Assembly (NCBI GenBank): GCA_963971535.1
Contig: OZ020598.1
Span: forward strand, 90,062,021 to 90,126,020
Source: Notolepis coatsorum
Lineage: Eukaryota; Chordata; Actinopteri; Aulopiformes; Paralepididae
DNA: 64,000 nt
Direction of reading: 5' to 3'
Part shown: piece by piece, positions 1 to 64,000 of the stretch
Layout: every line of letters begins with the position of its first letter
Numbering within the stretch: position 1 is the first letter of the stretch
The notes under the pieces: generated by a model
What the model was told of the DNA's origin: nothing
The model's input: the letters and a program-made list of their open reading frames with translations, nothing else
Databases searched by the model: none
Made by a program: the position numbers and the translations under genes

Positions 1-277
1 TCAGTTAGTAGGTAGGTGTGTAAACCTACCCACGTTGTATTGTTTTGTTTTGTTTTTTGTTATTGTTCTGTTGTTTATATTCTGTTTGTATCTGTGCTCA
101 GGCTCCCTCCAAAAGCTTTAAATAGCTTCTTGGGAGACCTGGCACATGCACACAATTTGCGACATTGTTATCACATGAGGATACTCGCATGTAAAATGTA
201 TCGTGTGTGTGTGTGAATAAATTCATTCATTCATTCATTCATTCATTCATTCCTCAGCTGTGTCCATGCATTGTCAC
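1..277. other. Low-information flank with (ATTC)n microsatellite
   Basis: No gene or recognisable element is seen here. A perfect tetranucleotide (ATTC/TTCA) array runs from about 221 to 252. Confidence 0.6.
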
Positions 278-420
278 CAGTGGTGGGAAGTAACTTGTGT
301 ATTTTGTACTCAAGTACTGCACTTGAGTAGACTTTTGAGCTACTTGTACTTAGTATTAGGGAATGTTCACTCCATGTACATTTCAAAGGAAATAATGTTT
401 GTTTTTTCACTGCATTTTAT
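278..420. mobile_element. hAT-like transposon terminus (fragment)
   Basis: The segment begins CAGTGGTGGGAAGTAAC and continues with the ACTCAAGTACT / ACTTGAGTA motif pairs typical of short non-autonomous hAT elements in fish. The opposite terminus is not visible, so this is a fragment. The same end motif recurs at 7900-8000 and, in an intact element, at 9252-9784. From 420 to 900 I see nothing further that I can name. Confidence 0.5.
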
Positions 421-915
421 CTGAATCCATCCGTTACAAGTTACTTTGAAGAAAATGGTTTTGCATAGAAAACATGGCAAAAATGTATGAAGTTGATGTA
501 CTTTAAAATGTGAAGCCTGACAACTTCAATATACTGTAGCTGAACTACCATAACTGGACCACATACCACTTTAACAGAACCAATGGATTGAGGTTTGAAT
601 TCTTCCAAGCACTGGAATACACCAACATTGTGTAGAATGCATACTACTTTTAGTTGAGTAGAATTTTTTATTGCACTATGGACCTATAGCCCCATGCAGC
701 TACAATCAGGGTTCATACTACGGCTGAAGAATAAATCCAGAAGTCAGCAAATTATCTCTTGCAAATAATTATTTACATTTCAGAAGAAAATCAAAAGCAT
801 ATATATATATAATATTTTTTTCAAAATCATTGTACATTCTACATCATACTACATACGTTCTACAATCTACATCATACTACCCTACTACCATACTACTATG
901 ATTATATGCTTTTGA

Positions 916-934
916 CCCCCCCCCCCCCCCCCCC
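916..934. repeat. Poly-C tract
   Basis: An uninterrupted run of about 19 C lies directly before the 39-bp minisatellite. Confidence 0.9.
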
Positions 935-956
935 TCTCCGAAATGTTGATAAAAGG

Positions 957-1232
957 CAAGTGAATGATGTGTAACAGAGTGCAGATAGCCCGGTGATGCT
1001 GAATGGTGTGTAACAGAGTGCAGATAGCCCGGTGATGCTGAATGATGTATAACAGAGTGCAGATAGCCCGGGCGGTGATGCTGAATGATGTGTAACAGAG
1101 TGCAGACAGTCCGGGTGGTCATGCTGAATGATGTGTAACAGAGTGCAGATAGCCCGGTCATGCTGAATGATGTGTAACAGAGTGCAGATAGCCCGATGAT
1201 GCTGAATGATGTGTAACAGAGTGCAGATAGCC
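957..1232. repeat. Minisatellite, ~39-bp unit, about 7 copies
   Basis: Each unit contains GTGTAACAGAGTGCAG followed by TAGCCCGGT and ATGCTGAATGATG. Units differ by small indels (CCCGGTG, CCCGGGCGGTG, CCGGGTGGTC). The unit matches the right end and flank of the adjacent foldback MITE (TGTAACAAGGCTACACGCAG, CCCGGTCATGCTGAATGA at about 1518-1553). It therefore probably arose by amplification of that terminus. Confidence 0.85.
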
Positions 1233-1239
1233 CGGTCGC

Positions 1240-1545
1240 TTGAAGCCTTTTTACAACGCATCGCCGTTTCCGGGTTCCCGTTTTGCGCTCTGATTAGCCA
1301 GGTCATGTGACATGAGCGCCAATCGTGGGACGGCAAGTTTCTACACTGGTTAAGCTTAGGCATTCTTCGAAGTTGGTTAAGGTTAGAGTTTGTCTTAGAG
1401 CATGGCGATAGAACGCCAGGTAGTTTGCAGGCTGTTCGACGCGGAAATGGGCAAACACGCTATTGGGCGCACATGTCACATGACCTGGCCAATCAGAGCG
1501 CCGGAAACGCGGATGCGTTGTAACAAGGCTACACGCAGCCCGGTC
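1240..1545. mobile_element. Foldback MITE with ~75-bp imperfect inverted arms
   Basis: The left arm (about 1242-1322) pairs with the right arm (about 1466-1536). Matching blocks include AGCC..TTTACAACGCAT against ATGCGTTGTAACAAGGCT, and CCAGGTCATGTGACATG against CATGTCACATGACCTGG. The central part (about 1350-1455) is nearly identical to 21536-21645, so this is a multicopy family. Part of the arm (CATGTGACAT.TGCGCCAATCGTG) also occurs inside the hAT element near 31455. No transposase is present. Confidence 0.7.
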
Positions 1546-1649
1546 ATGCTGAATGAGTTATATATCCTGGATGCACTTCCTCTGCGCAACACAACTTTTA
1601 TCCGTCAATTAAATCAGCTAATCACATAGTCGACAATGTCCCACGATCG

Positions 1650-2450
1650 TCAGCCGAGGGTAGAGTCGTGTTGAGACGAGGACAGCCGAGGGTAGAGTTG
1701 TGTTGAGACGAGGACAGCCGAGGGTAGAGTTGTGTTGAGACGAGGACAGCCGAGGGTAGAGTTGTGTTGAGACGAGGACAGCCGAGGGTAGAGTTGTGTT
1801 GAGACGAGGACAGCCAAGGGTAGAGTTGTGTTGAGACGAGGACAGCCGAGGGTAGAGTTGTGTTGAGACGAGGACAGCCGAGGGTAGAGTTGTGTTTAAG
1901 ACGAGGACAGCCGAGGGTAGAGTTGTGTTTTTTTTTTTTTTTTTTTTTTTTTATCTTTCTTCCCCTCCTTTTTCCCGATTTTTCTCCCATCCCACCCTTC
2001 CTGGTTGTTGCGTACTTTCCCCTACTGTTGGTCCGGGAGACCGGAGACTGTCACATGCTTTCCTCCGACGCATGTGCAGCCTGGGGCAGGCCAACCTGGC
2101 CGCGCAGGTTCTCACCGGGGAGAGTGTAGCGTGTAGGAAGCCACACTATCTCTCCTCAGTTCCAACCCTCTCTGAGCAGGCGCCCCGACCGAACTGTAGG
2201 GGTCGCTGTCCACAACGCCCAGGACCCACCCTTCAGCTTTCCCACCCCCTGATACAGCCAATTGTATCAGTGTGAGAGGCCAGCCAAGCTGATAGCAACG
2301 CCGGGAGCTGGATTCGAACAGGCGAATCCTAGTGTCTCCCGGTGTTGGTGACGAACGTAATCTCCGTGCGCCACCTGCCCCCCCCCGTAGAGTTGTGTTT
2401 AAGACGAGGTCAGCCGAGGGTAGAGTCGTGTTGAGACGAGGACAGCCGTC
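1650..2450. repeat. Minisatellite, 32-bp unit, interrupted by a SINE
   Basis: The unit runs through GACAGCCGAGGGTAGAG and TTGTGTTGAGACGAG. About nine copies lie at 1650-1930, and the array resumes at 2387-2450 after the SINE. Most units are identical apart from occasional C/T and A/G changes. Confidence 0.9.
1931..2386 (-). mobile_element. tRNA-derived SINE inserted in the minisatellite
   Basis: The element reads on the minus strand. Its tRNA-like head is near 2385, with a B-box (GTTCGAATCC) on that strand at about 2311-2322, and its poly(A) tail appears as a poly-T run of about 22 nt from 1931. GTAGAGTTGTGTTT occurs on both sides (1917-1930 and 2387-2400) as the target-site duplication, although each minisatellite unit carries a similar motif. 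The body resembles the SINEs at 18017-18494, 24062-24547 and 62752-63078. Confidence 0.85.
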
Positions 2451-3150
2451 GGCGCTACGCATGTCTGGAGAGACGACAAGGGATTTGGATCATTTTTAGT
2501 TCTTCAAAATGAAAGAAGAACTGTGGAGAAAGTCTGGAAACCCACCAGCACGCAGCACTCCGCTTCAGCCTTCTCTTCTCTGTCGCAGAATGACTACCAC
2601 CAGCTGTCAAAGCAGTCCAAACACAGAGCTTTGGGGAAAGTACAGCGTTCTTTTAAATTAAAAAAGTATGTATGGACCCCGCGGAAGCAGAAGTAACCCA
2701 CGGAGAAGCGGCTTCAGTTGCAGGAGCGCCATATGGTTTCAACTCCGTATTCATTCCACGATATTGGAATTACTACTATGATCACACACGCTATAATTCA
2801 GCCCAGCCTTTGTTATGAAACCCAGAGTTCAATTGATTTGTAGTCTGTTTAAAGGAAACAGTGCTCAGTGCAACTCGATACAAGCAGGGCTTCCCACGCT
2901 GCTGCGCGGTCGAGGCGCGGGGGGCAGCTTCGCATAAGAACCTCAGCGTCTTGATTCAGGAAGACCCCCCAAAAACCTACCGGAAGGAGCGTTAGAGAAC
3001 ATTAACTCTTCCAATTGTTTATTATACATTTTCGCTATTTATAAATATAATCTATGAAAGCATCTGTAGGCTACTAGGGCTGAAATATCTGAAATATATA
3101 TATTTTTATATATATAAATAACCTTTTGACTATCCTCTATCATGCATTCT
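2451..3150. other. No recognised gene; one unassigned open frame
   Basis: A plus-strand frame stays open for roughly 85 codons (about 2440-2698). It has no homology I can name, no convincing start and no coding neighbours. The rest (2700-3150) is AT-rich and shows nothing recognisable. Confidence 0.3.
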
Positions 3151-3159
3151 TCCTACTAA

Positions 3160-3335
3160 ATATATTAATATGTCTTTACTACTATGCACTCAACACTGCA
3201 GCATACAAGTTTCAGCACTGTTTGATGAACATTGTTACTGTAAGAGTTGTACCCTTCCTGCTGACTTGTCGTACAGAACTTGTAAGTCGTTTTGGATACA
3301 AGCGTTCAGCTAAATGACTAAATTTAAATGTAATA
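3160..3335 (+). mobile_element. LINE/SINE 3' tail fragment (L2-like)
   Basis: The sequence GATGAACATTGTTACT ... GTTGTACCCTTCCTGCTG ... GGATACAAGCGT.CAGCTAAATGA matches 8795-8893 in this window. It has the shape of the conserved 3' tail shared by fish L2-like LINEs and their SINE partners. Only the tail is present. Confidence 0.55.
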
Positions 3336-3672
3336 GGGCTGCCACCTCAGTAAGTCATATTTTCAATTAGTCAAGTAACTTGTTGGTTTGGTCTTAGTCA
3401 ACAAATTTGTCCCTAGATTTTTTGTCTTAGTCAAGCAAGTCAAACAATTTGTTGGTACATTTCTATGAATTTTCTTTTACAAGCTGGATGAGGAAATAAA
3501 ATGGAAAACACCTCTCCGGTAAGCACTAGATTTAAAGAGATCCCTCTGTATTATTGCATGTGGGAAACTCAAATTGTACAGATTTGTCGATTGAACCACC
3601 AAATCAATTTGTTGACAAATCCTATGACTATTAATGGACTACGGATTTCTTCAGTCTAAGAAAATCCTAACC

Positions 3673-3682
3673 ACCCCCCCAA

Positions 3683-3713
<31 letters not shown>

Positions 3714-3777
3714 ACACATACACACACACACACACAGATACAGTATACATACACACACACACACACACGCACGCACG

Positions 3778-3823
<46 letters not shown>

Positions 3824-3860
3824 CACACACACACAGACACAGACACACACACACAGAGCC
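3673..3860. repeat. (CA)n microsatellite with preceding C tracts
   Basis: C runs at 3673-3699 lead into an interrupted (CA)n tract containing GCACGCAC and CAGACA variants. All long open frames here are low-complexity artefacts. Confidence 0.95.
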
Positions 3861-3989
3861 AGTAGCACCTTGATGAGAAAATGTCCTGCAGGAAACCATG
3901 AAAGACAATAAAATGTACAGGCAACCATAAAGTCTAGATTGCCTGTGCAGTTACATTGAGTTACAGTCCCTATGGCCTGATGGCTGAGA

Positions 3990-6972
3990 GGAGGTGGTAG
4001 AGGAGGTAGTAATGGAGGTGGTAGAGGCGGTGGTAGAGGAGGTGGTAGAGGGGGTGGTAGAGGAGGTGGTAGAGGAGGTGGTAATGGAGGTGGTAGAGGA
4101 GGTGGTAATGGAGGTGGTAGAGGGGGTGGCAGAGGAGGTGGTAATGGAGGTAGTAGAGGAGGTAGTAATGGAGGTGGTAGATGAGGTGGTAGAGGGGGTG
4201 GTAGAGGAGGTGGTAATGGAGGTGGTAGAGGAGGTGGTAATGGAGGTGGTAGATGAGGTGGTAGAGGAGGTGGTAATGGAGGTGGTAGAGGGGGTGGTAG
4301 AGGAGGTGGTAGAGGAGGTGGTAATGGAGGTGGTAGAGGCGGTGGTAGAGGAGGTGGTAATGGAGGTGGTAGAGGGGGTGGCAGAGGAGGTGGTAATGGA
4401 GGTAGTAGAGGAGGTGGTAATGGAGGTGGTAGAGGAGGTGGTAATGGAGGTGGTAATGGAGGTGGTAGAGGAGGTGGTAATGGAGGTGGTAGATGAGGTG
4501 GTAGAGGGGGTGGTAGAGGAGGTGGTAATGGAGGTGGTAGAGGAGGTGGTAATGGAGGTGGTAGATGAGGTGGTAGAGGGGGTGGTAGAGGAGGTGGTAA
4601 TGGAGGTGGTAGAGGGGGTGGTAGAGGAGGTGGTAATGGAGGTGGTAGAGGAGGTGGTAGAGGAGGTAGTAGAGGAGGTAGTAATGGAGGTGGTAGATGA
4701 GGTGGTAGAGGGGGTGGTAGAGGAGGTGGTAATGGAGGTGGTAGAGGAGGTGGTAATGGAGGTGGTAGATGAGGTGGTAGATGAGGTGGTAATGGAGGTG
4801 GTAGAGGGGGTGGTAGAGGAGGTGGTAATGGAGGTGGTAGAGGAGGTGGTAATGGAGGTGGTAATGGAGGTGGTAATGGAGGTGGTAGAGGAGGTAGTAG
4901 ATGAGGTGGTAGAGGAGGTGGTAATGGAGGTAGTAGAGGAGGTAGTAGGGGAGGTGGTAGAGGAGGTGGTAGGGGGGGTGGTAGAGGAGGTGGTAGAGGA
5001 GGTGGTAATGGAGGTGGTAGAGGAGGTGGTGGAGGAGGTGGTAGTAGAGGAGGTGGTAGAGGAGGTGGTAGAGGAGGTGGTAGAGGAGGTGGTAGAGGAG
5101 GTGGTAATGGAGGTGGTAGAGGAGGTGGTAGAGGAGGTGGTAGAGGAGGTGGTAGAGGAGGTGGTAGAGGAGGTGGTAATGGAGGTAGTAATGGAGGTGG
5201 TAGATGAGGTGGTAGAGGGGGTGGTAGAGGAGGTGGTAATGGAGGTGGTAGAGGAGGTGGTAGAGGAGGTGGTAATGGAGGTGGTAGAGGAGGTGGTAAT
5301 GGAGGTGGTAATGGAGGTGGTAGAGGAGGTAGTAGATGAGGTGGTAGAGGAGGTGGTAGGGGGGGTGGTAGAGGAGGTACTAGAGGAGGTGGTAATGGAG
5401 GTGGTAGAGGAGGTGGTAATGGAGGTGGTAGAGGAGGTGGTGGAGGAGGTGGTAGTAGAGGAGGTGGTAGAGGAGGTGGTAGAGGAGGTGGTAGAGGAGG
5501 TGGTAGAGGAGGTGGTAATGGAGGTGGTAGAGGAGGTGGTAGAGGAGGTGGTAGAGGAGGTGGTAGAGGAGGTGGTAGAGGAGGTGGTAATGGAGGTGGT
5601 AGAGGAGGTGGTAGAGGGGGTGGTAGAGGAGGTGGTAATGGAGGTGGTAGAGGAGGTGGTAGAGGAGGTGGTAATGGAGGTACTAGAGGAGGTGGTAGAG
5701 GAGGTGGTAGAGGAGGTGGTAGAGGAGGTGGTAATGGAGGTGGTAGAGGAGGTGGTAATGGAGGTGGTAGAGGAGGTGGTAGAGGAGGTGGTAGAGGAGG
5801 TGGTAGAGGAGGTGGTAGAGGAGGTGGTAATGGAGGTGGTAATGGAGGTGGTAGAGGAGGTAGTAGAGGAGGTGGTAGAGGAGGTGGTAGAGGAGGTGGT
5901 AGAGGAGGTGGTAATGGAGGTGGTAGAGGAGGTGGTAGAGGAGGTGGTAGAGGAGGTGGTAATGGAGGTGGTAGAGGAGGTAGTAGAGGAGGTGGTAGAG
6001 GAGGTGGTAGAGGAGGTGGTAGAGGAGGTGGTAATGGAGGTGGTAATGGAGGTGGTAGAGGAGGTGGTAGAGGAGGTGGTAGAGGAGGTGGTAGAGGAAG
6101 TGGTAATGGAGGTGGTAGAGGAGGTGGTAGAGGAGGTGGTAGAGGAGGTGGTAGAGGAGGTGGTAGAGGAGGTGGTAATGGAGGTGGTAGAGGAGGTGGT
6201 AGAGGAGGTGGTAATGGAGGTGGTAGAGGAGGTGGTAGAGGAGGTGGTAGAGGAGGTGGTAATGGAGGTGGTAGAGGAGGTGGTAGAGGAGGTAGTAGAG
6301 GAGGTGGTAGAGGAGGTGGTAGAGGAGGTGGTAGAGGAGGTAGTAGAGGAGGTGGTAGAGGAGGTGGTAGAGGAGGTGGTAGAGGAGGTGGTAGAGGAGG
6401 TGGTAGAGGAGGTGGTAATGGAGGTGGTAGAGGAGGTGGTAGAGGAGGTGGTAGAGGAGGTGGTAGAGGAGGTGGTAGAGGAGGTGGTAGAGGAGGTGGT
6501 AGAGGAGGTGGTAGAGGAGGTGGTAGAGGAGGTACTAGAGGAGGTGGTAGAGGAGGTGGTAGAGGAGGTGGTAGAGGAGGTAGTAATGGAGGTAGTAGAG
6601 GAGGTGGTAGAGGAGGTGGTAGAGGAGGTGGTAGAGGAGGTGGTAGAGGAGGTGGTAATGGAGGTGGTAATGGAGGTAGTAGAGGAGGTGGTAGAGGAGG
6701 TGGTAGAGGAGGTGGTAGAGGAGGTGGTAATGGAGGTGGTAGAGGAGGTGGTAGAGGAGGTGGTAGAGGAGGTGGTAGAGGAGGTAGTAGAGGAGGTGGT
6801 AGAGGAGGTGGTAATGGAGGTGGTAGAGGAGGTAGTAGAGGAGGTGGTAGAGGAGGTGGTAATGGAGGTGGTAGAGGAGGTGGTAGAGGAGGTGGTAGAG
6901 GAGGTGGTAATGGAGGTGGTAGAGGAGGTGGTAGAGGAGGTGGTAATGGAGGTGGTAGAGGAGGTAGTAGTG
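3990..6972. repeat. Giant 12-bp minisatellite (GGAGGTGGTAGA)n, ~3 kb
   Basis: About 245 tandem units of GGAGGTGGTAGA occur with GGAGGTGGTAAT, AGTAGA, GGGGGTGGC and similar variants. Because the unit is 12 bp, one plus-strand frame stays open for about 1000 codons (Val/Glu-only) and another reads Gly-rich with occasional stops. The monotonous composition and lack of flanking coding context argue against a gene. The plus strand is almost free of C, giving very strong G/C skew with regularly spaced GG tracts. The array lies upstream of the plus-strand exons at 7350-9931, and so probably in an intron of that gene. Confidence 0.93.
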
Positions 6973-7034
6973 TTCGATTGGTTTTTTATTCTTCTCAGCC
7001 TGAACTGAGTACTAGAGTGGAGGGTAAGAAACTC

Positions 7035-7299
7035 TTAAAGGGGAATGCCACCCATTTTAAGAAATCACTATACGTTCCTCCTGTGCCCCAGGACAGTTCA
7101 GCCAGTATCTGTGAACACGCACCACTCTCTCCTAGAGCTAGAGCAGCCCCAGATGTTACATCCCAGTGACATCACCGATTGTAGGGCTCTCTCTAGCTTC
7201 AGGAGAGAGTGGTGCGTGTTCACAAATACTGACTGAACTGTCCTGAGACACAGGAGGAACGTCATGTGAATTCTTAAAATGGGTAGCATTCCCCTTCGA
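7035..7299. mobile_element. piggyBac-like foldback MITE
   Basis: Arms of about 95 bp begin AGGGGAATGCCACCCATTTT at 7039 and end with the complementary AAAATGGGTAGCATTCCCCT at 7295. The interior pairs through CACTCTCTCCT / AGGAGAGAGTG. TTAA precedes the left end (7035-7038). The right flank is TCGA, consistent with a degenerated TTAA duplication. A related right end, with intact TTAA, lies at 41495-41503. Confidence 0.75.
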
Positions 7300-7349
7300 G
7301 GTTGGGATGGTCACAATTTAAGACTGATCTTTGTCTCTCCCCCCTGCAG

Positions 7350-9931
7350 CTCCCAAGGTGGACAGGGAACAGGCTGACGGACCTGCCAGAACAGTCTCAT
7401 CAATGGTAAGAAACCCCATTGCATTAACACAGAAAGTAACAAATCACAATTACCAGAGGTGGAAAGTAGCTAATTAGAGTTACCACAGGTGGGACGTAGC
7501 TCATTAGAGTTACCAGAGTTGGAAAGTAGCTAATTAGAGTTACCAGAGGTGGAAAGTAACTAATCACAATTACCAGAGGTGGAAAGTAGCTAATTAGAGT
7601 TACCAGAGGTGGAAAGTAGCTAATTAGAGTTACCAGAGGTGGAAAGTAGCTAATTAGAGTTACCACAGGTGGGACGTAGCTAATTAGAGTTACCAGAGGT
7701 GGAAAGTAGCTACTTAGAGTTACCAGAGGTGGAAAGTAGCTAATTAGAGTTACCAGAGGTGGAAAGTAACTAATCACAATTACCAGAGGTGGAAAGTAGC
7801 TAATTAGAGTTACCAGAGGTGGAAAGTAACTTATTAGAGTTACCAGAGGTGGGAAGTAGCTCATTAGAGTTACCAGAGTTGGAAAGTAACTAATTACAGT
7901 TACCAGAGATAGAAAACAACTAATATACTTGAGTACTGTACTCAAAGTACAGATGTATTTGAGAATTTCCATTTGAGGAAACTTCTGACTTTTACTCCAC
8001 TACATTTCAAAATAAATATTCTAGTTTTTAGGCTAGACCATTCATCTGAACCATACAGACTTTGTGGAAAAGGTTTTGTATAATATATAAATCGTATATA
8101 TAACATAATAAAAGTTTCAAAGTTCAAGCCTGCAACTCAGATCTTTCAATCTTCAGCTAGTGTTGAAATGATTTAGTTTGAAATGAAAATGTTTTTCGAG
8201 TCCATATAATAGCCAGACCCTCTGTTTCGCCAAGCTTCATGGAGGTTCTGGGGAACATCTCGTCAAAACAACTGGGTTAACGAGACAGTGGAAATCCTGA
8301 GGCAGCCATTTTATAAGAGCTAAGGCCTCTGGATTTACACGCTCGCTCAAGGCTGTGAGTTTGAAAAACGTCCGTCTCCAGAAACGGCAACTCTGGTTAG
8401 TTTCCTGAGTGCCGGTGGCACGCTCCGCTCCCATTGGTTTGTAGCAGGACATTAGTAGTATTACAACAGGCCACTGTGTCTTTTTTTTTAACCCACCTTT
8501 GCGCTCAATGTTCCCCAGACCTGAAGCGTGATGGAATGGAGGTCTGGCCACGTGAGATTAATATAGCAGAGGAATAATGTGAAAGTAGACCTTACATTAG
8601 ATCATGTGCATACTGTATCATACCCACCACAGTTAGGACAGCCGAAACCCGTCCAATCTTTCACCGTCGACTAAAGACGCACTTCATCAATGATTATCTA
8701 AAAAAATAATAATACAAAACTCTAACCCTAACTAACCTTACTGTCATGCACTTGTCCTAATATACTAACCTACACTGTAGCACTCAACACTTTGATGAAC
8801 ATTGTTACTCAGCTGATAGAGTTGTACCCTTCCTGCTGTCTTGTTGTCAAAGCTTTGGATAAAAGCGTCAGCTAAATGACAAAATGTAAATGTATCTGGT
8901 GGCTATTCTTTAAACATGTCCTTCCTTCTCTTCCACAGTCCAACTCTCAGGGCTTCAGAAATGGTGAGTCTTTACTTTCCTTAACATGACATTCACGTGA
9001 CATGACATGTTTTTACATACGTATATTTCTATGTAAAAACACTAACTAAACCCAGCCTATCCTACTGGACAAATGTGTCCAAAAGATCATACTGATTACT
9101 TTTTTTTTTTTGTCTTTTTTTTTTTTTTGCTTCGATTTCTAGCAGGTTATACATTTGTCGGTATCAGATTTGAGTATTGGGGAAATTCTCTTGATACCGA
9201 TATGCAATACCGGTATCAGTGTATCCCTGGTTGATAGCAGTGGGTAGTGACCAGGGGTGTAAAGTACTTGAGTAATTGTACTTCGTTACAATACTTAAGT
9301 GCTGTTTTGGGGGATTTGTACTTTACTCGAGTATTATTAGGTTTGTATACTTGTACTTTTACTCAATTACATTTCAGAGAAAAAAAACATACTTTTTACT
9401 CCTTACATTTAAAATGCAGGCCTACAAAGTACAAATCACGCAGGTCCAAAACATTTTATTAGTATATTTGTTTCTCTGGCCGAACTAACGTTAACGTTAT
9501 TAATCCTGTGGCCGCACTTTATTTAAAAACAGCCAATCAAATCCCCATCAATGGAAAATTAACCCGCCCATTCCCATGCTGATTAGTCCTTGTGCAAGAC
9601 TAGAAAGCGGGGATCTTTGATTAAACACCATGCTATCAGAAGAATAGACAGTCCGAAAAAAAGTTTGTAGAAACTTTTTGACTTTTACTCTAGTGTGGTT
9701 TTAGCCAGATACTCTGACTTTTACTTTGAGACGGTACCCATACTTTCCCTTAAGTATAATTTCTGGGTACTTTTTACACCCCTGGTAGTGACTAGTGTGA
9801 TATTTCCGTTGTAGGCTCTGGGTCGCAGGCAGAGGTGTTCCACTCACCACGCTGTCTGTGTTTGTTTTTCAGAGGACCTCTTCCAGAAGGTCATGAAGAG
9901 CCATTCCAGTAGAACGATGACCCGCCAGTAA
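7350..9931 (+). CDS. 3' end of an unidentified spliced gene (three coding exons)
   Basis: Three exons with consensus splice sites share one frame: 7350-7405 (56 nt; acceptor CCCCCCTGCAG, donor GTAAGA), a 25-nt microexon at 8939-8963 (acceptor CTTCTCTTCCACAG, donor GTGAGT) and 9873-9931 (acceptor TTTGTTTTTCAG, stop TAA at 9929-9931). Their phases fit (G from 8963 plus AG from 9873 gives Glu). The last exon encodes EDLFQKVMKSHSSRTMTRQ. I do not recognise the protein. Its final residues faintly resemble a degenerate GoLoco motif (acidic-x-L-F....S-x-S-S-R) but lack the diagnostic DQR, so no function is assigned. Upstream exons must lie before 7350, possibly outside the window. The first intron contains a minisatellite and MITEs, and the second contains an intact hAT MITE. 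Confidence 0.6.
7430..7920. repeat. Minisatellite, 30-bp unit, ~16 copies, derived from a hAT end
   Basis: Units contain TTACCAGAGGTGGAAAGTAG and CTAATTAGAG, with CTAATCACAA and GGGACGTAG variants. The array runs directly into TTGAGTACTGTACTCAAAGTA and TGACTTTTACTCCACTACAT (7928-8006). These are the terminal motifs of a fish hAT element, so the array looks like a tandemly amplified transposon terminus. It lies inside an intron of the unidentified gene. Confidence 0.88.
8212..8548. mobile_element. Short MITE with GCCAGACC ends
   Basis: GCCAGACC at 8212-8219 pairs with GGTCTGGC at 8541-8548. Inner blocks (CGCCAAGCTTCATGG, GAAGCGTGATGGAATGGAGG) pair weakly. I find no target-site duplication and no coding capacity. 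Confidence 0.5.
8635..8895 (+). mobile_element. L2-like LINE/SINE 3' end fragment
   Basis: The start reads in frame as a LINE C-terminal block (ETRPIFHRRLKTHFINDYL) and stops. It continues through a 3' UTR ending TTTGGATAAAAGCGTCAGC and TAAATGACAAAATGTAAATG, the conserved tail of fish L2-like elements. It lies in an intron just upstream of the 25-nt microexon. Confidence 0.65.
9252..9784. mobile_element. Intact hAT-type MITE (533 bp) with 8-bp TSD
   Basis: The terminal inverted repeats are CAGGGGTGTAAAGTACTTG at the left and TACTTTTTACACCCCTG at the right. The element is flanked by a perfect 8-bp duplication GTAGTGAC (9244-9251 and 9785-9792), the size produced by hAT transposases. There is no open frame of note. 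It lies in the last intron of the unidentified gene. Confidence 0.9.
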
Positions 9932-11175
9932 AACCAAAGAAGAAGAACCTGGATGAATCTCCCACCTTTAATTCACAGACCAATCCGAAGAATAATTCCT
10001 TTTGCTGGAGGAATGCGTTCTTCCAGCGGCAGCCGTCAAAGACCTGCATCTATCCATGCGTTAACCCTTTCACTACCAAAAGGTTAACCCTTTCACCGTG
10101 ACAATACAAAAGGTTAACCCTTTCACTGCCACACGGCAAATGGTTAACCCTTTCACTACCACACTGCATACGGTTAACCCTTTCACTACCGCACTACAGA
10201 CGGTTAACCGTATGTAGTGTGGTAGTGAAAGGGTTAACCGTCTGTAGTGTGGTAGTGAAAGGGTTAACGCTGCAGTGACCACTGTAGGGAATTCTCCTTT
10301 TTTTAAACGTTACACAAGCAAAACAAATGTAGAATGAATGTTACAGAAGAAAAGTGAGTCAATTGTAGCTCAGAAACCAGTGCCTTTTCACATGGTGGAT
10401 TGCCAGGCCATTACGTGTGTCTTTCTCTCAGCTGAATAGAAACCACCGCGTTTGAATCCAAACAAGTACAACAATAATGCAGCAAGCTTGCAGTAAAAAG
10501 TAGGCCCCTATGATGGCTACGCCTGTACCTTGAACTCTCAAAAGGGTGATCAATTGTCATTTTCTCAAAGACTGCCATCTTGAATAAGCCAGCACTAGGT
10601 GATACATGAGATAGTTATTGTTGTGGTTGTACAATTGCTTTCATATACCTTTACCAGAAACAGTGTTTTGTCATATCAGAACCCCCCCCAAAAAAACAAG
10701 AACAATCAAGCTATGACCAAATATAGCGCTTTAGTGAACTTTTGAATTATTCACTTTTGGAACTTACATTTTTCTCTTGTCAAAGTGAGGTGTTCTTGAG
10801 AAGCGTATACTGTGCTTTGTTTTTGATGTTCATCATGTAGCATGTTTGCATGGTTTGAGCTGGAGCAGGTGAATAAAACCTTTCAGATGCAGAAAAAATG
10901 GAAGAACGGAGGTCGAATTCACCTCCGGGGATGTTGTTATCACAGATTAATTTTCTTTGTTTGTTTGTTTGTTTTTGTTTTACTTATTTTGTTTGTTTGT
11001 TTAAATCTTTTTGTCTTTTTTTTCAATAAACCTGTAAAGGCGCTCCAATATTTGAACACACACATCCATTCCAACTGTAACATACTGTAGCAATATTTTG
11101 TGTGTGTGTGTGGAAACCAAAGAACAATGTCTGCATACATTTCTAAAATGAAATAAAACAGTCATTTTGTAGCCG
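9932..11175 (+). other. Probable 3' UTR of the unidentified gene, with polyadenylation signals
   Basis: The sequence follows the TAA at 9929-9931. AATAAA hexamers occur at 11025-11030 and 11152-11157. The segment contains the palindromic GTTAACCCTTTCACTAC repeats (10059-10270) and a TTTG-rich tract (10955-11015). The extent is inferred from the signals only. Confidence 0.45.
10059..10270. repeat. Palindromic minisatellite (GTTAACCCTTTCACTACC family)
   Basis: Five or so direct units of about 33 bp (GGTTAACCCTTTCACTACC plus ACACTGCATAC-like spacers) are followed by two inverted units (GTAGTGTGGTAGTGAAAGG). The segment can therefore fold into a long hairpin. The same family occurs at 41832-41996 and as one remnant at about 31297-31322. 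Confidence 0.85.
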
Positions 11176-11765
11176 CAGAGTTTGAGGTGGGTTCATTGAA
11201 AGTGTCTCCACGTTGCTTGCTTTAAAAGAAAAAAAGAAAAGAAAAATCTGGTGTTGGGTTCGCTGGCACGTTACAATAGGCATATTGTGTTATTATTATA
11301 TCATATGTGCACACAATATAAACCTTCTGTTTGAATTGCTCCTGAGGTCTGACTCCCGCTGAAACCAGCAAGCCCTCCAAATATGACCGGATGACCCTAT
11401 CGGTGTGTAATACCTTGAGAGCCGAATTTCAGATATATTAAACAGTAATCTTATTCATGTGATGTCAATAACGGCCCCGTCCAAGACCAATATCTGCAGC
11501 CTTCACAACCCCGAAATGAGTAAAATTTTAACTCTAAAACACCTTTGAAGTTTCTTTTTTCTTTTTCTTTTTTACGATGGAGCTTATTATGTAAAAAGCT
11601 CCTTTTATTGTGTGTTTTCTCTGGAGAGGTACAGGGGGAATGGTTGTGGAAAGAATGTGGTGAAGGTTGGTCGGGACCGTCTCTGAGTTACAGCGTCCTG
11701 AGAAACAACCCCCTGGGATAGAAAACCACTCACACAGAGAAGCAATGGAGGAGAGGAAGGAAGCA
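11176..11765. other. Intergenic, nothing recognised
   Basis: A/T-rich and mixed sequence without open frames, splice-site pairs or a repeat family that I can name. Confidence 0.5.
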
Positions 11766-12125
11766 GATGTGCGTGTGTGTGTATGTGCATAAGCACGTTT
11801 GTGTGTATGTGCATATGCACGTTTGTGTGTATGTGCATATGCACATTTGCGTGTGTATGCACGTTTGTGTGTATGTGCAATTGTGCATATGCACGTATGT
11901 GTGTGCATATGCATGTTTGTGTGTGTATGTGCATATGCACGTTTATGTGTGTGTATGTGCATATGCTTGTGTGTGTGCATGTTTGATGTATGTTTTGAAC
12001 GTGTGTCATTTACTATATGGGAAGAGGCAGGTGTGTGTGTGTGCCTACAGTCTGTGCGTACGTCTACACCCATTGGGAGTTTAAAAGGACAGATATATAT
12101 GTGGTCAGTTCAGTGTGTGTGTGTG
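11766..12125. repeat. GT-rich degenerate minisatellite (GTGTATGTGCATATGCAC units)
   Basis: Units of about 26-30 bp alternate GTGTGTATGTGCATATGCAC with CATTT/CGTTT. The long open frames on both strands (Cys/Val- or His/Thr-rich) reflect the alternating purine-pyrimidine repeat. The tract is a good Z-DNA former by composition. Confidence 0.85.
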
Positions 12126-12475
12126 GCAGCCTACTGGGGGATGAAGGGTAGATTTATGTGTTCGGTATCCAGCTCCCAGTTGGACAAACCTCTAGAAGGA
12201 GGATCTGGAACAGTGAGGCTGAAACATTCCAACATTGTTCTACACAGTTAACAGCCAGACACTGTGGGGCGAACGGGCAGCGCTACGGGGAGCAAACCAT
12301 GGAGGAACAAATAGAGTGTTTTTACATTGAGTCTTGAAGACTGCACTGTGGAAGAGCGGCGCCCCCACGGGCTGCGTGCCAGAGGCGCTTGGGCTCAACA
12401 CGGGGCGATAAGGCCACTTTGGGAACCATTTTATATTCCATGCTGTAGAAATCAGACCGTAGCCGTGTCGTGTGC
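12126..12475. other. Unique flank of the 21-bp minisatellite, nothing recognised
   Basis: Mixed-composition sequence with no supported exon or repeat. Confidence 0.5.
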
Positions 12476-15400
12476 GACCCAGAAGGGCTCGTGTTGGACC
12501 CAGAAGGGCTCGTGTTGGACCCAGAAGGGCTCGTGTTGGACCCAGAAGGGCTCATGTTGGACCCAGAAGGGCTCATGTTGGACCTAGAAGGGCTCATGTT
12601 GGACCCAGAAGGGCTCGTGTTGGACCTAGAAGGGCTCATGTTGGACCTAGAAGGGCTCGTGTTGGACCTAGAAGGGCTCGTGTTGGACCTAGAAGGGCTT
12701 GTGTTGGACCCAGAAGGGCTCATGTTGGACCCAGAAGGGCTCGTGTTGGACCCAGAAGGGCTCATGTTGGACCTAGAAGGGCTCGTGTTGGACCTAGAAG
12801 GGCTCATGTTGGACCTAGAAGGGCTCATGTTGGACCTAGAAGGGCTCGTGTTGGACCTAGAAGGGCTCATGTTGGACCTAGAAGGGCTCATGTTGGACCT
12901 AGAAGGGCTCATGTTGGACCTAGAAGGGCTCATGTTGGACCCAGAAGGGCTCGTGTTGGACCTAGAAGGGCTCATGTTGGACCCAGAAGGGCTCGTGTTG
13001 GACCCAGAAGGGCTCGTGTTGGACCCAGAAGGGCTCGTGTTGGACCCAGTAGGGCTCATGTTGGACCCAGAAGGGCTCATGTTGGACCCAGTAGGGCTCG
13101 TGTTGGACCCAGAAGGGCTCATGTTGTCGTGTTGGACCCAGAAGGGCTCATGTTGGACCCAGAAGGGCTCATGTTGGACCTAGAAGGGCTCATGTTGGAC
13201 CTAGAAGGGCTCATGTTGGACCCAGAAGGGCTCATGTTGGACCTAGAAGGGCTCATGTTGGACCTAGAAGGGCTCATGTTGGACCCAGAAGGGCTCGTGT
13301 TGGACCCAGAAGGGCTCGTGTTGGACCTAGAAGGGCTCATCTTGGACCCAGAAGGGCTCGTGTTGGACCCAGAAGGGCTCGTGTTGGACCTAGAAGGGCT
13401 CATGTTGGACCCAGAAGGGCTCATGTTGGACCTAGAAGGGCTTGTGTTGGACCCAGAAGGGCTCGTGTTGGACCTAGAAGGGCTCGTGTTGGACCTAGAA
13501 GGGCTCATGTTGGACCTAGAAGGGCTCATGTTGGACCTAGAAGGGCTCGTGTTGGACCCAGAAGGGCTCGTGTTGGACCTAGAAGGGCTCATGTTGGACC
13601 CAGAAGGGCTCGTGTTGGACCTAGAAGGGCTCATGTTGGACCCAGAAGGGCTCGTGTTGGACCCAGAAGGGCTCGTGTTGGACCTAGAAGGGCTCATGTT
13701 GGACCTAGAAGGGCTCATGTTGGACCTAGAAGGGCTCATGTTGGACCTAGAAGGGCTCATGTTGGACCCAGAAGGGCTCGTGTTGGACCCAGAAGGGCTC
13801 GTGTTGGACCTAGAAGGGCTCGTGTTGGACCCAGAAGGGCTCGTGTTGGACCCAGAAGGGCTCATGTTGGACCCAGAAGGGCTCGTGTTGGACCCAGAAG
13901 GGCTCGTGTTGGACCCAGTAGGGCTCATGTTGGACCCAGAAGGGCTCGTGTTGGACCCAGAAGGGCTCATGTTGGACCTAGAAGGGCTCGTGTTGGACCT
14001 AGAAGGGCTCATGTTGGACCCAGAAGGGCTCATGTTGGACCCAGTAGGGCTCGTGTTGGACCCAGAAGGGCTCATGTTGTCGTGTTGGACCCAGAAGGGC
14101 TCATGTTGGACCCAGAAGGGCTCATGTTGGACCTAGAAGGGCTCATGTTGGACCCAGAAGGGCTCATGTTGGACCTAGAAGGGCTCATGTTGGACCTAGA
14201 AGGGCTCATGTTGGACCTAGAAGGGCTCATGTTGGACCCAGAAGGGCTCGTGTTGGACCCAGAAGGGCTCGTGTTGGACCTAGAAGGGCTCATGTTGGAC
14301 CTAGAAGGGCTCATGTTGGACCCAGAAGGGCTCATGTTGGACCTAGAAGGGCTCATGTTGGACCTAGAAGGGCTCATCTTGGACCCAGAAGGGCTCGTGT
14401 TGGACCCAGTACGGCTCATGTTGGACCCAGAAGGGCTCGTGTTGGACCCAGTAGGGCTCGTGTTGTCGTGTTGGACCCAGAAGGGCTCGTGTTGGACCCA
14501 GAACGGCTCATGTTGGACCCAGAAGGGCTTGTGTTGGACCCAGAAGGGCTCATGTTGGACCTAGAAGGGCTCATGTTGGACCTAGAAGGGCTCGTGTTGG
14601 ACCCAGAAGGGCTCGTGTTGGACCCAGAAGGGCTCATGTTGGACCTAGAAGGGCTCATGTTGGACCCAGAAGGGCTCGTGTTGGACCCAGAAGGGCTCGT
14701 GTTGGACCCAGAAGGGCTCGTGTTGTCGTGTTGGACCCAGAAGGGCTCGTGTTGGACCCAGAAGGGCTCGTGTTGGACCCAGTAGGGCTCATGTTGGACC
14801 CAGAAGGGCTCATGTTGGACCCAGTAGGGCTCGTGTTGGACCCAGAAGGGCTCATGTTGTCGTGTTGGACCCAGAAGGGCTCATGTTGGACCTAGAAGGG
14901 CTCATGTTGGACCTAGAAGGGCTCATGTTGGACCTAGAAGGGCTCATGTTGGACCCAGAAGGGCTCGTGTTGGACCCAGAAGGGCTCGTGTTGGACCTAG
15001 AAGGGCTCATCTTGGACCCAGAAGGGCTTGTGTTGGACCCAGAAGGGCTCGTGTTGGACCCAGTACGGCTCATGTTGGACCCAGAAGGGCTCGTGTTGGA
15101 CCCAGTAGGGCTTGTGTTGTCGTGTTGGACCTAGAAGGGCTCGTGTTGGACCCAGAAGGGCTCGTGTTGGACCCAGAAGGGCTCGTGTTGGACCTAGAAG
15201 GGCTCATGTTGGATCCAGTAGGGCTCATGTTGGACCTAGAAGGGCTCATGTTGGACCCAGAAGGGCTCATGTTGGACCTAGAAGGGCTCATGTTGGACCC
15301 AGAAGGGCTCATGTTGGACCTAGAAGGGCTCATGTTGGACCCAGAAGGGCTCGTGTTGGACCTAGAAGGGCTCATGTTGGACCCAGAAGGGCTCGTGTTG

Positions 15401-15868
15401 GACCTAGAAGGGCTCATGTTGGACCCAGAAGGGCTCGTGTTGGACCCAGAAGGGCTCGTGTTGGACCCAGAAGGGCTTGTGTTGTCGTGTTGGACCCAGA
15501 AGGGCTCGTGTTGGACCCAGAAGGGCTCATGTTGGACCCAGAACGGCTCATGTTGGACCTAGAAGGGCTCGTGTTGGACCCAGAAGGGCTCGTGTTGGAC
15601 CTAGAAGGGCTCACCCAGAAGGGCTCATGTTGGACCTAGAAGGGCTCGTGTTGGACCCACTAGGGCTCATGTTGGCCCCAGAAGGGCTCATGTTGGACCC
15701 AGAAGGGCTCATGTTGGACCTAGAACGGCTCGTGTTAGACCCAGAAGGGCTCATGTTGGACCTAGAAGGGCTCATGTTGGACCTAGATGGGCTTGTGTTG
15801 TCGTGTTGGACCCAGAAGGGCTCGTGTTGGACCAAGAAGGGCTCGTGTTGGACCTAGAAGGGCTCATG
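12476..15868. repeat. Giant 21-bp minisatellite, ~160 copies with higher-order blocks
   Basis: The unit core is AGAAGGGCTCGTGTTGGAC. It has two almost binary variable sites: CTCGTG or CTCATG, and GACCCAG or GACCTAG. Extra 8-bp inserts (TCGTGTTG) break the register at about 13123, 14075, 14462, 14722, 14857, 15116, 15481 and 15797, marking larger blocks. Variant blocks carrying CCCAGTAGGG recur before several of these junctions, suggesting duplication of whole blocks. Since 21 is divisible by 3, several frames on both strands are open for hundreds of codons. These are artefacts of the period and I do not call a gene. Confidence 0.93.
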
Positions 15869-16185
15869 TAGGGCAAATTTACCTCTGGTTCAGTCCAACC
15901 TGCCCCAACTCCGTGATTTGGATAGCTATAATCTATTTATTTTTTCATAGAAAAGTTACATAACACAGATTTAAAATCGTATTTTCAATAAAGAAAATAA
16001 TAATAATAAAAATAATAATATAATATACGGTAAATAATAATAATAAATCTGCCAATGGGGGTAGAAAATGTAATTTACTCCAACTGACAGTTGTCCCTCA
16101 CGACAGTTGTGATTGGAGGATCACGAAAAGAGGGCAGTGTTGTGAGATCGGTCAATTAAACTGAACTTGTTTTTATGAAACGTCT
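15869..16185. other. AT-rich flank with a remnant of a CAGTTGTGATTGGAG foldback family
   Basis: (AATAAT)n-rich sequence at 15970-16050. ACAGTTGTGATTGGAGGATC at about 16101-16121 matches the foldback element at 35455-35566. Confidence 0.5.
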
Positions 16186-16189
16186 TCTT

Positions 16190-17465
16190 TAATATCTTAA
16201 GATATGAGGCAGGTCACACAGAAAAACAAGGCATGTCACCGTTTCACTATCATTCTGCTTGTTTTGAGAGAATCTTTGGAACCAGCTCATTTGTATTATA
16301 GACAACAACAACTCTCCATCAGCAAGGACCTTCTCCTGAAGGACACAGTGATGAGTGTTGTATCTATCATCCGTGATTCATCTGAGGGCAGAGTGATCAA
16401 TTACATCACCATAGTCCAGGACTGAGAAGAAAACTGCTTCGACAATACTCTTCCTACTAATCAAAGGAAAGCTGGTTCTGTTTCTGTATAGGAAGCCAAT
16501 TTGCTGTTTGGAGGCAAGGTTGTCTACATGGAATTTTTATGTAAATTTCTCATCAAGCCACACACCAACATATTCAGTGACTCTCTCAATGATAGAACCT
16601 CTTACGGTAGATATGTGTAAACCATCATATTCAATGTTTCTGGGCAGATTTCCAGACACTAGGAAATATTACTATTGAGATAGAAAGATTTTTTTTAAAA
16701 CATGCGTCAATTGCTCTGTAATTAAAGGAGCAGACCGTTTTAGAAAGAAATTGTCCAAATTATCCTCACCAGTAGAGGTCCTGGGATCTATGGATTGGAG
16801 AGTGTCGAATACTTCATCATGTGAAAAGGGACTAAAGAAGAATTGAGGGGTGTGATCCACGGAACTCACACAATCAGTGTCTATATCAACATTAAGATCA
16901 ACAGGAAAAAGACCAATTGTGTTTTGGCTGGAAATAACACAATTGTCAACACTAATATGAGCGGGTAGTGAATTAGAGGTCTTGTTTTTCTTTAAGTTAA
17001 CTGCCTTCCAAAACTGAGCCGTGTTTGTGTAGGAACTTATTAACTAGGAACTAATTAGGAACTAATTAAATCTAAGTAGTAATCTGATTTTGACTTTCTC
17101 ATAGCATGTGGTACATCTGTTTCTGAGCTGTTTAAAGGCAAACCAGTGTTGTGGATCACCTGAGTGTCTAGCATGTGACCAGGCCTTATTCCGGTCATTA
17201 AGCAGAGTTGACAACTCATGCAAGAACCAGGGTGCTATTCTATCTTTAATTCTGAGTCTCTTGAGGGGAGCATGTTTATTGATTAGAGAAATAAGAGTAT
17301 TGTGAAGAGGTCAAGGGTCACTTAAAATCTCCCACCACCAATAGTTCATAATCAGAACGATTTTAAATGAGGTTTTCTAGAATGTCTACAGTTTCTGTGC
17401 CCGCAGCTGGGGGTCTATACACACCGATTACACCCATTGAGGAGGCCCCCAACTGTGTATGCTGT
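16190..17465 (-). mobile_element. L2/jockey-like LINE remnant (endonuclease end to RT)
   Basis: On the minus strand the order is LINE-like. An endonuclease-end motif GVIGVYRPPAAGTE lies at about 17390-17450, then VVGDF near 17330. A connector block follows (APWFLHELSTLLNDRNKAWS, about 17185-17245). Next is an RT-entry block (FSPFSHDEVFDTLQSIDP, about 16780-16850). Last is an RT C-terminal block (VTEYVGVWLDEKFT, LASKQQIGFLYRNRT, about 16480-16610). Many stops and frameshifts show it is dead. Confidence 0.75.
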
Positions 17466-17474
17466 GGAGTGGGA

Positions 17475-17590
17475 CCTGTACAGATACAGATAGAGAGAGA
17501 TATGCAGATAGAGAGAGATGCAGATAGAGAGAGAGATGCAGATAGATAGAGAGAGAGACAGATAGAGAGAAAGACAGATACACACACACT
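17475..17590. repeat. (GATA)/(GAGAGACAGATA)n microsatellite
   Basis: Interrupted GATA/GAGA repeats ending in CACACACACTAG. Confidence 0.9.
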
Positions 17591-17939
17591 AGTGCTGTCA
17601 GGCGATTAAAAAAATTAATCTAATTAATTACAGGATTTGTAATTAATTAATCTAATTAATCACATTTTAATCGCATAACCATTTTATGCCTGATATTCTA
17701 TATTCTATAATCATATTTCAAATTGCAAAATGTGTCCGGATGGCAGAATTCAGTACTGTATCTACAAAACCTTCTGTTTAATCATCTTCCATCTATTAAT
17801 TTGCTTAGATTTTTCAGGTCTGGTCAATTTGAGCATGGTGTTATTCACAGTCAAAGATTAAAAAAAATTATTGATATTCTCATTTGGTTCATTACAATTT
17901 ACTCAAAATAATATTTTCATTCAATCAATCACCGCGCAG

Positions 17940-18585
17940 ATTGATTGATTGAATGAAAATGTTATTAACAGATTGCAGAATGGGTACAATACAGTACGGC
18001 TCAATACACACAATTGTTTTTTTTTATCCACTTTTTCTCCCATTTTCTATATTTTCTCCCATCCCAATTTCGTATCATCCAATTCAACCCTCCCCTGTCA
18101 CGAACGCTGTTTCTTGCCTCCCACAAGCCGGCTGCAATGTGGACTAAGTCATACATAGCACAAGTCCCCTCCGGTACTTGAGGTAACAGCAGTCGCATCT
18201 TTTCACCTGCGCAGCTCGATCTCTCAGTGGCGAGGAGTAACGAGTAGGAGGCTCACGCTGCCCCCGACACTTCCTGATTCTACTGCGCAGGCGCACCAAC
18301 CGACCTGTAGGAGTCGCTGTCCACAACGCCCGATCCCCACCCATCAGTTTCCCACCCCCTAATACGGCCAATGTGTATTAGTACGGACGACCAGCTAAAC
18401 TGAAAGCAAATGTGGAGAGCGGGGCTCGAACAGGCGAGCCCAGCGTCTCCAGATTTCATGGAGAGCGCCTTGCCCACTACGCCACGTAGCCGCCCAATAC
18501 ACACAATTGTTAAGGGGATGCAGAGAAAGACTTTCGTCTTGTTTACATCAGGGTCCCCCATTTTCAATTCATAATGAATTGTAAG
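17940..18585 (-). mobile_element. LINE 3' end with (TTGA)n tail, split by a SINE
   Basis: AACAGATTGCAGAATGGGTA, then CAATACACACAATTG and the TCAGGGTCCCCCATTTTCAA block match the 3' UTR of the LINE at 22157-23707. The (TGAT)n tail near 17941 marks the 3' end on the minus strand. The SINE occupies its middle. Confidence 0.75.
18017..18494 (-). mobile_element. tRNA-derived SINE (~478 bp) with 15-bp TSD
   Basis: CAATACACACAATTG flanks it exactly at 18002-18016 and 18495-18509. The minus-strand reading starts with a tRNA-like head near 18494 (B-box TGTTCGAGCCC region about 18426-18436) and ends in an A tail, seen as T on the plus strand at 18017-18026. It belongs to the same family as 24062-24547, about 90% similar by eye in the body. 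Confidence 0.9.
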
Positions 18586-18864
18586 GGTGCAACTTATACC
18601 GTGCAATCCATTCTTTGTGGATCTAGCCCACAGTATTTCTGACACTGGGAATACATTCCCTGAGATGTCCCTAGAATCAGATACCAAGAACATGCAAATG
18701 GACCATATTAAAAAAAATCTGTAAATGTGTATTCTACATTATTATGGAATGAATGAGATACAAAGAAAATATTATAAAAAAAAATTCATAACGCGATAAT
18801 TTGCTGTGTAATTAATTAATCTAATTAACGCGATAAACTGACAGCTAAACTAATATATATATAT

Positions 18865-19306
18865 TAGGGATGTCCGATATTATAGTAAAATGTGATATCG
18901 AAAAATATCGGTATCGAGAAAAAAAAAAAGAAAAAAAAACGATTATTATTATTATTTTTTTTTTACATTTATTTAACATTTATTTACCCAGGCAAGCAAG
19001 TAAGAACCAATTCTTATTTTATTTATTGTCAAAAGTATGCATGTTGGTTTAATTCAACAACAAGATATATGTAATGTTAATTTTTACTTTTTTAATGATC
19101 ATATTTTGCACAGATAATGCTTACATTTAGAAAGCCTTTTGAATGCATCCAGTGAAATTATTAGTTACCTGAAATTATTCAGTTTTTTTGGGGGGAAACC
19201 CTGCATATATCGGTATCTGTTGATATCGGTATCGGTATCGGAAATTAAGAGTTGGACAATATCGGAATATCGGTATCGGTAAAAAAGCCAATATCGAGCA
19301 TCCCTA
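18865..19306. mobile_element. MITE with TAGGGATG ends inserted in an (AT)n site
   Basis: The left end TAGGGATGTCCGATATTATA pairs with AATATCGAGCATCCCTA at the right. Subterminal ATATCGGTATCGG motifs repeat on both sides. The flanks are TATATATAT on both sides, compatible with an 8-bp duplication. The inside includes TTTATTTACCCAGGCAAGCA, the stretch familiar from many teleost repeats. Confidence 0.75.
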
Positions 19307-19317
19307 ATATATATATA

Positions 19318-19748
19318 TATGTGTATATCTATAGAAAGATCTATAGAAAAGAAAGAGAGAAAGGGAGAGAGAGATATACAGATAGAGAAAGAGAGAGGGA
19401 GCCAGATACAGAGAGAGATATACAGAGAGCGAGAGAGATACAGAGAGAGACAGATACAGAGAGAGACAGATACAGAGAGAGACATACAGAGAGATACAGA
19501 GAGAGATATAAAGAGAGAGATAAAGAGAGAGAGATACAGAAAGAGTGAGAGAAATAGAGAGAGAGACAGATAGAGAGAGAAAGACAGATACAGAAAGAGA
19601 GATATATAGAGAGAAAGAGAGATACAGAAAGAGAGACCAATAGAGAGAGAGAGATAGAAAGACAGAGAAAGAGACAGATATATAGAGAGAGACAGAGAAA
19701 TAGAGAGAGAGACAGATAGAGAGAGAGACAGATACAAAAGAGAGAGAC
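19318..19748. repeat. (GAGA)/(GACAGATA)n microsatellite
   Basis: About 430 bp of purine-rich GAGAGACAGATAC-type repeats. The open frames on either strand are low complexity. Confidence 0.93.
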
Positions 19749-19751
19749 ACA

Positions 19752-20921
19752 TGTTGACAGAGTCACTTATGGGGCGACAATAACTTTGTCATGACGACTA
19801 GGTCCTCTCACTTCAGCCCTTAATCGGCGTGGTTTATTATCACATTGCACATTAGTACATGAGACCTTCTCTCTGTGAGAGGTAGGTGGGAAGAGACAGA
19901 GAGGGAGGGAACATTCCCTTAAATACCCTCTTAGGGCCCGCGTCCACCTAGCGCATATTTAGGACCGCACGCGTCTGTTTTCAATGTATTACAATGGGGA
20001 GGGAGCGCATGCGGCCGCCTCTAGGAAATGCGCTGCCGTCGGCGTCTTTTCTCAGCGTTTTTGTGCGGACGAAAGTTGAAACTTTCTGAACTTTCAGAGC
20101 GAGGCGCTGAGCGCATTTTCAGACAACCAATCACAGCCATTCATCTACCACTCTGTTTGTAACCTGACACCGGAGCTGCCTGCCTGTCTGGCTGTCTCCA
20201 CACAGACCATTGAGATTCGCGACAAAACTAATAATAATAACTACACGAATACACTACTAAAAAGCTAATAAAAAGCAAAGGGCGAACTGTGGTGTCAGGC
20301 AATAACTATATATATAATTAATATACAATAAAGTTATTCAAATATGCTATAATATGTGCAAAACCGCGGCATGGCTGTAGATTTCTTTCTGTCATCTACA
20401 AGATGCGCGTCAAGCCAGCGCTGCCGGCGCACTCCCAGCATGTTTCACGGAGAAATATGCGCTAGGTGGACGCGGGCCCTTACCTGGCGCCAGTGTCAAT
20501 AGCTCTGCCTATAGCGCCCTCTAGTGGAAACAGTAAGACAGTTACATGCAATCGTATACATCACATAACTTTAACACTCCCACTTACGGCTGTCTTGTAT
20601 ACTGTACAACTTTTTCAAAAACATCTTTCAAAGAAAATAGTACAGCTCAGAGCATCAAAAAGAATATGGCAGTCAATACTACATAACAGGCAATATTTAC
20701 ACACCAAACATGACCTCTGCAAATCTTCTCAATTTCAGTTTGGAAACAGGCTTCGTCATAGCGTCTGCAACCATGTCGTCTGTCGGACAATAAACAAGTG
20801 TCATCCTTTCTTCCCTGATGACAGATCTGATGAAATTATATTTTATATCCACATGTTTACACCTCTGTCGGCACACAGGGTTTCTCGCATTTGCAATGGT
20901 TCCCTGGTTGTCTTCATAAAC
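19752..20921 (-). mobile_element. Truncated Ty1/copia copy: 3' LTR plus end of RNase H
   Basis: The LTR-like part (19752-20576, minus its internal MITE) starts TGTTGACAGAGTCACTTATG and ends CTTTAACA, nearly identical to the LTR at 39944-40219. Beyond it, ACTCCCACTTACGGC (polypurine tract on the minus strand) and the end of the RNase H/pol region match 35876-36225. Homology stops at about 20921 where a CAGTGGCGGCTGGCC sequence begins. The single open frame here is broken pol read on the wrong strand. Confidence 0.85.
19934..20479. mobile_element. PIF/Harbinger-type MITE (546 bp) inside the copia LTR
   Basis: The inverted ends are GGGCCCGCGTCCACCTAGCG at the left and CGCTAGGTGGACGCGGGCCC at the right, perfect over about 27 bp. 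TTA on both sides (19931-19933 and 20480-20482) is a 3-bp duplication typical of PIF/Harbinger. Removing the element restores the CCCTCTTACCTGGCGCC continuity seen in the intact LTR at 40119-40135. No transposase is present. Confidence 0.92.
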
Positions 20922-21790
20922 CAGTGGCGGCTGGCCACTAAGGGCGCTCGGGCGCCGCCCTCCCTGGTTAACCCTGGTTAAAAGAAAGAAGAAGATTTTT
21001 TATTTTTTTTTATAGCCCTATAAATAATAATAAACATGTTTAAAATGAATAATATTTACTCATTTTAAGTATGTTTGTGTTTCTAATGCACAATATAACG
21101 TTAATATATCAAATATAAATAATCGTTTTCCTGAACAGGAAGTGACTCTGTCTGATAGACTCGAGAATACGTTCCGTTACCGTAGCCGCATTTCCCCCAA
21201 CCGCATTTCTCTCGGGCTAGACGCAATAGCGCTTACAGTGGGCGTGCACGCCGTGCACTGGTTTCATTGCTGTATCCGTCGCAGCCAATCAGTGCGTAAC
21301 GCGCTGTGCGTTGAAATATGATGTATTATGATGGAAGCCGGGCGCGATTTGAAGCGGTCTAAGCAGCAGCGTCTATAATTTCCGTAGCCGCATTTCTCGG
21401 AGACGCTCTCTGATTGGCCAACTCCAGTTTTTTCCGTAGCCGCATTTCGCGGAGACGCTCTATCTGATTGGCCGACGACTACTAGCTGTTGTGTTGTTGT
21501 GATGCATGCAGTCACACTTTGCGTTCTTTCGACGGTTAAGCTTAGGCACTCTTTCAAAGTTGGTTACGGTTAGAGTTTGTCTTAGAGCATGGCGATAGAA
21601 CGCCAGGTAGTTTGCAGGCTGTTCGACGCGGAAATGGGCAAAGACAGACTCATTCATTCATTCATAACAGTACTGTTGTGTTGTGCTAACAAGCTAATAG
21701 CTGGATGCAGTCTGGACAGAGTGGATATACATCAACAGTCTGGGGACAACAGTGGACATAATTATACACTTTATCAAGCCCTCCTCGACC
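20922..21790. mobile_element. Composite of MITE fragments (CAGTGGCGGCTGG end; TTTCCGTAGCCGCATTT family)
   Basis: A hAT-like end CAGTGGCGGCTGGCCACTAA starts at 20922 with no visible partner. TTTCCGTAGCCGCATTT followed by GGAGACGCTCT...TGATTGGCC occurs twice (about 21378-21420 and 21431-21472), matching the arms of the element at 44651-45629. 21536-21645 duplicates the centre of the foldback element at 1350-1455. No gene is supported. Confidence 0.6.
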
Positions 21791-21811
21791 ACATAAACAG
21801 TGAGTTAATTC

Positions 21812-21828
21812 GGTCTCTCTCGCTCTCG

Positions 21829-21884
<56 letters not shown>

Positions 21885-21896
21885 CTCGCTCTCTTT
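21812..21896. repeat. (CT)n microsatellite
   Basis: A (CT/CG)n tract of about 85 bp. Confidence 0.95.
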
Positions 21897-22084
21897 ATGC
21901 TGTGTTTTTGTTGAACTAAGTCATTAATTTCGTCGCGGGTGGATCATAATCAACCAGACAATGAATGGTAACTTGTTTAAAATGACAAGTTATACAAATG
22001 TGTTTATTATTGTATTGATCAGAGAGAGAGTGGAGTTTCTTTTGGATTGAAAATAAGTGGATTATGGCTTGTTCAATATCGTCT

Positions 22085-23800
22085 ATGTTTGAATGAATGA
22101 ATGAATGAATGAAAACTTTATTTAACAGATTGCAGAATGGGTACAATACAGTATTGATTGATTGATTGATTGAAAACTTTATTAACAGATTGCAGAATGG
22201 GTACAATACAGTACAGCTCAATACACACAATTGTTAAGGGGATGCAGACCAGAGAAAGACTTTCGTCTTGTTTCCACCAGGGTCCCCCATTTTCAATTCA
22301 TCAGGACATATATGACATACATGACATACAGATAGTCAGTACTGCTACATCTATACATTTATGACATACCAGATTTGCAAATACAGTACTGTTTGTGATA
22401 CAGAAGGAGTCAAGAAAAGGGAGTATATACATTTGACGTAGAAACTGTACATTGGAGGAGGTTGGGTGGGGGGGGTTGGGTACACTGGGATATTGACAAC
22501 CATACTGGGTAATTTACATTGGAGGTGGTTGGGGGGGGGGGGCACACTGTATAAGCAAGCAAAACTGTACATTGAGGGGGGGGAGACTCTGTACAAACAA
22601 ACAAAATTGTACATTGGACTATTGACAAAACCATACTAGGTAAATGACTGTACATTGGAGGGGGTTGGGTTAGGATATTTACAGGGGCCAGTGTTGAATT
22701 GCAGTCTCCCGTAGGTGTCTCTTGAGAGAGGTTTTGAAAGTGGGTAGTGATCCACATTCCTTTACAGCTTTGGGTAGGGCGTTCCACATTGATGTGGCAT
22801 AATTGCGAAACGTGTTTAGTCCCTTATTTGAGCCGAATCTGGGTTTAACATGATTTGTGGAGCTCCCTCTGGTGTTGTGATCGTGGTATTCACTGACCTT
22901 TGGGAAGTATTTTGCCATGTACATGGGTACCTTGGTCGTGTAGTGTATCTTGTAGACCAGGCCCATTGCAAGTTGCTGTACTCTGTCATCTACTCTAAGC
23001 CATCCTAGGTTGTCAAAGTGGGCAGGGGTGAGGTGGGTTCTAGGAGTAAGGTCAAGCAGTAGTCTGACCAGTTTGTTTTGAGATGTTTGTAATTTTGTTT
23101 TTAGCGCCTTTGAGGTGCTTTGGTACCATGAGGTGCAAGCATAGTCGTAGTACCCCTGAATGAGTGCTCCTGCCAGAGTCTTCAGGGTATTCTTGTTTAC
23201 CAGAGAGGAGATCCGGTACAAGAATCGAGTTCGTTGGTTGACTTTTTTTATTACATTGGATGCCATTTTGTCACAGGAGAGATTAGCCTCTAGGATGGAA
23301 CCCAGGTAGGTAATTTCATCTTTCCTTGTGACAATATTGTCACCCACTGTAACTGAGAAGCCGTCGGTCTTGCTGAGTTTGTTATTTGAACCGAAGAGAA
23401 TGGACTCTGTTTTGCCCATGTGTAATGATAGTTTGTTATCAGCGAGCCATATGCAGATTCTGCCTAGTTCCGAGCTGAGGGTTTTTTCAACCTGTAACTT
23501 GTTCTTGTCAGAGACCAGCAGGGCTGAGTCGTCCGCAAACAGGAACAAGTTGCAGTCACAAGCTGACGACATGTCATTTGCATAAATTAGGAACAGTAGC
23601 GGTCCTAGTATGCTTCCTTGTGGAACACCACAGCTCACTGTGAGGGGGGGGGATAGGGTACCGTTTACCTCCACCATCTGTTCCCTCCCCTCAAGGTAGG
23701 ATTGCATCCACGGCTCAATACATACAATTGTTAAGGGGATGCAGACCAGAGAAAGACGTTTGTCTTGTTTACATCAGGGTCCCCCGTTTTCGATTCATAT
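22085..23800 (-). mobile_element. Non-LTR retrotransposon (jockey-superfamily LINE), RT domain to 3' tail
   Basis: A minus-strand open frame of 342 codons (23707-22679) carries an RT palm block with GVPQGSILGPLLFLIYANDM and the catalytic FADDS motif. The thumb/C-terminal region ends in WNALPKAVKE and a cluster of basic residues. The N-terminal half (endonuclease) is missing. The 3' UTR continues to a (TTGA)n tail at 22157-22175. A second truncated 3' end of the same family with a (TGAA)n tail lies immediately beyond (22085-22156), and a third 3' UTR fragment abuts the truncation point at 23711-23800, so the fragments stack head to tail. The RT frame is uninterrupted, suggesting a relatively recent insertion. 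Confidence 0.85.
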
Positions 23801-24061
23801 CGATAGTTTAATAGCTAGCCTTGGCTCGTTTAACAATATGCAAAATATGTGTACAGCCCTGTACTCATACTGAAGTTATTCTTGGTATATAATACTACAC
23901 ATACTAGGTCTGATTGTGTAACGAATCGATTCCACGTCGCGCTGTGTGTGAGAGAGAGAAAGAGAGAGAAGGAGAGATAGAGGGGGATACTAATTAATTC
24001 CGCCCCCCCCCGTGAAGAATTCACGAGAATCCGGGGCCATAATAAGATACAGGACAAGTGG
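23801..24061. other. Short unique segment and gypsy remnant before SINE
   Basis: Contains a (GA)n tract (23949-23982). GAATTCACGAGAATCC...CATAATAAGATACAGGACAAG leads into the SINE, and the same sequence continues after it as gypsy pol. No separate gene is seen. Confidence 0.4.
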
Positions 24062-24547
24062 AGGGGCGGCTAGGTGGTGTAGTGGTCTAAGGCACTCGCC
24101 ACCAGTGTGGAGACGCTAGGATTCGCGTGTTCGAATCCAGCTCTCCACATTGTTTTTCAGTTTGGCTGGTCGTCCGCAGTAATACACATTGGCCGTATTA
24201 CGGGGAGGGAAAAACTGAAGGGTGGGGATCGAACGTTGTGAACAAGCGACTCCTACAAGTCGGTTGGTGCGCCTGCGCAGTAGAATCAGGAAGTGTCGGG
24301 GGCAGCGTGAGCCTCCCACGCGTTACTCCTCGAACACTGAGAGATCGAGCTGCGCAGGTGAAAAGATGCGACTGCTGTTACCTCAAGTACCGGAGGGGAC
24401 TTGTGCTATGTATGACTTAGTCCTCACTGCAGCCGGCTTGTGGGAGGCAAGAAACAGCGTTCGTGACAGGGGAGGGTTGAATTGGATGATACGAAATTGG
24501 GATGGGAGAAAATATAGAAAATGGGAGAAAAAGTGGATCAAAAAAAA
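24062..24547 (+). mobile_element. tRNA-derived SINE (~486 bp) with 16-bp TSD
   Basis: GATACAGGACAAGTGG flanks it at 24046-24061 and 24548-24563. The head has an A-box-like TGGTGTAGTGG and a B-box GTTCGAATCC (24130-24139). It ends in AAAAAAA at 24541-24547. It is the best-preserved of four related SINEs here and interrupts a Ty3/gypsy pol C-terminus. Confidence 0.92.
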
Positions 24548-25180
24548 GATACAGGACAAGTGGGAGCCTACGTCGTATGTGGTGGTTAAGCAGAGCCACG
24601 AAGGGACGCCCGTGTTCACGGTCAGGCCCGAAGCAGGGGGTCCAGAAAGGACCGTGCATCGAGACCAGCTCAAGACCTGTCCCTTCCCGGCTTCTGACCC
24701 CGGAAGTGCGGGCGAGAGCCCCTCGACAGATCCCGGTGGCATCGCGGAGCTCGTCCGAATCAGACATCGGAGGTGCTTTCTGGCACCGGCGGGAAACGCA
24801 TCCTAGGGCGTGTAACCACCCCGGGCCCCTGCGGGACGCCCCTGAAGAGGCCGAGAGCGCAGAGTCAGAGGTGGAGTCGACCCCCTCAGGAGAGGATGGG
24901 GAAGACGGCGGAGACGGAGTCGAAGAGGAGGCCGCTGGCGGTCCACCGATGGCCCCGGAGGGCGAGGCGGTGGTCCATGACCCGCCAACGGGCACGGAAG
25001 AATCCGACACGGAGTCGGAGGTGGGGGAAGTGGAACCCCCCCGAGTGGAACCCACCCGGCCCCAGAGGAGCACCAGAGGTCGGCTACCCGCTCGGTATCG
25101 CCAGGACTACGTGCTCAAGAGTGTGTTTGTTGAACAGTGTGTCCAACTCATGAAGGAGTGTGTGAAACTGTTAGCATAAT
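24548..25180 (+). pseudogene. Ty3/gypsy pol C-terminal tail (fragment, frameshifted)
   Basis: The first part reads [20 protein letters not shown] followed by an arginine/histidine motif ([10 protein letters not shown]) typical of the tail after gypsy integrase, which typically ends RTLHRN.L. The continuation in another frame is Glu/Pro/Ser-rich and ends with basic RSTRGRLPARY, then a stop near 25177. The coding part is cut on the left by the SINE and further upstream sequence is lost. Confidence 0.65.
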
Positions 25181-25284
25181 GTGTGATTGTCGATCTATGT
25201 GTGAAACTGTGGTCTCAGGACCGTTTTCATGCATGCGTTGGTTGGTGTTTCATTGAGTTAACTTGCAGAGGACTTAGCAAGTTC

Positions 25285-26335
25285 AAAGTGGGGGGAAATG
25301 TAGCATCCTGAAAATATGGCTATTATTCAGAAGTGCTGACTTGCCTTTTTATCTCCCCTGGTGCACCAAGACATTCTAATTAGTTTCCATTAATATTCCC
25401 TCGAACAATGACGCAGGCTCCTCCTTGTTCTACTCGCTGGAATATGGATTATGAACAGGATTACTGGATCATACTCTACCATTCTTTTCCCTGTGTGACT
25501 AGTTGGCGGTACCAGCAGGGGGCGGTGGCAGGCAGAGAGTGTCCGAGAGAGATGGGAAGGAGGCAAGGATGGAGACGGAAGGGGAAAGAACGAGTCTCTT
25601 CGAGTTGGGACTTTGTTGTGAACAGACGTGTCTCGGAGGGTGTGAAGCACGGGCGGACGAACTGAACTTGAGTATGTGACGGGTTATCCTATAAAAGTAA
25701 TCGTAGTGGAGCATTGCATGTTTCCCCCACTGAATAACCCTAGTGATATACAACGAGTTATCCTAGAAGAAAGGCGGTATAGCCAACTGTGGCTTAAGTT
25801 AAAGATATCCCCTCTAGTGCGGTGCCCCGCCAGCGTGGCGTGAAGAGGACCGGTGTTTAGAGACACCCTGCGTTATTATATAGCACGGCTAGCAGGAGGG
25901 CTGTTGGGACCCAGAGTGTAGCTGCAGTGTCAGTGAGGGCAAGGTATGGATGCGCGTCGACTCCGCACCAGCAGTCTACAACCAGTCTACACCGGCATCA
26001 ACGTCGGCGCTGCACCGGCTGTCTTCAACAGAGGTCGCCATCACCCAGCACACGCTCTCAGCCAGCTTCTGCCTCCCCTCTCCAGCCCCGCTTGCTAGCG
26101 CCCGTGCCGAGAACGTTCGACGCCATCTTGCTATCCGGACGGTGGTGGCGTGGCGAGGCCGCCATCTTGGTTGAGTATAAGGTATTGAGTTACAAATTGG
26201 GTAATAGTAAGATTTCCTTCTATTCGACCCAGTGCTTTTAACTCTTTGTAACTGACCAGTATAATTATCATTAAAGAATTAGATGGGAGTTCTGTGTGCG
26301 TGTCCATTCATGAGCCGTTTAACAACTCTTTTGGT
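25285..26335 (+). mobile_element. Probable gypsy 3' LTR with polypurine tract
   Basis: AAAGTGGGGGGAAA (25286-25299) is a polypurine tract directly followed by TGTAGCATCCTGAAAATATG, an LTR-like TG start. An ATTAAA hexamer near 26272 could serve as polyadenylation signal. The right end is not certain, because no second LTR exists in the window for comparison. Confidence 0.55.
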
Positions 26336-26579
26336 GTGGGTAACGTTAATACAACTAACCCCTTCCTATTCCACCTTTCCCTTTTTATTGTAAGGTTTCT
26401 AGTGTCAATGAGGGAGGGTACTGTTTGCGGGGGGAACCAAGTTATTTATTTACAATTCAGTCACTAGGTGTGGGAGGGTTACAGGAGTAATTGGGGGAAG
26501 TGGGAGCGTGTTGGGGAGTACTGCTGACCGCCCTGCTGCAGGGGAGGAAGACCAGAGTACCAGACCAGGTTGGTAAATC
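26336..26579. other. Flanking sequence, nothing recognised
   Basis: No open frame or repeat of note is seen. AGACCAGGTTGGTAAATC at the right edge is duplicated at 26884-26901. Confidence 0.4.
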
Positions 26580-26883
26580 ATTATAGTGGGTGACTATTGT
26601 CATCAGGCCCGAAGCAGGGGGTCCAGAAAGGACCGTGCATCGAGACCAGCTCAAGACCTGTCCCTTCCCGGCTTCTGACCCCGGAAGTGCGGGCGAGAGC
26701 CCCTCGACAGATCCCGGTGGCATCGCGGAGCTCGTCCGAATCAGACATCGGAGGTGCTTTCTGGCACCGGCGGGAAACGCATCCTAGGGCGTGTAACCAC
26801 CCCGGGCCCCTGCGGGACGCCCCTGAAGAGGCCGAGAGCGCAGAGTCAGAGGTGGAGTCGACCCCCTCAGGAGAGGATGGGGA
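26580..26883 (+). mobile_element. Chimeric insertion: LINE snippet joined to gypsy pol fragment, flanked by 18-bp direct repeat
   Basis: 26604-26888 is virtually identical to 24626-24910 (gypsy tail). Just before it, AGTGGGTGACTATTGTCA (26585-26602) is identical to LINE RT sequence at 28629-28646. AGACCAGGTTGGTAAATC flanks the whole insert (26562-26579 and 26884-26901), consistent with a target-site duplication. Confidence 0.75.
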
Positions 26884-26901
26884 AGACCAGGTTGGTAAAT
26901 C

Positions 26902-27078
26902 CCGGGCCGCATCCACTCAAACTGCCAGCCTCCAGTTGAAGCTCCAGACTCAAAGACGGAGGTGCAGTCAGACAGAGCTCTACTGTGTCTCGCTACCCAG
27001 TGATTGTGCCCAACCGTTCCCACGAAGCAGAGATAATCCACCCTGCTACATTTTCATGTCCCTATAACGGTTCATCTC
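26902..27078. other. Unrecognised sequence
   Basis: No feature is supported; it leads into the 88-bp tandem repeat. Confidence 0.4.
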
Positions 27079-27350
27079 CTTTTACATATGTATTCTCTAT
27101 GTGTTAATAATTTACATGTGCCCCTTTAAGGCTTATCCCTTTTCACATGTTTTTATTGGTGTTAACTCTTTTACATATGTATTTGCTAAGTGTTAATACT
27201 TTACATGTGTCCCTTTAAGGCTTATCCCTTTCACATGTTTTTGTTAGTGTTAACTCTTTTACATATGTATTTGCTAAGTGTTAATACTTTACATGTGTCC
27301 CTTTAAGGCTTTCCCTTTGCACTTGTTTTTATTGGTGTTAACATCTTTAC
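27079..27350. repeat. Minisatellite, ~88-bp unit, 3 copies
   Basis: CTTTTACATATGTATT starts units at 27079, 27168 and 27256. Each unit includes TTTACATGTG.CCCTTTAAGG and CACATGTTTTT.TT.GTGTTAA. Confidence 0.9.
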
Positions 27351-27832
27351 ATATCTTCCTTAAGGATTGTTTCTTTTAGATATTCCTTTACACTTGTTTT
27401 TATCAATGATGTGAGTTGTTTTTACTATCCTGTGTTCCTCAGCCATGGCCTGTTGCCAGCTGGCACTTGTTAGTAATCACAGGTCAGTATATAGACCTGC
27501 CAGTTCCCCTCATTGATTGTCGCACCATTGCCCTGTTTCAGTGTATTGTTATCACAGTTAGTTTCGGTCACTTACTCACCTTTGTCACCGTATTCCCCGT
27601 GAGTCCGTTCCTCTCTTAGTTCTTATTTTTCCAGCATTGCTGAGTATTGTTTTCGGGTTTGCAGTTCGCTTTTGTTTAGTAACCTTTTATACCATTTGTA
27701 ATCATTGTTGCTTGCTGACTGCTTAGTAAAAGCCTGTTCACTTCAGTACGTCGTCTCAGTCTCTTCTCTCTCTGCTCGGGTTACCTGCATTTGGGATCTC
27801 CTCTCCTAACCCACACCGAAACCATCTCAGAG
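27351..27832. other. Possible LTR-like or promoter-like unique sequence
   Basis: T-rich sequence with TATATAGACCTGCC and TAGTAAAAGCCTGTTCACTT. It has the composition of a solo LTR, but no terminal pair or TSD is found. Confidence 0.3.
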
Positions 27833-28330
27833 AGAGCACATTAGTCCAGTCTTAGCTGCTCTACACTGGCGTCCTGTAACATTTAGAATTGACCTCAAGG
27901 TCCTTCTCCTTACATACAAAGCTCTAAATGGACAGGGACCTAGCTACATCGCCAACACTCTAATAAATTACAGGCCAGCAAGAACACTGCGATCATCAGC
28001 TGCTGGACTACTAGAGAGTAGAGGCTCCCAGAAACAGTCAAAAGAGGATCGGTGATGCAGCCTTTATCAACTACGCGCCAAAACTATGGAACAAACTGCC
28101 CAAAAACATCAGGGAAGCCAACTCGCTAGACATCTTCAAAAGACAGCTTAAAACCTATTTATTTGCTCAGGCATTTAAATGAAACATCAGGGACATCCTA
28201 ACACAAATTGTATTTTACCTGCACTTTTCTTACCCTGCCTACTTTTATACACTTCCTATCAAATTCATGTGTTGGTTCTATGCACATTTTATCTCACTAC
28301 CTCCTATGCACTGTAATTTTAAGAACGCTG
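27833..28330 (+). mobile_element. L2-like LINE C-terminus and 3' UTR
   Basis: In-frame blocks SEHISPVLAALHWLPVTFRI, DLKVLLLTYKALNGQGPSYI and FINYAPKLWNKLPKNIREAN (after one frameshift near 28025) are the conserved C-terminal domain of L2/jockey-type LINEs. A stop after FAQAFK (about 28181) is followed by a 3' UTR. Only the last third of the element remains. Confidence 0.8.
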
Positions 28331-28383
28331 CTCTGTTGTAATTCAAAACTGATGCACTGCTCTGTTGAATGTTAGATACTCCG

Positions 28384-28980
28384 CTACTGTTCCTAATTTA
28401 TGCAAATGACATGTCGTCAGCTTGTGACTGCAACTTGTTCTTGTTCGCGGACGACTCAGCCTTGCTGGTCTCTGACAAGAACAAGTTACAGGTTGAAAAA
28501 ACCCTCAGCTCATAACTCGGCAGAATCTGCACCAGGCTCGCTGATAACAAATGATTACACCTGGGTAAAACAGAGTCCATTCTCTTCGGATCAAATAACA
28601 AACTCAGCAAGACCGACGGCTTCTCAGTTACAGTGGGTGACTATTGTCACAAGGAAAGATGAAATGACATACCTAGGTTCCATCCTAGAGGCAAATCTTT
28701 CCTGTGACAAAATGGCATCCAAGGTAATAAAAAAAGTCAATCAACAAACTAGATTCTTGTACCGGATCTTCTCTGGTAAACAAGAATACCCTGAAGACTG
28801 GCAGGAGCACTCATTCAAGGGTACTCCGACTATGCTTGCACCTCATGGTACCAAAGCACCTCAAAGGCACTAAAAACAAGATCACAAACATCACAAAACA
28901 AACTGGTCAGACTACTACTTGACCTTACTCCTAGAACCCACCTCACCCCTGCCCACTTTGACTACCTAGGATGGCTTAGG
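28384..28980 (+). mobile_element. Degenerate LINE RT fragment, same family as 22157-23707
   Basis: The blocks LLFLIYANDMSSACDCNLF, the catalytic FADDS and NKLSKTDGFSVTVGDY correspond to the RT at 22679-23707, with several stops and frameshifts. Homology breaks at about 28980 and resumes at 29928, so a roughly 945-bp insertion splits the element. Confidence 0.8.
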
Positions 28981-29927
28981 GGGCTTTCTCACTGCCATTC
29001 GGGGTCGAACCAGCTCCGCTCCGTCCTCGCTCCGTCCTTGGGTTTGAACTTCCCCCCTCCCTCTCCCCCCTCTAGTTTGTGTACACACTGCAGTCTTGGT
29101 GCGCTCCCGGTTTTGTTTACGGTTTGCGTTTTGAGCGTGTAAGCTTGCCGTAGGCAATGATGTCACGCTCGAACGTCAACACAGGAAGAGTTTTAACACA
29201 CGGCGGTGGAAACTGGATGCTGATATAAAGAAAAAAATAACCAATAAATATGAAGTTATATTTGAACCTCTGTTGTCAAACCTTGTCAATATAACCCACC
29301 CCCGTTTCTCACGAATGGAACTGGTGTCGTGGTGTCCGCTTTGAGAGTTTTCCAGGGTTAACGCTAAGCTAATGCTAGTTAGCTTAGCCTATTTATTACT
29401 AGTTAGCAGCTAACATTAGCCCATTGCTCGCATCAATTATATTGTATGTCATTGATCTACCAGTCGATCACGGCCGACTGGTTGGGCACCACTGGTCTAT
29501 AGAAATAAATGCATTCGAACAAGAAACCAATGTATAGTAGACATAGCAATGGCAAAAAAAGTTGCCAGGCCTAATGCAAGCCAGGGAAGTCTTTAGCCCC
29601 TTCCGTGACTGCGATGTGCAAGCCAGGGGCTTTATATCTGATATATTTCGGACCTACCCTGAGCTTTTAAGCAGTGTTTGGTGGTCCAAATTAGCCTGGC
29701 TACTATGGAGCTGCGAGTGACTGCGTATTCAAAAGCCCCTGGCTTGCACATCGCAGTCACGGAAGGGGCTAGGAAGTCTTGTGCTTGTAACGTGGCTTCA
29801 GGTTTTCATCCACTGAGCCGTGAGGCTCAACATGCTTGTTTGGTTGAGGTCTGAACTCGCCAAATTTCCCATAAATATAGTTTTTGTGGGTACTATTGTC
29901 CAGTTGTTGCTGTATGTTTTTATCTTG
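28981..29927. mobile_element. ~945-bp insertion of unknown class within the LINE
   Basis: It replaces a short stretch of the LINE frame (about 20 bp are missing). It begins GGGCTTTCTCACTGCCATTC and contains the small MITE at 29594-29771. No transposase frame or matched ends are visible. Confidence 0.45.
29594..29771. mobile_element. 178-bp MITE with ~40-bp TIRs and 9-bp TSD (Mutator-like)
   Basis: The left end TAGCCCCTTCCGTGACTGCG is perfectly complementary to the right end CGCAGTCACGGAAGGGGCTA, and the match extends over about 40 bp. The 9-bp duplication GGAAGTCTT flanks it (29585-29593, 29772-29780). Long TIRs with a 9-bp TSD suggest the Mutator superfamily. It is too small to code. Confidence 0.88.
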
Positions 29928-30217
29928 CAATGGGCCTGGTCTACAAGATACACTATACGACTAAGGTACCCATGTACATGTCAAAATACTTCCCAAAGGT
30001 CAGTGAATACCATGACCACAACACCAGAGGAAGCTCAACAAATCATGTTAAACCCAGATTCGGCTCAAACAAGGGACTAAACACGTTTCGCAATCATGCC
30101 ACATCAATGTGGAACGCCCTACCCAAAGCTGTAAAGGAATGTGAATCCCTACCCACATTCAAAACCGCTCTAAAAGAGCACCTACGGGAGGCTGCAATTC
30201 GAAACTGGCCACCGTAA
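29928..30217 (+). mobile_element. LINE C-terminus, continuation after insertion
   Basis: An open frame of 95 codons (GLVYKIHYTTKVPMYMSKYF ... WNALPKAVKE) is collinear with the end of the 22679-23707 protein, ending at WPP. It completes the split LINE that begins at 28384. Confidence 0.85.
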
Positions 30218-30369
30218 ATGTCCAAACCCCCCCACCCCCTCCTAATAGACAGTCTCCTCCCCACCGTATGTATATATTCTCTCCCCACCGTATGTGGTGC
30301 AGAAGGGGAACAGCGGATATAGCTGGGACGAACTGTGACAATTCCAGGCGGAGGACCCTGAACTGGGAC

Positions 30370-31028
30370 CGATGTGGCGGGCAGTGACCCGTGGGACCCC
30401 ACCCACTAAAGCATTGTTGCAGGAAGTAAACCCATGCCTCCGCAAGTTATACGGGCAGTGGGAGCGTTTCCGTCTACGCAACCAAGTACTGTTTCGACGC
30501 GTTAGTGACCCCCGAGACGGGGAAGAGGTCCTGCAACTGGTGGTGCCGATGGCACTGCGGCAACACATATATGAGACCCAACACGACTATGGGGGACACT
30601 TTGGTAGCCGGGGGACCATGGACCTGATGAGGCAAAGTTACTTCTGGATAGGGATGGCCGCAGAGGTGAATGGCTGGGTGCAACAGTGCAAACGGTGTGC
30701 GCTTGCCCGGGACGTGTTCCCTAAGTCCCAGGCCCGATGACCTGCACCAACGTGACTGCGCCCATGGAAGTTCTAGCTATGGACTTTACCGTGTTAGAGA
30801 TGTCAACGGGCGGCTATGAGAACGTCCTGGTGTTGACCGATATGTTCACCCGATTCACTATCGCCATCCAGACCAAAGACCAGACCGCCAAGACCACTGC
30901 CGCCGCACTCATCCGGCATTGGTTTGTGTACTATGGCTGCCCCGCTCGACTTCACGCCAACCAAGGTCGAAACTTTGAATCTGGCGTCATCAAGGAACTC
31001 TGTAAATTGTACGGGATCTCGTTCCTGA
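30370..31028 (+). pseudogene. Ty3/gypsy integrase fragment
   Basis: One frame (30372-30740) encodes an H2C2 integrase zinc-binding domain: QHDYGGHFGSRGTM with the paired Cys of CKRC. The next frame (30737-31075) holds the start of the catalytic core: [10 protein letters not shown] (first Asp) and [18 protein letters not shown] stands where the second catalytic Asp is normal, so that residue is Asn. The core then ends abruptly before the third acidic residue. The frames overlap with a shift at 30737, so this is dead coding sequence. Homology ends at about 31025, immediately before the heat-shock repeat. Confidence 0.8.
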
Positions 31029-31031
31029 ATA

Positions 31032-31044
31032 TTCTAGAATGTTC
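31032..31044. promoter_or_regulatory. Perfect heat-shock element displaced by hAT insertion
   Basis: TTCTAGAATGTTC matches the three-unit HSF site TTCnnGAAnnTTC. It belongs to the first of two ~51-bp tandem units upstream of hnrnpa0-like and is now 1.2 kb further away because of the hAT at 31050-32271. Confidence 0.75.
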
Positions 31045-31049
31045 GGCTA

Positions 31050-32271
31050 CAGTGATGCCGGTAACGCGTTACTAAGTAACGCGTTATTGTAATCTGATTA
31101 CTTTCCCCCGAAAATAGTAATCTAACGCGTTAATCTTTAAAAGCCAGTAATCTGATTGCAGTTACTTGTCCAAGTGGCTGTGCATTACTATTTCGTTACT
31201 ATCTCATCATAAATTCATAATGCAGGCGGAATGCAGTATTTTATTTCGTTTTCGACAGTCAAAAATACATTTTGAGCTGTTTTTCTTTTGGGAGTGACGT
31301 AGTGTGGCAGTGAAAGGGTTACACAAGAATGTGTCCCGCGGGCCGCGGCGTGACTGGACACTCTGTCTGTGAGTGACTCTGCTTTGGTACAATCACATTC
31401 CCCATCCACAGTCTGCGAATCAGAGGCAGAGTAGGGCGGGTCTTCACAGCACGTCATGTGACATATGCGCCAATCGTGTGACAGCAGGGCTCCGTCGTCG
31501 GAGAATTCCACCCCAAAACGCTTGGCAAAATTAAAAGTGAGTTTCTGTTCAGACTTCCATCCCAAAACGCTTGTCAGTCACTACTTCACGTTCATATGCG
31601 GAGGAAACAAAATACTGTCTACCGCTAAAAACAGCACATCCAATTGCATTGAAAGCATCTGGAATCACAACACTAGCCGACGCTTCGACTAGTAGGTACA
31701 GGAGGACTCGGAGGCCAGCCAAACAGCAAAAGAGAGAGATTGTTTCTTTCCCTTTTGATTAATGTATATTTGATGGTGGCAGAGCAAAAGCTCTTATTTG
31801 CCAGATTTACAGTTAATTTACATGTTAAAGAGAGACTGATTGTATGTTTATAGAGAGACATTTATAAAAACAATTTAATAGTTACAGTTGATATAATTGA
31901 ATAGTTCAGCCTGCATTTGTTAGATGTGAATGGATACACTGGTTTTGTAAAACCACTGGCTGGCTGCTATAATGCTGTGAGCATCATAGACTGTTGCTTT
32001 ACCATACTTGATGGTACAGAAGCTGAAGCACTAGTTTAACAATTTACGTTATGTGCAGAGAAACAAGTTAAAAACAATTTATGCACTTTCAATAAAGCGT
32101 TTAAAAAAAACGGTTGGTGGAACGACGACGACTTCGTAACCTAGTTACTTTCAAAGTAACTAAGTTACTCTGATAATCAAGTAATCAGTAAAGTAACTTG
32201 GATTACTTTTTAAAGGAGTAATCAATAATCAGTAATCGGATTACTTTTACAAGTAATCTGTGGCATCACTG
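31050..32271. mobile_element. hAT-type element (1222 bp) with 8-bp TSD in the hnrnpa0-like promoter
   Basis: The left end CAGTGATGCCGGTAACGCG and right end AATCTGTGGCATCACTG are inverted, with subterminal AAGTAACGCGTTA and AGTAATC.GATTAC motifs on both sides. The 8-bp duplication TTCGGCTA flanks it (31042-31049 and 32272-32279). The interior includes a fragment of the foldback family (about 31455) and one GTAGTGTGGCAGTGAAAGG remnant. No transposase is evident. Confidence 0.92.
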
Positions 32272-32296
32272 TTCGGCTATGAGATCATCACAAATG

Positions 32297-32361
32297 TTCC
32301 AGAATGTTCGATGTTCTAGAATGTTCGGCTATGACATCACCACAAATGTTCCAGAATGTTC
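32297..32361. promoter_or_regulatory. Cluster of three perfect heat-shock elements
   Basis: TTCCAGAATGTTC at 32297-32309, TTCTAGAATGTTC at 32314-32326 and TTCCAGAATGTTC at 32349-32361 each match TTCnnGAAnnTTC exactly. The last lies 13 bp upstream of a TATA box. Such sites bind trimeric HSF and suggest stress-inducible transcription of the gene at 32481. Confidence 0.82.
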
Positions 32362-32373
32362 GATCTGGTCTGG

Positions 32374-32381
32374 TATAAATA
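32374..32381 (+). promoter_or_regulatory. TATA box of the hnrnpa0-like gene
   Basis: TATAAATA lies 100 bp upstream of the start codon, placing initiation near 32400-32405. An AP-1-type TGACTCA follows at 32421-32427, probably in the 5' UTR. Confidence 0.75.
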
Positions 32382-32480
32382 CAAGCCGTGTTCCCCTTCT
32401 CCCACCACCTTCACACTAACTGACTCAACTGTCGCTTCACGGTCAACTAGAGACTTTAGCGAGGAGGAAAAAAAAAGAAA

Positions 32481-33509
32481 ATGGCAGACCAACTTTGTAA
32501 ACTGTTTGTTGGTGGACTGAACGTGGACACGGACGACGGCGGCCTGCGCAAACATTTCAAGCAATTCGGTAGTTTAACCGACTGCGTGGTCGTCGTGAAC
32601 AAGCAGCTGCAGAGGTCCCGCTGCTTCGGCTTCGTCACCTACACCTCGGGCGACGAGGCCGACGCGGCAATGGCGGCCAGGCCGCATGTCGTCGACGGCA
32701 CCACCGTGAAGCTGAAGTGGGCCGTGGCGTGGGAGGACGCCAACAAGCCTGAGGCGCTCGCCAAGGTGAAGAAAATATTCGTCGGCGGCTTGAAGGACGA
32801 CATCGAGGAGGAGGACCTCAAGGAGTATTTCGCGCAGTTCGGCGAGATCGAAAAGAGCGAGGTGATCTCCGAGAAGGAGAGCATGAGGAAGCGAGGCTTC
32901 GGCTTTGTCCACTTCACCGACAACGACTCGGCCGACAAGTCGGTGGTGGTGAAGTACCACACCATCAAGGGCCACAAGGTGGAGGTGAAGAAGGCCCTCA
33001 CCAAGCAGGAGATGCAGGCGTCGGGTCGCAGCGGCGGCATGATGATGAGGGGGGGAAGGGGAGGAGGAGGAGGAGGAGGAGGGATGAGGGGCATGCGAGG
33101 GAATCAAAATGGCTTCGGCGGTGGCGGCAGAGGAGGCTACAACAGCTATGATGGCGGCTACGGCGGCGGCGGGTACGGTGGCGGAGGAGGATACGGCGGA
33201 GGCGCGAGCTACGGAGGAAACGGTGAAGGCGCGAGCTATGGTGGTGGCGGTGGATACGGAGGAGGCACGAGCTACGGAGGCGGCGGCTACGGTGGCGAGC
33301 AGATAGCGGCAGGCTATGGCGGCGGAAACGGCTACAGCGGCAGTGACTTTGGCAGCGGTTACGGCGCGCAGCCTAGCGGCTACGGCCCCATGAAGAGCGC
33401 CACGCCTAGCAGCGGTTACGGCGCGCAGAGGAGCGCCACGCCCTACACCCGGGGTGGCGGAGGAGGCGGCGGCTACCAGAGAGGTGGCGGCTACAGCGGC
33501 GGTTACTAA
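32481..33509 (+). CDS. hnrnpa0: Heterogeneous nuclear ribonucleoprotein A0-like, intronless
   Basis: The product is a 342-residue nuclear RNA-binding protein of the hnRNP A/B family, which binds AU-rich and other mRNA elements. RRM1 has RNP2 LFVGGL (8-13) and RNP1 RCFGFVTY (47-54). RRM2 has IFVGGL (99-104) and RGFGFVHF (138-145). From about residue 182 a Gly/Tyr/Ser-rich low-complexity tail (GGYGGG repeats) carries SGYGPMKS, typical of hnRNP A0. A single uninterrupted exon fits HNRNPA0, which is intronless in vertebrates, so a retrocopy cannot be told apart by structure. The ATG follows an A-rich leader and is the first in the transcript predicted from the TATA box. One oddity is the inter-RRM linker, where the strongly conserved KRAVSRED of hnRNP A proteins reads KWAVAWED: two Arg are Trp and the Ser phosphorylated by MAPKAPK2 in human A0 is Ala. 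GC-rich third positions and the open frame argue for a functional gene. Confidence 0.9.
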   Translation: MADQLCKLFVGGLNVDTDDGGLRKHFKQFGSLTDCVVVVNKQLQRSRCFGFVTYTSGDEADAAMAARPHVVDGTTVKLKWAVAWEDANKPEALAKVKKIFVGGLKDDIEEEDLKEYFAQFGEIEKSEVISEKESMRKRGFGFVHFTDNDSADKSVVVKYHTIKGHKVEVKKALTKQEMQASGRSGGMMMRGGRGGGGGGGGMRGMRGNQNGFGGGGRGGYNSYDGGYGGGGYGGGGGYGGGASYGGNGEGASYGGGGGYGGGTSYGGGGYGGEQIAAGYGGGNGYSGSDFGSGYGAQPSGYGPMKSATPSSGYGAQRSATPYTRGGGGGGGYQRGGGYSGGY

Positions 33510-34260
33510 AATCAAAATGGCGGTCACCATTTCGACGACCGTTAGCGAACAGCCACAACCTTCCGGAACATTCTAGAACATCGAACATCCTGGCATTACA
33601 TCAAGATGTCTGATAGTGGCAGCCAGTCCAAGACGGTGGTGGAGGAGGAGACAACATCCGTGGCAGAGGGAGTTGGAAGAGGCGTGTAGCTGTCGTTTGT
33701 ATTAAGAGTTGAATCTGCTTTTTATTTGCGTACATTCTAGTTTTTTTTGTTTTGTTTGAAACTAGTCCATGTAGGATTGTTTTTGTTTGAAACTATTCTC
33801 TATATATGATTATTTTTCCCTTTTGCATTTTAAGCAAGTAGTAAAGAATTTTTTTTCCTTAAGTAAGATTGATGTGTTTTACTTTTATGGGGATGAGGAA
33901 CGCATGTGCTATGGATTTCAATTTTTATCTTAGAGCTATGTCTTCACTGATTACATACGTTTGTATAAGTATCCATAGGTCTTTAGTAAAGGCAGGAGAG
34001 ATGCTGCGGGATTAAAGCAGTTTCATTGTTCCTTCCCACGTGTTATGTACAAATCAACGTCAGTAATTTCCCCTCCCCCACCACAAGTACACATAGTGTC
34101 TTCATCAGCCTAAATATTGTTCATTTTTTCATTTACTTACAGCAATCTCATGTATTGTATACTTTAATAATGTCTGAAGATCAAAACTTACAATTGTTCA
34201 AAAGCATTTTGGTATGCATATGTATGTTCATTTTAAATAAAACGTTATTCAAACTTAGTT
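33510..34260 (+). other. Probable 3' UTR of hnrnpa0-like
   Basis: T-rich sequence follows the stop at 33507-33509. An AATAAA hexamer lies at 34236-34241. A heat-shock-type inverted repeat lies at 33561-33578. A 27-codon ATG frame (33606-33689) is present, with no known match. Confidence 0.55.
33561..33578. promoter_or_regulatory. Four-unit heat-shock-type element downstream of hnrnpa0-like, inverted relative to the upstream array
   Basis: TTCCGGAACATTCTAGAA contains four alternating perfect TTC/GAA pentamers. 33566-33586 is the exact reverse complement of 32306-32326 (21 bp), so the coding region is bracketed by an inverted repeat. Confidence 0.75.
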
Positions 34261-35454
34261 ATTACTTAGTTATTTTACTCATTTAACCAGGTTGCCTTCA
34301 GTTGTTCCCACAGGTCTTAAAGTGATTTATGACTCCTCATCTTCTCTAGTTGGCATCCTTACCCTTGTTTAACCCCTTTCTCAGGTGGGTGAAATGGTTA
34401 CAGAACCGGATGTAGTCTACCCACAGCCAATGCATGTAGGCTTTGGAGGGTTTGCCTTGTTTTTTTTAATCAAAGTAATTGTGGTTTCTAGTCCTTTTGT
34501 ACATCTCTTAATAACCCTGGCTTTTTTTTTTTTTACATATTCACATATTGTGGACTTTGAGGCCTGCTCATTATCTTTGATTATTCCTACATTTAAGTGT
34601 TCTTACTCTTATCCCAGTAGGCTATCCCAGCCAAAATAGCCGTAGCAGTTTGTTTGTAGGCTACACTACAGGACCCTGTTGAGTTACCTGGGGTCGATTG
34701 TAATAGGAGTCTGAAATATCTCTTTAGGATATCCACATCCAGCAAACTAGGTATGTAAATCAACCTGTCTTCACTATGTGTTGGTCAACCATGTATGGCA
34801 TTTAATTATTTTGTGATGGTACACAAGTGTACTGTGACATTTTATCTTTACAAAAGTCTTGCTTTTATTTATAGTTGCTCATTCATAGATTTTTCAATGC
34901 GTCTCAATATCTAACTAATATTTAAACAAAAAGGGGGGTGGTTCGGTCCTTGATCATTAATTTAAAGGGGTGGAGGGATACCCAACGTCTGTTCCTTCAT
35001 TGTAAGTGAAATACTGGAATGGTACATTGGCGTCTCCCTCCAGGCAACCTTCACCTGCCCAGTGTCTCATTCTGTTCCTTCTTCCTGTTTCTCCTCCAGG
35101 TTGCTATGGTAACCTGGGTGCCAGGGCATCACCCCGCTAAGGACGGGTGTGTGACTCCATGCCGTCCGGGGTGACCAGAGAGGTGGTCATAAGCCCACAC
35201 CCTCCTCCTCAGGTGATGTCAGATTCCAGGAAGGATTCACCCGTTTGTTCGTTGTGATGTCGAAAAGTTTTTAATGCAGTGTCTGAATGCTCATGCATAA
35301 ATGGCACATGACACTTGTCTAATGTTTGTAATGCAACTTAAAGTGTCTTTATTAAGTAAGATATTAAGTGAACTTTAATTCACTTAATAATTTCTCACCT
35401 AAAGCATTAAATGTGAGTTTATTTGTATCCCTTCCAGTATACAGCAATCTCAAT
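34261..35454. other. Intergenic sequence; one RFX X-box-like palindrome
   Basis: No gene is supported. GTTGCTATGGTAAC at 35100-35113 is a perfect fit to the palindromic RFX X-box type (GTTGCnATGGnAAC), but no promoter is seen near it. A small palindrome of ATTAAGTGAA type lies at 35361-35386. Confidence 0.4.
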
Positions 35455-35566
35455 CCCCGCCCTCTTTTCTTGATCCTCCAATCACAACTGTTTCCTTCCT
35501 CAGACAAACAGTTTGAAGAAGGCAACAGTTGTGATTGGAGCATCAATAAATGGGGGAGGGGCTTGT
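35455..35566. mobile_element. Small foldback element (CCAATCACAACTGTT family)
   Basis: TGATCCTCCAATCACAACTG at about 35471-35490 pairs with CAACAGTTGTGATTGGAGCA at 35523-35542. Outer blocks CCCCGCCCTC and GGGGGAGGGG also pair. A related remnant lies near 16101. Confidence 0.65.
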
Positions 35567-35605
35567 AAATGGTAATGAGTTGTATCCCTGTTGCCTAAAC
35601 CCGAA

Positions 35606-35875
35606 TGTAGTGGGAAGGTCAATAACTTGGTCATGACGACAAGGTCCTCTCTTTAGCCTTTGGCGTGGTTTATTATTTCACATATCATTATGCACCATGA
35701 GACGTTCTCTCTGTGAGAGGCGACGGAGGAAGAGACAGAGGGGGAGGTAACATTCCCTTATATACCTCTTACCTGACGTCAGCTCCAATAGCTACATCTC
35801 CTTGCGCCTATAGCGCCCTCTTGTGGAAACAGTTAAGCAGTTACATGCAATCATATATAACTCATAAACTCAACA
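35606..35875 (-). repeat. Copia 3' LTR
   Basis: Bounded TGTAGTGGG...CTCAACA on the plus strand (minus strand TGTTGAG ... CTACA). Contains the shared CCTATAGCGCCCTCTTGTGG block. The element's polypurine tract CATAAGTGGGAG (minus strand) adjoins it. Confidence 0.82.
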
Positions 35876-35996
35876 CTCCCACTTATGGCTGACGTGTATA
35901 CTGTACAACTTTTCCAAAAACAACTTTCAAAGAAAATAATACAGTTCAGAACATCAAAAAGAATATGGCAGTCAATATTACATAACAGGCAATATT

Positions 35997-36719
35997 TTAC
36001 ACACCAAACATGACCTCTGCAAATCTTCTCAATTTCAGTTTGGAGACAGGCTTGGTCATAGCATCTGCAACCATGTCGTCTGTAGGACAATAAACAAGTG
36101 TCATCCTTTCTTCTCTGATGACAGATCTGATGAAGTGATATTTTATATCCACATGTTTACACCTCTGTCGGCACACAGGGTTTCTAGAGAGTGCAATGGT
36201 TCCCTGGTTGTCTTCATAAACAACAGTTTTCTTATATACATAGGTATCCATTCCTTCGAGCAGTTGTTCTAGATAAATACATTCCTGTATTGTCATAGCT
36301 AGAGCCATGTATTCGGCTTCACAAGTTGATAGTGCCACTGTGGGCTGCTTCTTTGTTTTCCACGAAACCAGTGAGCTGTTTGTGTTCAAACTCACACAAT
36401 ACGCCCAGTCTGCATCACTGTAGGCTTTAAGCCCTAAGCCCTCGCTGCTCTTTCTGAAACAAAGCTGTTTATCTGCTGTACCTTTGAGATAACGAAAAAC
36501 AAGTTTTGCTGTAATCCAGTGCTCCTCTGTGGGGTCAGCAAAATGCTGTGACAATTTACTCACTACAAAACATAGGTCAGGGCGAGTACATGTTGTCAAA
36601 TAAATGAGGCTACCTACAGCTTCTCTGTACATTTTTACATCTGTCAATTTCTGAGCATCCTCTTGGTAGTAGTTTTTGATCACATGGTGTTTCCCTTGTC
36701 CTACATTCTTGCATGTCAA
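35997..36719 (-). pseudogene. Copia RT C-terminus and RNase H
   Basis: An open frame of 240 codons holds the RT connection block (GSLIYLTTCTRPDLCFVVSK) and RNase H with its acidic residues: YSDADWAYC (Asp), STCEAEYMAL (Glu), VYEDNQGTIA (Asp) and KHVDIKYHFIR (Asp). This is the best-preserved part. It joins by a frameshift near 36700 to the preceding RT piece (36894-36610). Confidence 0.85.
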
Positions 36720-37458
36720 AACGTTTCAGGATCTTTTCCACATATCTCTTCTGGGATATTTTTACACAACTGGCAGACTGTTCGAAGTCCATGCCTAGAA
36801 AATGCTTTAACCTGCCTAGGAATCTGGTGGAGAGCATACTTTTCACCTGCTCTAGGTTTCTAGTGTTGTCTGCTGCGATGATCAAATCATCCACTTCGGT
36901 ATTTAAACATAGAATCCACTTCTGTATTTAAACATGGAATCCACTCCTGTATTTAAACATGGAATCCACTCCTTCTGTATTTAAACATGGAGTACTCTCC
37001 TCCTGTATTTAAACATGTAGCTACCCTCCTTCTGTATTTAAACATGTAGCTACCCTCCTTCTGTATTTAAACATGGAGTACCCTCCTGTATTTAAACATT
37101 TAGCTACAAACCTGGCTTTGTACTTGTCGTGGCCTTCAATACCCTCCTTGATTGAGTACACCCATTTTCCTCCCACTGTCTGTCTGCCCTCTGGTAACTT
37201 GGTTAGAGTAAAGGTGTGGTTGTCCTCTAGGGACCTCATCTCCTCATCCATTGCTCTTTCCCATTTCCTTGATTCAGGGGACACCATCGCCTCTTTAAAG
37301 GTCTGAGGTACTCCACTCACTACTCTGTAGCAGTAATCAATGCTGGTAAGTGTACTGTCATCCTCGTCACTTCCTCTCCGGGCATAGTCTTTCAGATACT
37401 TTGGGGGTTTGTGTTCCCGTGAGGGATACCTCCCACTGCATGAGGCACGTGACGTCAC
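36610..37458 (-). pseudogene. Copia RT, core deleted and replaced by tandem repeats
   Basis: The RT entry (WERAMDEEMRSLEDNHTFTL, VGGKWVYSIKEG, YKARFVAK) is at about 37330-37100. The sequence then runs into the minisatellite (36893-37112). It picks up again at VDDLIIAADNTRNLEQVKSM, just at the catalytic YVDD box. The intervening palm region is absent. Confidence 0.82.
36893..37112. repeat. Minisatellite (GTATTTAAACATG units, 25-29 bp, 8 copies) inside copia RT
   Basis: The units GTATTTAAACAT(G/A)(G/T)A are followed by ATCCACTCCT or GCTACCCTCCTTCT. The seed matches the local RT codons around VAKCLNT, so the array grew from the element's own sequence. Confidence 0.88.
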
Positions 37459-38802
37459 CCTCGGGTGCTCCTCGTCATCATCCTCTGGGGGTTGCTGACT
37501 GTCTGCACGACTGTGCTAAGTACACTAGGCTGAGGTGTCTCTATTTCTTCACACCTTTCTCTGGAGTCCAGCTCTGGCTCCTCTGTCTGTGTCTCGTTCT
37601 CACATGTCGTCTTTGTGACAAATTTGACTAGCCTGTGTTTTTGCACTTTCCCTTTACCGGGATAATAGACTAGGAAAGCGGGGCTTCCTTTGTCGTGCCC
37701 TACAAAGAGTCCTTTTTCACATCTGGACTCAAGCTTTCCTCTGTCCTGCTGGTAAGCATAACACACTGATCCAAATGCGTGCATTCTAGCTAGATTACAT
37801 TTCTTTCCTGTCAGTGCTGTATACGGGGTGGTGCCCGTGTGCTTATTAAAACACCTGTTTCTGGTGTAAGCGGCTTCTTGCACTGCATAATGCCATAGAC
37901 TCTTAGGTAAGTTACCAGCTATTAGCTTACACCTAGCCATTTCGAAAAGAGTACGTCCTTCCCTCTCTGCCACCCCGTTCTGGTGTGGGGAGTACGGACA
38001 TGACGTCTCGTGTCTTATCTTGTTCCTTCTCAACAGTGATTGGAAAGTTCCGTTGTCGGACCTCAAGCATCTTGTTGCCATAAGGGGCTACGTCTGCCAG
38101 GAATTTATCCGTGGCCTGGAGTGTGTCACTCTTTGCTTTGAGAAAGTAAACAAACACTGCCCCTGTACACACATCTGTAAAAGACTGTACATATCTAAAG
38201 CCACCTATGGACTCGTTGCTTACTGAACCGGCTAGATCTGTGTTAACTAGCGCAAGTGGTACCTTTACTTTTTCTGTGGGACTTCTGTTTCTCGATTGAG
38301 TGAACTTCCCCTTTATGCACACTTCACATTCTTTGTCAGGTCTACGCTTTTCACCTTTAATGTGCATGCCTTCTGTCACTGCTTGCAGTTTCAGTAAATC
38401 CTCGTAATTACAATGACCCATGATCTCATGCCATGTCTGAATATCATGACTGACAGTCACATTACACATATCATTATTATTACACTTGTCGTTGTCATTA
38501 CACTCTGTTTGTAGATAATACATTCTCTTGTACACCTCTATGTTAAATCGCATACCGTCAGGCTCTACAAAAACATATTTACCTTCATTGAAGAACACTT
38601 TGGCACCGTTCGCAGTAGCAGATTTTACAGAGAATAGTTCTTGTGGGAACGAGGGTATGTAGAGAGCGTTCTTTAACACTCCCTTGCGCCAACCCGTAAG
38701 TGCGCTTCCCGTCTGCCAGCTCCATGCTGTGTCTCTCCGGCTCGAATGTGTTCTCAAAGTTCTTGAATCGATTCCTGTCGTTGATGATGTGGGACGACGC
38801 AC
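37455..38802 (-). pseudogene. Copia protease and integrase, frameshifted
   Basis: A protease active-site block (TGASSHIINDRN) near 38790 lies out of frame with what follows. LYIPSFPQELFSVKSA leads into the GAG-pre-integrase zinc domain (WHEIMGHCNYEDL, ECEVCIKGKF: H..H..C..C). The catalytic core has LVNTDLAG (Asp), RSDNGTFQ (Asp, in a second frame after a shift near 38075) and QNGVAEREG (Glu). So the D,D,E triad is still readable, but across two frames. Confidence 0.82.
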
Positions 38803-39802
38803 CTGTGTCCCTTCAGTCCCTTCCTTTGGGCCTGCTGCTGCTGCGTTGGCTGGGTGACGTACGCTGTCTGCGCCTCGAAGATGAAGTCCTCTCGTCTCGC
38901 TACTCTCCGGGCGTCGTCTCGACTTGTCTCAAGTCCACCGTCGTCGCCATCTTGTCCACAGCCGCCATCTTGTCCACAGCCGCCATCTTGTCCATGCGCG
39001 TACCGTGCGCTCTGGTCGCGTTTCTTTCTACACACTTTGTCTGTGTGCCCTGTGGATTTGCAGAAGCTACACCAAACAGTCTTTGTGCAGTTATCTTTCC
39101 GGTGCCCTTTTTCTCTGCATCGCCAACCACTTCGGTGCCCTTTTTCTCCGTCGTGGGCCTGGTCTTCTCTCTCGGTGCCGCCCGGGCCTTCAGCACCCTC
39201 TCTCCCGCCTCCGCGGCGACTGGGTGGGTGTCTTCTGAGGCCTCAAAGTTCTGCAACATGGCCTTGAACTCTCCCAGCGACATGTCCGCTGAACCGTGTG
39301 TCACCACTAGTGTGAGCGGTTTGTACAGCTCCGGTAGTCCTCTCATAACCATCGCCATTAGTCCATCGCTTGGTGCTTCTCCTGCACTCTTAAGCGCCGT
39401 AATGATCTGCTCAGCTCTGATGACGTATTCGGTCACAGTCTCGGTGTGCGCCTTCTTCAGCGCGGTTAGTGTTATGTAGAGGGATACGATTCGGGGTCTT
39501 CCCCGTCCGATATAATGTTCTCTCAACACTTTCAGGCTCTCTCTGCCTTTGTCCTTAGTGTCACGGAATATCAGCCCCAAGCTTGAGTCGTCTAGCAGTG
39601 GTGCTAACTCACAGTATGCGTCGGCATTTTGCTTGGTGTCCAGGGCTAGCGCTTCCGCCGTTAGTGGTCCTGTGGGGGCCGTCAAGATCGCTGTCTTCAG
39701 TCCCACACTGTGCATGCAGCACAACATTCGCTCTTCCCAGAGCTCATAGTCCTCTGCTCTTCCGTTGAACGAGGGCCATTTGCTCTTCCCTTTGGTCGCC
39801 AT
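38754..39802 (-). pseudogene. Copia gag with zinc knuckle in a shifted frame
   Basis: The frame from 39802 (MATKGKSKWPSFNGRAEDYE...) is a copia-type gag (UBN2/DUF4219-like) with GLPELYKPLTLVV and a Lys/Arg-rich end. The CCHC knuckle WCSFCKSTGHTDKVC lies in another frame near 39060, so a frameshift separates them. It is followed by a short CGQDGG triplicate repeat (about 38940-38995). Confidence 0.82.
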
Positions 39803-39929
39803 CCTCTTTTGATGGTAGGCGTAGCTTTAGCTCCCATTAGCTTAGCTTTAGCCACACGGTGCTCCCGGTGCTAAACTAGCCTATACTTTAGCTAAACTTG
39901 CTACCCTTATTATTTTGCCCCTGCGTGAT

Positions 39930-39943
39930 CTGGGCCCATAACC
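39930..39943 (-). other. Primer binding site of half-tRNA type (initiator tRNA-Met anticodon arm)
   Basis: CTGGGCCCATAACC on the plus strand, flush with the LTR at 39944, equals the anticodon stem-loop segment (CAU anticodon) of eukaryotic initiator tRNA-Met. The minus-strand element therefore carries its complement. This is the priming mode known for Drosophila copia, in which a cleaved tRNA half primes reverse transcription. Confidence 0.88.
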
Positions 39944-40219
39944 TGTTGACAAAGTCACTTATGGGGCGACAATAACTTGGTCATGACAACAAGGTCCTCT
40001 CACTTCAGCCCTTAATCGGCGTGGTTTATTATCACATTGCACATTAGTACATGAGACCTTCTCTCTGTGAGAGGTAGGTGGGAAGAGACAGAGAGGGAGG
40101 GAACATTCCCTTAAATACCCTCTTACCTGGCGCCAGCGTCAATAGCTCCGCCTATAGCGCCCTCTAGTGGAAACAGTTAGACAGTTACATGCAATCGTAT
40201 ACATCACATAACTTTAACA
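39944..40219 (-). repeat. Copia 5' LTR (276 bp)
   Basis: Bounded TGTTGACAAAG...CTTTAACA on the plus strand. It is almost identical to the LTR parts of the truncated copy at 19752-20576, and less similar to the 3' LTR of its own element. Confidence 0.85.
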
Positions 40220-40389
40220 ACACATGTCCCTGATCTTAGAACGGGTTACAGGTCCCACTCCACAGCACTCTCTCTTTGCCATAAAATGTTCTAGAGGCAC
40301 TTCACCAAAAAACACATTATCCCAAATCCCAGACAGTTATTGGGTGTTTGAACATGTCCTCCATGCCTCATTTACTATTTCATTGCGTT

Positions 40390-40530
40390 AAGTTAAGTTG
40401 TACTTTATTGTCCCCATGGGGAGATTTGTCCTCTGCATTTGACCCATCGTAACGGCTCACAGTGAGCGGCCCCCGCGCAGCACCGGGCAACCAGCTCCAG
40501 TTGTAATGCTCGGTCAATTGAGCTTTAATT
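40390..40530. mobile_element. LINE 3' end fragment
   Basis: TTGTACTTTATTGTCCCCAT...GGGGAGATTTGTCCTCTGCA followed by TTTGACCCATC is a common teleost LINE 3' UTR. No coding part is seen. Confidence 0.5.
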
Positions 40531-40540
40531 AGGATAGCAT

Positions 40541-40543
40541 CAC

Positions 40544-40595
<52 letters not shown>

Positions 40596-40830
40596 TCATT
40601 TCATTTTAATATGCAACAACAAACAAACAACAAGTACAGATATAGCCTTAAGCCATTCAAATAATAAATGTATAGAATAACTCAAAAACTAAAAACACAA
40701 AAGCCAAACAATTATTTTTTGTCATTACATATTTGAGTTCGAAGAAGTATGCACTTATTTAATCCCACCCCTTTTACTCAAATCATACTTTACTAATTCA
40801 TAACTACCTGTTCTCTTTATTGTCAGACTT
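40541..40830 (-). mobile_element. (TTGA)n tract and LINE-like 3' UTR
   Basis: A GATT tetranucleotide array (40541-40592) is followed by TTTCATTTCATTTTAATATG and a stretch with TATGCACTTATTTAATCCCA, which has the look of a minus-strand LINE 3' UTR. No frame is preserved. Confidence 0.5.
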
Positions 40831-40896
40831 ATAATGAAAAAATGAACTTAGTTAACACTTTTTTTTTATGAATTCCTTATTATTATTTGCCAAAAC

Positions 40897-41128
40897 TGTA
40901 GGTTTCTCTAGCCGTTTTATATACATATATACAACTAAATAATACCTACATATGCACATATATACATACATACACATACATAGGCCTACACATATACATT
41001 ATAGCATTAGTATAAGGATTCAGTGTCACTGGAGGAAATATATATGTGTATGTATGTATGTATATATGTGCATATGTAGGTATTATTTAGTTGTATATAT
41101 GTATATAAAACGGCTAGAGAAACCTACA
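40897..41128. repeat. Near-perfect 232-bp palindrome with ~84-bp arms
   Basis: The left arm starts TGTAGGTTTCTCTAGCCGTT at 40897 and the right arm ends AACGGCTAGAGAAACCTACA at 41128. The arms pair without visible mismatch for about 84 bp, around a ~60-bp AT-rich loop with TACATACA repeats. No target duplication is seen. It could be a MITE, or give a long hairpin RNA if transcribed. Confidence 0.85.
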
Positions 41129-41494
41129 TAATATATTCATATATGCTCAATAACTGTCAAGCTAAATGAATGTGTGAAAACTGTTTTGGGATATGCCAAT
41201 GCGTGAGATTATGTGCATAATAAATCAGTATGGTTTTAGTTTCTTAAACAAGTTTTTTCTTTAAGCTGAGTTCTTGCACCCAAATGAGGTGTATGTTTTA
41301 TTGCTAACAGGTCTGAACCAAAAGTGTAATCTCATGTGGGTACTCACACAAACATTCTATGTCACAAAGTCAGCACCCCATTTGTTGTGTATGGAACAGA
41401 ATGTTTTCTAGCTTTTGTGCATGTTCACAAATACCGCCTGTACTGCCCTGGGGGTAGTAGTAACATCTGTGAATCCTTTCAAATGGCTGGCATT
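41129..41494. mobile_element. Intergenic sequence ending in half of a piggyBac-like MITE
   Basis: 41340-41499 resembles the right arm of the MITE at 7035-7299 (CATGTTCACAAATACCGCCT, GGCTGGCATTCCCCT), followed by TTAA at 41500-41503. The left half is not found. Confidence 0.55.
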
Positions 41495-41499
41495 CCCCT

Positions 41500-41830
41500 T
41501 TAAATGGATGTAGGAGTTTCTGGTCCGACGGAATAATTTATTATTAGCAGGAATAAGGAAAAGCCTTAACCTTAGTTAACTAAAACCTCTGGGAGGTAAT
41601 TGTGGGAAAATGACTAAATAAAATTGACTACTGACTACCAAATTTGATCCTCTTGTTAAATGGGATTTGGGGAGAAATGTGGTAGGGAAAAAGCATACAT
41701 TTACCTGTATGCCTTCCCAGCCCCCTTATTAAAGCTGAACAAACCACCCCACTGTTCACAGAGCATTCTATAATCTTAGTCATCCCTTTGTTGAGGTTCT
41801 CCTCCTTGAGGTCTATTGAGAAACAATAAT
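41500..41830. other. Intergenic, nothing recognised
   Basis: AT-rich unique sequence without a supported feature. Confidence 0.5.
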
Positions 41831-41831
41831 A

Positions 41832-41998
41832 CCTTTCACTACCACACTACAGAAGGTCCTTTCACTAAAGGGTTAACCTTCTGTAGTGTGTTTGTGAAAG
41901 GGTTAACCCTTTGTCGTGTGGCAGTGAAAGGGTTAAACCTTCTGTATTGTCGTAGTGAAATGGTTAACCCTTTGGTAGTGTGGCAGTGAAAGGGTTAA
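41832..41998. repeat. Palindromic GTTAACCCTTTCACTACC minisatellite, second locus
   Basis: One unit reads CCTTTCACTACCACACTACAG and at least four units lie in the inverse orientation (AGTGTGGCAGTGAAAGGGTT). It is the same family as 10059-10270, here mostly in the opposite orientation. Confidence 0.85.
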
Positions 41999-41999
41999 T

Positions 42000-42720
42000 A
42001 CCTTTTCCTAACATGGAACATGTGTGTGGTGCCGGTAGCACGATAATACCACACAGCTTCTGTAGAAGCCTTTTGATGGCACGTATGTGTTTACCTTTTG
42101 TGCGAATGACTCAGAACAGTTGATTAGAGACACATGGCCCCCCTTTTATGTTTGACTCTTTGATATTATAGTCCCTTTTGTTAGCGGGCCAAAGAATACT
42201 TTTCATCCCACACGGCTTTTGTCCACATCGATGAAATTCGGGCATACATTTCATCAACATTAGAAACCATAATAAAGCAATTGCCGGTAATTACATTTAC
42301 TTAGTCTAGTGCGAAGACTACACTTCGGCATTTCCCTTTAAGAACACCCCCCACCATTCAGAACTTGAACATAACGCAACTCTGTTGGCCTTGGATCTGC
42401 AAGAGCTTTCTCTCCCGTATCTCCGCTACTCTGTTTCTCTCTCCTACTGTCTCGATAAAGACAAAATACTAAAGAAATATATACGCCCACTCTCCTTGAA
42501 AAAATACAGATAAATAGGAAAAATTGTCTGCTGGTTCCGTAACACTAATCCCCTCTTGACAGGCTGAGACAGATGTCTGTCCTCTGAACGGAAAGCTGCT
42601 GCAGCAGGCATGACCCCGGGTTCATCTGTTGGCCCCTGGCTCTCCACGGCCCATTAACATGTGGGGCCCTACAACGGCTCGGTTATGTCGGCACCAGAAC
42701 ACCCAAGATGAGGGGGGGGA
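42000..42720. other. Intergenic, nothing recognised
   Basis: No supported exon or repeat. Mixed composition. Confidence 0.5.
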
Positions 42721-42722
42721 GC

Positions 42723-42756
42723 TCTACAGGGAGGGGGGGGGGGGGGGGGGGGGGGG
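42723..42756. repeat. Poly-G tract
   Basis: A G run of about 25 interrupted only by flanking GGA/GGTT. Confidence 0.9.
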
Positions 42757-42941
42757 TTGGCGGCGGTTGGGGGGAGTGGGGGGCTGGCTATCACACCTAT
42801 ATCAGGAAGAGTGCCTTCAGGAAAACGGACACTGACGATGGCCTCTAGGGCTGAAAGGTCTGTCATTTCCCTGACATGGAATGGTCTGGCACAGGAACAG
42901 CTCCTTCCCCTCAGCATCAGTCATTGCGCTGGACTCAGCAT

Positions 42942-43257
42942 TCACCACTCTCTCTCTCTCACTCTCTCTCTGTCTCTCTATCGCTCTCTCTCATGCTCTC
43001 TCTCTCTCTATCACTCTCTCTCTTGCTCTCTCTCTCTATCGCTCTCTCTCTCTTGCTCTCTCTCTCTATCGCTCTCTCTCAATCTCTCTCTCTGTCTCTC
43101 TCTCTATCGCTCTCTCTCTCAATCTCTCTCTCTCTTGCTCTCTCTCTCTATCGCTCTCTCTCTCTCTCTCTCAATCTCTCTCTCTCCCACTTGCTCTCTC
43201 TCTATCACTCTCTCTCTCTCAATCTCTCTCTCTCTCTCTCACACACACACTCTCTCC
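42942..43257. repeat. (CT)n microsatellite with TATCG and AATCT variants
   Basis: About 315 bp of CTCT repeats ending in CACACACACTCTCTCC. The open frames (Ser/Leu-rich) are artefacts. Confidence 0.95.
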
Positions 43258-44041
43258 ATACCGTATAAACTCTGAACTCGGCTGCCTATATTCAAGGCTT
43301 TGTTGCCTATACTCAACCTATACCGTATGAACTCTGAACTCTGATGCCTACTCAATCCATACATGTCTACTGCCTACAACTGTCTTTACACTGTACTCAT
43401 AAGTACCTACCTCATCATACTCATAACTGCGTAACCTCAATGTATAGCCTAACCGTACAACAGGATAGCAATGTACATTAACTCTGTATACACCGTATAC
43501 ATGTATCTATATGTCTAGCACCTGTGTAGTGTACCACTGTTTGGTGGTTGGTTTGGTGTGCCCTGGGCATGGTGTTCAGCTGTACTACAGTGCTTGGTAG
43601 CAGGTCTGTGACTAGATAAAGTGCAGAGATTTGAATCGTGGACAGGTTCTGTGATGTTAGTAAAAACAGGAAGGGAGTAGACTTTGTTCTTTCACTGGGA
43701 AATTTAAGACAAAGCACACCATTTTTGTCTCCCAATGTCCAATTACATTGACCTATTATTATACCTTGTGCCCCTGACGTTAGTGGAAAAATACATTTTA
43801 AACAAATGTTCCCACCAATGACCATCACATAAAACATATCAACCAACCATATCATAGTTTAATATGTTGAACAGCAGGAACAAATAATGCATGGCATAAT
43901 GTATGAGCATGAATGGTTTCTCAGCTACCAGGAATTCCACTCAAGAATACTTTATCTATGAACCTAGTGTGCCCTCTCCTGGCAACAGGAAGACACACAG
44001 ACAATTACAAAGCATGGAAAATATTCAAAGCTATCAATTTA
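43258..44041. other. Intergenic, nothing recognised
   Basis: Contains short imperfect repeats of TATACCGTATGAACTCTGAA (43257-43340) but no gene. Confidence 0.5.
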
Positions 44042-44410
<369 letters not shown>

Positions 44411-44650
44411 AATATCGAAAAAATAAATATCATATTGTGATTACTTTGGCAGGTGTTACGATCGTTGTTAATGGAGCAACTCCAGACTTTATATATTTGA
44501 TGATATCACACATTTTCTTAGATCTCTGGTTTCTGGTTTTTGGAGAGTAGTTCAAGTGCACAGATAATGATTGAACTTTCTTAGGCCATGGAAATAACAT
44601 ATTGGAATTCTTGATTTGGGGTAGTGTCCCTTCATGCCAGCGTGATTTTT
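44411..44650. other. Unique spacer before the TIR element
   Basis: No feature is seen. TTCATGCCA at 44631-44639 is duplicated at 45631-45639. Confidence 0.4.
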
Positions 44651-44760
44651 TTCCGTAGCCTATGTTTGCGAAGACGCTCTCTGATTGGCTAGCCGCGTAC
44701 AGCGAAGACCCTCTCTGATTGGTTCTCTTCCGCATATTCAACAACAATTGATATGTTGTT

Positions 44761-44903
44761 CCCTAACCCTAACCTTAACCCTAACCCTAACCTTAACCCT
44801 AACCTTAACCCTAACCCTAACCCTAACCTTAACCTTAACCTTAACCCTAACCCTAACCCTAACCCTAACCCTAACCTTAACCTTAACCTTAACCCTAACT
44901 CTA
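44761..44903. repeat. Telomere-like (CCCTAA/CCTTAA)n array
   Basis: About 23 hexamers: vertebrate telomeric CCCTAA mixed with CCTTAA, roughly three to two. The array is interstitial and inside the TIR element. Ends degrade to CTAACTCTAAGC. Confidence 0.92.
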
Positions 44904-45555
44904 AGCATAACCCACTTCGAAAGAGGGCCCAAAGGTCACGATCAGGGCTCGAGCCTGCCAGATGAGTAGCAATCAGCGCGGCTGCAAGGGATTACCTGAT
45001 CAAGAGGCTCCTATATCAACTGGCAGATCCTGTCATCCGGTGTCGCAGTGTTAAACTGCCTTCCCAGGTACGACGTCTCGACCTGAAGCCCTGCTACCCG
45101 CTCTTGTTGTTATTCCCTGTTCTAACCTCCCTCTCTTGTGCCCAAGGACCTCCGTTCCAGTGTGCCCGTCTGGACCCCTGGTGCTGGACTACGGAGTTCC
45201 TGTTCTCAACCCTGACACAGCCGGTGTCTACCTTCCTCCCGCACTGCACTAGGAGTGCACCTGCCCAAGGAACATTCTCTCATACTGCACAAGGAGTGCA
45301 CCTGCTCAAGGACCATTCTCTCGTACTGCACAAGGAGTACCCCTGTGCTACCCCCCCAAGAACATTCATCCCCATATGTTGTACATTCCTGCATGTGATT
45401 CTTGTCTGCTTGGGGGAAACAATTAAAACACCCTAAACCGCTCCATTCTCTCTACTCCTGTGTTCGCTATTGGGCTCCACAAGAACCCCTATCCTCACAT
45501 AACCACTTTAAAGCAGAGAAAATATGTACAAGGCGGAAGAGACCCTTCGGCGCTA

Positions 45556-45599
45556 AACCAATCAGAGAGGGTCTTCGCTGTACGCGGCTAGCCAATCAG
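45556..45599 (+). promoter_or_regulatory. Two consensus CCAAT (NF-Y) boxes upstream of EXOSC3, inside the MITE arm
   Basis: AACCAATCAG (45556-45565) and AGCCAATCAG (45590-45599) both fit RRCCAATSRG exactly, 34 bp apart and 137-180 bp before the ATG. An ETS-type ACTTCCTG follows at 45652-45659. There is no TATA box. The arrangement resembles a housekeeping promoter, but use is inferred. Confidence 0.55.
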
Positions 45600-45735
45600 A
45601 GAGCGTCTTCGCAAACATAGGCTACGGAAATTCATGCCACAGCCAAGTTGGACTTCCTGTGTTACATTAATATGTATCCCCCGCTAACACACGTTTGATC
45701 GTGTGTGTCTGTAACTTACCCGAAACGAGAAAGTC

Positions 45736-45960
45736 ATGTATTCGTGTTTTAAAGCTAAGGTTGGGGAAGTATTATTGCCAGGAGATGTATTTTCTTTCGA
45801 AACACCCGAAACATTGTCGATAATCGAAACTGTTAAGCCGGATAAACTAATTTGTGGTCCGGGATTGAGGAGGAATGGAGACAAAGTAATTCTGTGCAAA
45901 AGTGGAATACTCCGACACAAACAGCCGAACATGTACTGGATAGATTCACAACAAAGACGG
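45736..45960 (+). CDS. exosc3: EXOSC3 exon 1 (exosome component 3, Rrp40)
   Basis: EXOSC3 is a cap subunit of the RNA exosome in nucleus and cytoplasm, with N-terminal, S1 and KH domains that feed RNA into the core. This exon gives 75 codons: a diverged start (MYSCFKAKVGEVLLPGDVFS), then the family's signature ICGPGLRRNGDKVILCKSGI and YWIDSQQRR, followed by donor GTAAAC in phase 0. The ATG is the only in-frame start and is preceded by in-frame stops. It joins in phase to exon 2 at 57493. Confidence 0.88.
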
Positions 45961-46231
45961 GTAAACATCATTTAACAACATACGTAGCAAGCAAACCAAA
46001 CTTTCCAGTATTTTGTTTTACATGTGCACTAACTATGCTTTTGGAATAATAGAGGATCTTTCTGGCTTGCCAGAATACATAAAATATACATTAAATTGTA
46101 TCCCTATGTATATTTTCACGACTGAATAAACGGATTTTGTGTCCCTGGAACATTTTTGTTTGAAGCTAAAGGACTAACGTTACTTTAGTGTTTTACTGTG
46201 GTTATTTAGATTAGATTAAATGTATTGCCAT

Positions 46232-47545
46232 TGTAACTGAGGGGTACAATTCCCTGACTGTATTATATAAGTATGGTATCATTAAACCACTACTGTCTTA
46301 TGTACATTACTACTGGCCATACAGTACACAGGTATATTAGATGAACACTTCCCACAATGACACGGTTCCACACAAAACTGGGTTTAAGAATATTTATTAG
46401 CAGCAATGATAGTATATAACAATACTTTACGTAGGGTTGCGCTTATAAGGCGAAAGAATGTGCGTGAGCAAATCAATAACGTAAGTCCATTATCATATTA
46501 CGCAGGAGATAATGAATACCACCTGTATCTTAGGAGTTATATCTATGGTACACTAGTAAGGCAGCGGGAGATACTGGTAGGGTCCCTCCGGTTGTAAGCC
46601 AGCAAGGGGAGAGGATTTGTCGGTAGTAGAGTCTGGGTCAACGATGAATAGAGAGACTCCAAGTACAGGAGACGGTGCAATAATCTCTTGATCCGCAGAC
46701 GAATAACAGCTGTTCTCCGTGGCATGCAGCTCCGCATGGAAGAAAGCTAGCCAGCCTCAGGCTTCTGAGAGGCGGGCTCGACGTTGCTCCTCACAGGGTA
46801 AATCCCACACAATTGTGGGTGTAGACGATTCTCCGCTCCATCAATTACAGGACCAAAGCAAATATAATCCAGCCGAAAAGGGCTATGTAGTCGTCGGGTA
46901 GGTTATCCAGTGTACATCTAGGGCTCCTCGGGTGAAGGCGCCAGGGTAAGCTGCCCAGCCTGGATAAGCACACTAGCTGGTACGAGGAAACGTTGGTGAT
47001 GCTGGTCACTGTAGAACGGTAGCCGGTACGATACACTATACATAAATAGACTATTACTGAATTAATAGAATAGGTCGAACTCGACGGTACAGCGTTAAAC
47101 TCTGATACTTCAGTTATTAATTCGCACGCGGTCTCAATGCTCTATTTGGGGCCAAACAGGCCATACTTCACCGCACGTTGTATCGTGGGTGAGGCTTCAA
47201 CTTATTGGGTAACTTAACTTCTGTATTCACCTGCGCCGTATTTATACATTAGGTGAACAAACTAGTACCAGCCCTATTCCTGTCTCGTATCCTTGCGCAG
47301 AGCCGTTCATGCCTAGGCATGTCTTTGACGGTGACTTTGAACTAGACCCTGGGGGTATGGCAATGGCGCCTAAGGGACCGCTGTCCAATAGGAGAACGAA
47401 ATATTATGGTCTGTACTAGGTTAAAGGGATATTCCGTGTATATGTACAAGGAATACACAAGGGATATCAAACGATATACAAATATTATGCAATATATATC
47501 AATCAATAAATATATATATTCGGTTTAATCTGATCCTTCGTAACA
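46232..47545 (-). repeat. BEL 3' LTR
   Basis: The polypurine-like AGGAGGTGGC (minus strand, 47546-47555) adjoins it on the internal side. It lacks the 17 bp (GTCCACACGGTCCTCGT) present in the other LTR. Confidence 0.93.
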
Positions 47546-47637
47546 GCCACCTCCTAATTAGTCCCACCTAATTAGATAAGCAGAGACAGATTAACCGCAC
47601 TGTCCACTACTCAATGTCTGTTGTGAGGGTAGGCAGT

Positions 47638-50436
47638 TCACAAAGTCAGGGGGTCATGGTCGTCATCAAGAGTGTCGGGGAGCCTTGGCAACTCTATCAG
47701 CCTCGCCACGGGCCGGGTGTATGTCCGCCCTTGGACGAGCACTTCTGCCGCTCTGACCTTTCCGTCGGCACCAGTGATCACTTTGCTTACGCGGCCGGCA
47801 GGCCACATAGCTCGGGGTAGTGACTGGTCGATAATCATGACGACTGTTCCTTCTGTCAAATTGTCTCTTTCTTTCACCCATTTCTGGCGGGTCTGTAGAG
47901 ACGGTAGATAGTGGAGTAGGAAACTGTTCCAAAACTTGTCAGCCAATACTTGACTGTACCTCCACATTCTTCGGCCGTTCGCTTCTTCAGGCCTGTACAC
48001 TGTCTGTGGTAGCGCGGGGTCCAGCCGCCCCATCAAGAGAGTGTTGGGGGTGACTGGGTCGACATCTGCTACATCACTTGAGACGTAACCGAGGGGCTTT
48101 GAGTTCAATACTCCCTCGATCTCCGTGAGGACTGTCGTGAGGACTTCTTCCGCCACGGTCTGGGCCCCAAGCACGGCGTACAGGGCTGTCTTTATTGAAC
48201 GTACTTCTCGTTCCCAAGTTCCACCGAAGTGAGGTGCATTCGGGGGATTAAACTGGAAATCAATCTGATATGGAGCGAGGTGGGTCTTAAGTTCTGGGCC
48301 CATAGCTTGGAAGCTCTCTCTCAGCTCTCTTTCTCCGCCTTTGAAGTTTGTCCCATGATCAAACAATAATATAGACGGTTTCCCTTTCCGCGATGTGAAT
48401 CTCCGGAAGGCCATAAGGAATGAGTCTGTGCTCATGGTTGGAAGGAGTTCTATGTGTATCGCTCGGGTGGTCATGCATTTGAATACAATACCACACCGCT
48501 TCTCAGTCCCTCTTCCTTTCTTTACATACAGCGGGCCGAAACAGTCCATACCGGTGGAGTGAAAAGGCTTGTCGCCGAGTCGGAGGCGACAGGGGGGTAG
48601 GTCAGCCATCCGGGGTATACTGGGCTGTGCTCGCCATTTACGACAGTCTAGACAAGTCCGCTGGAAGCGTCGTACTGCTTCTCTCCCTTGCAGTATCCAA
48701 TAACGACGTCTGATCTCCGCGAAGACTCTCTCTGCCCCGGCGTGGTGCACGTCCTCGTCGTATTTCTTTATGATAAGCTCTGTGACCTTGTGTCGGCTGT
48801 TTAAGACTATCGGGTACTTGACGTCATCCGGTAAGTCTGGGGCTCTCCTCAGACGACCACCCACTCTGATGAGATTATGGGCGTCGCTCTCAGGGGCTAA
48901 GTGGAGCAATCTGCTGTCTGACGGGACTGGCTTTGATCCCTGTAGACAGTCTAGCTCGTCGGGGAACGAGTCTCTCTGGGCTCGCTGTAGCAGAAGGAGT
49001 TCTGCTTCTTCGTAGTTAGCTGCAGTAATGTCAGTAGTGGGCTGAACCTCTGGGTGGTGCCACAGGAATGTCTTTAGCTGCGCACTCTCAAGGGTGAGGC
49101 AGTCGTCTATGTTGGGGTCTGTGGGGACGAGTGTGTGTGTCAACCCACAGAACATAGATTTCTTCTTCTCTGCCTCCTCTTCACTCGCCTCCCGTGGGGT
49201 GGGTGTAGGCCACTCTTCTTCCGGGAGCTTGAGGAACTCGGGCCCGTCACTATATAGATTGTGACGGGTGAGGTCATCCAGGGACATTCCCCGGGTGATG
49301 ACGACAGCTGGGTTGTGTTTTGTGTCCACATACCTCCAGTTTGCTGCTTCTGTTAAATCTTGGATCTCTGTGATTCTGACTCCCACGAAGACCTTGTATC
49401 TACACGAATCAGACTGGATCCATGTGAGTACGGTCATGGAGTCTGACCACAGGATTGTTCTTTGCACCGGAATGGTGAGTTCACGTTGGATTAACGTGGT
49501 GAGTTGCGCTCCTGCTAGGGCTGCGCAGAGCTCTAGACGCGGGATAGATTGTTGCTTGCGGGGGGCTATTCTTGAGCGAGCCAGGATGAAGGCAGTATGT
49601 ATTTCTCCTCCCTCCTCTCGGGCACGCAAGTAGGCCACCGAGCCGTAGGCTACTTCGGAGGCGTCGCTGAAGACGTGCAGGTCCATCTGGCACGTCTCCG
49701 GCCTCACTGTGGGTGGGAAGTAGCTGCGGCGTATGTTGACACCTGGGAGTGAGCTGAGTTCTGTCTCCCACTCTCTCCATGTTGAGGCAAGGTGTTCGGG
49801 TATGGGGTCGTCCCAGCCCTGGTCCTTGTCCCATAACGCTCTTACAATCATCTTTGCCCTGGTGGTGTAAGGTAGAATACATCCCAACGGGTCATATTGT
49901 CTGGCGAGTGTTCTGTATACACTCCGTCTTGTGGTCGGTAGTGCAGTCGACCTTCCCTGCTCCTTGGTCAGGGGTGTGTGTTTATAATGGAGCGAGTCTG
50001 TTTTGAAGCGCCAGACTAGTCCTAATGTCATTTCTTGGGCTTCTCCTGGGATGGTCGCCATCCAGGTCTCGCTGCTTGCTGCCTTGTCCTCGGGGGAGAG
50101 GCTGCGCAATACTTGAGGGTCGCTGCTGGCCCACTGCCGGAGATCAAAGCCGCCTTTGATCAGGGAGGCGCGGAGCTTGAGTAGGAGGGCCTTGGCTTCT
50201 TCTGGCGTCGAGACGCTTTGCAGACAGTTGTCCACGTAGAAACTATTTCCTACACTTTGTCGGACCTCTTCATCAGCTGCTGAGTCCTCGGCGACGTGTT
50301 TTTGCAGTGCAAACGTAGCACAGCATGGGCTGCATGTGGTTCCGAAAGGGAGGACTTCCCATTGATAGATGGATGGTTGCTCGTCCCCGATCCTCTCTCT
50401 CCATAAGAACCGCAGCAGGGGCTTGTCCTCCTCCAC
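47638..50436 (-). CDS. BEL pol, second part: RT end, RNase H, integrase
   Basis: 932 residues downstream of the TGA. RT continues with LPFGTTCSPCCATFALQ and the polymerase box FYVDNCLQS (about 65). RNase H-type domain: LHVFSDASEVAYGS (about 254) and TILWSDSMTVLTWI. Integrase zinc domain: the H..H of DVHHAGAERVF and the C..C of CLDCRKW (about 552-600). The catalytic core follows: GMDCFGP (about 630), LLFDHGTNFKGG (about 692) and GGTWEREVRS (about 742), which keeps the D,D,E residues. The frame is complete to the stop and in phase with the first part, with only the TGA between. Confidence 0.93.
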   Translation of the reverse strand: MEEDKPLLRFLWRERIGDEQPSIYQWEVLPFGTTCSPCCATFALQKHVAEDSAADEEVRQSVGNSFYVDNCLQSVSTPEEAKALLLKLRASLIKGGFDLRQWASSDPQVLRSLSPEDKAASSETWMATIPGEAQEMTLGLVWRFKTDSLHYKHTPLTKEQGRSTALPTTRRSVYRTLARQYDPLGCILPYTTRAKMIVRALWDKDQGWDDPIPEHLASTWREWETELSSLPGVNIRRSYFPPTVRPETCQMDLHVFSDASEVAYGSVAYLRAREEGGEIHTAFILARSRIAPRKQQSIPRLELCAALAGAQLTTLIQRELTIPVQRTILWSDSMTVLTWIQSDSCRYKVFVGVRITEIQDLTEAANWRYVDTKHNPAVVITRGMSLDDLTRHNLYSDGPEFLKLPEEEWPTPTPREASEEEAEKKKSMFCGLTHTLVPTDPNIDDCLTLESAQLKTFLWHHPEVQPTTDITAANYEEAELLLLQRAQRDSFPDELDCLQGSKPVPSDSRLLHLAPESDAHNLIRVGGRLRRAPDLPDDVKYPIVLNSRHKVTELIIKKYDEDVHHAGAERVFAEIRRRYWILQGREAVRRFQRTCLDCRKWRAQPSIPRMADLPPCRLRLGDKPFHSTGMDCFGPLYVKKGRGTEKRCGIVFKCMTTRAIHIELLPTMSTDSFLMAFRRFTSRKGKPSILLFDHGTNFKGGERELRESFQAMGPELKTHLAPYQIDFQFNPPNAPHFGGTWEREVRSIKTALYAVLGAQTVAEEVLTTVLTEIEGVLNSKPLGYVSSDVADVDPVTPNTLLMGRLDPALPQTVYRPEEANGRRMWRYSQVLADKFWNSFLLHYLPSLQTRQKWVKERDNLTEGTVVMIIDQSLPRAMWPAGRVSKVITGADGKVRAAEVLVQGRTYTRPVARLIELPRLPDTLDDDHDPLTL

Positions 50437-50439
50437 TAG

Positions 50440-53400
50440 TCACACCTGCAGGAACATCCCTTTGATGTCGCCGCTGATGGCCACCTTGTCTTGGCGGAAA
50501 CGTAGTAACACACCTAGTAGAGAGGGGCCGAGTGTTGGGCCGGGCAAGAGCTCTTTATTCAGATTTTGTGATCCGATCTGGTAGCTGCAGTTGAACACAA
50601 TACGATCCTTGCCGTTGTGGTGGACTTTGTGGTGCGGCACGTACCATGATTCGGTCGTCTGATCGGCCTCTTTAATGTCAATTTTCTTTATGTGTCCCGC
50701 TGTGATTAGCTTGTCAATCTCAGCGCGGTACACAGTAGCTTGAGCGGGGTCTCTGGCTAGGCGCCGCTCTGTGTTCAATAGATACCGCTCCGTCGCTTCT
50801 TTTGGGGCGTGGAAGGTAGGCATACCCTCTCGCCTCAGGAGTGGAGTTGCGTATCTCATCACTCCGTTGACTTTGACTCTCTTTGTCCCCCGCTCGAGGA
50901 GGGCTATGGCATAAATGTCTTCCTTGGAACGAATGTGTTTCTTTTCGTTCTTAAAGGGCATTGTCTCTAGTGTCCATAGCCTCTCGACGTGCTGTAGGAG
51001 GGTGGTGTCTTCTTCTGTCACTCTGGAGTGGAGGCAGCTAGTGGCTGCTGTTCGGTTCGTAGACCTAGAGAGGGGGCCTTGTAGTGTCCATCCTAGGCGG
51101 GTCTCGACTGCTGCAGGACAGCCTCTGGGCCCAGTGTGGACCCGGTCCATCGGGACGATGAGGTGTGCATGGTCGGATCCTATCAGCAGGGTCGGGGTGG
51201 CACCGTCTATGAGCGGTATAGGTAGTTGACGCAGGTGCACATATTTATCCATCAGCTTGGCGATGGGGTAGGTGTACTGCGACAGGCCTATGTCTTGGCT
51301 GGTGAAAGCGTTAGTGATCCTATACCGTCTCTCTGGCTGCCCGCTTGCTGCGATAGTGAAGGAGACATTCTCGCCCTTTATCGCCTTCAGGTCTCTTCTT
51401 ATTGTCCGAATCGTCATCGTTTCTTCGCTCCCCCGCAGCCCCAGCTGGGCCGCAGCGGACGCGAGGAGAAGGGTCTTCTCTGACCCGTCGTCAAGGACGG
51501 CGTAGGTGTCCATGACCTTGTCTTCGTAACTCAATGTTATTCGGACCACCTTCAAGAGCACCCGGGCGCCCCCGCTGCTGGCGGGGTCAATGTACATAAC
51601 ACTTGCCTTTGTGCTGCTTGAGGGTGCAGGCTTTCTTCTGTTACTGTCATGTAGGACGTCCAAGTGGGCTCCGTCACACCGACTACACCTCTTCTTTAAG
51701 CGGCAATCGGCTGCCATGTGACTGCGCGCACATCGGTAACAGCGTCGGTTGGACTTTATCCATTGACTCACCTCGTCGGCGGTCATCTTCTTGAACGTGT
51801 CACAGTGTGACAGCCAGTGTTCCTTTTCGCAGTACGGGCATACAATCTTCCACTTCTCTTTCATCGAGGGGGTACTGTGGTTCTTGTTGCTCGGTACTGA
51901 TTCGGCTTGGTGCATGACGGTCACCAGCCTGCGGCCATCGTTTGCTCTCCTAGGTCCCTCTCTGGAGCTTGGGGTGCTCCGCACGAACGTATCCAACTGT
52001 AGGCTGTTGACTTCTCTCGCCAGGAAGTCGGCTAGGTCTAGGAGGGATGGCTCGGGACCGTTAGGATCACGGTGGTCTCTTTGCCACCTGAAGCGCTCTT
52101 GTCGGGCGGGCGGAAGCTTCTCTAAAATCCTCTCAACATTAGAGTTCGCGTACAGTTCGTGCATACCCTTTTCCTTTTGCACCCCCAGCATCCCTACCAG
52201 GGATTGTACCTTGATAGACAGGTCATCTAGTGAGCGATTGTCTGTGGCTGGGGGTAGACGGTCAATATTCCTTATCTCTTGTATTACGTAGTCCCATATG
52301 CGTCCATATCGTTGGTCGAGTGCTGCTAGAGCCGCGGTGTATGGGGTAGTAGAGGTGGAATATGCCAGTGCTATATTGTGCGCTCGGGGCACCTTGAGGT
52401 GCTTGAGTAGGATAGCATACTTGTACGGTTCATCAGTTACATCGGACATCATTGTCTCTAAGCACATTCGTAGCTCTGTGTACTGTGCTCTGTTCTCGTG
52501 TGTGAAGTCCGGGAACGTCGGTGTGCCAAGGTACGATGCCATGGATGGCTGGCACATCGGTGAGCGTTGGAGGAGAGGCCTCCTGGGCGAGTCTCCTCTT
52601 ACGTGTCGTGATGGGCTGGTACCTGCCGGGTACCAAGGCCCGCGTACCCAGGTGCTGTTCCTCTGGGCTGGTCGTGCGTCAAGCTCACCCGTGAATTGAG
52701 TCGGGGGTCTGTAGCGCAGAGCCGCGGGGGTAAAGTCTGGGCTGTACTGGACCTCCTGGTCCTGTGGAGTACGGTGATGCTGTTGGGCTTGACTCTCCTC
52801 CTCTCCCTCTTCTTCTTCCTCTGGCAGGTCATCTAGGTCCTGTAGTCTTCTATTTAGCCTCTCCGCGGTATAGGCCGGTTCTTCCCTGTTGCTGGGTCTC
52901 GCTTGGACCGGTCGGGAAAGGGGTTCGGAGAGGGGTATAGGCTCTCTCTGTTGGCCGGGCTCAGGGTCGCTTGATCGGGTAGGGGATGGTGCCCTAGACC
53001 CTTGTCTTGACGAGGCCCTGGAGCCCCGTGCGGAGGGAGGGGGGGTTACCCTGGTAATCAACTGCTCCATTATCTGCGCTTGTAATCGGTCGCGCTCGGC
53101 TTCGCGCTTGGTGAGAGCGAGGTTGCGCTCTGCTTCGCGTTGGGCACCGACGGCGGCGCGCTGGGCTTCGGCGGCGGCGCGCTGGGCTTCGGCGCGGTCT
53201 CTTCCCATATTCTCTTCCGTCTGGAGGCGTCTAATCTCTAGGCGTATGCGGTCTTCGTCACTCCGTTGCTGCGCTTGAAGGCGTTCTCTTTCCATGGAAG
53301 AATGTTCGCGCTCGCTAAGCGTCTGTGCTTGGAGTCGATCGCGCTCGGTTGAGGCTGCCAGGCTGGCGATAAAGGCCTGCGCCAGCATCTTGTCCGCCTC

Positions 53401-53859
53401 GCTGGGGGAAGACGCTAGTTGAGGTGATCGGCTTCTGGTAGTACTCGTTGGAGATCCGTTCTCCTGTCGCGTACCGAGGAGATCCATCTCCTGGGTGCGT
53501 GTCTCTTCTTGTGGTGGGTCGGGTTCCATCCCTGGAGAGCTTTCTTTATCCTGGAGCTCTCCGGGGACTACCTCTTCGACGTTGGCGGGGGGTAAAGTCA
53601 TGTCAGGTCCCTCCTGGTCCCCACCGTGAGCTTGGTCAGTTACGTTAGAACCCACTAGGGTCTCTACTGGCGGGGTAGCCTGGTCGGTAGGGTTGGACAT
53701 AATTTTACTATCTACTTTTTCCGCGTTTAACGTCTGTAGAAAGCTAGGTAGTATACTGGCAACGTAATCCTCTAAGTACTGAGGTGTCTGCCGTCTACGC
53801 TGCGGGCGATCTATTTTAGGAGAACCGTTTTGTGGAGTGTTCATCATTGGCCATGTCAA
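50440..53859 (-). CDS. BEL gag-protease-RT start, ending at an in-frame TGA
   Basis: 1139 residues. The order is: basic N-terminus; Glu/Arg/Ala-rich coiled coil (about 155-270); proline-rich linker; gag capsid-like domain of DUF1759 type (about 440-595); Cys/His knuckles (CPYCEKEHWLSHC and CYRCARSHMAADC, about 676-735); aspartic protease VLDDGSE (about 785); and RT from about 1000 to GDIKGMF, the first catalytic Asp. The TGA then cuts the palm domain. The context is TGA-CTA-G. BEL elements usually encode one gag-pol frame, and here both halves are in the same frame. Confidence 0.93.
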   Translation of the reverse strand: MTWPMMNTPQNGSPKIDRPQRRRQTPQYLEDYVASILPSFLQTLNAEKVDSKIMSNPTDQATPPVETLVGSNVTDQAHGGDQEGPDMTLPPANVEEVVPGELQDKESSPGMEPDPPQEETRTQEMDLLGTRQENGSPTSTTRSRSPQLASSPSEADKMLAQAFIASLAASTERDRLQAQTLSEREHSSMERERLQAQQRSDEDRIRLEIRRLQTEENMGRDRAEAQRAAAEAQRAAVGAQREAERNLALTKREAERDRLQAQIMEQLITRVTPPPSARGSRASSRQGSRAPSPTRSSDPEPGQQREPIPLSEPLSRPVQARPSNREEPAYTAERLNRRLQDLDDLPEEEEEGEEESQAQQHHRTPQDQEVQYSPDFTPAALRYRPPTQFTGELDARPAQRNSTWVRGPWYPAGTSPSRHVRGDSPRRPLLQRSPMCQPSMASYLGTPTFPDFTHENRAQYTELRMCLETMMSDVTDEPYKYAILLKHLKVPRAHNIALAYSTSTTPYTAALAALDQRYGRIWDYVIQEIRNIDRLPPATDNRSLDDLSIKVQSLVGMLGVQKEKGMHELYANSNVERILEKLPPARQERFRWQRDHRDPNGPEPSLLDLADFLAREVNSLQLDTFVRSTPSSREGPRRANDGRRLVTVMHQAESVPSNKNHSTPSMKEKWKIVCPYCEKEHWLSHCDTFKKMTADEVSQWIKSNRRCYRCARSHMAADCRLKKRCSRCDGAHLDVLHDSNRRKPAPSSSTKASVMYIDPASSGGARVLLKVVRITLSYEDKVMDTYAVLDDGSEKTLLLASAAAQLGLRGSEETMTIRTIRRDLKAIKGENVSFTIAASGQPERRYRITNAFTSQDIGLSQYTYPIAKLMDKYVHLRQLPIPLIDGATPTLLIGSDHAHLIVPMDRVHTGPRGCPAAVETRLGWTLQGPLSRSTNRTAATSCLHSRVTEEDTTLLQHVERLWTLETMPFKNEKKHIRSKEDIYAIALLERGTKRVKVNGVMRYATPLLRREGMPTFHAPKEATERYLLNTERRLARDPAQATVYRAEIDKLITAGHIKKIDIKEADQTTESWYVPHHKVHHNGKDRIVFNCSYQIGSQNLNKELLPGPTLGPSLLGVLLRFRQDKVAISGDIKGMFLQV

Positions 53860-53896
53860 TATTAATACTACTATATTAATATTACGCTAGTTACCC

Positions 53897-53913
53897 TCCG
53901 GCTCGAAGGACCA
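53897..53913 (-). other. BEL primer binding site for tRNA-Tyr
   Basis: TCCGGCTCGAAGGACCA on the plus strand equals the 3' end of vertebrate tRNA-Tyr including CCA. The minus-strand element carries its complement, two bases from the 5' LTR. Confidence 0.85.
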
Positions 53914-53915
53914 AT

Positions 53916-55246
53916 TGTAACTGAGGGGTACAATTCCCTGACTGTATTATATAAGTATGGTATCATTAAACCACTACTGTCTTATGTACATTACTACTGG
54001 CCATACAGTACACAGGTATATTAGATGAACACTTCCCACAATGACACGGTTCCACACAAAACTGGGTTTAAGAATATTTATTAGCAGCAATGATAGTATA
54101 TAACAATACTTTACGTAGGGTTGCGCTTATAAGGCGAAATAATGTGCGTGAGCAAATCAATAACGTAAGTCCATTATCATATTACGCAGGAGATAATGAA
54201 TACCACCTGTATCTTAGGAATTATATCTATGGTACACTAGTAAGGCAGCGGGAGATACTGGTAGGGTCCCTCCGGTTGTAAGCCAGCAAGGGGAGAGGAT
54301 TTGTCGGTAGTAGAGTCTGGGTCAACGATGAATAGAGAGACTCCAAGTACAGGAGACGGTGCAATAATCTCTTGATCCGCAGACGAATAACAGCTGTTCT
54401 CCGTGGCATGCAGCTCCGCATGGAAGAAAGCTAGCCAGCCTCAGGCTTCTGAGAGGCGGGCTCGACGTTGCTCCTCACAGGGTAAATCCCACACAATTGT
54501 GGGTGTAGACGATTCTCCGCTCCATCAATTACAGGACCAAAGCAAATATAATCCAGCCGAAAAGGGCTATGTAGTCGTCGGGTAGGTTATCCAGTGTACA
54601 TGTCCACACGGTCCTCGTCTAGGGCTCCTCGGGTGAAGGCGCCAGGGTAAGCTGCCCAGCCTGGATAAGCACACTAGCTGGTACGAGGAAACGTTGGTGA
54701 TGCTGGTCACTGTAGAACGGTAGCCGGTACGATACACTATACATAAATAGACTATTACTGAATTAATAGAATAGGTCGAACTCGACGGTACAGCGTTAAA
54801 CTCTGATACTTCAGTTATTAATTCGCACGCGGTCTCAATGCTCTATTTGGGGCCAAACAGGCCATACTTCACCGCACGTTGTATCGTGGGTGAGGCTTCA
54901 ACTTATTGGGTAACTTAACTTCTGTATTCACCTGCGCCGTATTTATACGTTAGGTGAACAAACTAGTACCAGCCCTATTCCTGTCTCGTATCCTTGCGCA
55001 GAGCCGTTCATGCCTAGGCATGTCTTTGACGGTGACTTTGAACTAGACCCTGGGGGTATGGCAATGGCGCCTAAGGGACCGCTGTCCAATAGGAGAACGA
55101 AATATTATGGTCTGTACTAGGTTAAAGGGATATTCTGTGTATATGTACAAGGAATACACAAGGGATATCAAACGATATACAAATATTATGCAATATATAT
55201 CAATCAATAAATATATATATTCGGTTTAATCTGATCCTTCGTAACA
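53916..55246 (-). repeat. BEL 5' LTR
   Basis: Collinear with 46232-47545 except for a 17-bp insertion at about 54601-54617 and about four substitutions. Confidence 0.93.
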
Positions 55247-55911
55247 GCCATTGTACAAGGACAGAGAAATGAATTGCAAAAGACAGAGCAGTAAAGTGTG
55301 TTGCAGTATACAGTATGACATTATGTGAGTATGAGTCAATTATGCTAAGCTAGTTATGTATGTACAGTGTTCAGTATACAGTGTTACAAGTATGAATACA
55401 CTGATAATAAACAAGTCTAGCCAGTGTTTTAAAGTAATAATCGTGTCACTCTATATTGCCAACTGATAATACAATAATGATTCTACCCAGTTCATTGATA
55501 TTTTTAGATTTGTTAAAAAAACTCATCTGAAATTATGTGTGTTCTGTCATCAGCAGCATTTTTTTTATAATTTTTTTTAAGATGGAAAGCAATACAGTGC
55601 CAAAACTGTATAACATGATATATAATTAATTCTAAGAATTAGCCTACAACTGTCGTAAATATGTTTTGTAAACTAATTACAGGCTCTACAAATGTAAACA
55701 ACCCCACCTCCCTTTTAATGTTGTGAGGATTCTGTGTCTTTGATGTAATGATGCTCTAAAGTGAGAGCATAGGCCAAGTAATAAGCTAGTCTGTTTCACC
55801 AAACGTGATCTGTAAGAATTGCACAGATTGGAAAGAGGAACTATATTTTCTTTCGTCTAGCATGGATTGGTTTCATAGCCACATGACTGTCCATTGAAAA
55901 AGGGTCAGTCA

Positions 55912-57064
55912 ATACGAATGTGAGAAAGTCAGGAAAATGTGAGATCAAATTGTGATGTTCCTAAGTAAAGTTTTGAATGTAAAGGTGAATAATTCCCCAA
56001 TGGCATGTGTTTTGGGTATAGTACCGAAAGAGATTAAACTACCTAAATACCAGGGAATGTGGTATAGAATGGCCATGCTATCAGGGTGTAGAATTGCCTC
56101 ACGACATTGGAAATCACCCATTGATATTACTTTTAAAGAATGGATGGAACTAATGTTCCGGACAGCATCATATGAAAGGGTAACATATAGAGTTGCAGGG
56201 AGAGAGGATATCTTTGCTGAGGTATGGGACAGTTTTCTACACCTGACTGAACGGTCTGGGGACGAATGATTAAGGTGGGGTTTCAGTATTATCAAAGATG
56301 AATGTGAAAAATGGGATCTGACGTGATGGTACCTATACTTTATATTGTATTATATATGTATATGCATAGATTGTATGTCCGGATGGTGTATCTATGGAAT
56401 GGCCACTTTCTCTATCACACTCTCACATGCGCATATCTAGCCGCATACGCATGTCTAGGACACACATACTCGTATGTGTACATAACTGAATTACACACAC
56501 TCATATGCACAAGGCTGAGATATACATGCCAGAGGCACACATACACGCATATACTCACTTGTAGGGAACAGGCATACACACACGTACTTACACATATTTG
56601 AAGCATAAGCTCTCACTTACACATATAGGGGATATACACATACATAGGGGACACACACATACATAGCTGAGACGCACATGCATATACACACCTGAGATAT
56701 ACACTCACACAGGTGGCAGAGACGCACATGGATACGAGACACACACAGAAGGTAGGATTACAGTCACGTACCTGAGATGCACACACACACACGTATGAGA
56801 CATACACACATACCTGCTCGCAGGTAGATCGGTCTATATGTAACGTATGTGCATCAGGGATATATATGCACAATGTATAGTAATGTTTTTTTAATTTCCA
56901 TGTCAGTTGTTAATGTGTTTGTATGAGGCTTTTGTATGTTTTGTATGATGTTACGAAAAAGAAAAAGACAAATCTTGGATGTTGCATATTATGCTGTGGA
57001 AAGATGTCTTGTGAATATTGGAAAGATTTGTGCAAAAATATCAATAATAATTTAAAAAAAAAAA
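55912..57064 (+). mobile_element. 5'-truncated L1/Tx1-like LINE with poly(A) and 9-bp TSD
   Basis: The frame at 55952-56269 encodes a LINE C-terminal domain with the LLSG.R/A..HW-type motif (AMLSGCRIASRHWKSP, FKEWMELMFRTASYERV). It is followed by a 3' UTR that has grown CA-rich repeats (56410-56850) and a terminal A run at 57053-57064. GGTCAGTCA occurs on both sides (55903-55911, 57065-57073). Confidence 0.75.
56410..56850. repeat. Degenerate (ACACAT)n-rich minisatellite in the LINE 3' UTR
   Basis: Imperfect units of ACACACATAC, GAGATACACAC and GAGACGCACATG. The open frames are repeat artefacts. Confidence 0.75.
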
Positions 57065-57230
57065 GGTCAGTCAGACCCTTTTTAAATCCATAACTCTCAT
57101 GCAAATCCCTGACCCCATGAGAAAAAAAACTGAAACCTAAGTAACAGGAGCTGCTCAGCTCAGCCAATCTCTTAGTAATAAAACAATATTCTGAGCACTT
57201 TTTTTGTACCACTCCTGTAACAGAGTAGCC

Positions 57231-57326
57231 CTGTCTGAATCCTAGTAAGCCCAATATGTCCTTTTGTCTGAAGCCTAGTAAGCCCAATATGTCCCTTGGC
57301 CTGAACCTAGTAAGCCCAATATGTCC
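57231..57326. repeat. 31-bp tandem repeat, 3 copies
   Basis: CCTAGTAAGCCCAATATGTC recurs three times with TGTCTGAAT/TGTCTGAAG/GGCCTGAA spacers, about 170 bp before EXOSC3 exon 2. Confidence 0.85.
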
Positions 57327-57492
57327 CACTATGGGGTTCCTTTAGGCTGAGTGGTAGATGGTTGGTTTCCCATGCAGGAGACTCTGAGGTGTGTTAACAG
57401 GTGGTTCTGAATAATAAACACAGAGAGCAGAAAAGCTTTAGTATGTTTTGTCATCCCTGACCGTACCGTGTGTCTCTCTCTCTCCTCACCAG

Positions 57493-57642
57493 TATGTCCC
57501 AGCTAAAGGTGAGAGTGTGATTGGCATAATAACTGCCAAATCAGGCGACATCTTCAAGGTGGATGTGGGCGGAAGTGAACAAGCGTCGCTGTCCTACCTG
57601 GCCTTCGAGGGAGCCACCAAGAGGAACAGACCCAACGTGCAG
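57493..57642 (+). CDS. exosc3: EXOSC3 exon 2 (S1 domain)
   Basis: 50 codons in phase 0: [20 protein letters not shown], then [20 protein letters not shown] and TKRNRPNVQ. This is the highly conserved S1 region of Rrp40. Acceptor CACCAG and donor GTTGGT. Confidence 0.95.
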
Positions 57643-57866
57643 GTTGGTGTGATATCTGGCTTCTTAAGCTGTGGAGCTGAGGCCATGTGATCTCATCAAC
57701 TTTTCACATGACACATTGAACTGATCTTATACAAAGTGCCATTGCCCGTGAGCTGCCACAAGGGGCAGAGTGGCTAACATTGCCGGTCTAGGTTCTTCAC
57801 ATCTATGTCTGTCAATGGACTCATTGTCATATTTCAATATTTTGTGTGTTCATTGTCATATTTCAA

Positions 57867-58050
<184 letters not shown>

Positions 58051-58062
58051 TGTCTAATGAAG

Positions 58063-58210
58063 GTGGGGGACCTGGTTTACTCTCAGTTCATTATAGCCAA
58101 TAAGGACATGGAACCAGAGCTGGCTTGTATTGACAGCTGTGGACGAGCCAACGGCATGGGCGTGTTTGGAGCCGGGGGGCTTCTCTTCAAGACCTGGGAC
58201 TGGTGCGCAG
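58063..58210 (+). CDS. exosc3: EXOSC3 exon 3, with an apparent frame break near its end
   Basis: [20 protein letters not shown], then [15 protein letters not shown] and GLLFK are clear Rrp40 sequence. The following TWDWCA does not fit the family (LLFK-VTLGL). The fitting residues LGLVR are readable one frame over, as though 4 nt were missing between them. The exon length (148 nt) leaves phase 1, which leads to a TGA six codons into exon 4. Donor GTATGT is intact. Confidence 0.85.
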
Positions 58211-58398
58211 GTATGTAATGTAGACAACTAGACATACCCAAGAGACTGGTCTCTGTCTCTAGTCTTCTGTAGTGTAGACATACCTAAGAGACTGGTAATG
58301 TGATTACAGTAATGTTGTTACTTTGTAACACATGTTCCACGTTGATGTACACTAAAAACCTTGTGGAAGTAATCTTCCCACCCCTGTTCACTATCCAG

Positions 58399-58602
58399 GC
58401 TGTTGGCACCCGTGAGATCATGAGGGACCTGGAGAAGCTGTTTCCCTCGGAGCTGGTTGTGGGCATGAATGGCCGGGTGTGGGTCAAGGCCAACAGCATC
58501 CAGCAGACTCTAATCGTGGCCAACCTCCTGGAGAGCTGTGAGAACATGACCGCCCAGCAACGACACGCCCTCTTTAGGAAGGTGTCCGACGGTTCACTGT
58601 AG
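58399..58602 (+). CDS. exosc3: EXOSC3 exon 4 (KH domain, stop), with a second frame break
   Basis: The long frame gives EIMRDLEKLFPSELVVGMNG, RVWVKANSIQQTLIVANLLE and ends SDGSL-stop at 58600-58602, which is family-like. The first codons fit the family only in another frame (LLAP), again as though 4 nt were missing. AATAAA at 58678-58683 gives the polyadenylation signal. The two breaks do not compensate each other. Confidence 0.85.
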   Translation, partial: AVGTREIMRDLEKLFPSELVVGMNGRVWVKANSIQQTLIVANLLESCENMTAQQRHALFRKVSDGSL

Positions 58603-58720
58603 ATTTCACATTTGAAATGGACAATCTCTCTCTTCTTCTTTATCTTTTTTTCTACGTCCTATTGTGTTTTATTTTGTAATAAATCAAAATGACTTCATCT
58701 ATCAGCCTATAATTGTTTTT

Positions 58721-58965
58721 TTATTCAACGTGCTGCTTGCCAGGGTGCCTGTCTGTCCACAGGTGCTGCAGCTGTTCTGCCTCACTCTCCGTGTGTTTTA
58801 TCACATGAGTCTTCAAGTTACTTTTCTGAGAAAACGCTTTGTGACAAACTTGACACGCCCATTTCTCATGTGTGGGTCGTCGTGTGATGTTTAAAATTCC
58901 CCAACCGAGTGAACGCTTTGCCACAGACTTTGCAACAATAGGGTTTCTCTCCTGTATAGACGACT
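58721..58965 (-). pseudogene. C2H2 zinc-finger gene 3' end (two fingers, frameshifted)
   Basis: On the minus strand [28 protein letters not shown] is one finger. The next (CQVCHKAFSQKSNLKTHVIK-H) is in a different frame because the TGEK linker between them is short by about 2 nt. The protein ends ...GKQHVE at TAA 58721-58723, overlapping an AATAAA. It converges on EXOSC3, whose polyadenylation signal is about 40 bp away. The upstream part is lost near 58965. Confidence 0.75.
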
Positions 58966-59240
58966 TTGCATTAAAGGAAACACTCCAACATTTTGGTAAA
59001 ATACACTTATTATTATCCATCTTCCCCGGAGCCAGGCAAGAAGACTGATATCAGTTTAATCTCTGTGTTCATCCAATAGCCCCAGAGAGAGGTCAAGGAG
59101 CATACTAGCCTAGCTTAGCACAAGGACTGGGAGCAGCTAGCCTAGCTTAGCACACGGACTGGGAGCAGCTAGCCTAACTCCATCAAAAGTGAAGAAATAC
59201 AATAGAGATCAAATTTATTTCAATGTTCTCATCTGACTCT
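58966..59240. mobile_element. Non-autonomous repeat with AGCTAGCCTAGCTTAGCACA units
   Basis: Begins GGAAACACTCCAACATTTTG. Two ~34-bp copies of GGACTGGGAGCAGCTAGCCT are found at 59126-59180. It has the look of a common fish DNA-transposon remnant; ends are not defined. Confidence 0.5.
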
Positions 59241-59600
59241 GGGGATGGTGGCAAATACGTGTATTTCAAAAGATGTTGGGGTGACGTGTAACATGTATAC
59301 TGCTACGACTTAAGGTGACCAAACAGAAAAATGTGTTTAAAGTCACATGTCCTTCTAAACATAAACACATTTTTTTATAATTTTTTTGACATGACATAAA
59401 ACTAGACACACAAGCATTAACAGTGAATATCCACAATAAATCACAGGATTATACATTCCAGTATTTGAATCAATATAAATGTAGTTTACGAGATATATAC
59501 ATAATACTTGCAATACAATACAATACATACATGCTCTTGCTCGCTCTTCTTCCCCCCCCTCAGGACCCCCCTTGGATAATCCATCCATTATTTCGTTTCT
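59241..59600. other. Intergenic, nothing recognised
   Basis: No supported exon. AT-rich with a short TACAATACAATACATAC repeat. Confidence 0.5.
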
Positions 59601-62150
59601 AACCAAGGATTACAATTCATATGCTAACCTTTATTCTCTCCACCACTTCTAACCAGATTGCAATGCTGGCTTCATTGACACCTAAAATTCTTGCTGTAGA
59701 TATCTCTAGATATATCACATCGAGATAGGTAAGAACCCATACCTTCAGGCACATTTTATCCAGTTGAATCCAGCGTGATGCTATCAACTTTTTAGCAGCC
59801 GTAAGACCGGACAAAATGTGTCTCTTTAGCTGTATAGAGGCTGCTAACTGAGAAACATCATTCAACAACAATATGAAGGCAGTACAGGTATGGTCAGAAA
59901 AAAAAATTCTGATAATTGCGTGGTTACTTCTTCCCAGAATATCTTAACAGGGGGGCATTCCCAGTAGGCCATACATATGTATAAATGTACCGATATCACC
60001 CCTTAGACACAAGGAGCATAGAGAGTCTTGTTTAAGCCCCATTCGGTTCAATCTTATAGGAGTCAGGTAAGTCCTATGAATATAATTAAGATTAATCTGT
60101 TGATGATCCGGGTTGCGTGACGCTAGTCGAACGTTTGCCCAGACTTCTTGCCAATCAAAGTCTACTTCCAAGTCTGGTATATCCCTCCTCCAGACTGAGT
60201 CTAAGGGGAGGATTCCATACGAAGACGTAAGTAAGTGATGATAAAAGTCTGATACGAAGCCTCTCGATGTCTCCCTTTCATAGAAGAATTTGTGATATCT
60301 GTGGTGCTCAAGTGGTATCTTTAATGGGACTCCATGAGCCTTCAAAGTTGCTAATAACTGTATATAGAAATAATAAGTGGAGCTGGTGAGGTTAAATTTG
60401 TTATGAATTTCATGATAGCTACAGAAACCCCGTTCGTTGAAGATATCTCCCAATGTATGTATGCCCTGCTTTTCCCATTTGGGATATCTGATAGGTCGTT
60501 GTGCAATAAGGAGTGCATTGTTATTGAATAGGGGAGAATGGCTATGCCATTTATGTTGGTTAGTAAATTTTTTCTGTGTGTCACGCCATATCCGAATCAT
60601 ATGTGTAATAAGAGGACCAAATTTCAAGTCGCATTGCTTAATTGATAATTTGGTGTATACTATATCCTGCAGTCTATGTGGTGCCACTATGTTTTCTTCT
60701 AATGTTCTCCAGGATACAGATGCTTGAGAATCAAACCAGGTGATCAGTGGTCTTAAAGAGAATGCTTTAAAATAGTGGTAGAAGTCTGGAAATGCTAAAC
60801 CTCTGTCGGCTTTGTTTCTCTGTGCGGTGGATCTTTTTATTCGTGGAGGTTTGTTGTTCCAAATAAATTTATATGCGGTAGAGTGTAATTTTTTCCAGTA
60901 ACCAGCAGGGGGGGGGGGGGGGGGGGGGGTAACGGTAACATTGAACTAAAGAAGTTGATTCTAGGTAAAACATCCATCTTAACTATTGATACTCGGGCCT
61001 GTACTGAGTTTTTAAGTTTTGACCACCTGTCAAAGTCATTTGTGATCCTATCTTGGAGTCTTGTATAATTATACTTCACCGTTTGGCATATAGTAGGGAA
61101 TATTTCAACTCCAAGACATCTAAAGTGTTCTACCATTGGTATACTTCCTGGAAGGATTGTAGTCTTCGCAGAGACATTAAGTGGGAGGAAGGCCGACTTT
61201 GGCCAGTTTATCCTAAATCCTGATAGATTGCCAAAATCATCAATCAGCTTGAGAAGATGAGGCAGTGAGGTGGTAGGGTTTTGCATGAACAATATTACGT
61301 CGTCCGCATATAAACTAATATGATGCTGTGTGCCCTTAATTGAGATTGGCTCTATGGATTGGGATTGTCTTATATACTGTGCTAAAGGCTCTAAGGATAG
61401 AGCAAATAGTCAGTGACAAAGAGGGCAACCCTGTCTGGACGAGCGCAACACAGGAAAGAGTGAGGAGGTGAATTTACCTGTTATAATCATGGCCGATGGG
61501 TCTTTGTATAATACTTTTATCATATTAATGAATCCGTTTCCTAACCCCATCCTTCAGAGTACTGCCCATAAATAAGACCATTCCAACCTATCAAAAGCTT
61601 TCATCGCATCCAAGGATAATACAGCTGTAGGTGGAATGGCATCCTTGCTGGCGTCTAATACATGTAGTAACCGTCTTATATTATCCGTGATCAGGCGGCC
61701 TTTTATGAAACCAGTCTGATCAGGATGAACTAAAGATGTCATATGCTTTTGAAGTCTGATGGCTAGTACCTTAGCATACAGCTTGAGATCGGTTCCGAGG
61801 AGACGGGTCTATAACTACCACATTCGGTGGGTTCTTTGTCCTTTTTAAGGAGGACAGATATGAGTGCCATATTGACGTCCCTGGGGAAGTTCCCCTCTTT
61901 GATTGAGTATAAAATCATATCATGTAATAGGGGTCCAATTACATCCCAACATGAGAGGTACAGTTCTGGTGGGATATCCATCCCAACCAGGAGTCTTACC
62001 AATTTGCATTTCAGATATAGCCTCCCTAAGTCCCTCTAATGTAATAGGTGTATCTAACTGTTTAGCGTCTTCCACTGAGAGTTTAGGTAGGTTAATTTGA
62101 TTAAGAAATGTATCCAGTTTATTTTGATCGAAAACCATTTCTGATTTGAT
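59600..62150 (-). mobile_element. L1/Tx1-like LINE, RT to C-terminus, degraded
   Basis: Minus strand order: YRPVS-type RT entry (GKTPGWDGYP, about 62020; CGSYRPVSS, about 61790), then HPDQTGFIKGRLITDNIRRL and SLDAMKAFDRLEWSYL (about 61610-61740). The catalytic box is SLYADDVILF (about 61300). Further on comes GFRINWPKSAFLPLNVS, and then a long C-terminal region (60687-59944) ending CSLCLRGDIGTFIHMYGLLG and the HILSGLTAAKKLIASRW block (about 59780). Frames are broken in several places, including a G/C homopolymer at 60909-60930. Confidence 0.85.
60909..60930. repeat. Poly-G tract within the LINE
   Basis: A run of about 22 G on the plus strand that inserts proline codons in the LINE frame. Confidence 0.92.
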
Positions 62151-62256
62151 AAGCAGGGTTTTGTGAGGCTGTGATGAGTGGACCTTGGACCCTCCACGTT
62201 CCAGACCTTATTTTTTACTTGAATTGAGAAAAGGACATTTATTTATTTATTATTAA

Positions 62257-62685
62257 AGGGGAACTATCTTATAAATGGCCTTTTTCAGTGTTTAGCATTG
62301 TTTCCTAGCTATGTGAACTTATATTAATATGATCTATGTCTCTAATTCTCATATTGGCGCATTCTTCCAATTCTCCTCTCACAATATTCACCCTCACTGA
62401 ACTGAGTCATTTGAAAATGTGATGATTTGTGATGTCAGAGAGACACCGCTGCATGATAATGTGGCTGTGCGGCATCAGGTACATGATGAGCTGCACACAG
62501 TGGTTTGAGCCCAGGCTCAAAACGGCTCGAGATCTTGAGGTAGAAAAATGCTGTTTTTGAGGACTTGATTAGAAATACAAAACAATGCATTTTTTTGTAA
62601 AAAAAATTACAGAGGTGTTCCATAGACTCACAGGAATTGTGTAAAAGTGCCCAAATGGTGAAATAAATAGTAAAATAGTTCCCCT
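62257..62685. mobile_element. piggyBac-like MITE (429 bp) with TTAA duplication
   Basis: The ends AGGGGAACTAT (62257-62267) and ATAGTTCCCCT (62675-62685) are perfect inverse copies, each bounded by TTAA (62253-62256 and 62686-62689). It shares the AGGGGAA start with the MITE at 7039 but not its interior. It has no coding capacity. Confidence 0.88.
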
Positions 62686-62751
62686 TTAAAGTAATTTAGT
62701 ACCTCAAGTTCAATGTACTTGTCATTGTACTTTCTTTGATTATTTTATTTA

Positions 62752-63078
62752 TTTATATTTTGGGCTTTTTTCTGTATTTTCACCCATCCCAATTCCCTTC
62801 CTGGTCGTTGCGCGCACCAACCTGACAGTGAGGAGTTTCACTGGGGGAAACGTAACGCTATTTCCCCCAGATACCCTCCCTGCTGAACGGGCGCCCCGAC
62901 CGACCAGTAGGAGTCACAGTTTACAATGACCAGGAGACATACCCCACTCGCTAACACTGCCAATTGTGTTAGTAGGGATGACTGACCAAGTCGGAGGTAC
63001 CGCTGACAGCTGGATTCGATCCCAGAGTCTCTGCGGTGGCAGGTGAGTGCTTAGTCCACTGCGGTACCCAGCCGCGCC
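62752..63078 (-). mobile_element. tRNA-derived SINE, fourth copy
   Basis: A tRNA-like head near 63078 with a B-box GATCGAATCC on the minus strand (about 63014-63025). The body matches the SINE at 1931-2386 (GCGCCCCGACCGAC, CAATTGTGTTAGTAGGGATG). No clear duplication is found. Confidence 0.8.
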
Positions 63079-63364
63079 CTCTTCGATTTGACAGTCGGTT
63101 GTTTTACTGCATACAGACATTGATATAACTACTATAATACAAGTGGCCTCTCCAGCCAGATATGCCCTGAATAGGATAAAAACACAAGAAAGCCCAAAGG
63201 CTTATTATCCATTAATATAATAATTCTGAATATGGTCATTTGTTTTTAAATGCTTGCTGGTATACTTGGTATTTAATTTATGTGGTAAATTAACCAACAG
63301 ATTTTCATCAGGAAATTTTGAGTTGTCTTCCCCTTGTATTCAGGGTTCCTACACATCAATAAAA
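63079..63364. other. Intergenic, nothing recognised
   Basis: AT-rich, without supported features. Confidence 0.5.
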
Positions 63365-63460
63365 ATAACTGTCATGACATACATGTCATGATGTCATGTA
63401 TGTTGTGTATGTCATAAATGTTACTATGAATTGAAAATGGGGGACCCTGATGAGAGAAAA
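63365..63460 (+). mobile_element. LINE 3' UTR scrap
   Basis: TGAATTGAAAATGGGGGACC followed by CTGATG is the reverse complement of the 3' UTR block found at 18540-18565 and 22280-22305. It is preceded by CATGACATACATGTCATGAT repeats. Confidence 0.6.
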
Positions 63461-64000
63461 TGGTGCTTTTTCAATGTATGTGATGTATAGATTGGGGGGA
63501 GTGACCACAGCTAAAACGGTGGTATCGAAATGTGCATGGTTCGCTTTAGAAAACGGTGATAGAAGAAGAGGCAGTAGCCAGCACAGCAGAATGTTTAGCA
63601 GCCAGCCCAATGTTTTGCATTCCTTAGCAGGAACAAACTGATAAGAGTGTACTGTAGGCCCAGGGCAGGAGGGAGAGAGGTTCATCTTAATGAAACGTGA
63701 GTTTATTAGTGTTAAAGGTTATGCAGTTGTCATGACAACACGTCGCATGACAACCAGAAGGCGGGGCCGTCGTTGCGACGACGAACATCTATAAATCGAA
63801 CGGTGTTTCCGGGTGTAAGGCAGACTAGAATCTGACTCAGACTAGAATCTGACCGAGAGCGAGTAGGACTGAGATCACACAGAGGACCTTCTCTCCTCTC
63901 ATCACGAGAGAGGGGGGGGGGGGGGGGGAGGAAGAATGCCACAACATCAGTAGCTTCGGCTACCACGAGGATGGTCTTAGGCTAACGAACAGGCCTGAAC
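63461..64000. other. Terminal segment; short repeats and a G run
   Basis: A two-copy TCTGACTCAGACTAGAATCTGA direct repeat lies at about 63825-63855, and a poly-G run at 63910-63928. No gene is supported. Confidence 0.45.

Follow-up and report, generated by a model that had tools for sequence, protein, structure and literature searches.

In the present study, the window, which is the whole 64-kb stretch of DNA that was analysed, was found to carry one of eight near-identical hnrnpa0-like loci (W, the window copy, and L040a, L040b, L041, L042, L043, L044 and L045). The oddity of this gene is that a promoter was replaced in duplicated copies, not that an array of heat-shock elements (HSE) evolved at the window gene. 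Six of the eight copies (W, L040a, L040b, L041, L042 and L043) have a fused promoter with exact HSEs 9-12 bp from the TATA box, whereas in the parental-type copies L044 and L045 no exact HSE is closer than 310 bp to it. In the six copies the array occupies the place of the former native CRE/YY1 region, beside the gene's own TATA box. The two parental-type copies retain this region, and a solo LTR ends about 250 bp upstream. In the native stretch of L045 from the LTR to the TATA box (about 245 bp) we found two TGACGTCA sites as well as CCAAT and a YY1-like site, and there is no three-unit HSE. The array is not private to the hnrnpa0-like gene: its 52-bp units occur as U3 repeats in an LTR family that is Ty3/Gypsy-like and dispersed. 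Because the units belong to that family, the objection which the first-pass annotation had itself named, that the HSEs may be part of a dispersed repeat, holds for the origin of the array; it does not hold for its function. The features of the window copy are as follows:

30372-31020, plus strand: truncated integrase fragment of Gypsy type (with an H2C2 zinc finger and rve), directly adjoining the HSE array
31021-31049, plus strand: distal end of the same HSE array, with the five-unit HSE at 31022-31044, displaced by the hAT insertion
31042-31049, plus strand: left target-site duplication TTCGGCTA, 8 bp, flanking the hAT-like element
31050-32271, no strand assigned: hAT-like element of 1,222 bp with CAGTGATGCC ends, inside the HSE array
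32272-32279, plus strand: right target-site duplication TTCGGCTA, 8 bp, flanking the hAT-like element
32272-32363, plus strand: proximal HSE array with exact HSEs at 32297, 32314 and 32349, derived from U3 units of the LTR, whose sense strand is the minus strand at this place
32374-32381, plus strand: TATAAATA box, common to the parental-type copies
32382-32480, plus strand: downstream core promoter with the 5' UTR, showing homology across all eight copies
32481-33509, plus strand: hnRNP A0-like gene, window copy of the eight-locus set, a single open exon, intronless, 342 aa
33547-33669, no strand assigned: filler of about 120 bp in the window copy, where it took the place of a native 3' UTR stretch of roughly 300 bp
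33561-33593, minus strand: 3' HSE patch, the four-unit HSE at 33561-33578 plus a 28-bp inverted match to the array

The description of an hnrnpa0-like gene fronted by a TATA box and perfect HSEs was confirmed in the sequence, and all four exact TTCnnGAAnnTTC sites named at 31032, 32297, 32314 and 32349 are present. Two more exact sites, 31022 (plus) and 31027 (minus), form together with 31032 one unbroken five-unit HSE. On both strands of the window there are eight exact three-unit HSEs, all inside 31022-33578, whereas 100 dinucleotide shuffles of the window gave 0.38 on average and never more than 4; these sites are not independent, being copies of one repeat. With one mismatch allowed, 21 sites were counted against 15.15 expected, a number reached in 10 of the 100 shuffles. 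As this is no clear excess, the enrichment is confined to exact sites. At the window copy, contiguous inverted nGAAn units lie near the core promoter, as in heat-shock genes. The last HSE does lie close to a TATA-type box, the gap to TATAAATA at 32374 being 12 bp. Tandem repetition also stood, with a period of 52 bp instead of about 51 bp. The arrangement of two tandem units that include the 31032 site under one promoter was rejected, because a hAT element splits the array.

This element shows the 8-bp target duplication, terminal inverted repeats and dispersed copies of a hAT transposon, and because it split the array, the 31032 site now lies 1.2 kb from the other HSEs. Its insertion site is empty in L040a, L040b, L041 and L042, and in a second HSE copy the array is cut by a different hAT. 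Two different hAT insertions in the arrays of six HSE promoters suggest open chromatin. This hot-spotting idea is drawn from two insertions only, and a literature search for hAT hot-spotting in such arrays found no report. In addition, the Gypsy-type integrase fragment also adjoins L040a and L042 and is partial beside L040b and L041; the hnrnpa0-like copies are embedded among transposon pieces.

When 40 of 1,199 first-look candidates were scored, the promoter query gave at least 77 match rows: 9 fall at hnrnpa0-like loci, and the other 68 are spread over about 32 places elsewhere, where the match is limited to the HSE part and in one row extends 7 bases further. We surveyed 20 hand-picked stretches, representing 21 of the about 32 other places. 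LTR intervals with both ends (TG...CA) numbered ten, in nine of the stretches; in the other 11 the end patterns were not both found. AATAAA is present in all ten, and identical 4-bp flanks in seven (two of which, at L026, duplicate each other and two are low-complexity ATAT), three being without them. The family therefore has the terminal TG...CA, polyadenylation signal and short target duplication of an LTR. Between the LTRs of one degenerate pair lie a PBS-like site and a purine-rich tract, both judged by eye, and a broken gag-like frame, which matches DUF7041 in one of four frames scanned. A pol-like stretch within this pair, its likeness also judged by eye, gave no Pfam match above the cut-off. 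The LTR copies in L047-L049 have neither an exact HSE nor a second LTR within the stretches fetched. Candidates for the source LTR fit about equally, the parental LTR reaching at best 97.8% over 93 bp (L042) and others up to 99% (window copy). No relative was confirmed in viral contigs (one 16-base match), the Rfam scan of 30000-36000 gave no match, and a bacterial-type promoter scan of 32200-32500, with a model uninformative for fish, gave nothing.

L045 is likely the ancestral locus, because it lies about 22 kb from its paralogue L046 and a grenadier protein record joins an A0-like part to an A0b-type part. L046, its tandem neighbour, is without a three-unit HSE and without TATAAA in the 2.5 kb fetched. 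Origin as mRNA retrocopies was rejected, since no copy has lost the TATA box, and in most of them 3' flanking sequence and pieces of the neighbouring DNA are also retained. The array is a piece of the U3 enhancer of the dispersed LTR, lying antisense to the gene, and we infer the order of events as follows. A rearrangement in a duplicated hnrnpa0-like copy would have deleted the native CRE/YY1 stretch upstream and brought the array up to the gene's own TATA box; the resulting fused promoter is found in the sequence of six loci. With at least two adjacent perfect trimer sites 9-12 bp from the TATA box, these copies should, from the established properties of HSEs and HSF1, be induced by HSF1 in the manner of an hsp gene. 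The prediction of HSF1 induction is reasonable for the window gene, and we regard HSF1-driven induction from a retrotransposon-donated promoter as the likeliest mechanism and a fairly probable one.

The window protein has the hnRNP A0 (hnRNP A/B) architecture, with a tandem pair of RRMs followed by a Gly-rich C-terminal tail. In the tree (117 of 125 rows kept; bootstrap unsettled, so that support values are rough), W, L043 and L045 group together (100/95), beside the A0-like proteins of Gadus and Coryphaenoides (99/76). In relatives the linker that joins the two RRMs varies little or not at all; each of the six HSE copies has a changed one. The RRM1-linker arginines (KRAVAREDA), kept in 13 other aligned proteins and in L044 and L045, are not kept in the window copy, which reads KWAVAWEDA. 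Judged on its sequence, the window protein is a derived member of hnRNP A0 and not an equivalent one. Frames are open in all eight loci, with alignments free of frame-shifted stretches; in simulation, a stop-free frame arose by chance alone in 18-59% of runs per copy. Nonsynonymous changes are too few in six of the seven tested pairs of HSE copies (15 pairs being possible) and the deficit is not significant in one; for the RRM part alone it is not significant in two of the seven. Because the frames are open and under some constraint but the linker is altered, the encoded proteins would probably form a set of changed hnRNP A0 proteins that is heat-inducible and does not take over from the parental gene.

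Selection on the HSE core was tested in two ways and found no support. Between W and L042 the array has 2 differences in 113 positions, and the flanks are mismatched in 20 of 1,098 and 24 of 1,338 aligned columns, so conservation of the array does not exceed that of the flanks. In 61 dispersed units, conservation of the HSE core was not significantly higher than that of other positions (p = 0.24, or p = 0.50 with the CRE-like site put among the other positions), a weak test because the units were picked by similarity to the query. This lack of extra conservation is what inert LTR leftovers would show, the duplicated copies being silenced or barely transcribed and drifting to pseudogenes. The altered linker would then be early decay, and the transposon surroundings, with two copies cut by hAT elements, agree with it. 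The open frames and the shortage of nonsynonymous changes argue otherwise, as does the TATA box with at least two proximal exact HSEs, intact in all six HSE copies, and we consider such decay rather unlikely. The same 61 units bear on another reading, in which the U3 units act mainly through TGACATCA, a CRE-like (ATF/CREB-type) site that would replace the two native CREs of the parental promoter and give constitutive or cAMP/ATF-responsive expression, the HSEs mattering little. The TGACATCA stretch varies little in these units (mean divergence 0.010 against 0.023 for the non-CpG HSE core, a descriptive comparison). However, one of the two proximal units of the window copy reads TGAGATCA, and the HSEs outnumber these sites, are exact and come closest to the TATA box, which makes a CRE-driven promoter improbable.

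The four-unit HSE after the stop codon (33561-33578) is present, perfect, and begins 52 bp past the stop, inverted relative to the 5' array. Its inverted recurrence was borne out and is longer than the 21 bp first reported, 32299-32326 matching 33566-33593 over 28 nt with 27 of 28 complementary (96%). A mirrored 3' array is not a shared feature of the gene, as the 28-bp patch occurs in the window copy only (one of eight); among the other seven, five retain the native stretch and both L040 copies are deleted there. Such a perfect, inverted HSE could be a second promoter driving heat-dependent antisense transcription through the gene. Its presence in a single copy, inside filler DNA, and a minus strand with neither TATAAA nor TATATA within 33301-33600 make this very improbable, and we take this HSE to be incidental filler.

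Human satellite III at nuclear stress bodies also presents repeated HSF1 targets in a vertebrate genome, but it is a pericentromeric satellite yielding noncoding RNA, whereas the fish array, its targets here predicted, is the promoter of a protein gene. With the teleost hnrnpa0a, hnrnpa0b and hnrnpa0-like genes our copies share the protein family, and TATA box and 5' UTR are common to the parental-type copy; that copy carries the CRE/YY1-type promoter and the HSE copies do not. LTR-derived arrays are often silenced, and this was counted against the heat-induction reading. Also counted against it was the fall of HNRNPA0 protein in Atlantic salmon liver at raised temperature, reported for the ordinary copy under chronic exposure (PMC5809918). 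Among the matches listed, no report of heat-induced hnrnpa0 in fish was found.

HSE-carrying transposons are already documented in nematodes and plants. According to Garrigues et al. 2019 (PMC6927752), who reported up-regulation as well as occupancy by HSF-1 and polymerase, Caenorhabditis Helitrons have spread clustered HSEs and recruited genes to the HSF-1 response. Here too a transposon family disperses clustered HSEs; however, Helitrons are rolling-circle DNA transposons of nematodes, and ours is a fish LTR element whose array, predicted to respond to HSF1, is fused to a TATA box. C. elegans fbxa-215, likewise a multicopy-family member with transposons upstream, is tied to HSF-1 by Helitrons; it has been studied functionally and is reported to go down after heat shock (PMC12062965). 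In our case six copies share one fused promoter that replaces the native one. In Arabidopsis, Cavrak et al. 2014 (PMC3907296) describe ONSEN as a copia-type LTR retrotransposon with a heat-responsive element, activated via plant heat-stress factors. The fish family resembles it in having such an element (here predicted) but is Gypsy-like, with degeneration in the single LTR pair that was analysed. In titles and abstract openings among the matches listed, we found no vertebrate LTR family with tandem HSEs.

It is possible, though we put it forward tentatively and with some doubt, that a vertebrate LTR family with tandem perfect U3 HSEs seeded a 3.4-Gb fish genome with HSF1-responsive enhancers, and that one fragment replaced a constitutive hnRNP A0 promoter wholesale, giving an amplified heat-inducible set with an altered RRM linker, whose arrays would be open in the germ line and hence have received two independent hAT insertions. 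The states before and after the change coexist in one genome, with two native-promoter copies and six fused ones, so that direct tests can be made of the capture of the promoter and of how it affected heat induction and the protein. Furthermore, the LTR family is a natural set of dispersed HSE insertions in fish.

In the present study, the whole window, C43:90062021-90126020 of a 3.42-Gb assembly, was scanned for three-unit heat-shock elements (HSEs), and eight exact sites were found, all inside 31022-33578, against 0.38 expected; when one mismatch was permitted, no clear excess was found in the window. The last HSE of the upstream array stops 12 bp before TATAAATA at 32374. The first-pass annotation had correctly observed exact HSEs before a TATA-type box at an hnrnpa0-like gene. 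Its interpretation was supported in part: an hnrnpa0-like gene with perfect HSEs before its TATA box is there and HSF1 induction stays a reasonable prediction, while an array private to the gene and a mirrored 3' array as a shared feature were not supported. A protein search of the genome gave eight close hnrnpa0-like loci, followed by more distant relatives and, beyond the C1 match, many weaker RRM matches.

Loci related to the hnrnpa0-like gene of the window
C43, window 32481-33509, plus strand: window copy, an open, intronless hnRNP A0-like coding frame of 342 aa with two RRMs
C43, 90.86 Mb: L040a and L040b, a tandem pair
C43, 87.05-87.08 Mb: L042 and L043
C6: L041
C43, 11.60 Mb: L045
C1852, unplaced contig: L044, 99.3% identical to L045 across 5.8 kb
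22 kb from L045: L046, a 73% paralogue
C23: 74% match, more distant
C1: 54% match with a stop, more distant

In the protein tree, built from the 117 rows retained out of 125 and with bootstrap values that had yet to stabilise, the set of the window copy is placed beside A0-like proteins of Gadus and Coryphaenoides, so that the host would probably be a teleost within or close to the cods and their relatives. L045 is likely the ancestral locus because it has a tandem neighbour, a conserved linker and a short protein branch (0.008, versus 0.042 for the window copy and 0.10 for L043, in a tree whose bootstrap is not settled). L044 is perhaps its other haplotype.

The source of the array was sought with a genome query of the promoter (window 32272-32480), which gave at least 77 match rows, with 40 scored of 1,199 first-look candidates. 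By manual count, nine of the 77 rows fell at hnrnpa0-like loci. The remaining 68 were spread over about 32 further places, where the match was limited to the HSE part, except for one row extending a few bases beyond. Membership in a dispersed repeat, which had been named beforehand as counting against a gene-specific reading, is thus what was found for the array. In 20 stretches retrieved for 21 of the ~32 places, hand-picked across contigs, the common layout, antisense to the gene, is TGTAGTGATTGTAATGG, 52-bp units each holding two HSEs and one TGATGTCA, AATAAA, and a terminal part containing CACTACA. Truncation was seen in several copies. Using simple end patterns, we delimited 10 intervals of 331-801 bp in nine of the 20 stretches, and these are read as solo LTRs. 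AATAAA occurs in all 10 and TATATA/TATAAA in four. Identical 4-bp flanks border seven of them (absent at L023, L029 and L037), of which two in L026 are mutual duplicates and two are ATAT in simple sequence. One LTR pair, with two and three exact HSEs, lies about 10.5 kb apart and encloses a PBS-like CTGGTGACCCCGACG, broken frames and, ahead of the 3' LTR, a purine-rich tract. Four of the frames were scanned, and one gave a gag-like DUF7041 match; the pol-like stretch of the pair gave no Pfam match above the cut-off. From these features we call the paired element Ty3/Gypsy-like, possibly of mag type.

From the 3,676 first-look candidates of the LTR query, 40 were scored, so that the copy number from the scored part is a lower bound; no exact HSE was found in some of the related LTR copies examined. 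At L047-L049, on three chromosomes examined, a larger repeat that is 99.5-99.9% identical contains an LTR copy lacking exact HSEs, and therefore another element may be carrying LTR relics around the genome. At L036:3160-3600 a truncated HSE array also lies near a stretch that by eye resembles a Kelch/BTB-type exon, possibly another gene with an HSE array nearby.

Other repeats were also recorded in the window; Copia-type elements are uncommon in fish.

Other repeats in the window
3987-6970: very long minisatellite, 24/36-bp periods, several frames open for hundreds of codons
12476-15869: very long minisatellite, 21/42-bp periods
35997-36725: ORF resembling by eye the end of the Copia-type element at 37455-39826; no Pfam match found
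37455-39826, minus strand: Copia-type retrotransposon, broken, with copia gag, gag_pre-integrs and an SH3-like domain
44761-44913: interstitial telomere-like array, ~25 CCCTAA copies
47638-53886, minus strand: long Bel/Pao-type retrotransposon frames; 933-aa ORF 47638-50439 with Peptidase A17, DUF5641 and integrase H2C2 matches; 1,148-aa ORF 50440-53886, no Pfam match found

At L045, a solo LTR with ATGA on either side is followed by an interval of ~245 bp to the TATA box, which holds two TGACGTCA, a YY1-like AAGATGGCGGC and CCAAT, and in which no three-unit HSE was found; the interval of L044 resembles it. In the six HSE copies this native stretch is absent, and the LTR units abut GGTCTGGTATAAATA, or TCTGGTATAAATA in L043. 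Exact HSEs lie 9-12 bp from the TATA box in all six, versus at least 310 bp in both parental-type copies. Sequence comparison thus shows an array derived from the LTR family and six loci with a fused promoter that lack the native upstream one. A deletion between the upstream LTR and the TATA box of the parental locus fits as the origin, since the upstream flank of L043 shares with L044 three blocks that keep their order (86-100%). Further matches between these flanks are out of order or inverted, and repeats may explain part of the matching; the alternative is that a separate insertion, and not a deletion at the parental locus, gave the fused promoter.

The arrays, from 113 to ~200 bp long, have themselves received two different hAT insertions among the six promoters. 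In the window, a hAT-like element of 1,222 bp, with TTCGGCTA as its 8-bp duplication, interrupts the array, and its end matches at least 39 other places (40 scored of 152 candidates). The same site is uncut in L040a, L040b, L041 and L042, and the L043 array has no such insert. L040a carries a different hAT-like element of 1,186-1,189 bp (1,189 with divergent last bases counted) inside the HSE core, with TTCTAGAA at either side and both junctions seen. In Drosophila, transposons have been reported to favour heat-shock promoters; our two cases recall this preference, as only a hint.

The mirrored 3' array was unsupported as a shared feature. L041-L045 keep a native stretch of ~290-340 bp after the stop codon, where the L040 copies have a deletion. 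This stretch is absent from the window, which has instead a filler (~33547-33669) holding a 28-bp inverted match to the array. The patch was not found in any other of the eight copies, and among the best 40 rows its match to the array of the window copy is no better than that to units from 19 of the 20 dispersed stretches (27/28 in each case).

Each of the eight loci has an open frame (295-342 aa), and no frame-shifted stretch was seen in their alignment. Openness by itself says little, because the simulated probability of no chance stop is 0.18-0.59 per copy. In seven of the 15 possible HSE-copy pairs, which are not independent and were tested under a model without transition bias, nonsynonymous changes across the whole gene were below neutral expectation in six (p 0.0008-0.015), with no significant deficit for L042-L043 (p = 0.062). 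For the RRM part, five of seven pairs had a deficit, and none was significant for L041-L043 (p = 0.24) and L042-L043 (p = 0.13). The 13 other proteins in the alignment all retain the RRM1 linker arginines. In the window copy and L040 the linker reads KWAVAWED, L041/L042 have lost part of it, and L043 has an altered form, which would count against function of the HSE-copy proteins. Between the window copy and L042, 36 of 295 codons differ, and the flanks have 20 mismatches in 1,098 and 24 in 1,338 aligned columns. Coding divergence is about twice that of flanking DNA, synonymous sites included, and gene conversion or CpG decay are candidates for this excess.

Selection on the HSE core was tested and was unsupported. 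Transposon-borne distribution of HSEs as in this fish LTR family is known from Caenorhabditis Helitrons (PMC6927752, PMC12062965) and the heat-responsive ONSEN of Arabidopsis (PMC3907296); a literature survey at the level of titles and abstract openings gave no vertebrate LTR case. It is suggested that, upon heat shock, HSF1 trimers would bind the arrays, with transcription then driven from the TATA box native to the gene, and that the altered hnRNP A0-like proteins may act in the stress response.
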